Source: a virus. Taken from it: a DNA stretch of 28,991 nucleotides. The DNA lies in the IMG/VR virus record IMGVR_UViG_3300044825_002687, positions 1 to 28,991 of that record. The stretch is one strand, 5' to 3'. Position numbers and translations under genes: made by a program. The notes below the pieces were generated by a model. The model was not told the origin of the DNA and ran no database searches. It saw nothing but the letters and a program-made list of their open reading frames with translations. Below are positions 1 to 28,991 of this stretch, one piece after another. Every line of letters starts with the position of its first letter. The first letter of the stretch is position 1.

Positions 1-286
1 AATCTTGTGTGAGTTTCGGTAAATTGATTATCAAAGTTGGTTCAAATACTACGGATTGAGCCGTGGTATTAACGGTGATACCTTCAGTGAAAGAAGACGA
101 TTGCTTAACCAATTCGAACTTATAGAAAACACCACTTCCAGAAGCCGAGATGATTGCTTCGTTAGCGTTTTCTGTCCAACCCGAAATTGTGTTTCCTGCG
201 CCCCCGAGAATCCAGCACGCCTTCACGCCTCCGGTACTCGCATTCCTACAATCTAAAGTATATCCCGATGAAATATAACAAGACAT
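1..286 (-). CDS. Phage structural-type protein, partial (cut by window edge)
   Basis: An open frame starts at the ATG at 286 and runs leftwards off the window without a stop, giving the first 95 residues. It begins MSCYISSGYTLDCRN and continues with Gly, Ser and Thr-rich sequence that looks like beta strands. It lies 24 nt downstream of the major capsid gene on the same strand and has the A-rich leader seen at its neighbours. I recall small proteins starting MxC...YxxxCRxxxGG next to capsid genes in Bacteroidota phages, but I cannot name a function. The short frame on the opposite strand (56-256) is a shadow of this gene. Confidence 0.7.
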   Translation of the reverse strand, partial: MSCYISSGYTLDCRNASTGGVKACWILGGAGNTISGWTENANEAIISASGSGVFYKFELVKQSSSFTEGITVNTTAQSVVFEPTLIINLPKLTQD

Positions 287-310
287 TTTTATTTGTTTTA
301 AGTTCGTTTA

Positions 311-1279
311 TTAAGCCGCGCGAACGAAGCTATCTACAGAGAATACACCAACGCCGTAAGTAGTATGCATATTGATTTTAACAATATCTTCAAATGGGTC
401 ATAAAGTGCCTTCGTTGTCATCATTTCAGCGTTCATTCCAATCATTATGTATTGAGCCGGTCCTGCGATTACTTTGTTTTGACCTGTAAGACCCTGTGTT
501 GGAATTACTCTTACGTTTGATGCGGGAAGCATTACACCCCAGTCTGAACCTTGAGCCGCAGATGCGTCGTTAAAGTCAAATAGGTTGATGTATGAGTTGT
601 TTCTCATTGAAGCAACCAACGCTCTGTAGTCTGCGTATCCGCAGTAGATTACGAGGTCGTCTCTGTGAAGTACATTCTCAGGAATTGCTTGGTAGTAAGA
701 TGTGAAAACTTCCAAACCATTTGAAGCCGTTGCTGCGGTGTATGCCACTGCGGTAGCACCGTTTCCTGTGGTTACAAGTGCCAAAACTCCGTCGAAACAT
801 TGTGAGTTGTAAGCCGTAGCACCGGTTGCGGTGGTATTTCTCCATAATTGGATTTCGATTTCGTTAGCCACTCTGTTGGTGATGTCCTGAAGAATTGTCT
901 CTTCAAAAGGAACTGACTCTTGGAAATTGCTATCACTCAAATATTTTGAGAGGTAGGTGTCGTAAAGGTCATAAGGACAAAGTTGTTGGTTCAACTTTTT
1001 ATTACAAAGGTCAATTGTTACGACATTTTGCGTGGTTGTACCGGTCGGGTCAAATCCACAGGAAATATCTTGTAATACGATGTCGTTGGTTACAAAACCT
1101 ACCTTTTCAGTTGTACCTTTTAAGTTAGGACGAACACTTGAATATTTTGGTAGGGTCAAACCAAGAAATGCTTTAATCAACATCTCATCGCCGTATGAGT
1201 TATACGTTGGGAGGTTTGAAAGGTCGTAGTTGAAGGAGAAACTTGAAACTTCGCCCTTCTTCTTAAATGTTGGTTTCAT
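311..1279 (-). CDS. Major capsid protein (HK97-fold type)
   Basis: A 322-residue protein that would form the icosahedral shell. The layout fits an HK97-type capsid protein: a polar N-terminus, a central helix-rich part near residues 120-150 (FEETILQDITNRVANEIE resembles the spine helix), a Thr/Ala-rich loop, and a C-terminal beta region (DIVKINMHTTYGVGVF) of the kind found in the P-domain and axial domain. It follows a scaffold-like gene and the maturation protease, the usual head-gene order. The leader is pure A/T with no Shine-Dalgarno sequence, which is common for highly expressed Bacteroidota genes. The position is unusual: it lies downstream of the tape measure and about 23 kb from the portal gene. 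The call rests on context and fold-like pattern, not on a catalytic motif. Confidence 0.8.
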   Translation of the reverse strand: MKPTFKKKGEVSSFSFNYDLSNLPTYNSYGDEMLIKAFLGLTLPKYSSVRPNLKGTTEKVGFVTNDIVLQDISCGFDPTGTTTQNVVTIDLCNKKLNQQLCPYDLYDTYLSKYLSDSNFQESVPFEETILQDITNRVANEIEIQLWRNTTATGATAYNSQCFDGVLALVTTGNGATAVAYTAATASNGLEVFTSYYQAIPENVLHRDDLVIYCGYADYRALVASMRNNSYINLFDFNDASAAQGSDWGVMLPASNVRVIPTQGLTGQNKVIAGPAQYIMIGMNAEMMTTKALYDPFEDIVKINMHTTYGVGVFSVDSFVRAA

Positions 1280-1301
1280 TTAATTTAATTTTATTTTTAT
1301 T

Positions 1302-2075
1302 TTATTTTTTCTTTTGGCTCAATGCCTCACGAAGAAACTCGTACTTGGCGTCCAAAATGTTTTCTTTTCCGAATGTCTTTTTGACTACAGGTTTTTCGTA
1401 TGCTGGAGATTTCTTGAACTCTTGGTAATCTTCCTTCATTTCCTCAAACTCTTTGGTGAATTTCTCCATCATTTCGAGCATTGAACCTAATGCCATTTTG
1501 ACATCATCCATATTCTTTTTATAGTTCTCAAGAGAACCTTCCCCCTCTTCATCGGGGTACTTTACTCCAGTGATTTTACCTTCACCATCAACGGTGAGTG
1601 TAATACCGGACTCAGTGGTGTGCTCTCCTGCGGGAGCTTTTACTTTTTCACCACTTTCAGTTTCAACATAAAGCTCTTGACCAACCTCGAAGTCTCCTTC
1701 GCTTTCAGTCATAACTTTTGTTCCATCGGTTAAAGTTGCTTTTGACATAACTTCAGTTTCAACCTCAATTTCGCGCTCTGCGTTTTGGATACGCTCTTCT
1801 TCGGAAGATTCTGGTTTATCTTCAATTTTGATAATTTTACCACTTTCATCAACCTCAAGAATAAGACCTTCACGAGTTTCGTGTCTTCCGACCGGTGCCG
1901 GTTTAAGGACAGACTCATCTACGATGAATAAATCCTCCCCGATACTGAATGGTCCCTCCTGATTGTTTGTAATTTCAGTCGTACCATCTATCAATTTGGT
2001 GATAAAAAACTTTTCCGATTTGAACTTCATTCCCAGTAAATCAGCGATTTTACTGAGGGCTTCGCTTGCGTTCAT
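1302..2075 (-). CDS. Scaffold-like capsid assembly protein with two tandem repeats
   Basis: A 257-residue, very acidic protein just upstream of the major capsid gene. It holds two copies of a ~62-residue beta-rich unit at about residues 24-86 and 111-173. Both follow the pattern L-x-DGT ... EGxFxxGxxLxV ... APxGxHxTxxGxxLxVDxxGKI. A Glu/Lys-rich linker separates them. Residues 181-225 are a predicted coiled coil rich in Met, Glu and Lys, followed by a basic tail ending in KKK. Acidic charge, coiled coil and position between protease and capsid fit a scaffold that guides procapsid assembly. The repeats could instead be capsid-binding or decoration domains. The start overlaps the end of the protease gene by 4 nt, so translation is probably coupled. 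Confidence 0.65.
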   Translation of the reverse strand: MNASEALSKIADLLGMKFKSEKFFITKLIDGTTEITNNQEGPFSIGEDLFIVDESVLKPAPVGRHETREGLILEVDESGKIIKIEDKPESSEEERIQNAEREIEVETEVMSKATLTDGTKVMTESEGDFEVGQELYVETESGEKVKAPAGEHTTESGITLTVDGEGKITGVKYPDEEGEGSLENYKKNMDDVKMALGSMLEMMEKFTKEFEEMKEDYQEFKKSPAYEKPVVKKTFGKENILDAKYEFLREALSQKKK

Positions 2076-4870
2076 TCAGTTATATTTTTTAGAATGTTTA
2101 TTATTTGTGCTAATAAATAGTCGTCGTCTTGAATGGCGGAAAAGTTCATAATGAAATCTCCCTCAACGGAACTTCCACGGACTTTCTTTGTTTTAACATA
2201 GTTGTTCCAAACCTCATCGCCTTCAGGGGTGCTCAGCACATAATAGCCCCCCATCCAAGTACCTTTTGGAACTTGGTCTTTTGTAAAACCAAGTTCGTAG
2301 GCTTTATCATTATCCCCCTCCACAATCCAACTTTCAACCATTACTACATCCTTGAATTTTTTGTCGGAATGTTCCAAATTGGTGTCTCGGAGTCTCTGTT
2401 GTATCATAAACTTTCGTTGAATATTCTGTATAGTTTCAGGGGTGAAGCGTACATAATATTTTTCACGGGTTGCTTCATCTATACGGGGAATGAGTATTTT
2501 CGGAATCATCAAAGGGGTATAAATCATCCGTTTTTCATTCACCGAAGCAAATAGTTGTTCTTCGGTTTTGTTGAAGCCTATACTACAATCACATCCGAAA
2601 ACACAATCGTATTCTTTTTCAGTGAGAAACGTTTGTGAAAAACCCTGACTCTTTTGTGAAATAGCGTAGGCTCTTTTACTTCTCGCTCGTGTTTCTTCAC
2701 TATAATATCCCTGAAACTCCATTTCTCGTGGTGCTTCACCGGCTCTACCGGGTGCCCATCCCATATCAACTTTGTTTTTCCTTTCAAATGTATATTTCCT
2801 GAAGGCGTGAACACATTCAGGTCCTCCTTTGTAGATTAGTTTTGAATAGGGTTGTCTATTGTGTCCAAACTCCAAATTGGTATTTTCAAGTGCGTATATC
2901 TGTGAAATACGAAAATATCTATCTACCAAACTCTCACAGAAATCCCTTGAGTCTCCCCCCTCTGTAGCGGTCACTTTCTTTTGATATTGATAATAAATTG
3001 TTGGGGTTTTGTGGTTCATCGCAAATATTTCCGTTGCCGTGAAACCTCTCAATAGTGGATTTGTTATTCTTTCGAACTCTTGGGGTTGTGTTTCACGGAT
3101 TCTTTGGAATAGAAAATGTGCCTGTTGGTCTTCTTCATCCCATAGGTCAACGTTGTATTCATAGGTATTCTGTAGTTTTTCACGGACAACTTGAATATGT
3201 CCGTCCATATAATCTACATTATGTACCATTCCCACCTCTTCATCAATTTCGTGGATAAGGTCTTTGAAATCGTCAACCAACAAAATTACTTCTTCGAGTT
3301 CATCAGGACTGGCTGCGTTTTTCTCTAAAACATTTTTTTCAATTTCAAAAACATTGTCGGCAATTTGAGCCGCACTTCGTATCATACCCTTTGTTTCATC
3401 ATCGGGGTTCATCGAAACTAAATGTGTAAATGTTGCTTGAGCACCGGGGCAAATATCAAAGTTTTTTGTGGTATAACCAAATACATCTAAACCATTCTGA
3501 AAATCAAATGGTTTGACCAACATAGAATTAGTATCACCCGAATCTGGGTAATTTACATATGCCGGTAAAGATGAAACATCGTAGTCAAAATCAAAAGCAA
3601 TATTCGGTAAATCAAGACGAACATTTGGGTTGTCGTCATAATGTCTTTTTATACCCAATTTCTTTATTAAATCAACTTTTCCCTTGTTAGATGAAGTGGT
3701 ATGTATCCGATACACAGAAAGTCCGTAATCCTTTGCCAAATCAAGTAATTCTTGGGGTGCTCTACTACGGGCTGTAATGATATGAACCTCATTACCATTT
3801 CTTATCTCATTTTTCAGGAACTCCCTACCACGAGCGGTTGTTAAAACCCCATCGTAGTCAAATGAAACTTTCTGTAATGCGAACTCCTCTTTCTTACGCC
3901 AATAAGAATAACAAACAGCGGCTCTTTGTTTTTCATCGGGGAACTCGTCCATCATCTCCAAACTTGAAATACATCTTGAAATGTAATCACCTTCTTTTTC
4001 ACCGGCATTCGGATAGACAAATTCCTGACTTGTCATTTTTTCTTTCTTTGGGTGCTCACTCGGTAGTAAATCAAAATCATTCACATATTTAGGATTCTGT
4101 GGTCTGCCGTTCCGTACCAAGTACAAAAAAGCATTTACCCGTGCCTGTGCCCATTGTTCAGCACTTCTCACGTTCGGTGAATGTGAAGTATTGTACGCAC
4201 CTAAACCACGTTGATAAACTGATTTTAACATCCCAACATTTACTCCGTACCCAAGTTTGTCTTTATATCTTTCGTTGAAGTCATCACTCTTGTTTTTAAG
4301 AGTTTCCTCGGCTCTGGCACTAACATCGGCACCCCGAGAAGTCGAAGCACTTCCTTTAGCGGAACCTTCACCTTCGGGATTTCTATTAGGGGTGTCTGAC
4401 TTTGGTGCTTTTGGACTTTCAGTTATTCCACCTCTTTCCCCTATTTTAGCCATTTCTTGATTTTCGGCTTGTTCGATAATTCTCTTCGACCAATTCAAAG
4501 CGGGTTCCCCTCCCCACAAATTATATGAAATGGTTCCATTGTCATCCCAATTTCCTGAATTGTAGGTTGCCGCACGGCTCAAATACGAATACATTCTCTT
4601 TACGACATCCAAAGAAATCTCTTGTTTGCCGCACAATTGCCGAGCACGGATTTTCCCAACCATCGTAGCGGCTGGATTTCCACGTTTTTCATTTTCTTCA
4701 ATGGCTCTACAGGCATTCTCGGCAATTTCGTCCGTGACTTTATAGAAGTTTTCCTTTGCGAATACCATCATCATTTGTTCGGTCGCAGGACTTTCTACCC
4801 ACGCCACTTCGAAAACCCCTGTTTGACCGGTTAATTCAGGGTCAATTTCAAGTTCGACAATTCTATACAT
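2072..4870 (-). CDS. Mosaic head morphogenesis protein: HAD-like, Mu F-like and XkdF-type protease modules
   Basis: A 932-residue multidomain protein. Residues 8-30 (ending VAWVESPA) resemble the N-terminus of phage prohead proteases. Residues 70-135 contain a GKQ...LWGGEP segment that I recall from Bacteroidota phage head proteins. A low-complexity Ser/Gly/Pro stretch (150-195) follows. Residues 240-275 hold a DFDLLPSEHP motif. Residues 333-430 look like a HAD domain with FDYDGVLT, TAR (366-368), Lys396/398 and YDDN (411-414). Residues 625-700 resemble a Mu F-type minor head protein (SRDFCESL, YKGGPEC.H). Residues 775-912 resemble the XkdF serine protease, with probable catalytic His834 (NLEHSD) and Ser900/901 (RGSSVEG). 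The likely main role is capsid maturation proteolysis plus minor head functions. Such functions usually sit in separate genes, so the fusion is unusual. No stop or frame break is visible. The role of the HAD part is unknown. Confidence 0.7.
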   Translation of the reverse strand: MYRIVELEIDPELTGQTGVFEVAWVESPATEQMMMVFAKENFYKVTDEIAENACRAIEENEKRGNPAATMVGKIRARQLCGKQEISLDVVKRMYSYLSRAATYNSGNWDDNGTISYNLWGGEPALNWSKRIIEQAENQEMAKIGERGGITESPKAPKSDTPNRNPEGEGSAKGSASTSRGADVSARAEETLKNKSDDFNERYKDKLGYGVNVGMLKSVYQRGLGAYNTSHSPNVRSAEQWAQARVNAFLYLVRNGRPQNPKYVNDFDLLPSEHPKKEKMTSQEFVYPNAGEKEGDYISRCISSLEMMDEFPDEKQRAAVCYSYWRKKEEFALQKVSFDYDGVLTTARGREFLKNEIRNGNEVHIITARSRAPQELLDLAKDYGLSVYRIHTTSSNKGKVDLIKKLGIKRHYDDNPNVRLDLPNIAFDFDYDVSSLPAYVNYPDSGDTNSMLVKPFDFQNGLDVFGYTTKNFDICPGAQATFTHLVSMNPDDETKGMIRSAAQIADNVFEIEKNVLEKNAASPDELEEVILLVDDFKDLIHEIDEEVGMVHNVDYMDGHIQVVREKLQNTYEYNVDLWDEEDQQAHFLFQRIRETQPQEFERITNPLLRGFTATEIFAMNHKTPTIYYQYQKKVTATEGGDSRDFCESLVDRYFRISQIYALENTNLEFGHNRQPYSKLIYKGGPECVHAFRKYTFERKNKVDMGWAPGRAGEAPREMEFQGYYSEETRARSKRAYAISQKSQGFSQTFLTEKEYDCVFGCDCSIGFNKTEEQLFASVNEKRMIYTPLMIPKILIPRIDEATREKYYVRFTPETIQNIQRKFMIQQRLRDTNLEHSDKKFKDVVMVESWIVEGDNDKAYELGFTKDQVPKGTWMGGYYVLSTPEGDEVWNNYVKTKKVRGSSVEGDFIMNFSAIQDDDYLLAQIINILKNITE

Positions 4871-4890
4871 AATTTATAAATACCTTTGAA

Positions 4891-7488
4891 TTAAAGTTGT
4901 GAAAGAAGTTCAAGCCTTCTCGTAATTTCTTGTTTCCGTGTAATATCACTTTCAACAACATAGGCTCGAATTGGTTCCATTCTTTGTTTGGCTATTGCTT
5001 CAACAATACGACTATCATCGAAATTGGAAACCAAAGCATTTCCACCGCCAGCCATATTTATTTGATTTAACAAATTACCAAATCTCACCGCAGATTGCCG
5101 GTTGATAACAGCCTCGTTTCCTTCAAGTTCAATTCCTCCACCTTGATATTTTACACCGCCGTACTCGTGTGCCGGTCCATTCACCAAGAAACCCCCACCC
5201 TGTCTTCTCAAAAGTCCTCCTCGTCTATAGGAGTCCACCGCTGATATTTGTTGTGAAATTATACCAACTTGAACTGCCGAAGCAGCAGCCACAATACCGG
5301 CGGCTATTTGTCCAAGTATAGGTCCTGCGGTGAATGCTTTAGTGATGGCTTCCGCTACATTTGCTAATGCCTGTAATCTTGAAAGTTGAAGACTGGTCTT
5401 TGTTTGTTGTTTTTCGAGACGTGTCCTTTCAGCATTGTAGATACGTTCAGCCTCCAACCTTTTTGCGTTTGCCTCTTCGGAGTCCCCCAAAATAGTTTCC
5501 TGTAATCTTTTGTTTCTCTTTTCAAGTTGGTCAAATTGAAAGTTATAAAAATCACTTACCGATTGTTGAATGGCTTGAATGCTGGTTTGGAATGCCTGAA
5601 TTGCGGTTTGTATTTTATCAAGGGTCTTTTGTGTCGCTTCTTGTTTTTTAGTTTCTGCGTCTTCCGTTGCTGAAACCTCCTTTTTTAAGAAGGAAAGAAG
5701 TAATTGTAATTTTTCTTCGTAGGATGCTTTTGTGATGTCAATACGATTTTCACCAAGAAGTTTTTCCAAGTTTGTGACGTCCTGTAGAAATATTCTTGAT
5801 TCATCAAATCTTTGGGTTCGTATTTCCTTTTCTAAAGTTAAGATTGCCGACTTTGCAGCGTCTATTGAAGAAATGGGTAAAGTAAAACTCTGAGTTAAAA
5901 GTTCTCGGTTTTCCTGTAGGAAACCATTCAACACTTCGGTTGATTTTGCTAATCTCTCATTTTCATCACCTAATTTCTTGAGATTTTCAAGTGATTTTTT
6001 GTAAGCGTCCTGTACTCCGATAAGTTGTTGTGCATTTTCCACAAGGTTTTGGAATACCACATTTGCCTGACCAGTGAGTATTTCGCGTTGTACTTGTATT
6101 TGTTCGGTAGTACCTTCAAAACCTTTGAGATTAGTTTCAACAAAACTATTCACAAAGTTTCTTTCAAATTCTAATAAAGCTTTTTGATTGGCAACATAAC
6201 CCTCATAATTAGTGGCTGTCCCTTCGATGAATTGTTTTTGAGTTTTTAATAAATCTCTCAATTTACTAGTTTCTGTATCAACACTCAAACCAGCAAGTTC
6301 AATAGAAGATTTCACAAGACCACTAATAACCTTTAATTGATTTGCTAACTTTTCACCTGGATTTGTTGCTTCACCTACATCCAAAGGAGATATACCTGTT
6401 CGTTGAATACGATTGAATTTTTCTATTATGTCATTGTATTCATCTTGGGTCTTTGACAAAGCACGAAGTTGTTCCACCCTTTTCTGAAGTGCGAGTTCCC
6501 TTTCTGGAAATTCAACATCGAAACCTTGAGTGATTCGGTCAAGTTCAATTTTTCTTATTTCACCGAGTATTCTTTGTTCCTCTATTAAACGTTGGATTCT
6601 TGCCTCTTCGGCTTTTTTTCTATTTTCAGCGTCCTCTTTAGCCTTGTCCGAAGCCCTTTCTTCAATTTTTTCGTTTTCAAGTAAAAGTACCTTTTTACTT
6701 TCTGCGATAATATTGAGTTGTTGGTTAATTTGTACTTGGCTTGCTCCACTTCTCTTCAAAACTTCGAGTTGGGTACGAGCATTTGCTAAATCTCTTTTCG
6801 CTGTGGATATCCGAGCATTTGATATTTCATCTTCGGTGGCACCCTGTGCTCTTAAAAGTTCAATTTGAAACTCCCGTGTTTTATTTTGGTCTGCCAGTAT
6901 TTTATTGAAGTTTTCGGTAGCACTTGTGGCTTTTTCCGTATCAGAAGTATAAGCGAGAAGTAATCCCACCAAAGTGGTAAAAATTGTAACGACTACCCCT
7001 ATAGGATTTGCTTTGAGCGTGTTGAAAAAAGTTTTGGTTATGATGTTCGATGCGTTGGTCGCCCTTACACCCGCCCACGTTTCAATATTTAATTTGGCTT
7101 GGGTAATGTCCAAAAGTTCGGTGGCTATTTGCCGAGCACCTAAAGAAATAGTAAGGAGATTTTGAGCCTGAGCCGCAGCCTTGGTAACGTTTTCATTCTC
7201 AACACCAAAAAGGTTCAAAGCCGCCTGTGCCGTAGCAAAACTCGTAGTCACAACGGAACCAATTCTCGCAAATGCTGAAATTAACTCTTGGGTTTTATTC
7301 TGTTTGATACGATTGAGTGCCCTATCCAAACGATTAACCTCGGCATTCAATTTTTGAAATTCGGCTTGAGTACCGCTGAACTTTTGTAATTGCTCTCTGG
7401 CTTCAAAAATGGCTTTCTCAAGCTCCTGAACGCTCGTGACGGTTTTTTCAACACCATTTAAGGTGATGGTTAGTGCTATATTTTCCAT
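4891..7488 (-). CDS. Tail tape measure protein
   Basis: An 865-residue protein with long heptad-rich helices (residues 20-65, 195-330, 420-600 and 640-720), typical of the rod that sets tail length and is ejected with DNA. A strongly hydrophobic segment at about 160-180 (NPIGVVVTIFTTLVGLLLAY) could cross a membrane. A second Ala/Gly/Ile-rich segment lies near 740-775. The C-terminus is Gly-rich (GGLLRRQGGGFLVNGPAHEY) with an NEAVINRQSA motif that I recognise from tape measure C-termini. The start ATG lies directly after the stop of the upstream tail gene. If the usual relation of about 1.5 Angstrom per residue holds, the tail would be about 130 nm long; this is an estimate, not a measurement. 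The open frames on the plus strand here are shadows of the coiled coil. Confidence 0.88.
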   Translation of the reverse strand: MENIALTITLNGVEKTVTSVQELEKAIFEAREQLQKFSGTQAEFQKLNAEVNRLDRALNRIKQNKTQELISAFARIGSVVTTSFATAQAALNLFGVENENVTKAAAQAQNLLTISLGARQIATELLDITQAKLNIETWAGVRATNASNIITKTFFNTLKANPIGVVVTIFTTLVGLLLAYTSDTEKATSATENFNKILADQNKTREFQIELLRAQGATEDEISNARISTAKRDLANARTQLEVLKRSGASQVQINQQLNIIAESKKVLLLENEKIEERASDKAKEDAENRKKAEEARIQRLIEEQRILGEIRKIELDRITQGFDVEFPERELALQKRVEQLRALSKTQDEYNDIIEKFNRIQRTGISPLDVGEATNPGEKLANQLKVISGLVKSSIELAGLSVDTETSKLRDLLKTQKQFIEGTATNYEGYVANQKALLEFERNFVNSFVETNLKGFEGTTEQIQVQREILTGQANVVFQNLVENAQQLIGVQDAYKKSLENLKKLGDENERLAKSTEVLNGFLQENRELLTQSFTLPISSIDAAKSAILTLEKEIRTQRFDESRIFLQDVTNLEKLLGENRIDITKASYEEKLQLLLSFLKKEVSATEDAETKKQEATQKTLDKIQTAIQAFQTSIQAIQQSVSDFYNFQFDQLEKRNKRLQETILGDSEEANAKRLEAERIYNAERTRLEKQQTKTSLQLSRLQALANVAEAITKAFTAGPILGQIAAGIVAAASAVQVGIISQQISAVDSYRRGGLLRRQGGGFLVNGPAHEYGGVKYQGGGIELEGNEAVINRQSAVRFGNLLNQINMAGGGNALVSNFDDSRIVEAIAKQRMEPIRAYVVESDITRKQEITRRLELLSQL

Positions 7489-10107
7489 TTAGCAATCGTA
7501 TTCTAAAATCTTTCCATAAATATCCACCACGACAAAGGTGGTCGAACTTGTGGTTTGTCTAATGAAGGTGCCCATCGGGTAAAGTACCCACGCAGTTCCG
7601 CTGTCGTAATAAACTCGGTCAAGATTAACTAATGTACCAAAACCAAATGATAAAACGTTTTCAATATTTGCTGTTCCCAAACAAACTTCATCGGGGTCTG
7701 TGCCCACGAAACAACCTGAAATAAATGTAGGTTCGACCCCTGGATATGGTTGATTAGGTGTGATGGCGTAAATTGGTGCTGGCGGGTCTATTTTGTAATA
7801 TGGTGTTTGTTCTTTGATAAGGGATATTTCAGTTAAAGTTTTATTCACCAAATTAGCATCGGTCATCTTCTCGATGGTGTAGTATGCGTCTTTTATCCAA
7901 ATCTTATCTTGGAGGCTCGTTTCATAGACGTTTATTGGCTTGAAGAAAAATCTACCGGTCAATCTCCTTGTTTCAGGTGAATATAAATTATCTACATAAG
8001 TTTTCCAAAAACTATTGTAGACATTAAAGTTGGTAAATTGTTCGATGTAGGTGTCAGAGTTCCCGAAAAAGTCAAAAGTAGTACCGAAGTTCAAATCGGA
8101 GATAATAGGTGAATACTGACTTTCCAAAGTTGATAAATGACTCACACACGGGTAGGTCGTCCACTCGACCGCAGTTCCCCCCGACAACAAATACCAAGTA
8201 AGGTTATTTGCCGGTAAAATAGGGTTTGAGGTTCCAAACCTATCAACAAATCTGTTTCCCGTCCAAAAGAAAAGGTGGGGTTTCGTAGCATAGGGTGCTT
8301 GTAGCCCGTTGTTTAAGTAAAAATACTGCGGTATTATGAAATTGGGATTGCCAGTTACTCCCGAAGTGGGGCACGAACCAAATGGTAAGATGTATTCCTG
8401 TGTATCAGCAAATATTTCACCTGGAGTGGTATATTTGTACCGACCAAACTCAAAATCAAATCTATCACGGAATAGTTTCGGTAAATACTCGAAATCGGTG
8501 AAATCATAACTCCAAACAATCTCCTTACTCAAATCATAAGAAATTGGTTCAATTCTTTTGGGGCTATCTTGGTCGAGTAATTTCGTCCAATCTTGTAGTG
8601 TTCTATCGGGGTCGTTGTAGTACCAATTATACGGCTCAATAGTAATAATCTTTTCATTTTCATCTTGTACTATAATCAAATTGAAAAGAGTGATGAGCGA
8701 TTTCAGGAAGTCCAAACAATTTATATTTGGCATTCCTAATTTCATATCCAAAAGTGGAGATGTTATTATAGGTGAATTGTAAAGGTCAAACTGAATATAA
8801 CCATTACCCACCCCACCTTGAAAAAACGGATAAAGTGAAAACTGACCGACACCGGTTCCAAAACCCACAGGGATATACTGGGTTCGTTGTTCCAAACCAA
8901 GTGCTAAATATTCTCCGGCTTGTAAATTGATTGTGAAGAAAAGGTTCACGGGTAATTGTTGGGTCACCGCTTGAGATAAAAGTATATCGGGAGATGCGTA
9001 GGCTAAGTTAGCACCGATAAATTGTGGGTAGCCGGCTGTGCTTGTGTAGGCATTTACCCCTAATTTTGCGGCTTGAATTGGAAGTAAAAAAAGTGGGTCG
9101 TGGGCATTCAGGTTGAACTTTACATTAAATGAATACGCACCTGCGTAGGGAGCCCTGAAAAACGGCAATCCCCCATTTGTGTAGTTGTTCAGTGGGTCGT
9201 ATCCACCACCGATGGTTGTTTGAAGTGGTAAAGGGTAGGGGTCTTTATAACCTGGACTCAATAAAGTTCTGTTGTAATCATAATCTAATTGAGTGGCTTG
9301 GGCTAAAAATATATTTTGATTTGGGGTGACCGCGCTAACAAACAAAACACCAACCTCACTATTTTGAAATGTATCCATATAAATTGAAGTGAAATATTCA
9401 CTATCAAAAAAAGTGCTTTGTATTTGATACTCGGGACTTTTAGCAAATATTCTATCCACTACACTTCGTAGTTGAATTGCTGGCTTAAAGTCCGTTGGTG
9501 CCATAGCATATCCCGGTTGGTCAAAACTACGACTTTGTCCGAAGTCCATTGTAAAGTTGGGTGTTGCCCCACTCGTTTCTCCTGAATAGCGCAGTCCATA
9601 ATTTATCATCGGGTAAAGCACCTGACCATTGAAAAGACCTGAAGCACCATCATTCACGCATTCCCAAGAGGTCGTCACGCTCGAATAACTTAATTCGTGA
9701 ACGAGGTCATACCAATCTAAATCCTGTAATTCAAGGTCTTTGAAATTAGCCGCCCATTCACTTACCTCACCCAAAATGAAAACCTCATATACTCTCGACT
9801 GATTTGACTCAATAACGGCATTCAATCTTAAAACACCGGTGAAAATATCCGTACCTCTATACTGAACTACACAGGGTATTTTGAGAAGTGGGTTGAAATC
9901 AATACCATTCACCTCAAAGTAATGCTCAAATAGAATGGCATTGTTCGAAGTATCGGGTATTTCAAAGGTACGAGAATAGGGTGCTCTTCGAATATTCAGT
10001 TCAAGTAAATCGGCTTGTTGTATTGTAACCAAAATGGAAATGTCCTCAAATAAATCGAGACGCTCCCAAGTATTCCCTGCGATTTGAACTAAAAGGGTGG
10101 TATTCAT
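7489..10107 (-). CDS. Large tail/baseplate protein
   Basis: An 872-residue, mainly beta-type protein directly before the tape measure gene, with the two abutting and no gap. The N-terminus contains APYSRTFEIPDTSNNAILF and a following HYFEV, a signature I associate with large tail proteins of Bacteroidota phages. Aromatic and Asn/Pro-rich beta regions follow, then a middle segment (residues ~455-490) with INCLDFLKSLITLFNLIIVQDENE. The last ~60 residues (DRVYYDSGTAW...YPMGTF...DC) look like the Cys-ended module also found on the 511-aa and 578-aa proteins. A distal tail, hub or baseplate role is inferred from size and position. No enzyme motif, such as lysozyme or peptidase, was seen. Confidence 0.6.
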   Translation of the reverse strand: MNTTLLVQIAGNTWERLDLFEDISILVTIQQADLLELNIRRAPYSRTFEIPDTSNNAILFEHYFEVNGIDFNPLLKIPCVVQYRGTDIFTGVLRLNAVIESNQSRVYEVFILGEVSEWAANFKDLELQDLDWYDLVHELSYSSVTTSWECVNDGASGLFNGQVLYPMINYGLRYSGETSGATPNFTMDFGQSRSFDQPGYAMAPTDFKPAIQLRSVVDRIFAKSPEYQIQSTFFDSEYFTSIYMDTFQNSEVGVLFVSAVTPNQNIFLAQATQLDYDYNRTLLSPGYKDPYPLPLQTTIGGGYDPLNNYTNGGLPFFRAPYAGAYSFNVKFNLNAHDPLFLLPIQAAKLGVNAYTSTAGYPQFIGANLAYASPDILLSQAVTQQLPVNLFFTINLQAGEYLALGLEQRTQYIPVGFGTGVGQFSLYPFFQGGVGNGYIQFDLYNSPIITSPLLDMKLGMPNINCLDFLKSLITLFNLIIVQDENEKIITIEPYNWYYNDPDRTLQDWTKLLDQDSPKRIEPISYDLSKEIVWSYDFTDFEYLPKLFRDRFDFEFGRYKYTTPGEIFADTQEYILPFGSCPTSGVTGNPNFIIPQYFYLNNGLQAPYATKPHLFFWTGNRFVDRFGTSNPILPANNLTWYLLSGGTAVEWTTYPCVSHLSTLESQYSPIISDLNFGTTFDFFGNSDTYIEQFTNFNVYNSFWKTYVDNLYSPETRRLTGRFFFKPINVYETSLQDKIWIKDAYYTIEKMTDANLVNKTLTEISLIKEQTPYYKIDPPAPIYAITPNQPYPGVEPTFISGCFVGTDPDEVCLGTANIENVLSFGFGTLVNLDRVYYDSGTAWVLYPMGTFIRQTTSSTTFVVVDIYGKILEYDC

Positions 10108-10641
10108 TTATTTACCTAAAAGTTGAATATTATTTGAAAGGACGTACTGAAGTTCTAAGTTGTAGAGAGTACGATTTCCTTGTATTTTTCTTTCAAACTC
10201 TGTATTCAAAATATTCACAGGGTATAAACCACCATTCGGTTGAACTTCATAAACCTCGTTTGAAGTCCACAATTCCTCTAACCATTGAAAAGTTGGTTGA
10301 TTCACGAAACCGGTATTCACAACAACCGTTTGGGTCATACGGACTTCCGAATCTGTTAAACCACGAGAATATTGTGCTTTACTCGGGTCATTTGAACCCC
10401 AGTCAATATTCCAAGTATTATAGGTTTGTCTTTGAATGTCGAGACCTTCGTACCTGTTAAAAAGGAACCTATATGCGTCGTAGTGTCCATATCTATTCAA
10501 CCAAAGTAATTGTAAATGTTGATTTGATGAACGTGTTTCACCGCAAACTACATTAAAGGTGAATATTTCACTTACGGGGGTATATCCCGAGCAGATGCCC
10601 TCTGCGTAGGTGGTAGGAACGGGTTGTGGATTTATTGCCAT
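10108..10641 (-). CDS. Tail protein, probably the C-terminal part of a split ancestral protein
   Basis: A 177-residue protein ending one base before the start of the 872-aa tail gene. It contains SEIFTFNVVCGE followed by LLWLNRYGHYDAYRFLF. I recall the WLNRYGxxDxYxF pattern from the C-terminal half of a single larger tail protein in Bacteroidota phages, where it follows a domain like residues 1-310 of the upstream 511-aa gene. Here that upstream protein ends in Pro/Thr-linked modules and this part has its own ATG with an A/T-rich leader (AATTTAGAAAATG). It may therefore be a broken-off half of an ancestral protein that works as a complex. Function beyond tail structure is unknown. Confidence 0.55.
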   Translation of the reverse strand: MAINPQPVPTTYAEGICSGYTPVSEIFTFNVVCGETRSSNQHLQLLWLNRYGHYDAYRFLFNRYEGLDIQRQTYNTWNIDWGSNDPSKAQYSRGLTDSEVRMTQTVVVNTGFVNQPTFQWLEELWTSNEVYEVQPNGGLYPVNILNTEFERKIQGNRTLYNLELQYVLSNNIQLLGK

Positions 10642-10655
10642 TTTCTAAATTAATT

Positions 10656-12191
10656 TTAACAAGGTCCTCCGATATTACAAACGAGCGTGACACCTGAACC
10701 ACTTGAATTATAAATTGAGCCACCCGAACTGAAATCACCGGTATATGGATTCGTTAAACCGGCATTATCAAAGATTTCTGTGAATGGGTCGGTTAAGTTT
10801 GTGACGTAGCAATTTGTATAAACTGTAATACTCGAACCACCTTCACAAGCACAAATACCACCCGAACAAGCCCCAGCACAATCTGTTATATTCCAAGATT
10901 TATAACAATCAGGGGTAATGGTAGGCGTAGGCGTTTGCGTTGGAGTGGCTCCCGCCGGAGTTGAGGTTGGGCTCGGAGTAGGCGTTGGCGTCACAATACA
11001 AGACCCGATGTCAATGACATCTAAATCTAAACCTGTTGGAACATTACAACTACAAACTACATAAATGACCGTTGGTAGGGGTTTAAAGTTTTGTGCCGCA
11101 CCGGTAATACAATTTGTAAAGTATGCCGTTCCAAATTCACTTAAACCGGTATATTCTATTGTATATTCTCTACAACTACCACAAGCGGGACTTGGCGTTG
11201 GTGTTGGGGTCAAAGTTGTTACTGGCGTTGAGGTATTCGTGGGCGTGGGTGTTGGGCTGGCTTCTATAGGAGTGGTAGCCCCCTCAAAAACCCCGAAAAG
11301 TTGAACGGTGTATTGTGCCGTATTTGGTGGCAACATCGGTATATTCGCCGGTCCTGCTCCTACATAAAGCGTGTTATAGGTTGTTGAAGACCAAGGAAAA
11401 ACATTGTAAAGTGCCGGATAAACATCACATCCACTCGTTCTGGGTCCCCCACCGTTGGAAACTATATTGTCGAATTGAACTGACCCAAGTGATTGTCCAT
11501 CTCCATCAAAGAAATTGTACTGGACATAGTAAGGCTCGGATAAAATTGTTGGTGTTGAACCGGAGTTAAGGTAATAATTTGTGAATGCTAAAACAAAATA
11601 GTCCTCCTCCGTGACGTCCATTATTCTTGGCGCATTTGTGAGAAAAAGTCCTGATGTGGTTGGGTAAATACTTAAAGGGGTTCCTGAAAGTACAAATGGC
11701 GATATATTGAAATCCTGTTGTGTTGCTCTACCATTCGTACCCATTGTCGAACGGAAGACCTTCAATATCTCTGTTTGATAAGTCGGGTTTCCCACAACCG
11801 TTCCTATTCCTGTGAATCCCGTGATGGGGCTTGTTTCACTATCTGCGTATTCGTATCCGACCTTCAAATAGTAATTTATAGTTTCAAGGTTCAGAGGTCT
11901 ACTAAATGGGAAAGTTTGGTGAGTGTAAATGGGTGTCGTATCCCAGTAAGATAAGGGTAAAGAAGTGGTATAGGACTCAAGGACTTGTTGTAGGTCTGCA
12001 ATTCCCAAACCAAATGGGTTAGGGGAACATTTCCCTTCAAAGACGAATGTGTCATCAACAAAAAGTTGGTATTTGTATCGAAACTTGAAAGTCGTGGAAA
12101 CGTCATAGGTTGCGGATGAAAATGTAAAATAAATCCCGTCGGATAAAACAGGTTGAAACTCTGCGGGTGATGCGGCTATTCCTATACTCAT
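10656..12191 (-). CDS. Tail protein with Pro/Thr linkers and Cys-rich end modules
   Basis: A 511-residue protein. Residues 1-309 look like a folded beta-rich tail protein (MSIGIAASPAEFQPVLSDGI ... YTVQLFGVF). A Pro/Thr linker at 312-336 (SPTPTPTNTSTPVTT...) follows. Next come a small Cys-containing domain (337-399), a second linker at 400-427 (TPTPTPSPTSTPAGATPTQT...), and an end module (429-511) with clustered Cys (CAGACSGGICAC) and EIFDNAGLTNPYTGDFSSGG. The end module resembles the C-terminus of the 578-aa protein at 26126-27862. The linkers probably hold the modules off the tail surface, where they may bind host glycans or form stabilising disulfides. The start overlaps the upstream stop by 4 nt. 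Its exact tail role is not known. Confidence 0.6.
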   Translation of the reverse strand: MSIGIAASPAEFQPVLSDGIYFTFSSATYDVSTTFKFRYKYQLFVDDTFVFEGKCSPNPFGLGIADLQQVLESYTTSLPLSYWDTTPIYTHQTFPFSRPLNLETINYYLKVGYEYADSETSPITGFTGIGTVVGNPTYQTEILKVFRSTMGTNGRATQQDFNISPFVLSGTPLSIYPTTSGLFLTNAPRIMDVTEEDYFVLAFTNYYLNSGSTPTILSEPYYVQYNFFDGDGQSLGSVQFDNIVSNGGGPRTSGCDVYPALYNVFPWSSTTYNTLYVGAGPANIPMLPPNTAQYTVQLFGVFEGATTPIEASPTPTPTNTSTPVTTLTPTPTPSPACGSCREYTIEYTGLSEFGTAYFTNCITGAAQNFKPLPTVIYVVCSCNVPTGLDLDVIDIGSCIVTPTPTPSPTSTPAGATPTQTPTPTITPDCYKSWNITDCAGACSGGICACEGGSSITVYTNCYVTNLTDPFTEIFDNAGLTNPYTGDFSSGGSIYNSSGSGVTLVCNIGGPC

Positions 12192-12763
12192 TGTCTTTGA
12201 ATGCTTGTAGTCATAATTATTCCTTCTCTAATAGCATTCCGAAAATATTCAGATGCCCAGTCTCCTATTTGTATTTGTAGTTTCTTTTCTGTTTTTTTCA
12301 AGGTTTCGTTAATAAAATCTATTCCATAAACTCCGTATAAACCGATTGACCTCTGAAGAAGGAATGCTCGGGTGTCTTCGTCCATTATTTCTCCGTTTTC
12401 ATCTGTGAATGGTAAAATACCCTTCAATTTAGTCCAATTCTTAATAACGTCGAGTGGGGGATATTTCAACGCCGAACTTTGTTTTTTACCCCTACGTCCA
12501 TAATTTACCCAGTACCACTCGGGAGCATTTGGAAACGAGACTTGTATCTTTGGGTCTTGTCCTTCAGGTTGTATCCACTGAACGTTTATATTCTTGAATA
12601 AATTACCCGTAGTATTTCTATTTCCGTAAGATGGTGGATATTTTTTGCTAACGGGTTTCACCGTTCCATCGTAGGCACGGGAAGCTCTACGGACGAGTAA
12701 TTCTTGTTGAATACCAATCTTTAGTGTTTGGGTAATAAACTCCTGTAAATCTTTCTCCTCCAT
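12188..12763 (-). CDS. Head-tail joining / neck protein (HK97 gp10-like)
   Basis: A 191-residue protein if translation begins at the ATG at 12763, which overlaps the upstream stop as TAATG. An in-frame ATG at 12775 would add MLLL, but this lies in the TTG repeat at the end of the upstream gene and is less likely. The middle reads EWYWVNYGRRGKK...KYPPLDVIKNWTKLKGI. This fits the pattern of HK97 gp10-type neck proteins, where an aromatic/Gly-Arg stretch is followed by PP-x-x-x-I-x-x-W-x-x-x-KGI. Such proteins join the head connector to the tail. Its position after TerL and the tail terminator agrees. There are no membrane segments. Confidence 0.55.
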   Translation of the reverse strand: MEEKDLQEFITQTLKIGIQQELLVRRASRAYDGTVKPVSKKYPPSYGNRNTTGNLFKNINVQWIQPEGQDPKIQVSFPNAPEWYWVNYGRRGKKQSSALKYPPLDVIKNWTKLKGILPFTDENGEIMDEDTRAFLLQRSIGLYGVYGIDFINETLKKTEKKLQIQIGDWASEYFRNAIREGIIMTTSIQRQ

Positions 12764-14121
12764 TAACAACAACAACTAACAGGGAGGGAAGTTCCACAAC
12801 TTCCAGTTATAGTATCATCTTCGGGTGCGGAACCCACCCCTGTAATCTTCCACGCACAATTAGCACTTACCAAAGTTGAAACGTTCACATATACCCCTGT
12901 TGACAAAAGCGTATTTGACTTCGCAACATAACTTGTACCACTTACACTACCGGTGGCGCAGTTAGTTACCGCTTGAATGGTATAATAATAACTTTGGGAA
13001 GATTGACTTGGAGTGGGAGTGGGAGAATTACTTGGTGGAATTGAATCAGCACAAAGTCCAACAACACTTCCCAAATAACCACCATCACCACTTATAGTCA
13101 ATGAAGTAAATGGCGTTGGAGCATTTATATTAAATTTTCCGTAGGCGGTGGCTGAAATTGAGCCACAGCATCCAATTCCTGCGGAAATAGTGTTTCCTGT
13201 GAAGTTAGTATAACAAGAATTACCTTGTAAGGTTAAAGTTGGGTTGCCAGTATTAGTTGTAATGGTATAAAACTCTTCGTTTACCCCACCTACACAACCA
13301 CCACCATAGAATACCAAATCAATATTATTAACGGGACTTGAGAAATTCAAGGTATAGGTGAAAGGATAGATAGGTGATGGGCAAGGTGCGACACCTCCAT
13401 TACCTAAATAAATCCCCCCCGATGGTGGGAATACGCTTCCGTTACAACAAATTGGTGGCGAAAAAATATAGGGTGTTGCTGCGCCCGTATAACTTTCCGT
13501 TATTGTTATTCCATTTATTGTACTTGGGAATGTGGCAAAACTTGTACAAGGGCTAAATAGTGGAATTGTGGGTGTGATAGTGGGTGTTATACTTGGAGTA
13601 GGCGTAGGCGTCAAATTTGGAGTTGCCGTAACCGTTGATGTTGGGGTAACGGTTGGGTAGTAATCACAAGCATTCAAGTCCTCAAAGACAATCAAATTAC
13701 AATCCAAGGCAACACCGGCGACGTGGTCTCCAAATCTCTCGAAGAAAGGGATTGCTGAAGTTGGTAAATTGATGTCTATATTGTTGTAGAGTTCGGGAAA
13801 TGTGTGAAGTCCCCTTTTCAAATAGGATAAAAATCTTCGTGCTTCCAAACTCATATCGGAAACACAATCTTTCTCGTTGGAAAGGTCATAATTTAAGATG
13901 TCCGCAAATATAAATGTCAGTTGGTACGTCGTGGTATTATCATCATAAAGAATGCTTTGTGGAACACAGAAAAGAAATGGATATTCCACCGTTCCACCTG
14001 AAATGTGGAGTTGCCCAAAATCAACCAAATTGCCGTAGGCAAAGGTATTCAAAATTGGACTTTGAACCTGAAATTGCTCAATAAGATAAAGCAATTTATT
14101 AAATGTAGTATATTCGCTCAT
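12763..14121 (-). CDS. Tail-terminator-like protein with appended Pro/Thr-linked Cys-rich modules
   Basis: A 452-residue protein. Residues 1-155 look like the small tail terminator/completion proteins found beside neck genes: an N-terminal helix (FNKLLYLIEQF), a beta core (LTFIFADIL...) and an acidic end (DLNACDYYP) where such proteins normally stop. It then runs into a Pro/Thr linker at 156-187 (TPTPTPSITPTITPTIP) and a Cys- and Gly-rich beta domain (190-360) with CC pairs. A short second linker (about 365-378) and an end module finishing SCCC complete it. The appended 300 residues are probably displayed outside the virion. The start ATG overlaps the stop of the -1 frame upstream (ATGA), which supports that frame being real. 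Confidence 0.55.
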   Translation of the reverse strand: MSEYTTFNKLLYLIEQFQVQSPILNTFAYGNLVDFGQLHISGGTVEYPFLFCVPQSILYDDNTTTYQLTFIFADILNYDLSNEKDCVSDMSLEARRFLSYLKRGLHTFPELYNNIDINLPTSAIPFFERFGDHVAGVALDCNLIVFEDLNACDYYPTVTPTSTVTATPNLTPTPTPSITPTITPTIPLFSPCTSFATFPSTINGITITESYTGAATPYIFSPPICCNGSVFPPSGGIYLGNGGVAPCPSPIYPFTYTLNFSSPVNNIDLVFYGGGCVGGVNEEFYTITTNTGNPTLTLQGNSCYTNFTGNTISAGIGCCGSISATAYGKFNINAPTPFTSLTISGDGGYLGSVVGLCADSIPPSNSPTPTPSQSSQSYYYTIQAVTNCATGSVSGTSYVAKSNTLLSTGVYVNVSTLVSANCAWKITGVGSAPEDDTITGSCGTSLPVSCCC

Positions 14122-14459
14122 CTGACCTCTTTCCTACGATTTTGTAATTTTTTAATTTCGTTTTGTTGTGCGATGACCTCATCTTTTAATAGGGACGCCG
14201 CATTCAAACATAAATATAGATTTGTTTTGTTTAGTTCGGAAAACTTCGTAATATCCCTGTTTGTAAGTCGGAAGGTAATGTCGAAGTAAAAGCGCGCAGC
14301 GCTCTCACTCGGAGATATTTTGGGAGTATCTTCAGTATCGGTTGGGATATTTTTATCATCTTGGTCGTCCACCTCAAAGAATTTTCTAAATGAGTCGTGT
14401 ATTCTTTTGATATTGTAAAAAAAAACCGGCTCGCCCCGAACCAAAACGAAATGGGACAT
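14118..14459 (-). CDS. -1 frame extension of the probable tail assembly chaperone
   Basis: This frame is open from 14459 but is probably used only from about 14417, entered by a -1 shift at a run of nine T. The 99 residues after the run (YNIKRIHDSFRKFFEVDD ... NRRKEVR) have ordinary protein composition: an acidic linker (DDQDDKNIPTDTEDTP), a helix and a Lys/Arg-rich end. The 14 residues before the run look like out-of-frame sequence. Its stop overlaps the start of the next gene as ATGA, like other couplings in this operon, whereas the zero frame stops 109 nt early. The shifted product would have about 270 residues. An indel in a homopolymer would look the same. Independent initiation at 14459 is possible but seems unlikely. 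Confidence 0.6.
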   Translation of the reverse strand: MSHFVLVRGEPVFFYNIKRIHDSFRKFFEVDDQDDKNIPTDTEDTPKISPSESAARFYFDITFRLTNRDITKFSELNKTNLYLCLNAASLLKDEVIAQQNEIKKLQNRRKEVR

Positions 14460-14929
14460 TTTTCTTTGAAAAGTTCCGCACGCGCTACCATTGTGCTTCC
14501 GTCATAGGGTTCCAACTCGTAATGTGTACCATTCATAATTTTAACCGGTCTGTATAGAAGTGCCATAAGATAATGAATGTTGTCTGTCAATTTATCGGGT
14601 TGTCCGAATACTTCCATATCTACCCATTGTCCCCAAGTCATATTTCCCCACTCATTTTCAATTCCGTAGGTAGTTTCACCTATTTTGAAGGTAAAAGTAA
14701 TTTCATCGGTGTTTGGTTCGAGAATGGTACTTGAAAGGAAACCCTCCACAACCTTTATCTGCTCAACGGGTAGACCTCGTAGTTCATCTTTGGTAATACC
14801 CAAGTAAAGTGCCAACAATTCTGTTTTGTCTTGGTATTTATTTGGGTTTTTCTGTAGGGATTGATATTTCCCTATTGTTAGTTCAGGGGAAACTTCAATG
14901 GGCTTACCATCTAAAATTACTTGTATCAT
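14231..14929 (-). CDS. Probable tail assembly chaperone, zero-frame product
   Basis: A 232-residue zero-frame product starting 4 nt inside the end of the TerL gene (ATGA overlap). Residues 1-168 look well formed: IQVILDGKPIEVSPELTIGKYQSL, a helical part (LLALYLGITKDEL), and MTWGQWVDMEVF...HYLMALLYRPV...ELEPYDG. After FFF at 169-171 the sequence becomes Lys/Arg/Thr-rich (TISKEYTTHLEN...), which looks like off-frame reading. A gene before the tape measure with a short product and a -1 shifted longer product is the hallmark of tail assembly chaperones (lambda G/GT type). I infer that role from arrangement rather than sequence similarity. Confidence 0.55.
   Translation of the reverse strand: MIQVILDGKPIEVSPELTIGKYQSLQKNPNKYQDKTELLALYLGITKDELRGLPVEQIKVVEGFLSSTILEPNTDEITFTFKIGETTYGIENEWGNMTWGQWVDMEVFGQPDKLTDNIHYLMALLYRPVKIMNGTHYELEPYDGSTMVARAELFKEKCPISFWFGASRFFFTISKEYTTHLENSLRWTTKMIKISQPILKILPKYLRVRALRAFTSTLPSDLQTGILRSFPN
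14417..14425 (-). promoter_or_regulatory. T9 slippery run, candidate -1 frameshift site
   Basis: On the minus strand the sequence is CGG TTT TTT TTT ACA in the zero frame. Slipping back one base gives TTT TTT TAC AAT, entering the extension frame. The run satisfies the X-XXY-YYZ rule for -1 slippage, and nine identical bases can also cause polymerase slippage. I did not find a clear downstream stem-loop by eye. Confidence 0.55.
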
Positions 14930-16080
14930 CTAATAACGAATTTTGGTTTTTTATTTCCTATAGTACTTTCCAAAATATAACGAATAGCATCTATAGTGTG
15001 ATTGTGGTCGTCTTCGGGGGCATCCAACAAGTCCCCGTTTTTATCGGTCTTCCATTTATAACTTTGGAACTCAAATAGAATATTTTTACTTTGTTCCGTA
15101 ATGTAAATATGATGACGACGAATAAGGTCTATTCCGTGAAGAATTGATTTTTTATTTACTGGCTTTGCGTTGAACTTTGCTCTACGCAATTCTTCTATAT
15201 TTTGTGGTGAGGCACTATCACACCAAATATGGTCTGTTTTTTCTATACCAAGTTCCTCCATTTTGTGAATGATGTCCACCATTGTCAAATTGCGAACATA
15301 GAGTAATTCGTGGAAAAAAAGTTGGTCGTCCATTTGATAAACCTCTATCAAAGTGGTTGGGTTGTTGAAACCCATATCCATTCCCCTACCTAATAATTTT
15401 GCTTCAGGGGGGACGTGTTGAATTGTGGTGAATTTGTTGAACACCAAAGTCATAGGTATTCCTCGTTCACCGAGATTGTAAATCCTATACAGGTTTTCGT
15501 CCTTTTCCTTGAGACTTTCCAACTCTGCTACAATACTATCCGCCACAAATGGATTATCTCGCCAGGTCGTCTTAAAATAGTATGTATCTTCACGCTTTTC
15601 AAGGTCATAAACCCAACTCGAAAGTTCAGAGGGGTTTAAGTCAAGAATGACCTTATCGGTGGTACGAAAAATAAGTTGGTTCCAATCTTCAAGAGTCAAT
15701 TCATTCGCCTCGTTACAATACAGATAATCTCGTTTCGAACCACGCAGTTTTTGTGGCTCGTCTACACTGAACCAATTTATAATATTCCCATTTAGTTCAT
15801 AGTACCCCTCTTGTTTGTGCCACTTTCGTTCATCGAATATGTTGAAAAGTTCAAGTATTTCCCGTAAATCCTTCAACACGGAGTTTTTCATTGCCGGTAA
15901 TGTTTTACGAACTATTGAAAGTGTTTTACCCTTTTCAAGAAGTAATTTATAAATCCAGTAAATAAGAATATTGTAGGTCTTGCCCGAACGGGAACCTCCT
16001 TGAGCCACAACCAAACGTTTACCGAGTTCGTCAGACTTGAGAATATTTTCAAATACTAAAGTGGTAGATATTGTTTTCAT
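14926..16080 (-). CDS. terL: Terminase large subunit (packaging ATPase-nuclease)
   Basis: A 384-residue DNA-packaging motor with an N-terminal ATPase and a C-terminal RNase H-like nuclease that cuts concatemers. Walker A is GGSRSGKT at 28-35. The Walker B/catalytic Glu is in LYCNEAN, near residue 124. Candidate nuclease metal ligands are Asp235 (GMDMGFNNP), Asp288 (WCDSASP) and Asp358 (EDDHNHTIDAIRY). The pattern fits the Terminase_3/PBSX XtmB-like family and its usual length of about 400. It overlaps the TerS gene upstream and the chaperone gene downstream by 4 nt each, so these are probably translated together. No insertion or intein is seen. Confidence 0.95.
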   Translation of the reverse strand: MKTISTTLVFENILKSDELGKRLVVAQGGSRSGKTYNILIYWIYKLLLEKGKTLSIVRKTLPAMKNSVLKDLREILELFNIFDERKWHKQEGYYELNGNIINWFSVDEPQKLRGSKRDYLYCNEANELTLEDWNQLIFRTTDKVILDLNPSELSSWVYDLEKREDTYYFKTTWRDNPFVADSIVAELESLKEKDENLYRIYNLGERGIPMTLVFNKFTTIQHVPPEAKLLGRGMDMGFNNPTTLIEVYQMDDQLFFHELLYVRNLTMVDIIHKMEELGIEKTDHIWCDSASPQNIEELRRAKFNAKPVNKKSILHGIDLIRRHHIYITEQSKNILFEFQSYKWKTDKNGDLLDAPEDDHNHTIDAIRYILESTIGNKKPKFVIR

Positions 16081-16340
16081 TTATATCCCCTCTTTTGACC
16101 TTTGGTTTTCAGGTAAAATTGTATTGCCGATAAATCCCCATTATTTATTAGGTTGAGCAATCTATTTTCAACATAGTCAAGCGACATTTCGTTTATACGA
16201 TTTATCTGTTCGACGAATAGTTTGTTCTTCCCCCATTCTTCGTATTCATCACGGGAAATACCGGTTTTCTGTAGTGCCACAGAAATTATTCCCAACGACC
16301 TACCTAATTCCTCAATAAAAAGTTCCTGTCTCTCATTCAT
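16077..16340 (-). CDS. terS: Terminase small subunit
   Basis: An 87-residue helical protein that starts 8 nt inside the end of the dioxygenase gene and overlaps terL by 4 nt. The pattern FIEELGRSLGIISVALQKTG followed by ISRDEYEEWG is an N-terminal helix-turn-helix. LDYVENRLLNLINNGDLSAI and FYLKTKGQKRGY form the oligomerisation part and basic C-terminus seen in many small terminases. It would bind the packaging start site and load TerL. The length is at the short end for the family. A second TerS-like gene lies at 20031-20441, so this phage may use two DNA-recognition subunits, or one of them may serve another role. Confidence 0.8.
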   Translation of the reverse strand: MNERQELFIEELGRSLGIISVALQKTGISRDEYEEWGKNKLFVEQINRINEMSLDYVENRLLNLINNGDLSAIQFYLKTKGQKRGYK

Positions 16341-17235
16341 TTACACGACTTTCTTTGAACTTATTTATTTCTTTTTTTGATAGTTTTTCAAGTTCCATTC
16401 CCCTACGCTTCAATTCTTCGAGATGCTCTACATCTAACATTTTCTTTTCACGCTCGGTTTTAATGTTCCGTATTCTAATCAACTCCTCATCTATTTCCTC
16501 GCACTTCCACAATTGCTCCAAAGAATAATAAACCACGGAGTATCTGTACCCTTCAGGGTCGTCATAGTGGATTTCGCTTACTCCGTGAAGAATATCTTGT
16601 CCGTTGAAAATGGTGAGAGTATTGTCTGCCACTTCCAAAGCAATATCCAAACTTGGGATACATAAATGCCCACCTGAAACCCCCTTTTTGAAAACAATCA
16701 TATTACTCAAAACACCCTTGAAATTACCTGCGTCGAAATGGTAATTCAACCGGTTATTTTTATTCACAATACCACTCGTGAAAGGTGTATTTTCTATTTG
16801 GTAATCTTCCAACACTTTTTCTTTTACCAAGTTTGCGTGTTTCTCGTAGGTTTCAGGAAAATATGTTTTATAGAATTGCTCTATTTCCTTGATAAAGTTC
16901 GTTAAGACGTAGTGTTGTTTTGGGTATTTCTTTGCCATTTCACTCAAACGACAATAGTCCGCAGTAATGGGGTTTCTCGGGTAGTATCCGAAAACGTTTG
17001 CTTGTTGTTGTAAACCACGAGTTCTTTTTGATTTGGGGTACTTTTGATTTTTCACAGCCCACCTTACCGCAGAGGTGTTTACGTCTTTTAGTGATGCGTA
17101 TAAAACAACCGGTTCATCATTTACGTAAATTATAGTATCTTCCTTTATAATGGTCGTTACATCGGAAATAAATGCCGTTGCCTTCTTGTATTTTTCAAGG
17201 TCAAATTCTTTGAATTGTAGGTCTAATCTTTTCAT
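16333..17235 (-). CDS. TET/JBP-family 2-oxoglutarate/Fe(II) dioxygenase
   Basis: A 300-residue protein with the core motifs of the Tet_JBP oxygenases, which hydroxylate the 5-methyl group of thymine or 5-methylcytosine in DNA. Iron ligands are His166 and Asp168 (NYHFDAGN) and His217 (NGQDILHGV). Arg231 (YRYSVVYYS) is the predicted 2-oxoglutarate anchor. The distances (H-x-D, then 49 residues to His, then 14 to Arg) are close to those I recall for JBP1 and TET2. SGGHLCIPSLDIAL between the ligands and GLQQQANVFGYYPRN (74-88) also match the family. The C-terminal 60 residues are charged helices of unknown role. It lies between a glycosyltransferase and terS. No methyltransferase is present nearby. 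A protein hydroxylase is the main alternative; prolyl hydroxylases normally use Lys about 10 residues after the last His, which is not seen. Confidence 0.85.
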   Translation of the reverse strand: MKRLDLQFKEFDLEKYKKATAFISDVTTIIKEDTIIYVNDEPVVLYASLKDVNTSAVRWAVKNQKYPKSKRTRGLQQQANVFGYYPRNPITADYCRLSEMAKKYPKQHYVLTNFIKEIEQFYKTYFPETYEKHANLVKEKVLEDYQIENTPFTSGIVNKNNRLNYHFDAGNFKGVLSNMIVFKKGVSGGHLCIPSLDIALEVADNTLTIFNGQDILHGVSEIHYDDPEGYRYSVVYYSLEQLWKCEEIDEELIRIRNIKTEREKKMLDVEHLEELKRRGMELEKLSKKEINKFKESRVNE

Positions 17236-17247
17236 ATCTATAAATAT

Positions 17248-17997
17248 TTAATCGGGTAATTTTATTTTTACCACCGATTTATTCATCTTCAATTCGGTAT
17301 ATTCACTTTTACGACCTTCATTTATGGAAAAAATGTTGGGATACATTTCAACCAATTTATTTGAAGCCACAAATTCCATATCTGACCTTTGTTGTTTCTC
17401 CGTCTGCATCCCCCCTTTAGTTTTATAATTGTTTGTTTTACAGGACAAAAAATTAAAACGAGCAACTCGTCCATAAACTTTGTGGAAAAGAATACTTCGT
17501 TCATAGTCATTCTTTGTTTCAAGAATACAATTTAAGTTTTCTGTTTTTTTTGATATAAACCCGAACATATTTGCCACCAAATAGGTCAGTCCCACTTCAA
17601 TATCTTTTTTCATAAAGAATAAATTACTTGAAGGGTAAATCCCCCACGCTTCTATTTTGTGTTTGCCACAGAAATTAAAAATATACCACAAAACGTTTGA
17701 TAAATGCCGTTCGTAAAGGTCTTGTACTTCCTTTACGTCGTCTTCCAAAACAACTACCCATTCCCCTTCACTGAAGTAATTCTGTACGAAGTTGAACTTC
17801 TCTTTCACCGACTTTGTATTTGTCAAAACCAAATTATACTCGGGGTATAGTTCCTCGTACAATTTGTAGTCCTCGTCATCGCTAATGAAAAGGTAGATAT
17901 TTTCTTTGTCGAAATCCTTTAGGGTATTCAAAGTCAAATTACCGATAATATCACTTCTTCGGTGGGTTGGTATAGCAAACTTATATTTCATCGGCAA
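17248..17997 (-). CDS. GT-A glycosyltransferase, probably TET-associated type
   Basis: A 249-residue protein starting with FAIPTHRR (7-14), the usual first strand and loop of a GT-A glycosyltransferase. ENIYLFISDDEDY (32-44) and VVVLEDDV (81-88), a DxD-like metal/nucleotide-sugar site, follow. The C-terminal half has DYERSILFHKVYGRVARF (164-181) and YKTKGGMQ (191-198), which resemble the acceptor-side motifs of TAGT enzymes encoded beside phage TET/JBP oxygenases. It would transfer a sugar onto a hydroxymethylated base. It lies directly before the dioxygenase gene (12-nt gap) and overlaps the HAD-kinase gene by 17 nt. There are no membrane segments, which argues against lipid-linked cell-wall work. 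Acceptor and sugar cannot be read from sequence. Confidence 0.75.
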   Translation of the reverse strand: MPMKYKFAIPTHRRSDIIGNLTLNTLKDFDKENIYLFISDDEDYKLYEELYPEYNLVLTNTKSVKEKFNFVQNYFSEGEWVVVLEDDVKEVQDLYERHLSNVLWYIFNFCGKHKIEAWGIYPSSNLFFMKKDIEVGLTYLVANMFGFISKKTENLNCILETKNDYERSILFHKVYGRVARFNFLSCKTNNYKTKGGMQTEKQQRSDMEFVASNKLVEMYPNIFSINEGRKSEYTELKMNKSVVKIKLPD

Positions 17998-18922
17998 TGT
18001 TGTTTATAATACTTGTGTATTCGGGTTTATATTTTGATACTCTCAACCCCTCTGCTACGGCAAAGTGTTTCACAAGTTCCCCGAATGCCTCTACGAGCAT
18101 TTGAGCACCAAAGTGGTCTTGGTTGTAAGCGATAAGTGAAAAATATGTTTTACCCGCATCGGTCAAATACGAGCCGAAAACATTTTTGTAGTTGGGGTCT
18201 ATCAACCAAGTACGCTCATTTTTCAAGACGTTTGTTGTTGAGAGGTCTCCGTGAAAGAAAGTACCTGGATGGTTAGGCAAAGTACTAATCAATTCTCGTA
18301 CCTTTTGGGTGTTTTTCGGATGTACTACCAATCTGTCAAGATACGTTTGAAACGGGTAATTTGGTATTTGTTCGTGCCTGAACTCTTCAATTAGATTGAT
18401 GTAGTCAATCACTCGTGGTTTCATACTCTCACTAATGCGTTCAGTGATTATTGTTTCATCATTTACAAACAAAACTTCAGGAACGTTAAAACCTCTCAAC
18501 CTCGCAATGTCATACCATTTTTTCTCGAATATAGAGGACTTCGACTTCTTGATGACTGAACCATTCGTAAAAAGTATTTTGTTGTCTGTAAAAGGAGATA
18601 AATGGGGTATAAACTCATCATTCGGTCGGATGGTCATATCGTCAATGTAGAGGTCTCCATATTCTTTGTTGAAACTTATCTCATCGAAGGGGACTTGGTA
18701 GGTTTCCAAAAATTGTTTTATCAAAGCATAATATTTGCGTTCCTTTTCCCCCACGCTCAAATTAGACTTAGCGCCCCGTGCGGTACAGACCACAATATAA
18801 CACTCGTACTCTTGTTTCAATCTTTTCAACCTTTCAATCAACGCATAATTGGGTTCAGCCGAGGTTATGTATCCGGTTAAACCCCCAGCCAAAGTTCCAT
18901 CAAAATCAACAACTATTCTCAT
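17981..18922 (-). CDS. HAD phosphatase fused to APH/choline-kinase-like phosphotransferase
   Basis: A 313-residue two-domain enzyme. Residues 1-105 form a small HAD domain with DFDGT (6-10), TAR (47-49), Lys86 or a nearby Lys, and IDD (93-95), as in capsule-locus HAD phosphatases. Residues 115-310 look like an aminoglycoside phosphotransferase/choline kinase fold: an N-lobe with Lys125/126 (GSVIKKSKSS), the catalytic loop HGDLSTTNVL (224-233) with Asp226 and Asn231, and the metal-binding LIDPN (240-244). The pair could phosphorylate a small molecule or a glycan and remove phosphate from another intermediate. HAD-kinase fusions next to nucleotidyltransferases occur in bacterial capsule loci, recalling LicA/LicC-type phosphocholine pathways. 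Inside a phage packaging operon this is unusual. It overlaps both neighbours (4 and 17 nt). Confidence 0.75.
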   Translation of the reverse strand: MRIVVDFDGTLAGGLTGYITSAEPNYALIERLKRLKQEYECYIVVCTARGAKSNLSVGEKERKYYALIKQFLETYQVPFDEISFNKEYGDLYIDDMTIRPNDEFIPHLSPFTDNKILFTNGSVIKKSKSSIFEKKWYDIARLRGFNVPEVLFVNDETIITERISESMKPRVIDYINLIEEFRHEQIPNYPFQTYLDRLVVHPKNTQKVRELISTLPNHPGTFFHGDLSTTNVLKNERTWLIDPNYKNVFGSYLTDAGKTYFSLIAYNQDHFGAQMLVEAFGELVKHFAVAEGLRVSKYKPEYTSIINNIADEI

Positions 18923-19467
18923 ATCTCTTTTTTTATTGCTTCCAAATAATCTTCCCTGTCCCCCAAACGCACAAATGTATCTTCAAAATATACTTTTGGT
19001 TTATCCATTCCCGAGATTACGGAATTATCATCACTCATTCGTTCGAGGAGTTTTGAAACACTCTTGATGAAATAAGCACCTGATAATTTATTTTCCCAAG
19101 TGCTTTGTTTCTCGGTACTTTCAACCACCAAACCATTCTCAATCTTTACCGAACCGTATTTTTTTTTCGTTGAAGTGAAACAAACCACTTCATCGGTCTT
19201 GAATGAAAGCTCGGGCATTCCAAAAGGTATAATATCACAATCAAACAATAATACATTATTCCAACTGCGTATCTCGTTGAGAGTTTCCCTCCGACTTTTG
19301 GTTTTATTTACCCCGATTGTATAATGATTAGGGTATATTGTGCCTATCCAGTCAATTATCGTTTTATCCCAAAAGTAGAGGTTTTGTTTCTCAAGATTAC
19401 TCAAACACTTCAACCGACTACCACTACCTCCCACGCTAACGACAACGTTAATCTCGGTCATTTTCAA
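18919..19467 (-). CDS. Sugar/phosphoalcohol nucleotidyltransferase-like protein
   Basis: A 182-residue protein with the nucleotide-binding loop VSVGGSGSRL (10-19), a following Lys27 (NLEKQNLYFWDK), a metal-binding DCD (76-78, VLLFDCDIIPFG), SGAYFIK (129-135) and an end segment YFEDTFVRLGDREDYLEAI. These are, in order, the landmarks of NTP-transferase enzymes that join a sugar-phosphate or phosphocholine-like group to an NTP. It is shorter than the usual 220-260 residues, so the acceptor-binding part is reduced. The first loop has GGSGSRL in place of the common AGGxGTRL. It probably prepares an activated donor for the glycosyltransferase or for a phospho-group transfer. ATG 19467 gives MKMTEINV; the in-frame ATG at 19461 is an alternative start. 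Confidence 0.7.
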   Translation of the reverse strand: MKMTEINVVVSVGGSGSRLKCLSNLEKQNLYFWDKTIIDWIGTIYPNHYTIGVNKTKSRRETLNEIRSWNNVLLFDCDIIPFGMPELSFKTDEVVCFTSTKKKYGSVKIENGLVVESTEKQSTWENKLSGAYFIKSVSKLLERMSDDNSVISGMDKPKVYFEDTFVRLGDREDYLEAIKKEI

Positions 19468-20041
19468 GATAGTAATTCATTAGGAAGATAAACGCTTCGG
19501 TATTTGTCTTGAACCTTTTACCTTCCATAACTTGGTCTAATTTATTTATTGCCTCCTCGTATTCAGCCTGACTGAAAAACAGAGTGATTCTGCGTATTTG
19601 GGAGTCCAAATACTTTTCAAGTTTTCGACTTAAAACGTCCTCATCTATCTCGGGCTCCATTTCATCGTCCATTACCCACGCAGGTATTTCTAAACCCCAG
19701 TCCGATACTACAGAAACATCCCAACTCGTTGAGATGCTATCCCAATTCCATTCTCCATAGTTGACGTTGTCCTTCACTACGAACTCCCTCTTTTTTGCTT
19801 CGTCCAAGTTTGAGAAACGGATAATGGGAATGTCCTTGTATCCAAGTTCCTTTAGTGCTCGCAATCTCATATTTCCACCGATAACCACAAGGTTTTCATC
19901 TACCACCAAAGGACGAGCCTCTAACATTTCGGGGAACTCTTGAATTGATTTTTTCAATTTCTCAAGTTGGTCTCCTTTTATAACTCGGGGATTATCAGGA
20001 TTTGGTTTTATTGTTTCAATATTTACTACCTCAATTTTCAT
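19448..20041 (-). CDS. ParB-like N-terminal domain protein
   Basis: A 197-residue protein. Residues 5-75 are a ParB/Srx-type domain: IKPNPDNPR (11-19), LKKSIQEF (29-36) and VVIGGNMRLRALKELGY (52-68). The GGNMR motif corresponds to the nucleotide-binding GxxR box. Residues 90-125 (VNYGEWNWDSIS...WGLEIPAWV) match the extension common in phage ParB-like proteins encoded near DNA methylases. The rest is acidic and helical. No C-terminal ParB dimer domain is seen, so plasmid partition is unlikely. As the first gene of the modification cassette it could be a DNA-binding or NTP-hydrolysing accessory factor. It overlaps the TerS-like gene (11 nt) and the nucleotidyltransferase gene (20 nt). Confidence 0.8.
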   Translation of the reverse strand: MKIEVVNIETIKPNPDNPRVIKGDQLEKLKKSIQEFPEMLEARPLVVDENLVVIGGNMRLRALKELGYKDIPIIRFSNLDEAKKREFVVKDNVNYGEWNWDSISTSWDVSVVSDWGLEIPAWVMDDEMEPEIDEDVLSRKLEKYLDSQIRRITLFFSQAEYEEAINKLDQVMEGKRFKTNTEAFIFLMNYYLENDRD

Positions 20042-20441
20042 TTGGTCTTACAATTTCAATTTTTATAGGTTCAGCATTTATCTGTTCTCCTTGGCTCGTT
20101 ACGTCCAAACGAGTGCTTTCGCTCCAATTATCAGGGAACTTGTTGCGAACAATCAAACTCCATAGTCTCGAATTAAATCCCTGTCCTCCGTCCTTTTCCA
20201 TTGCTCTATGTGCTAAATTATACCAATAATTCTCACATAAAGTTCGGTATTCTTGAACGGCTCTGGAATATTCTGGGTTTCTTTTCATCATAGCGTAGTG
20301 CTGGTCCCAAGATAAACCCAAAGTCAAAAGGAACTCGGTAATGTGTTTTCCCTCTAAACCACTTTGAAGGATAATCTCCTTCCAAACGGGGTTCATATAG
20401 GTTTCTGTGCGGGGTCTACCCCTTTTTTTTGGTTCGTTCAT
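20031..20441 (-). CDS. Second terminase-small-subunit-like DNA-binding protein
   Basis: A 136-residue protein. The N-terminus KKRGRPR (5-11) is an AT-hook-like motif. A helical part with SWDQHYAMMKRNPEYSRAV (helix-turn-helix-like) follows, then NSRLWSLIVRNKFPDNWSES and a C-terminus with TSQGEQINAEPIKIEI. This C-terminal pattern occurs in small terminase or packaging proteins of several phage groups that I recall. It starts 1 nt after the MGCNC gene and overlaps the ParB-like gene by 11 nt. With the shorter TerS at 16077-16340, it brackets the modification cassette. It might be the true packaging-site binder, or a regulator that links DNA modification to packaging. Confidence 0.6.
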   Translation of the reverse strand: MNEPKKRGRPRTETYMNPVWKEIILQSGLEGKHITEFLLTLGLSWDQHYAMMKRNPEYSRAVQEYRTLCENYWYNLAHRAMEKDGGQGFNSRLWSLIVRNKFPDNWSESTRLDVTSQGEQINAEPIKIEIVRPNEN

Positions 20442-20442
20442 T

Positions 20443-20691
20443 TTATTTCTTTTTGTATTTTTGGGATGCGCTAACCACCTCGTTCAACATCAAATCATAG
20501 TTGTCCTTGATTGAAGCATTCGGGTAAAGGGAACTGAAAACAAATAATAATTCATTCCTTTCCACCAAATCTAAATCTTCCAACTTTTTATCTTGAAGAG
20601 TGTCCCTCACAAAGTCGTATGCTAATTTCAAGTGGTCATTACTTTTCAGGTTATTTAGTGTTGCTTTACCTGATTTACAATTACATCCCAT
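20443..20691 (-). CDS. Small MGCNC-type protein, unknown function
   Basis: An 82-residue protein beginning MGCNCKSGK, followed by a mostly helical, charged chain ending in KYKKK. The Cys-x-Cys start could bind metal with partners, but two Cys alone do not make a zinc site. I recall short proteins with this start in Bacteroidota phages without a known role. It is the first gene after the terminator at 20737-20769, so it probably opens the packaging operon. Its A-rich leader (ATCAACTTAAATG) has no Shine-Dalgarno sequence. Confidence 0.6.
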   Translation of the reverse strand: MGCNCKSGKATLNNLKSNDHLKLAYDFVRDTLQDKKLEDLDLVERNELLFVFSSLYPNASIKDNYDLMLNEVVSASQKYKKK

Positions 20692-20736
20692 TTAAGTTGA
20701 TTTTGTTATCACTTATAAATATTACAAAAAAAATGG

Positions 20737-20769
20737 AAAAAAAAAGGGAGAAATAAAATTATTTCTCCC
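20737..20769 (-). terminator. Rho-independent terminator ending the small-gene operon
   Basis: On the minus strand GGGAGAAAT and ATTTCTCCC pair around a 6-base loop, and the stem can extend two further A-T pairs. Nine T follow. It lies 30 nt after the stop of the 131-aa gene and separates it from the packaging operon. Confidence 0.85.
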
Positions 20770-20798
20770 AAAAGGACAATATTCGAAAAAAAAAGAAA

Positions 20799-21194
20799 TC
20801 ACGATTTAGGCTCTTCAACCCAAAAAAAATCAAATATGTCCTCACAAAGTTCCATAAACGACATTCGGTATTCCTCATAGGTGCAGATGTAGTCGTCGTC
20901 AAACTCATTTTGCTTTATAATATACCAAACCTCGGGGCTCTTTTGAAGAATTATAGGTCTGATAACTCGGGCGTAAACCTCCGTCATTTTCATTCGAAGT
21001 GGTTCAGCAATCTTGGGTATTCCTGGAGCAAACTTTCTATTGTTGAAGCAAATCTCCTCAAAATACCGGTCTAATCTGTAGCCCAGTAAATCCAAATCCC
21101 CCCCGGCGTGGTAATAATCGCATAGAAAGTCGATGACTTGCCAAGGAGTAAATCCCTCGGCTACAATAATGTTGATAATTCTTTTGTCGTTCAT
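20799..21194 (-). CDS. Hypothetical acidic phage protein (131 aa)
   Basis: I do not recognise this 131-residue protein. It is acidic and rich in aromatic residues, with predicted helices (PWQVIDFLCDYYHAGGDLDLL, MSFMELCEDIFDFFW) and no signal peptide or membrane segment. It overlaps the upstream 81-aa gene by 4 nt and is the last gene before the strong terminator at 20737-20769. The four genes from 21911 to 20799 probably form one transcript driven by the promoter candidate near 21942-21975. Confidence 0.6.
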   Translation of the reverse strand: MNDKRIINIIVAEGFTPWQVIDFLCDYYHAGGDLDLLGYRLDRYFEEICFNNRKFAPGIPKIAEPLRMKMTEVYARVIRPIILQKSPEVWYIIKQNEFDDDYICTYEEYRMSFMELCEDIFDFFWVEEPKS

Positions 21195-21436
21195 AAATGT
21201 GTAAAATTAAAATGATTTAGTGTATAGATGAGTGCTGATTTAGGACAAAAGATTTCCTTTGTTTCTTTACTTGAAACAATTCTAATTCTATAGCAACTCT
21301 CATATCTACGATTTCTTATTAGTTCGGAACAGGGGCTCTCTTCGTTGGATAAAATGAAGATTACCAAGTCCTCCTTGTAATAAATAGCACCTAATTTCGG
21401 AGGGTGAAATTCGGTAGTTTTCGTTGAAGTTCCCAT
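21191..21436 (-). CDS. Hypothetical small phage protein (81 aa)
   Basis: This 81-residue protein is not recognised. It is beta-rich, with YYKEDLVIFILSNEE, a Tyr/Arg-rich central part (RNRRYESCYRIRIV) and three Cys that do not form a clear metal site. It starts directly after the stop of the 83-aa gene and overlaps the next gene by 4 nt, which supports real translation. Confidence 0.5.
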   Translation of the reverse strand: MGTSTKTTEFHPPKLGAIYYKEDLVIFILSNEESPCSELIRNRRYESCYRIRIVSSKETKEIFCPKSALIYTLNHFNFTHL

Positions 21437-21688
21437 TTATTCAAAATAAAAATAGTCAATTTTTTCACCTGAAACTTTCGCTCGTACATCATCCCACTTC
21501 AGGTTTATGGAGTGATGTAGTATTTTCTCACCATTTCGGGTGATGTATTTCTTGGTGAAGTGAAACTTATGGTTTTCATCTACCACCACTTCTATTTGGT
21601 AATATACCCCTGCGGTTTCCAAACACTTCATCTTGAATGTGTTGCCAGGGTTTTTTACCCACGTTTGTAATAACTCACTTGGCTTCAT
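21437..21688 (-). CDS. Hypothetical small phage protein (83 aa)
   Basis: An 83-residue protein of unknown function. It alternates charged and aromatic residues in a beta-type pattern (YYQIEVVVDENHKFHFTKKYI) and ends WDDVRAKVSGEKIDYFYFE. It overlaps the 78-aa gene by 14 nt and abuts the 81-aa gene. Confidence 0.5.
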   Translation of the reverse strand: MKPSELLQTWVKNPGNTFKMKCLETAGVYYQIEVVVDENHKFHFTKKYITRNGEKILHHSINLKWDDVRAKVSGEKIDYFYFE

Positions 21689-21911
21689 AGATGATACGTC
21701 CGCAAATGGGAAATAAAGAAGTGTTAATGGTAGTACCTTTTTTCACTTTCACCTTTCGGTCGGTGATGATGTCAGCATCGAGTGTTTCGTATTGACGACC
21801 ATTGTACCCGTGAGGACGACCCTCTTCGTTTTCACAACGGATAGTACCTACGAATTTGCCATCTACTACAATCTCTTTGTAGAAGCCGAGGATTTCAAAA
21901 TGTGTTTTCAT
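21675..21911 (-). CDS. Hypothetical small phage protein, first gene of a four-gene operon
   Basis: A 78-residue protein, basic and beta-rich (EIVVDGKFVGTIRCENEEG, DRKVKVKKGTTINT), with no known family visible. It follows the promoter candidate at 21942-21975, giving a leader of about 25 nt. The leader is A-rich (AAAAACAAAAGAAACACATT before the ATG) without a Shine-Dalgarno sequence, typical of Bacteroidota. It is the first minus-strand gene after the plus-strand island and non-coding segment. Confidence 0.55.
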   Translation of the reverse strand: MKTHFEILGFYKEIVVDGKFVGTIRCENEEGRPHGYNGRQYETLDADIITDRKVKVKKGTTINTSLFPICGRIIYEAK

Positions 21912-21941
21912 AATGTGTTTCTTTTGTTTTTTTGTATATCA

Positions 21942-21975
21942 TAAAAATAGTATAAATTGATGAAATAACCAAAAA
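21942..21975 (-). promoter_or_regulatory. Bacteroidota-type promoter candidate for the small-gene operon
   Basis: On the minus strand TTTTTG (21975-21970) is separated by 20 nt from TATTTTTA (21949-21942). This fits the Bacteroidota primary sigma pattern TTTG-N17-23-TAnnTTTG except for the last base. Transcription would start about 25 nt before the ATG at 21911. Confidence 0.5.
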
Positions 21976-22020
21976 TTCATAAACTTTTTTTTGAACTATT
22001 GTAGCAACTGATAGGGGTAT

Positions 22021-22054
22021 AAAAAAGGAACTCCCACCTTCTCAAGTGGGAGTT
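22021..22054 (-). terminator. Hairpin with T-run on the minus strand
   Basis: AACTCCCAC (22029-22037) pairs with GTGGGAGTT (22046-22054) over nine bases around an 8-base loop. On the minus strand it is followed by CC and six T. This is terminator geometry for minus-strand transcription entering from the non-coding segment on its right. On the plus strand no T-run follows the stem. Confidence 0.65.
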
Positions 22055-22084
22055 GAAAGACTGGATGCCTATCTAAAAAGTAAT

Positions 22085-22095
22085 CTCAAATGGGA
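22085..22095. repeat. Inverted motif pairing with 22327-22337
   Basis: CTCAAATGGGA here is the exact reverse complement of TCCCATTTGAG at 22327-22337. Eight of its bases (AAATGGGA) also pair with TCCCATTT at 22172-22179. The two partners would compete for it. Confidence 0.6.
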
Positions 22096-22171
22096 ACTAA
22101 AACTACCTTCCTGTTTAATATAAATATACTGAAATAATTAAGAAAGAAAATACAAAGTACTAATATAATTT

Positions 22172-22201
22172 TCCCATTTAGGAAATTAAAAAGGTGTCGC
22201 C
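22172..22201. repeat. Direct repeat, copy 1
   Basis: TCCCATTTAGG followed seven bases later by AAAGGTGTCGCC. The same two blocks recur at 22327-22360 with one inserted G in the first block, a 10-base spacer and one change in the second. Confidence 0.6.
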
Positions 22202-22326
22202 CAGAAGGGAGCAAGAGACAACACTATTTTAACAATAGAAAAAATTACCTGAACCAACAAACTTCCAATTTGATTAGGTGATTGAAGTGCGAAAGGCTAT
22301 TGAAGCCAAGCGGAAAATATGTCTCG

Positions 22327-22360
22327 TCCCATTTGAGGTTTCTTGGAGAAAGGTGTCGGC
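22327..22360. repeat. Direct repeat, copy 2
   Basis: TCCCATTTGAGG followed ten bases later by AAAGGTGTCGGC, matching the copy 155 bases to its left. Its second block forms the left foot of the 13-bp hairpin. Confidence 0.6.
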
Positions 22361-22406
22361 ACTATACTCCTGTGGATTAACCACATTCAATAAATAGTGC
22401 TGATAC
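22353..22406 (+). other. Long hairpin in the non-coding segment
   Basis: GTGTCGGCACTAT pairs with ATAGTGCTGATAC over 13 positions, two of them G-T. Inside it GTGG pairs with CCAC around ATTAA. The G-T pairs become A-C mismatches on the opposite strand, so a plus-strand RNA folds better. Confidence 0.5.
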
Positions 22407-22447
22407 TCACAAAAGCCAAGAATACCCCAAAAAAAATTGATTAATTT

Positions 22448-22479
22448 TTTGTTTTTCTCGAATACTTTTTGTATTTTTG
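22448..22479 (+). promoter_or_regulatory. Bacteroidota-type promoter for the plus-strand island
   Basis: TTTG (22448-22451), a 20-nt spacer, then TATTTTTG (22472-22479) match the consensus TTTG-N17-23-TAnnTTTG fully. The predicted start point near 22485 leaves a very short leader before ATG 22491 or 22497. It rules out the earlier TTG at 22437 as the start of the first gene. Confidence 0.6.
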
Positions 22480-22496
22480 GTTATATTTATATGTAT

Positions 22497-22823
22497 ATGG
22501 GAACTTCAAAGTCTGAACAATATCTTAAACGCAGAATGTGGCGGGAAGATGGTCTATACTATTTTTGTAATCTTTGTGGAGATTATAAACTTGAAACAGA
22601 GTTTTACAAAAGTAAAAACACTCCCTTTGGTATTACCTATAAGTGTAAATTACACTACAAAAAGGACGACAATAGTACCAAAGAATTTGACCATCTGAAA
22701 TTATCCCCCATCACTGATGACGATTTTCTTGGGGCACAGATACTCTTGGAAAATCTCGGGTATAAGTTCGGAGCCGACCAACTTCCCGTATGGAAACAAT
22801 TTGAAATAAAACATAATCTCTAA
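22497..22823 (+). CDS. Small zinc-finger-like protein A
   Basis: A 108-residue protein starting MGTSKSEQYLKRR. The frame is open from a TTG at 22437, but the promoter at 22448-22479 lies inside that extension, so ATG 22497 (or 22491) is the likely start. A CNLCG motif and a downstream C-x-x-H (CKLHY) could form a Cys3His zinc site like those in phage zinc-ribbon or endonuclease VII-like proteins, but no nuclease residues are evident. The C-terminus (FLGAQILLENLGY...LPVWKQFEIKHNL) closely resembles that of the protein at 23255-23542, so the two are paralogues. It is the first gene of the plus-strand island and probably an early regulatory or host-takeover gene. Confidence 0.6.
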   Translation: MGTSKSEQYLKRRMWREDGLYYFCNLCGDYKLETEFYKSKNTPFGITYKCKLHYKKDDNSTKEFDHLKLSPITDDDFLGAQILLENLGYKFGADQLPVWKQFEIKHNL

Positions 22824-22835
22824 AACACAAACAAA

Positions 22836-23252
22836 ATGACTGGAGCACACAAATGCACCTACCGAGACGCACTTCATATAAAGTTGATGATTTCCGAAGG
22901 TCTAACCAATTCCGAAATACATAAAACATTTATTTCCGAAAAGGGTCACCAAATATCCCGAGCACATATTGATAAAATACGCAAGGGGCAAAGATGGAAC
23001 TCTAAAATCTATTCCTTCGTTCCAAAGGACGAATTGAAAAGTTTGAAAAAATTGACCACCAAAATTAACGATGGTTCAGTCTTTCATTCGGAGATAGGTA
23101 AGGTCATCACATATACCGACGAGAAGTGGATTTATCTTCATTTTAAGGACACTTTATTAGTAAGACAGGAAACCTACCTTATAAAAGATGAAAAGACGGC
23201 TGTGGACAATTTTGCAGAAGCACATCATCTTTTTGTAAGTCAGTATTTATAG
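22836..23252 (+). CDS. Helix-turn-helix DNA-binding protein
   Basis: A 138-residue protein. Residues 7-50 (YRDALHIKLMISEGLTNSEI...ISRAHIDKIRKGQRWN) form a typical helix-turn-helix: a helix, a turn after GLTNSEI, and a recognition helix starting ISRAHIDKI, followed by the basic KGQRW seen in phage and homing-endonuclease DNA-binding domains. Residues 55-138 are a mixed alpha/beta part with no known motif and no catalytic residues. It sits between two paralogous zinc-finger genes and is probably a repressor or activator. Its nearest non-coding target is the structured segment upstream. Confidence 0.6.
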   Translation: MTGAHKCTYRDALHIKLMISEGLTNSEIHKTFISEKGHQISRAHIDKIRKGQRWNSKIYSFVPKDELKSLKKLTTKINDGSVFHSEIGKVITYTDEKWIYLHFKDTLLVRQETYLIKDEKTAVDNFAEAHHLFVSQYL

Positions 23253-23254
23253 GA

Positions 23255-23542
23255 ATGAAACAGAAAAACTTGGAAATAGTTGATGGCGTTGAGTGGTGCC
23301 TTTGTAGTGCTTGTGGTACAAAGAAGATTTGTGAATTGAACTTTTACTACGACAAACGTCACAACTATTTTACGAATGTTTGTAGGCTCTGTATGAATGC
23401 TCAAAAGAGAGACAAAAATTATATTCCCAAATACCCGCCAGGGGATATACTTCAGTCGAAACAAGTTTTACGTTTAATTGGCTATGACCCTGATAGTAAA
23501 ATACCTGTTCACGAACAATTCAATCTAAAACACGACTTATGA
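23255..23542 (+). CDS. Small zinc-finger-like protein B (paralogue of A)
   Basis: A 95-residue protein with two CxxC pairs, CSACG (17-21) and CRLCM (43-47), an ordinary Cys4 zinc-ribbon pattern with YYDKRHNYF between them. The C-terminus (ILQSKQVLRLIGYDPDSKIPVHEQFNLKHDL, shown here only as pattern) aligns with protein A as xxLxxxGY...PVxxQFxxKHxL. It begins 2 nt after the HTH gene and overlaps the next gene as ATGA. Nucleic-acid or protein binding is inferred; no HNH or nuclease motif is complete. Confidence 0.6.
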   Translation: MKQKNLEIVDGVEWCLCSACGTKKICELNFYYDKRHNYFTNVCRLCMNAQKRDKNYIPKYPPGDILQSKQVLRLIGYDPDSKIPVHEQFNLKHDL

Positions 23543-23757
23543 CGGAGTTCGACAAAGACCTTCAATACATCACTCACATTTTCAACCGGTCTAACACAAT
23601 ATCGGAGTTAAATGAATTGAGAAGATTATTCAAACATTTCTTGGATAAGTGGTCTGTACGGCTTTCACCAACAGACCCAACATTCATAAAAATAAAACAA
23701 GACTGGGGTGAAAAAATAGAAGAAAAATACAAAAAAATCTCAAAATTGTATATTTAA
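23539..23757 (+). CDS. Small helical protein, unknown function
   Basis: A 72-residue, Lys/Glu-rich, helical protein (ISELNELRRLFKHFLDKWS, EEKYKKISKLYI) with no known family. Its ATG overlaps the stop of protein B by 4 nt, so translation is coupled and it is likely real. Confidence 0.5.
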   Translation: MTEFDKDLQYITHIFNRSNTISELNELRRLFKHFLDKWSVRLSPTDPTFIKIKQDWGEKIEEKYKKISKLYI

Positions 23758-23795
23758 TTCTTGTTTTCATCAAAAAAATATACTATTATTATCTT

Positions 23796-23921
23796 ATGGG
23801 AGCACAAAACAAAAACTATGAAAAAACAATCCCTACGAGACCATCGGAACGTAGGGAGTTGAAGGAAGAATTAGAGTTCTTGGTATTCAAGAAACAATTC
23901 CAAAAAACGATTAAAAAATAA
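23796..23921 (+). CDS. Very small basic protein (41 aa)
   Basis: ATG at 23796 opens a 41-residue frame ending TAA at 23921, starting MGAQNKNYEKTIPTRPSERR and ending in KQFQKTIKK. It is highly charged and basic with a helical centre. It is the last frame before the terminator at 23954 and on the same strand as the island genes. Small basic proteins in such islands often act on host proteins or nucleic acids, but no function can be read here. Confidence 0.4.
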   Translation: MGAQNKNYEKTIPTRPSERRELKEELEFLVFKKQFQKTIKK

Positions 23922-23953
23922 GGGTCAGTTTCTAACTTAAGGGACACGACTAC

Positions 23954-23990
23954 AGGTAGGGGGATTTTCCATATTGACCCCTACCTTTTC
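23954..23990 (+). terminator. Rho-independent terminator of the plus-strand island
   Basis: AGGTAGGGG (23954-23962) pairs perfectly with CCCCTACCT (23978-23986) around a 15-base loop, followed by TTTC. It lies between two convergent gene groups, and its right edge touches the stop codon of the connector gene. On the minus strand no T-run follows the stem. Confidence 0.75.
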
Positions 23991-24616
23991 TATTCCCCTG
24001 AACCTTTGCCCCCGTACCACCAGGGTATTCCACAGCCAAAATCACCACAGCCTAAAGTATTGTTTCCCCAACTACCAAAGATGTAATTTCTTGATGGTAA
24101 TGTAATAGGTGATTTGAATGCTCCTGTAAACTCGGGAACGAGTTGTCCCAAATTGGTTTGAACTGCGTATTCAGGGTATTTCGCGTTGTTGAAGACCAAG
24201 TGTCTTCTCATCAAATTATCCAAAAACTCGGCTCTGTCTTTAGCCTGACCTTTTAGATACTGAAACTCCTTTATACCAACAGGACTTGATTGCTCAGACC
24301 TGAATTGTTGAACACCGACATTTACGATTTTGACGAACATATTATCCAAGATGAGGTAATAGGAAAATGCTATGAGGGTTTGAACAATGTAGTTATTCAG
24401 GAGTTCCTTGTAATTGGCATTCTGTGGTAAATCAATCTCGTTGTCTCGAACCAACTGCAAAATCTTTTCATAAAGGTTGGTACCTAATGTCTCTTGAATG
24501 AAAATATTTTGAGCCTGTTGTATTCCGTATCTCAACTCTGAGGAGTCAACATTTTGGTCAATCGGTGCGTTGTCCTTTAATTTCTGTTCCGAAATTAGTA
24601 AAACATTATAAATCAT
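23990..24616 (-). CDS. Head-tail connector protein (adaptor type)
   Basis: A 208-residue, mostly helical protein directly after the portal gene, overlapping it by 11 nt. The helices (LIQ-rich N-terminus with GIQQAQNIFIQETLG, YKELLNNYIVQTLIAFSYYLIL, KDRAEFLDNLMRRHL) fit the four-helix connector/adaptor fold that docks below the portal. The C-terminus is Gly/Trp-rich (GSWGNNTLGCGDFGCGIPWW), which I recall from connector-type proteins of Bacteroidota phages. It is the last gene of the right-hand minus-strand group and converges on the plus-strand island. Confidence 0.6.
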   Translation of the reverse strand: MIYNVLLISEQKLKDNAPIDQNVDSSELRYGIQQAQNIFIQETLGTNLYEKILQLVRDNEIDLPQNANYKELLNNYIVQTLIAFSYYLILDNMFVKIVNVGVQQFRSEQSSPVGIKEFQYLKGQAKDRAEFLDNLMRRHLVFNNAKYPEYAVQTNLGQLVPEFTGAFKSPITLPSRNYIFGSWGNNTLGCGDFGCGIPWWYGGKGSGE

Positions 24617-25691
24617 TTTGAATGCTGTTTTGAACTATAGTTAAATCCACCTTCTCATTCGGATACATCAATTGCAATACAGGTTCCAATTCACGAATTA
24701 CGAACTCCTGTAGAGGTTGTATTGTGGTTTTCATAAACAGGTTGTAGGTTGTTTGTAGTTGGTCTGCAGAGGAATTAAAACCGGTAGGATTTGGTAGCCC
24801 GATAATTGAACCATCAACGATTTGATGGGCTGCGAGAATATTTTCCCGAACCAAAGCAAATATTTCTGCGTATCCCCCTTGTTGAATACTTGGTTGTATT
24901 TGGGTGATTTCAGGTTTCATTCCTTCCCCACCCCAAGAAACTATAATACGACCGGTATTTTCAGCACCGGTATATCTCTGTTCCAAACGTGCCAAAATGT
25001 CTTCTTGGTCGTTTTGTGAGTCAGGTGCTTCGGTTGGGAAATGTATAAAGAGTGATGGGCTTGCTCCATTTGAAATTTGGCTAAGGTTGAATTGTGAAAT
25101 TGCTCTCGACAGACGAATATCCAACATCGAACTCAAATAGTCAGGAACTCCATAGAAAAGATAACCAGGTTGGTAATTCTTTATATGTACGATTTGTCTA
25201 TCTGTGAAGTTTTTAGGGTCAAACTCCTTAAGTTCAACAATGCCAGATTTTCTCCACATTGCCCAGTCGTGGCAATAATACCAAGTATCCGAAAAAAGTT
25301 CCGTGTCTTCAGGTTGTCCCGCACGCATAAACTTCGAAGGAATAATGTGAAAACCACTTATACCCTCTTTCCTGTCCTTTTTCCAAACGATTTCAAGGAA
25401 TACATTACCGGTGACCACAAACTCAAAGAAAATCTGTTTAATGACGTCATTTAGGTATTCTTTGTTATTTATCTTGAAGTCTTGGCTGAAGCCCCTACCC
25501 GCAGCATTATTCACGATGCTTTGAATACAAGCGTGATGAATTGGTGAGAAGTCGGTGTATAAATACCAACGTTCAATTTCCATATTGTCAAGTCCCCAAC
25601 GCACGAACGGCTCATTCCTATTTCGTTTTTCAACGAAGCGTTCCACGTTTTCAACTCCGAAGTTTATAGTATCAATTTTCAGCATTGTCAA
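24606..25691 (-). CDS. Portal protein
   Basis: A 361-residue protein resembling PBSX/P2-type portals, close to their usual ~340 residues. Landmarks are DFSPIHHACIQSIVNNAAGRGF (N-terminal wing helix), FVVTGNVFLEIVWKKD, FHIIPSKFMRAG, the GVPDYLSSMLDIRLSRAI stem region, and a C-terminal helix pair IQPLQEFVIRELEPVLQ. It forms the 12-fold channel at one capsid vertex and is the dock for terminase and connector. In this window it is separated from terL by about 8.5 kb and from the capsid gene by about 23 kb, which is unusual. ATG 25691 overlaps the upstream gene by 20 nt; an in-frame ATG at 25685 would shorten it by two residues. Confidence 0.88.
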   Translation of the reverse strand: MTMLKIDTINFGVENVERFVEKRNRNEPFVRWGLDNMEIERWYLYTDFSPIHHACIQSIVNNAAGRGFSQDFKINNKEYLNDVIKQIFFEFVVTGNVFLEIVWKKDRKEGISGFHIIPSKFMRAGQPEDTELFSDTWYYCHDWAMWRKSGIVELKEFDPKNFTDRQIVHIKNYQPGYLFYGVPDYLSSMLDIRLSRAISQFNLSQISNGASPSLFIHFPTEAPDSQNDQEDILARLEQRYTGAENTGRIIVSWGGEGMKPEITQIQPSIQQGGYAEIFALVRENILAAHQIVDGSIIGLPNPTGFNSSADQLQTTYNLFMKTTIQPLQEFVIRELEPVLQLMYPNEKVDLTIVQNSIQNDL

Positions 25692-26115
25692 AGTCGTATA
25701 TTACATAATTATCAGCCTGTCCCGAGTAGGTAATAGGAATATTTTGATTTACCCCCACAACATTCACCAAAGTTTGATAAATCACTCCATCTGACAAACT
25801 CGGTAGTATATTTGTGGTGCTCGTTTGTTGGTAGACATTCAAAGAGTATTCACCGGGTATTAAATGTACGTTTGTTTGTCCGCAAATTGTAGCCCCAGTC
25901 AAAACTTCGGGTATTTGGTCGTCCACATCAATACAGAAAACATCATAACCGGGTTTGTAGTCCGTAGCCGGTAAAACCCTGAAAGGTATAAAGTTCCATT
26001 CCAAGTTTGAAAGTTTGTGTTTCAAACTCCACAAAAATACTGGGTTGTTGATTGTAGCGTTTCGGCTACAAACTGCGGCACTTTGATTTTGTTGACCTTG
26101 ATATATGTAAATCAT
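25672..26115 (-). CDS. Hypothetical virion-associated beta protein (147 aa)
   Basis: A 147-residue, beta-rich protein. It contains GEYSLNVYQQTSTTNILPSL, a pattern I recall as G-x-YSYxVYEQxSxTNLDP in Bacteroidota phage proteins of unknown function found near structural genes. Two Cys occur in FCIDVD and TICGQ. There is no signal peptide. It sits between the propeller adhesin gene and the portal gene. A minor head or fibre role is inferred from context. Confidence 0.5.
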   Translation of the reverse strand: MIYIYQGQQNQSAAVCSRNATINNPVFLWSLKHKLSNLEWNFIPFRVLPATDYKPGYDVFCIDVDDQIPEVLTGATICGQTNVHLIPGEYSLNVYQQTSTTNILPSLSDGVIYQTLVNVVGVNQNIPITYSGQADNYVIYDFDNAEN

Positions 26116-26125
26116 TTCACTTCAA

Positions 26126-27862
26126 TTAACAGAATGTAAATCCGGCACCCTGTGGTAGACCACCCACAATATACCAACGCGCCGTAGTACCGAGACCATT
26201 CATATCACTTGCGTAATAACCATCTCCCACAGGGGTAGTCATATTTATGTCCGAATAGACGTACTGCAATGTATCTAAACAAGCCCAACAATTAAAAGGA
26301 GCACAAGGAGCACAATTACCTAAATCATAGGCGTAAACATTAAATGTTGTACCGGTTAGGTTATTACAAGCATCAGTTCCAGTTGAACCTGAAGCCACAA
26401 CGAATGTTAAAATTGGAAATGATGTGGGGGTAGGCGTTGGCGTTGATGTTGGGGGTATTCCTGACGCACTTGGAGAGGGGCTATTGGTTGGTGTGATGGT
26501 GGGCGTTGGGGTCAAAGGTGGCACATAGCAATTTGAAGTTGAAAGTGGGTTTCCACTCATATCAATTTTTACTATTCCCATCGTTTGTTGTTCGTTAAAA
26601 CTTGTAAAATCACCCACAAAAACCATATCCCCGTTTGGTAATACCGCACCTATTTCAGCACTGTTATTGTCTTGGGTGAATGTATAATCAAACCCGTAAT
26701 TTACATTTGTTTGGCTTCCAAAGTTGGTATCAAAAACCCCTGTTTTACTTAAAGCAAAAATCTTTCCGTAAAAAGTTATTCCGTTAAAACTTTCATTCCC
26801 GGTATCAGTTGATTTTTGACACGTAATATAAAGATTGTTATTTGTGGGGTTCAACAAAATATTAACTTCGCCAATAGTACCTGTACTTGCCAAACCTGTA
26901 CCTATATTACTTGTAAATGTGGCATCTAATACCCCTGTGGTTGCGTCAATTTTAGCAACACGATTTATTGAAGTACCATTATAGGTTGTGAAAGTACCAA
27001 CGCAATAAATAAAACCACCATCATAAATTATGTCAGTCACAAGACCACTAAAGCCAGTTCCAACCCCAGTCATAAAAGTGGTATCAAGTGTTCCAAATTC
27101 ATTAATTTTGGCTACCCTGTTTGCAGAAACCCCTTTATAGGTGCCAAATTGACCCCCAACAAAATAGTTTCCACTACCATCTTGGGTCATACAAAAAACC
27201 TGTGTGTTGAATCCAGTACCCGCAGTGAAAGTGGTATCAACACTACCATCAGATAAAAACTTTCCTATTCTATTTGCTGGCGTTGTAACGAAACTACCAA
27301 CTACCATATAATAACTTTCATCAGGGGCAACTTCAATATCTGCAACGTTTCCGTTTATATTTGCTGAAAAAGAAGTATCCACACTTCCATCAGCAAAAAA
27401 CCTTAGCATTCTTGTATTATTTGACTGATAGATATAACTACCACCAACCAACAAAGTTCCCCCGCTTAAAGGTGCAAAGCATTGAACCCCCACACCCGGG
27501 TTTAAATTTGAAATACTTTGTTGAAAGAATGACCCCTCAGCGTTGCCTGTAGTTGAATTAACCTTAGCGATGAGTTTAAGTGGGTTTCCTTGATAAAACT
27601 GAAATGTTCCACCCACAAACAAGGAACCACCTGAATAAAGTACCGCAGCGGGTTTTGTGTCGAAACCTTGACCTACACAGAATAAACCAAGCGGAGTGGG
27701 TGAAGGGGTAAATGAAGGGGTGACCGGTATTTGCGTTGCACTTGGGGTGGGTGTAGGCGTTGGCGTTGCCCCACTTAAAAAATTGGAATAAATATCCAAA
27801 ATTGCCCTATTCTCCCCAAGATAGTTGGAGAATTGCTTATTCAAAAATACCCTATTACCCAC
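26126..27862 (-). CDS. Delta-60 beta-propeller protein with Pro/Thr linkers, probable tail adhesin
   Basis: A 578-residue protein. A short N-terminal anchor (1-31, FLNKQFSNYLGENRAILDIYS) is followed by a Pro/Thr linker (32-58). A propeller made of repeated DGSVDTSF-type units spans about 60-440, with clear copies at FFADGSVDTSFS, LSDGSVDTTFTAG, EFGTLDTTF, TTGVLDATFTS and TGVFDTNFG. These are the signature of delta-60 repeats. A second linker (about 447-482) leads to a Cys-rich end module (485-578, with CAPCAPFNCWAC and DINMTTPVGDGYY) related to the C-terminus of the 511-aa tail protein. A surface adhesin that binds host glycan or protein is likely. The anchor may attach it to the virion. Confidence 0.7.
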   Translation of the reverse strand: MGNRVFLNKQFSNYLGENRAILDIYSNFLSGATPTPTPTPSATQIPVTPSFTPSPTPLGLFCVGQGFDTKPAAVLYSGGSLFVGGTFQFYQGNPLKLIAKVNSTTGNAEGSFFQQSISNLNPGVGVQCFAPLSGGTLLVGGSYIYQSNNTRMLRFFADGSVDTSFSANINGNVADIEVAPDESYYMVVGSFVTTPANRIGKFLSDGSVDTTFTAGTGFNTQVFCMTQDGSGNYFVGGQFGTYKGVSANRVAKINEFGTLDTTFMTGVGTGFSGLVTDIIYDGGFIYCVGTFTTYNGTSINRVAKIDATTGVLDATFTSNIGTGLASTGTIGEVNILLNPTNNNLYITCQKSTDTGNESFNGITFYGKIFALSKTGVFDTNFGSQTNVNYGFDYTFTQDNNSAEIGAVLPNGDMVFVGDFTSFNEQQTMGIVKIDMSGNPLSTSNCYVPPLTPTPTITPTNSPSPSASGIPPTSTPTPTPTSFPILTFVVASGSTGTDACNNLTGTTFNVYAYDLGNCAPCAPFNCWACLDTLQYVYSDINMTTPVGDGYYASDMNGLGTTARWYIVGGLPQGAGFTFC

Positions 27863-27870
27863 CCCTCAAA

Positions 27871-28677
27871 TTAAATTACAGGGTTTAACACAAATCCACC
27901 TAAAGTTTGGTTGGTAGAAGAAACCGCAGTTTCCATTGTGCCAACAGAATACGAAGCTTGAAGTGGGGAACTCAAACCACCATATAATTGACCTATGTTC
28001 GGTGAATTACCACCTCTAAATACATTAGGAAAACAAGTACCACCATATTCAAGCACAACACCCAACATATTATTTGCGAATTGACATTGTTCAGCGCTGT
28101 TAACTGGGTTTCTAAATCTCATTGTTGGTGCTACCGCGCCAGGGTTCGTTACCCTGAAAAGGAGGTAATAGAAACCACCCTTTTCAATAACCAAATCACT
28201 GCTGAATGCGTAGGTATAAAGACCCGTAGTTGTTGTATCCGCAGAAGTTGCTGAAAGTGGTGAGGTTAATTGGGTTTTTGGTTGAAAACCTGCGGTTGGG
28301 CAAATTTGACCATCATAAATTGCGAACTCATATGTATCTTGGGTTGAAGATATTGTGCCAATACCAAATGTAATTGAAGAATAAGAAATATTACCCCTGT
28401 CATAGAATAATACACTTTGTACTAAACCCTGTGCGCCAGCATTCATAGCGCTTCCAGCACCCTGAGCGATTCCAGCACCACCTTTTTGTCTTTGAACAGG
28501 GTAAACGGGTGCCAAACTCGAACCACCGATGTAGTCAGTTCCAATCAACAGACCAGTATTGTTTCCAAGTCCATCTTGAACCGCTTGAACCGATGAAGTT
28601 ATACCAGTTGAACTATCAGCCAGTTTAATTAAACCCTGGTATGACTGATTTACTTGTTGATTAGTTAAACTACTCAT
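27871..28677 (-). CDS. Tail fibre-like protein
   Basis: A 268-residue protein. The N-terminus (residues 1-85) is Gly/Ala/Gln-rich and may form a trimeric stem (NQQVNQSYQGLIKLADSS, GAGIAQGAGSAMNAGAQGL). Residues 88-190 are a beta-sandwich-like domain (YDRGNISYSSITFGIG ... YEFAIYDG ... GGFYYLLFRVTN), the sort of jelly-roll fold found at fibre tips. The C-terminus is Gly/Ser-rich. It precedes the propeller adhesin by 8 nt and follows an 85-aa gene. A fibre or virion-surface role is inferred from composition and place. Confidence 0.5.
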   Translation of the reverse strand: MSSLTNQQVNQSYQGLIKLADSSTGITSSVQAVQDGLGNNTGLLIGTDYIGGSSLAPVYPVQRQKGGAGIAQGAGSAMNAGAQGLVQSVLFYDRGNISYSSITFGIGTISSTQDTYEFAIYDGQICPTAGFQPKTQLTSPLSATSADTTTTGLYTYAFSSDLVIEKGGFYYLLFRVTNPGAVAPTMRFRNPVNSAEQCQFANNMLGVVLEYGGTCFPNVFRGGNSPNIGQLYGGLSSPLQASYSVGTMETAVSSTNQTLGGFVLNPVI

Positions 28678-28688
28678 TTTTGTTAATT

Positions 28689-28946
28689 TTAATTAAGGCT
28701 TGTTCCGCTGAAAAATTGGTTAAAGTAATTCTCACTTTCAACGGGTTTAGGTACGAACTCTATTATTGGTAAATCTTTTACCCAAGCATTCTGTGGGTAA
28801 ATTGATGACTCAACTTCGTGGATTGAAATTACCCATTCTGACGGGATATTTCCATAAGACAATACAGGGTTGAACTTCCAAGATGGTTGAACCAACTGAC
28901 CAACCAAATTATTCTTTTGCTCTTCTGTTAATTTTGCTACCAACAT
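28689..28946 (-). CDS. Small protein of the fibre gene group, possible fibre-associated chaperone
   Basis: An 85-residue protein starting MLVAKLTEEQKNNLVGQLV. It contains WVISIHEVESSIYPQNAWVKDLPIIEFVP and ends FNQFFSGTSLN. I do not recognise a family. The helical start and aromatic middle resemble small proteins located next to phage fibre genes, some of which aid fibre assembly; this is only a suggestion. The 45 bases to its right up to the window edge hold no recognisable feature. Confidence 0.45.
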   Translation of the reverse strand: MLVAKLTEEQKNNLVGQLVQPSWKFNPVLSYGNIPSEWVISIHEVESSIYPQNAWVKDLPIIEFVPKPVESENYFNQFFSGTSLN

Positions 28947-28991
28947 ATCAATAGGTATTTCTATTTAGAGTTGTTTGGAATGTATTTATAA

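Follow-up and report, generated by a model that had tools for sequence, protein, structure and literature searches.

We propose that a 28,991-base sequence from a virus of bacteria, an incomplete contig (hereafter the window), encodes a cassette that probably decorates the phage's own DNA, through oxidation of thymine by a TET-type dioxygenase, synthesis of an NDP-sugar by a kinase-HAD-nucleotidyltransferase triad and transfer of that sugar by a TAGT-like glycosyltransferase. On the minus strand, the genes run in the order TerS1, ParB, nucleotidyltransferase (NTase), HAD-kinase, TAGT-like glycosyltransferase, Tet_JBP dioxygenase, TerS2 and TerL, with gaps between consecutive genes of -11, -20, -4, -17, +12, -8 and -4 bases:

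20031..20441, minus strand: TerS-like gene 1, context (phrog_309 at 1e-4 alone)
19448..20041, minus strand: ParB_N-domain protein, 197 aa (PF02195 and phrog matches)
18919..19467, minus strand: compact sugar-1-phosphate/CTP-type nucleotidyltransferase, 182 aa (motifs and fold)
17981..18922, minus strand: fusion of a HAD phosphatase (about residues 1-110) with an APH/LicA-fold small-molecule kinase (about residues 112-313) (TIGR01689, 1xpj and fold)
17248..17997, minus strand: TAGT-like GT-A glycosyltransferase, 249 aa (PF20691 below threshold, and phrog_842)
16333..17235, minus strand: Tet_JBP 2-oxoglutarate/Fe(II) dioxygenase, 300 aa (PF12851)
16077..16340, minus strand: TerS-like gene 2, HTH, context (phrog_24579 at 3e-5; PF13022 below cut-off)
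14926..16080, minus strand: terminase large subunit TerL, context (PF04466, 2.9e-23)

The original prediction had described five overlapping or nearly abutting genes lying between two TerS-like genes, and all five ORFs are indeed present over that span and on that strand. The location is real and conserved, but the two TerS calls are both weak. A role for the cassette in packaging was considered from this location and set aside, position being its sole support. The listed starts of the NTase and TAGT genes are TTG, each with an in-frame ATG two codons downstream (19461 and 17991, respectively).

The dioxygenase scores 57.8 bits against Tet_JBP (PF12851, 1e-15), above the Pfam cut-off of 34.9, and the Fe(II)/2OG residues H166-x-D168, H217 and R231 are invariant in the 11 homologues aligned. 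Judged by its sequence, this is a Tet_JBP-family dioxygenase with an intact catalytic motif, for which hydroxylation of a DNA base is predicted. The ParB protein matches PF02195 above the Pfam cut-off (1.5e-7) and phrog_498, phrog_620 and phrog_940 at 1e-24 to 1e-26. It adjoins TET in viral relatives as well as in actinophages, and because it is such a constant partner of TET, it is probably the DNA-binding or targeting part of the system. The glycosyltransferase falls below the Pfam cut-off for TAGT (PF20691, 22.6 bits against 27.5, 1.2e-4) and matches phrog_842 at 9e-10. Its relatives also match PF20691 weakly (25.6-26.1 bits), and gp9, the homologue in the cultured Synechococcus cyanophage S-CBWM1, lies above the cut-off with 40.6 bits. 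The DD motif (D86/D87) is invariant in the alignment, the TAGTs to which the window enzyme is 48-57% identical all accompany a kinase-HAD-NTase triad, and its close relatives adjoin TET, a neighbourhood that is present in the window too.

Sequence searches of Pfam, PHROG, NCBIfam and the PDB returned no useful match for the NTase. Its motifs GGSGSRLK...K (GGxGxR...K) and DCD (DxD) are mostly conserved across 14 homologues, and its predicted structure (pLDDT 87.7) matches LicC (1jyl, Z 17.0), GlmU (Z 17.0) and UDP-glucose pyrophosphorylases, all at Z of about 16-17; the two motifs and the NTP transferase fold are those of a sugar nucleotidyltransferase. The HAD part of the fusion matches the NCBIfam model of the capsule phosphatases EcbF/BcbF (TIGR01689) at 5e-12, below that model's cut-off, and PDB 1xpj at 6e-9. 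In 14 HAD-kinase homologues, D6, D8, T47, D94, D95, H224, D226 and D242 are invariant and N231 is nearly so, and the kinase part carries the motifs HGDL..N and IDPN. The whole protein was modelled with a pLDDT of 88.5, and the kinase part gave fold matches at Z of about 14, with LicA/choline-ethanolamine kinase best at 14.1-14.2, tied with other APH-fold kinases (methylthioribose kinase, aminoglycoside kinases). For both enzymes, the LicC- and LicA-like folds are best or tied matches at 10-15% identity, and sugar kinases and pyrophosphorylases score equally.

The gene set recurs. A scan with the window's TET recovered 24 viral loci at 54-64% identity, in which ParB precedes TET wherever the sequence extends that far and terminase genes follow the cassette. 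Single-sequence queries with the window NTase and TAGT gave no relatives among viral contigs, and two-sequence alignments found relatives of the NTase and the HAD-kinase, with the two-gene module present in many viral contigs. TET and TAGT accompany this module in L042-L044 and L051/L052; the order is ParB-TET-TAGT-NTase-HADkin in L042/L044, and ParB-NTase-HADkin-TAGT-TET in L052 and most of L073-L086. A scan with the L052 TAGT gave 14 contigs, all 14 with donor genes upstream and all with TET downstream save L076, where the sequence examined stops. The donor triad takes the form of two genes (the usual case), of three genes or of one three-domain fusion. The fusion, in L085, is a single chain of 621 aa, NTP_transferase-HAD-APH kinase, between ParB and TAGT-TET, with the role of the NTase filled by a PF00483 domain above its cut-off. 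In the four bacterial genomes scanned with the HAD-kinase, the HAD part alone matched, and no fusion of the L085 type was found. In S-CBWM1, five separate adjacent genes run in the order TET-TAGT-HAD-NTase-kinase; the TET is annotated as SNF2, the NTase is of the NTP_transf_3 type and the kinase is an APH kinase. Because the same set is found again in many records, as a survey of relatives suggested with the original prediction now shows, its assembly in the window is not due to chance, and the fusion, together with re-assembly from different families, argues that the three donor enzymes form one pathway. Recurrence, the fusion and the intact motifs thus lend good support to the original proposal of a DNA hypermodification cassette comprising TET, TAGT and a LicA/LicC-like donor pair.

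In the mechanism that we infer, which extends to the base, the sugar, the chemistry, the order of the kinase and HAD steps and the protection, the cassette would act on phage DNA after replication. Tet_JBP, probably held or guided on the DNA by ParB, would hydroxylate the 5-methyl group of a pyrimidine, most likely converting thymine to 5-hydroxymethyluracil. The substrate of the APH-fold kinase would be a sugar, free or already phosphorylated; the HAD domain would take off a second phosphate, the nucleotidyltransferase would join the sugar-1-phosphate to a nucleotide, and the TAGT-like enzyme would transfer the sugar of the resulting NDP-sugar onto the hydroxymethyl base. The glycosylated product would resemble base J but carry a non-standard sugar. 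The HddA/GmhB/HddC route to NDP-heptose uses the same three activities, those of a kinase, a HAD phosphatase and an NTase, and for this reason we propose a doubly phosphorylated sugar intermediate. DNA with the sugar-bearing base would be closed to restriction enzymes and possibly to Cas nucleases as well, so that protection from restriction or CRISPR is a plausible predicted benefit.

The choice between thymine and 5-methylcytosine had been left open in the original prediction, and the relatives now point to thymine. TETs that are 54-63% identical to that of the window, and that belong to the same supported clade, pair with a P-loop kinase or with a kinase and ADDT; neither a 5hmU DNA kinase nor a PPlase/ADDT was found in the window cassette, and the same-clade L017 (kinase) and L019-L023 (kinase and ADDT) have them. 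The ADDT of these relatives matches proteins of Salmonella ViI-like and other Ackermannviridae phages. Their membership of this group accords with listings in PMC6336734 and PMC11721090, and the DNA of phage ViI carries 5-NeOmdU, which derives from 5hmdU (PMC6449724). Actinophage ParB-TET sets carry aGPT-PPlase2 and a 5hmU DNA kinase and have been read as thymidine hypermodification systems (PMC11955845). It is unlikely, although not negligibly so, that TET instead oxidises 5mC made by the host or by an unseen phage methylase and that TAGT glycosylates the resulting 5hmC. TAGT takes its name from TET systems (PF20691 description), and as the window is incomplete, a distant C5-methylase or hydroxymethylase may lie beyond it; a host methylase could also supply 5mC. 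Furthermore, in Melnitz-1 a C5-methylase adjoins TET alongside a related P-loop kinase, so the kinase alone is no proof of thymine, and the idea that homologues of this kinase are specific for 5hmU is weakened. However, the C5-cytosine methylase domain PF00145 is missing in 44 of 45 records, of which most, like the window, are fragments (none in 40, namely the window and 39 others, plus five more with Melnitz-1 as the sole positive); the 44 include the complete S-CBWM1 and 13 other complete isolates. Among 31 records, PF00303 was found in Cr30 only, with none in the window or its relatives. Because of the relatives with kinase and ADDT, and because of this distribution of PF00145, thymine is favoured over 5-methylcytosine on comparative sequence grounds.

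As to the donor, the original prediction had allowed either an activated phospho-group or an unusual sugar. The sugar is the likelier of the two, with a triad that would feed a GT-A enzyme, and an NDP-sugar fits better than a transferred phospho-group because there is no LicD-like transferase in the cassette. We regard it as improbable that the kinase and NTase act in the LicA/LicC manner, making CDP-choline, CDP-ethanolamine or a similar compound whose phospho-alcohol goes onto the base or a sugar. The top folds, LicC and LicA/choline-ethanolamine kinase, would suit such a route, but GlmU, UDP-glucose pyrophosphorylase and sugar kinases score equally, Pfam and PHROG scans of the cassette proteins and their neighbours found no LicD domain, the cassette's own transferase is a GT-A glycosyltransferase, the HAD step would have no place, and the fused form in L085 has a sugar-nucleotide domain. 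The triad probably makes a glycan donor, because the NTase-HADkin module is also found without TET in phage glycan-like loci, and because a Legionella plasmid has kinase-HAD-NTase adjoining WavE LPS enzymes. These TET-free loci could also suggest that NTase, HAD-kinase and glycosyltransferase modify a host glycan or virion protein beside an unrelated TET, but this is very improbable, as the TAGT belongs to a TET-associated family and its subclade, with the triad, accompanies TET in all contigs that are long enough, in several orders and on separate TET lineages.

Several known systems come close to the cassette. Phages with TET/JBP and TAGT have been described already, as have actinophages with thymidine systems built on ParB-TET. 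Phage TET/JBP and TAGT systems are known for cytosine hypermodification, and share with the pathway proposed for the window two steps that come after replication, oxidation of a 5-methylpyrimidine by a 2OG/Fe(II) enzyme and then glycosylation by TAGT; unlike them, the window cassette has a dedicated kinase-HAD-NTase triad and ParB and terminase neighbours, and a C5-methylase was not found. Kinetoplastid base J (JBP1/2 and the J glucosyltransferase) follows the same logic from T through 5hmU to glycosyl-5hmU, thymine being the presumed base in the window. Base J is made with host UDP-glucose, whereas the window cassette has a predicted phage-made donor and a TAGT-like enzyme. The actinophages Acadian, Indlovu and Prairie carry ParB-TET-TAGT-PIG-L deacetylase, combining TET and TAGT with a sugar-tailoring enzyme as in the window, and in Acadian and Indlovu the ParB-TET-TAGT set adjoins terminase; the deacetylase there points to an N-acetylated sugar that is trimmed, whereas the window set would make a new donor. 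LPS and capsule kinase-HAD-NTase modules, and HddA/GmhB/HddC, have the same three activities adjacent to glycosyltransferases, as on the Legionella plasmid, but their products go to a surface glycan, and the window kinase is APH-fold and fused to HAD. In the actinophages Tonitrus and Wooper, ParB-TET lies ahead of terminase, with predicted thymidine hypermodification and a TET about 30% identical (PMC11955845); there, tailoring is by phosphorylation and PPlase chemistry, and in the window it would be by glycosylation with a made-to-order donor. Sugar kinase and NTase modules have been described in phage capsule clusters, and TET/JBP has been reported absent from jumbo phages (PMC7824862). The junction of a donor triad with a TET system appears to be undescribed, as we found no report of it in a literature search outside which key earlier work on TET/JBP hypermodification lay.

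We see an about even chance that the cassette is a phage counterpart of base J, in which TET oxidises thymine within the DNA and a sugar activated by the phage yields a new DNA base, and that ParB-TET serves generally as a docking platform, next to terminase, for swapped modules, whether a kinase, an amino-acid transferase, a glycosyltransferase alone or a glycosyltransferase with donor synthesis. If true, this would be a parallel in bacterial viruses to the base J of trypanosomes, with an unusual sugar, and a case in which genes for base tailoring are swapped as modules while the ParB-TET platform stays fixed. The prediction is directly testable because the cultured S-CBWM1 carries the same set, and the cassette enzymes are possible tools to label DNA.

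The genes between ParB and TerS2 vary among the viral loci: TAGT by itself in L004, different putative transferases, about 260 aa long, in L002 and L024, a P-loop kinase in L017, and GATase, GNAT, ADDT and P-loop kinase in L019-L023, with GNAT missing in some. The window and L017 are 73% identical in TerL, 63% in TET and 47% in ParB, and yet the P-loop kinase of L017 replaces the trio of NTase, HAD-kinase and TAGT. Conversely, this trio is 46-55% identical between the window and L052/L079, whose TETs are 28% identical to that of the window, which argues that the trio moves as a unit. In the TET tree, the set of glycosyltransferase and triad is spread over four or more separate lineages, the deep joins that involve the long branches of S-CBWM1 and Melnitz being unsure. 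The simplest reading of these comparisons is that a ParB-TET backbone acquired the trio by exchange, as one unit, and ParB-TET beside terminase is, on this pattern of gene content, a predicted platform where tailoring genes are exchanged. Nigel, which had been considered as a TET without tailoring, was rejected as such, its 'TerS' being a P-loop kinase (PF18751, 2.9e-72).

By sequence similarity, the genes labelled 'queuine tRNA-ribosyltransferase' (the name of phrog_6059) in phage Nigel and in many mycobacteriophage records are Tet_JBP-type dioxygenases (TET). The same reading applies to the 'SNF2 DNA repair protein' of Synechococcus phage S-CBWM1, which matches PF12851 at 4e-18, and probably extends to the similar genes in Cr30 and DLP_6. 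The Ploopntkinase3 proteins adjoining TET in Nigel, Indlovu and Terij are probably DNA-base kinases; their genes carry the labels terminase small subunit, adenylate kinase or HicA-like toxin.

L062:776-1744, Nigel, 'queuine tRNA-ribosyltransferase', similar to Tet_JBP-type dioxygenases
L062:1786-2382, Nigel, Ploopntkinase3 protein
L089:3045-3611, Indlovu, Ploopntkinase3 protein
L065:1577-2155, Terij, Ploopntkinase3 protein

In actinophages with ParB-TET-TAGT, the accompanying PIG-L deacetylase suggests a glucosamine-type decoration on DNA. Caulobacter phage Cr30 (L070) has a TAGT-like gene ~3 kb downstream of its TET-like gene and also encodes an inositol-1-phosphate synthase and a member of the thymidylate synthase family; it possibly represents another base modification route. 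The phage loci that have the nucleotidyltransferase and HAD-kinase pair, with TET absent, would encode a glycan-like pathway.

L087:2438-3025, L088 and L089, actinophages, ParB-TET-TAGT with PIG-L deacetylase
L034:3896-7508, L036 and L038, the pair with DUF6065, RuvB and 2OG-Fe(II) oxygenase

In the window, small genes weakly resembling endonuclease VII and HNH endonucleases lie opposite in orientation to the main operon.

22437-23757, plus strand, small genes

Follow-up and report, generated by a model that had tools for sequence, protein, structure and literature searches.

The window analyzed here, IMG/VR record IMGVR_UViG_3300044825_002687, is a linear virus fragment of 28,991 nt that carries no completeness value. 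Its minus strand holds, in this order, genes for a ParB-domain protein, a nucleotidyltransferase-like protein (NTase), a HAD-kinase fusion, a TAGT-like glycosyltransferase, a TET/JBP dioxygenase, a terminase small subunit-like protein and the terminase large subunit (Table 1). The genes of this module overlap or stand no more than 12 bases apart. The modification genes are flanked by two terminase small subunit-like genes, the upstream one of which likewise neighbors ParB in L016, L017, L021, L022 and L031 (L-numbers label the viral contigs and loci compared with the window). The terminase large subunit is 37% identical to its relatives in Flavobacterium phages. Calling the ParB gene a DNA methyltransferase (phrog_498) was rejected, since that match covers the ParB part alone (profile positions 33 to 140 of 633).

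Elsewhere in the window, structural ORFs contain Thr-Pro repeat linkers (TPTPTP), which account for the direct DNA repeats found there, and one of these ORFs also has a DUF5122 beta-propeller (93.2 bits). A small island of plus-strand genes interrupts the otherwise minus-strand window. Two similar small Cys-rich proteins in the island surround another small protein, and the island proteins scanned gave no Pfam match. A 932-aa ORF displayed a HAD-like stretch of motifs in mid-protein by eye; its Pfam match was DUF5824 alone.

Table 1. Features of the window and the matches or motifs by which they were named
Feature	Position	Strand	Match, motif or remark
ORF of 932 aa	2072..4870	-	DUF5824
Structural ORF with TPTPTP linkers	10656..12191		
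Structural ORF with TPTPTP linkers	12763..14121		
Terminase large subunit, constant downstream module boundary	14926..16080	-	PF04466, 82.9 bits
Terminase small subunit-like protein, downstream of TET	16077..16340	-	phrog_24579, 3.2e-5
TET/JBP 2-oxoglutarate/Fe(II) dioxygenase, 300 aa	16333..17235	-	PF12851, residues, AlphaFold
TAGT-like glycosyltransferase	17248..17991	-	PF20691 below cut-off; phrog_842; EDD motif
HAD phosphatase/kinase fusion	17981..18922	-	TIGR01689, Bud32, PDB 1xpj, hhalign
Putative sugar-phosphate nucleotidyltransferase	18919..19461	-	GGSGSRLK and DCDIIPF motifs
ParB N-terminal domain protein, constant first module gene	19448..20041	-	PF02195, 31.8 bits (cut-off, 26.3)
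Terminase small subunit-like protein, upstream of ParB	20031..20441	-	phrog_309, 1.1e-4
Small gene island	22437..23757	+	
Structural ORF with TPTPTP linkers	26126..27862		

The dioxygenase gene encodes a true TET/JBP-family enzyme. Its product scored 57.8 bits with PF12851 (Tet_JBP), where the cut-off is 34.9. The first-pass annotation had assigned His166, Asp168, His217 and Arg231 to the TET/JBP catalytic set, and these positions were confirmed: the metal and 2-oxoglutarate ligands lie in the motifs HFD (H166 and D168), LHGV (H217) and YRYS (R231) and are invariant in an alignment of 18 rows with identities down to 25%. Three further residues of this region are Asn171 (D+3, counted from Asp168), Tyr237 (R+6, counted from Arg231) and Leu239 (R+8). 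An AlphaFold model (mean pLDDT 90.8, pTM 0.82) resembled TET2 (4nm6; Z of 19.4 over 247 residues, rmsd 3.5) and NgTET1 (4lt5; Z of 19.1 over 221 residues, rmsd 3.5). The best solved folds were TET2, NgTET1, CMD1 and CcTet, with Z values from 16.4 to 19.4, and FTO scored lower, at 15.5. A phmmer comparison with PDB sequences returned nothing significant. The label "queuine tRNA-ribosyltransferase" (phrog_6059), carried by relatives, was discarded, as it seems to be a misannotation of TET.

The earlier view of the locus, as a TET/JBP gene with no methyltransferase nearby, was sound as far as it went but overlooked the glycosyltransferase, HAD-kinase, NTase-like and ParB neighbors. The glycosyltransferase (start at ATG 17991, preferred over TTG 17997) is named TAGT-like because its PF20691 score of 22.6 bits falls under the cut-off of 27.5; it also matched phrog_842 (9.4e-10). 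The cut-off is passed by the 57%-identical protein of L079 (35.0 bits) and the 55%-identical protein of L264 (30.2 bits). An acidic metal motif of the GT-A type, EDD, is conserved in all three, and by sequence the window enzyme is probably a GT-A glycosyltransferase. In PMC13216743, TAGTs are described as GT-A enzymes, and 288 of the 753 phage genomes with such transferases carried a TAGT with neither an alpha-GT nor a beta-GT.

The HAD-kinase fusion consists of a HAD phosphatase domain (residues ~1 to 105) and an APH/Bud32-like small-molecule kinase domain (~110 to 313). The latter contains HGDLSTTN and IDPNYK, which fit the HGDxxxxN/IDP signature of APH/Bud32-like kinases. The HAD domain matched TIGR01689 (EcbF-BcbF, capsule phosphatases) at 5.2e-12 and the kinase domain matched Bud32 at 1.6e-5, both under the curated cut-offs; in PDB, the HAD domain matched 1xpj (6.4e-9). 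Each half aligned with a separate protein, HAD or kinase, of Synechococcus phage S-CBWM1 with an hhalign probability of 95%.

The NTase-like gene (start at ATG 19461, preferred over TTG 19467) encodes a putative sugar-phosphate nucleotidyltransferase. Its motifs GGSGSRLK and DCDIIPF, presumably a nucleotidyltransferase signature, are conserved over eight sequences, and its relatives scored 17.9 bits with NTP_transferase (PF00483) and 14.8 bits with NTP_transf_3, both below cut-off. The window protein had no convincing match of its own in the profile libraries; searched singly, it returned no phage match, no relative among viral contigs and no solved structure, and hhalign produced no alignment with the S-CBWM1 NTase. 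Its predicted model was poor (pLDDT 54), and a fold search with that model found nothing.

Nine viral contigs keep the NTase-HAD-kinase-TAGT-TET set: the window, L079 and L264 to L270. The scan with the HAD-kinase yielded 14 loci, one being the L079 contig again. Seven (L264 to L270) have the order ParB-NTase-HAD-kinase-TAGT-TET, and the TET of L264 is 28% identical to that of the window. The others were L263, with an NTase-HAD-kinase pair, L271 to L273, with the HAD-kinase among polysaccharide-type genes, none of these four having a TET in the fetched stretch, and two weak loci. The window TAGT is 54 to 57% identical to the eight other cassette TAGTs and ~32% identical to the best non-cassette TAGT (28 other matches outside S-CBWM1). 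Since this closeness persists despite a TET identity of 28%, the glycosyltransferase follows the sugar genes rather than TET. The TET tree separated the window from L079, and an AU test rejected a clade of the two (p 0.0005, for a group picked after the tree was seen). L264 to L270 may be closely related among themselves and so count as one or two events. Because the cassette is conserved as a unit and has an unfused counterpart in S-CBWM1, we infer that it supplies a dedicated sugar donor. The cassette was not named in the literature searched, and we do not claim that it is unpublished.

We considered the setting of the TET gene in 86 related viral contigs from two scans, whose TETs are ~48 to 64% identical to that of the window. 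ParB lies upstream of TET in 82 of the contigs and a terminase lies downstream, again in 82. The cargo between them is a single glycosyltransferase in 68 contigs, ADDT (amino acid:DNA transferase) with a kinase in 6, a family termed c38 in 5, a kinase alone in 2, a glycosyltransferase with a C5-methyltransferase in 2, and the full NTase-HAD-kinase-TAGT set (L079) and a GT-B-like gene in 1 each; the last contig is truncated and has no visible cargo. The cargo glycosyltransferases form two groups joined by single-linkage BLAST, and several scanned members fall below the Pfam TAGT cut-off or lack a match. ADDT exceeded the Pfam cut-off in L020 (60.2 bits), Prince and Tonitrus, and the ADDT of L031 was so labeled by clustering alone. 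The phages nearest to the window are L016, L021 and L022 by terminase large subunit (73 to 79%) and L031 and L016 by TET tree path. All four carry ADDT and/or a P-loop kinase in the slot, implying that the slot of the window was swapped within a narrow lineage. Genes for a base kinase and an amino acid transferase are absent from the slot of the window and present in L018 to L022 and L031.

The slot holds further gene combinations. In L031 (positions 1876-3933), where the TET is 62% identical, the genes between ParB and TET encode an ADDT-cluster protein, an FAD-dependent oxidoreductase (DAO, 26.8 bits, just under cut-off) and a P-loop kinase; these recall M6/ViI thymidine tailoring with TET in addition. 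In L018 to L022 (e.g., L020:3460-5398), a class II glutamine amidotransferase-like gene, ADDT and a kinase come after TET, with a GNAT gene in three of the five, and this set possibly makes an amidated amino acid base. The c38 protein (~297 aa), which is GT-B-like by eye and has no Pfam match, takes the place of the glycosyltransferase next to TET in L040 (1513-2418), L061, L062, L073 and L036. In the Arthrobacter phages Bolt007 (L100:5747-7077) and Altadena (L102:5699-7047), TET and then a glycosyltransferase are followed by an annotated glucosaminyl deacetylase, which suggests an amino sugar on DNA. A gene of an FkbM-type methyltransferase cluster adjoins TET in HTVC112P and MED4-117 (L030 and L094), where it possibly methylates the added group. 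Siphonobacter sp. BAB-5405 (L257, Bacteroidota) contains a probable prophage with ParB, a P-loop kinase, TET, a terminase small subunit-like gene and the large subunit, and could supply material for laboratory work.

From the observed gene content, conservation of the cassette, TET fold and catalytic set, and lack of a methyltransferase in most relatives, we infer each reaction and the identities of base and sugar. The module is probably a DNA base hypermodification operon set against the terminase genes, with glycosylated 5-hydroxymethyluracil as its product. TET would act on a pyrimidine already incorporated in DNA, most likely thymine, and oxidize its 5-methyl group to give a 5-hydroxymethyl base. 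The kinase domain would phosphorylate a sugar or a similar alcohol and the NTase would join the product to a nucleotide; the HAD domain would remove a phosphate en route or police an intermediate. The TAGT-like enzyme would transfer the dedicated sugar onto the hydroxymethyl group in DNA, and ParB possibly helps guide the enzymes to DNA or to packaging. The resulting glycoside would be base J's viral relative and would shield the DNA from host nucleases.

To our knowledge, the phage TETs with demonstrated activity are 5mC oxidases. A cytosine route would start from a C5-methyltransferase elsewhere in the genome or in the host, whose 5mC TET would oxidize to 5hmC for glycosylation by the TAGT; we regard this as a serious but rather unlikely alternative. 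In its favor, Burke et al. reportedly found in 2021 that phage TETs are active on 5mC. The first-pass claim that the window has no C5-methyltransferase was borne out by PF00145, by a profile of the small phage type (A3) and by a motif scan; the window being a genome fragment, which also favors the cytosine route, this lack within 28,991 nt does not prove absence from the whole genome. A thymidylate synthase-family gene (PF00303) was likewise not found in the window.

Against the cytosine route, PF00145 matched only 2 of the 86 related contigs (0/24, 1/50 and 1/12 in three batches) and 1 of 17 isolate genomes (0/6 and 1/11). The isolate was Methylophilales phage Melnitz-1 (187 bits), so the search can detect the gene in a TET phage. 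No PF00145 match was obtained in eight more contigs with the NTase-HAD-kinase pair, and PF00303 was missing from all 46 records searched, including the window and 14 isolates. In fourteen isolate records, PF00145, PF00303 and the small C5-methyltransferase are all three missing. The complete isolates with ADDT and kinase are Prince and Tonitrus by Pfam and AnarQue and LilMcDreamy by clustering. As these have neither PF00145 nor PF00303, thymine oxidation is the sole known route to a hydroxymethylpyrimidine left to them, unless the host methylates cytosines. A 5hmdU DNA kinase is described as acting on 5hmdU in DNA (PMC6449724 and PMC7653180). Kinase genes were nevertheless rejected as proof of thymine, since a P-loop kinase akin to those in the relatives of the window also belongs to the Melnitz-type cytosine cluster. 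PF00145 matched three TET-bearing bacterial genomes; in Siphonobacter sp. BAB-5405, the stretch with the sole match shares no 40-mer with the TET locus.

The two contigs with a match, L080 and L082, are near-identical and speak for cytosine: a small C5-methyltransferase occupies the cargo slot immediately behind a TET that is 52% identical to that of the window and shares its Asn and Leu. This methyltransferase scored 30.2 bits with PF00145 (cut-off, 22), and its GGNR, PPC and ENV motifs are invariant in 13 relatives. It may be a late addition or the mark of a true cytosine sub-branch. In L188, which entered via the methyltransferase query, a C5-methyltransferase lies 4.4 kb from TET. The small C5-methyltransferase mostly occurs without TET, which tells against the cytosine route; a TET was present in 2 of 79 further loci, one being the L082 contig again. 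The first-pass suggestion that thymine may be the substrate thus gains from the rarity of methyltransferases and from ADDT and kinase genes in the nearest phages and loses from L080 and L082. Thymine is favored as the TET substrate rather than demonstrated.

Position D+3 bears on the same question. In PMC11040006, Asn1387 of hTet2, Asp234 of NgTet1 and Asp350 of CMD1 hydrogen bond to N4 of 5mC, and His1904 of hTet2, His297 of NgTet1 and Arg393 of CcTet contact O2. By sequence alignment, the two positions correspond to N171 and L239 in the window TET. We surveyed D+3 in 185 loci, from which 5 incomplete rows were dropped, and found Asn in 108 and Asp in 72. A C5-methyltransferase was detected in the fetched stretch of 3 of the 108 Asn loci versus 58 of the 72 Asp loci, by a crude motif scan of short stretches from related rows. 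In Melnitz-type loci, the corresponding count was 62 of 72, a point for the cytosine route; that the window has Asn, not Asp, is a point against it. Twelve isolate records with Asn at this position, the TET residue that contacts base position 4, had no PF00145 match. The split fits a difference in base preference and does not prove it. Asn was rejected as proof of thymine, because hTet2 uses Asn on 5mC (PMC11040006) and because Asn coexists with a C5-methyltransferase in L080, L082 and L188. Asp was rejected as proof of cytosine, because P12024L, HTVC112P, Cr30 and DLP_6 have Asp and no PF00145 match.

A different reading of the glycosyltransferase, which we consider improbable, is that it attaches a second unit to a base that already bears a sugar or another modification, the first transferase being encoded elsewhere. 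The phrog_842 annotation points this way, as does PMC13216743, where the TAGT of T2/T6, the one TAGT with a role described in the literature consulted, puts a second glucose on a cytosine derivative, which also counts against thymine; on the other side, the single glycosyltransferase is the sole tailoring gene seen between ParB and terminase in 68 of the 86 contigs. The similar HAD-kinases without TET in L263 and L271 to L273 could suggest that the NTase, HAD-kinase and glycosyltransferase serve to modify a surface polysaccharide or a virion protein and adjoin TET by chance. We consider this very unlikely, given that the set lies between ParB and TET in nine contigs and beside TET in S-CBWM1 and that other contigs use the slot for DNA-tailoring genes, ADDT among them.

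The favored product, glycosylated 5-hydroxymethyluracil in DNA, has partial parallels in known systems. A five-gene thymidine hypermodification system with a tet-like protein is described for the Rhodococcus phage Tonitrus (PMC11955845), so thymine modification by way of TET is not a new idea for phages. Like the window, Tonitrus has ParB, a TET-like protein and tailoring genes followed by terminase, in a genome without PF00145 or PF00303; unlike the window, it tailors with ADDT (aGPT-Pplase2) and a kinase, lacks the sugar cassette and has a TET of 32% identity. S-CBWM1 places TET, TAGT, HAD, NTase and kinase functions side by side, and its whole genome matches neither PF00145 nor PF00303. It differs in its separate HAD and kinase genes, low identities (TAGT, 22%; TET, 26%), size of 139 kb and lack of an adjacent annotated ParB.

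Nonlabens phage P12024L, with a complete genome free of PF00145, shares the succession of TET and TAGT (76.3 bits) but has Asp at D+3, no NTase or HAD-kinase seen and an N6/N4-type methylase after TET-TAGT (L026:18039-18674). A relative of that methylase lies just upstream of ParB-TAGT-TET in L083. The Melnitz-1 type also has a TET-type enzyme in a phage modification cluster, whereas the adjacent M.HhaI-like gene (the 187-bit match) and Asp at D+3 set it apart. Thymidine hypermodification of the M6/ViI/phiW-14 type differs in using a thymidylate synthase-family hydroxymethylase, a base kinase and an amino acid transferase. Base J of kinetoplastids (JBP1/2 and JGT; PMC11065753) resembles the window in the proposed logic alone, oxidation of thymine in DNA and then glycosylation; that pathway is eukaryotic and, in the same source, uses UDP-glucose as donor.

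We tentatively propose that the locus makes a viral analogue of base J, in which TET acts on thymine with no premodified nucleotide or methyltransferase, a transferable cassette adds a dedicated and possibly non-glucose sugar, and the ParB-TET-terminase chassis swaps its modules. TET-based thymine modification in phages having been proposed already, we would call the joining of a sugar-activation cassette to that route the new part. S-CBWM1, Tonitrus, Prince and P12024L are named, testable genomes among the relatives, and a search for further DNA-tailoring enzymes, such as the c38 family, could usefully start with the interchangeable slot that ParB and terminase enclose. The cassette predicts a sugar on DNA that is activated by virus-encoded enzymes. 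A phage TET acting on thymine, if true, would give JBP1/2 a counterpart among viruses and would bear on the origin of base J.

Follow-up and report, generated by a model that had tools for sequence, protein, structure and literature searches.

A phage TET-TAGT operon containing two genes that probably encode a three-enzyme pathway to a sugar donor for DNA glycosylation

The stretch of DNA analysed here, referred to as the window, is a viral sequence of 28,991 nucleotides (IMG/VR record IMGVR_UViG_3300044825_002687). It carries an operon on the minus strand in which genes for a small terminase-like protein, a ParB protein, a nucleotidyltransferase (NT), a HAD-kinase fusion, a TAGT glycosyltransferase, a TET/JBP oxygenase, a small terminase/HTH-like protein and the large terminase follow one another. 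Adjacent genes overlap by 4 to 20 nt, and only TAGT and TET are separated, by a gap of 12 nt. The features of the operon are the following.

20031-20441, minus strand: small terminase-like protein, upstream of ParB (phrog_309, 1e-4), overlapping ParB by 11 nt
19448-20041, minus strand: protein with a ParB N-terminal domain (PF02195, 1.5e-7), the upstream end of the cassette, in a position kept in relatives
18919-19467, minus strand: nucleotidyltransferase of predicted RmlA/GalU/LicC fold, 182 aa
17981-18922, minus strand: HAD-kinase fusion, 313 aa
18593-18922, minus strand: HAD phosphatase domain of the fusion, EcbF/BcbF-like and homologous to AfhF, about residues 1-110 (TIGR01689, 1xpj, 9iqw)
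17984-18592, minus strand: small-molecule kinase domain of the fusion, APH/LicA/MTR-kinase fold, about residues 111-313 (structure alignment, kept residues)
17248-17997, minus strand: TAGT, a TET-associated DNA glycosyltransferase of GT-A type (PF20691, 1e-4, below the curated cutoff; phrog_25200, 2.5e-14; alignment)
16333-17235, minus strand: TET/JBP 2OG-Fe(II) pyrimidine oxygenase (PF12851, 1e-15; alignment)
16077-16340, minus strand: small terminase/HTH-like protein, after the cassette (phrog_24579, 3e-5)
14926-16080, minus strand: large terminase, downstream of the cassette (PF04466, 3e-23)

The reading frames of the NT and the HAD-kinase overlap by exactly 4 nt. The NT begins with TTG, and an alternative ATG lies two codons downstream. 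In the NT, the motif GGSGSRL occupies residues 13-19 (19411-19431) and DCD residues 76-78 (19234-19242). In the HAD-kinase, HGDLSTTN is found at residues 224-231 (18230-18253) and LIDPN at residues 240-244 (18191-18205). These coordinates and motifs agree with the original prediction, which had read the two genes as a pair similar to LicA and LicC. It had also placed them in an operon beside a DNA glycosylation enzyme, as borne out by TAGT and a Tet_JBP protein downstream and ParB upstream.

Homologues of the TAGT in the phages S-CBWM1 and Acadian pass the PF20691 cutoff, and the window protein has an EDD motif at residues 85-87. In the TET/JBP protein, alignment places the ligands of the metal and of 2OG at H166, D168, H217 and R231, all of which are kept.

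The NT is difficult to recognize by sequence. It did not match the NTP-transferase family of Pfam, and a sequence search of the PDB with the NT alone returned chance matches only. Its AlphaFold2 model (mean pLDDT 88) was compared with known structures using Foldseek and VIA-align. GalU, GlmU, LicC and PntC tied at Z 16-17 (LicC, 1jyl, had Z 17.0 and was tied with GalU and GlmU), and HddC (5xhw) was also among the fold matches. Residues R18, K27, D76 and D78 are invariant in 18 of 18 aligned NTs.

The kinase domain likewise had only weak sequence matches, to RIO, APH and Bud32 proteins. In the model of the HAD-kinase (mean pLDDT 88) it tied at Z 12-13 with PsiK, a choline-kinase-family protein from Mesorhizobium (3dxq, Z 13.0), plant and bacterial 5-methylthioribose (MTR) kinases, LicA (4r77, Z 12.6) and APH. 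One of these, 5-methylthioribose kinase, is a pentose C1 kinase. Residues K125, E133, H224, D226 and D242 are invariant in all rows that cover them, and N231 is kept in 17 of 18. The original prediction had suggested structure prediction as a check, and the folds of both enzymes were confirmed in this way. On these models the ranking supports the enzyme classes and makes no choice between choline and a sugar, because LicA, MTR kinase, PsiK and APH tie.

The third domain is the HAD. It matches the EcbF-BcbF family TIGR01689 at 5e-12, which is below the family cutoff, and the Vibrio protein 1xpj at 6e-9 by sequence and Z 12.9 by structure. In an alignment of 18 HAD-kinases, D6, D8 and T10 are invariant in the 17 rows covering them, and T47, K86, D94 and D95 are invariant as well. 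Judged by these residues, the HAD is an intact third enzyme alongside the kinase and the NT. Some relatives, including phrog_1238 and several GenBank entries, carry the label phosphoheptose isomerase; this was rejected, as the labelled proteins are HAD phosphatases. Degenerate active sites in relatives, which the original prediction had named as evidence against it, were not seen, and catalytic residues are kept.

A clue to the substrate comes from the PDB entry 9iqw, entitled 'phage HY126 encoded D-arabinose 1,5-diphosphate phosphatase AfhF'. The model of the window HAD aligns with AfhF at Z 11.6 (VIA-align; rmsd 3.4 over 110 residues). By sequence the similarity is weak (16% over 110 residues), and a profile of window-type HADs matches AfhF with an E-value of 4e-6 in a search of a tiny sequence set. 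Of the HADs matched, AfhF alone has a sugar substrate to its name. A literature search found no publication on AfhF or HY126.

AfhF also leads to a group of phages whose DNA modification is known. The DNA of phage RB69 is arabinosylated, and its ORF53_52c, together with the isomerase ORF055c, has been proposed to synthesize UDP-arabinose, with no mechanism given; in the parts of that article available to us the HAD is not mentioned and the word phosphatase does not occur (PMC6024577). In Mosigvirus, a SIS isomerase, an NT-kinase of the ORF53_52c family (annotated 'GlmU') and a HAD are encoded together. The HAD gene directly follows the NT-kinase in E. coli O157 typing phage 3, which is RB69-like, and the isomerase lies just upstream. 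This HAD is identical to the aligned stretch of 9iqw at 97 of 99 positions.

The link between the window and these phages is made in part through intermediates. A profile built from single-chain relatives that contain all three domains (the tri-domain profile) matched 9iqw at 1.1e-14; in a search of a small sequence set it also matched the RB69-type 'GlmU' kinase (8e-27) and the HAD-kinase of the window (3.5e-20). The RB69-like cluster and the window thus share the NT, the APH-fold kinase and the EcbF/AfhF-type HAD, homologous either directly or via intermediates. Their arrangement differs: the RB69-like phages have a fused NT-kinase, a separate HAD and an isomerase, whereas the window has a separate NT and a fused HAD-kinase, and family and profile scans identified no operon gene as a sugar-phosphate isomerase. 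The base is also prepared differently, by a 5-hydroxy-dCMP synthase route in RB69-like phages (PMC13390438) and by TET and TAGT in the window. According to the same paper, from 2026, the full arabinosylation pathway of Mosigvirus is uncharacterised and the precursor of the arabinose is unclear (PMC13390438). The title of 9iqw suggests that others have worked out part of this pathway. The original prediction had regarded such chemistry beside DNA glycosylation as new. In this respect it went too far, since the same three domains occur in arabinosylating RB69-like phages; what is new here, within known phage DNA glycosylation, is the joining of an arabinosylation donor toolkit to TET and TAGT.

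Examples of the same combination can be found in cultured phages. Synechococcus phage S-CBWM1 encodes, in a row, TET (gp8), TAGT (gp9), HAD (gp10), NT (gp11) and kinase (gp12). Stenotrophomonas phage DLP6 has TAGT, an unannotated HAD reading frame, an NT-kinase and TET in a row; the NT-kinase, named ModA by the authors of the DLP6 genome, has the RB69 architecture. The TET proteins of both phages are annotated as SNF2. The DNA of DLP6 is listed as resistant to restriction enzymes (PMC8228603).

TET/JBP-associated glycosyltransferase operons were reportedly first described by Iyer et al. in 2013, who may already mention some of the genes discussed here. Those of mycobacteriophages and Arthrobacter phages resemble the window in having ParB, TET, TAGT and terminase genes (as in Acadian). 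Unlike the window, mycobacteriophage Acadian and Arthrobacter phage Prairie encode a PIG-L deacetylase after TET-TAGT, which suggests host UDP-GlcNAc as the donor, and no trio was found near their TET-TAGT genes. In these phages the slot after TAGT may customise the sugar by other means.

Relatives of the window genes were found with alignments as queries rather than single sequences; scans of viral contigs with the window NT or TAGT as single sequences found nothing. In the alignment-based scans, 16 viral loci had the HAD-kinase, and every one that covers both flanks has the NT immediately upstream of it. Identities are 36-59% for the HAD-kinase and 24-50% for the NT. Because the homologues keep this arrangement, the pairing is not due to chance. 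In cellular genome contigs, the window-type alignment found no relative. The tri-domain alignment did: HAD, NT and kinase occur together in cellular loci, either separate or fused, and several of these lie in bacterial or archaeal polysaccharide clusters. The EcbF/BcbF capsule-biosynthesis HADs, with their APH kinases and NTs, therefore resemble the window in gene content and differ from it in belonging to cell-surface glycan loci.

A scan with a TAGT profile found 23 loci. With the window included, NT and kinase accompany TAGT in 24 of 24 loci (13 clusters at 90% identity), a count inflated by kinship, as the loci are related to a query that bears the trio. Across relatives the three domains are arranged in five ways: a separate NT with a fused HAD-kinase as in the window, a single NT-HAD-kinase chain, a kinase beside a fused NT-HAD (L053), three separate proteins, and a HAD beside a fused NT-kinase. 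Locus L051 has NT and kinase without a HAD, and TET was not seen in L053, whose locus is cut at its TAGT end. The single chain, 597-621 aa long, is found in the same operon in L034, L048, L049, L050 and L052, and all five fusions retain the equivalent catalytic residues. The TAGT of L034 is 70-71% identical to those of L036 and L044, whereas the HAD-kinase parts are only 26-28% identical. Read from these sequences, L034 has exchanged its donor module in place for a distantly related one that keeps the three predicted activities. The trio is one functional unit.

The pair of NT and HAD-kinase is found in two contexts. In the window and in L015-L017, L024/L025 and L035-L047 it has TAGT and TET beside it, and the usual order is ParB, NT, HAD/kinase, TAGT, TET. 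In L003-L011, L012-L014, L030 and L033 no TET was found within the record. Where these loci were checked, the neighbours include glycosyltransferases, an FkbM methyltransferase or a GDP-mannose dehydratase. The tree of HAD-kinases needs four changes of context, at least two of them forced by strong branches. Occurrence of the pair in both DNA and glycan contexts fits the production of a diffusible activated sugar rather than a kinase directed at DNA. The donor is thus not confined to DNA, and different clades may use different sugars.

Taken together, the two genes probably encode three enzymes that build a sugar donor, likely a pentose donor, for TET/TAGT glycosylation of phage DNA. First, the APH-fold kinase would take a sugar phosphate supplied by the host and phosphorylate it at the anomeric hydroxyl. 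The likeliest substrate would be a pentose 5-phosphate such as D-arabinose 5-phosphate, which would become a 1,5-bisphosphate. Second, the HAD would strip the non-anomeric phosphate, as the title of its homologue AfhF implies, leaving a sugar-1-phosphate. Third, the NT would convert this with an NTP to an NDP-sugar. Fourth, TET would hydroxylate the methyl group of a pyrimidine in DNA, and TAGT would attach the sugar there. The order of kinase, HAD and NT is based on homology of the trio to AfhF and the RB69 proteins. This would yield a base that resembles base J or glucosyl-5hmC but carries a pentose, and that would shield phage DNA from nucleases.

The two pointers to a pentose are AfhF and RB69, and by analogy with them the sugar would be probably arabinose-like. 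A SIS isomerase was found in the RB69-like control and in one phage with a glycan context, and in none of the TET/TAGT records searched (among them the complete S-CBWM1 and DLP6 genomes; most others are fragments). The host would therefore have to supply the precursor, for instance as arabinose 5-phosphate made by KdsD. As for the base, a search of 25 records, most of them fragments but including the same two complete genomes, gave no C5-cytosine methyltransferase. For this reason 5hmU formed from thymine, the route known from base J, is favoured over 5hmC formed from 5mC; the substrate is probably thymine, and methylation by the host is possible instead.

The same donor pathway could act on a heptose or hexose, for instance a sedoheptulose-derived heptose 7-phosphate in a route like that of GmhA, HddA, GmhB and HddC. 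The NDP-heptose route (GmhA, HddA/HldE, GmhB, HddC) follows the same logic of kinase, bisphosphatase and nucleotidyltransferase, and HddC is among the fold matches of the NT. One phage bearing the pair encodes a GmhA-like SIS isomerase, which would fit heptose, and phage S-SKS1 combines the trio with a transaldolase-like protein. However, the kinase and phosphatase of the NDP-heptose route belong to other families, and the GmhA-like case stands in a glycan context and not with TET. The one named HAD substrate is that of AfhF, and in the one case where the DNA chemistry of a trio is known, it is arabinosylation. A heptose or hexose is therefore unlikely, though it merits consideration.

The trio might instead modify glycans of the virion or host surface, its place in a TET operon being accidental. 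In other phages, relatives of the pair do have GlcNAc transferases and FkbM methyltransferases as neighbours. Against this stand the constant company of TAGT described above, the joint presence of trio, TAGT and TET in the cultured phages S-CBWM1 and DLP6, the overlapping reading frames, the replacement of the module in its place, and the fact that family and profile scans of window proteins revealed no glycosyltransferase besides TAGT. An exclusive role in host surface glycans, which the original prediction had foreseen as a possible objection, does not hold, although relatives occur in phage glycan clusters too; we consider a glycan-only role very unlikely.

Under the LicA/LicC reading, choline, ethanolamine, glycerol or serinol would be converted to a CDP-alcohol and transferred to DNA or virion glycans. 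The phosphocholine pathway shares its kinase and NT folds with the window, LicA and the Mesorhizobium protein are among the best matches of the kinase, and LicC ties for best match of the NT. These matches, however, are tied with MTR kinase, APH, PsiK, GalU and GlmU. Choline kinases have the signature IDxE, where the window kinase reads IDPN (N244 is kept in 17 of 18 rows), and no match to the choline-kinase family was found at an E-value of 1. The LicA/LicC pathway has no HAD, so that the intact HAD of the window would go unexplained. The partner in the operon is a glycosyltransferase, and a LicD-type phosphotransferase (PF04991) is absent from the 29-kb record fragment. A pure LicA/LicC reading was therefore rejected, and a small alcohol is highly improbable as the substrate. 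From the original prediction, the LicA/APH-fold kinase and the LicC/RmlA-fold NT remain as partners within a DNA-modification operon, without the LicA/LicC chemistry; phosphorylation and activation remain as a proposal for a sugar, and choline, ethanolamine and glycerol are unsupported.

That kinase and HAD act directly on hydroxymethylpyrimidines of DNA or on nucleotides (base phosphorylation or end healing), with the NT separate, is scarcely credible: hmU DNA kinases are known from other phages, and the polynucleotide kinase family phrog_415 matches the HAD (0.002), but phage hmU kinases have a P-loop fold rather than the APH fold seen here, and the same pair occurs in glycan loci without TET.

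A donor pathway for DNA glycosylation is thus the preferred reading. A more specific version of it is put forward tentatively, as a possibility: environmental phages would make their own NDP-pentose, TET and TAGT would build arabinosyl 5-hydroxymethyluracil, and the donor cassette would plug into either DNA or glycan modification. If this is true, phages would have a counterpart of base J made with a sugar of their own, and would not depend on the sugars a host happens to have.

TAGT-type DNA glycosyltransferases without a T4-type partner are common, having been counted in 288 of 753 phage genomes (PMC13216743). The present analysis ties one TAGT clade to a complete three-step donor pathway, with the order of steps predicted from domain fusions and the title of AfhF. 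If correct, it would add a TET-based DNA modification that uses a phage-made sugar, and an enzyme family for rare nucleotide sugars.

Two TET genes (DNA pyrimidine oxygenases) are hidden under another annotation in cultured phages. Both gp8 of Synechococcus phage S-CBWM1 (L135:471-1907) and AAY80_030 of Stenotrophomonas phage DLP6 (L138:7032-8378) are Tet_JBP oxygenases. The label "SNF2 DNA repair protein" that each carries is rejected because of their matches to PF12851 (4e-18 and 8e-19, respectively).

Other genes noted in phages with TAGT, the TET-associated DNA glycosyltransferase, with the nucleotidyltransferase (NT) and HAD-kinase pair, or with these domains in another arrangement are as follows.

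L138:4926-5342, phage DLP6: unannotated HAD ORF, with TAGT on one side and NT-kinase on the other
L005:9047-9607 and relatives: 2OG-Fe(II) oxygenase (PF13640) adjoining NT-HAD-kinase
L134:2613-6151, Synechococcus phage S-SKS1: an NT whose fusion partner is annotated as DHBP synthase, followed by a kinase, a HAD and a protein that by eye resembles a transaldolase
L132:1246-1752, 175-kb phage record with the pair in a glycan cluster: GmhA-like SIS protein
L136:2438-3025 and
L137:4741-5331, TET-TAGT operons of actinobacterial phages: PIG-L deacetylase in the slot after TAGT

The DLP6 NT-kinase, AAY80_029, was named ModA by its authors. "Phosphoheptose isomerase" (phrog_1238), found in many GenBank phage entries, is a wrong name for EcbF/AfhF-type HAD phosphatases.

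The PF13640 oxygenase, a second oxygenase kind adjoining the pair, is kept across several phages that lack TET. The S-SKS1 genes form a cyanophage sugar-phosphate cluster.

Since the large terminase in the window (14926-16080) is closest to those of Flavobacterium phages (37%), the host is possibly a member of the Bacteroidota.

Because PIG-L deacetylases fill the slot after TAGT, the arrangement suggests that in these actinobacterial phages GlcNAc is placed on DNA and deacetylated there.
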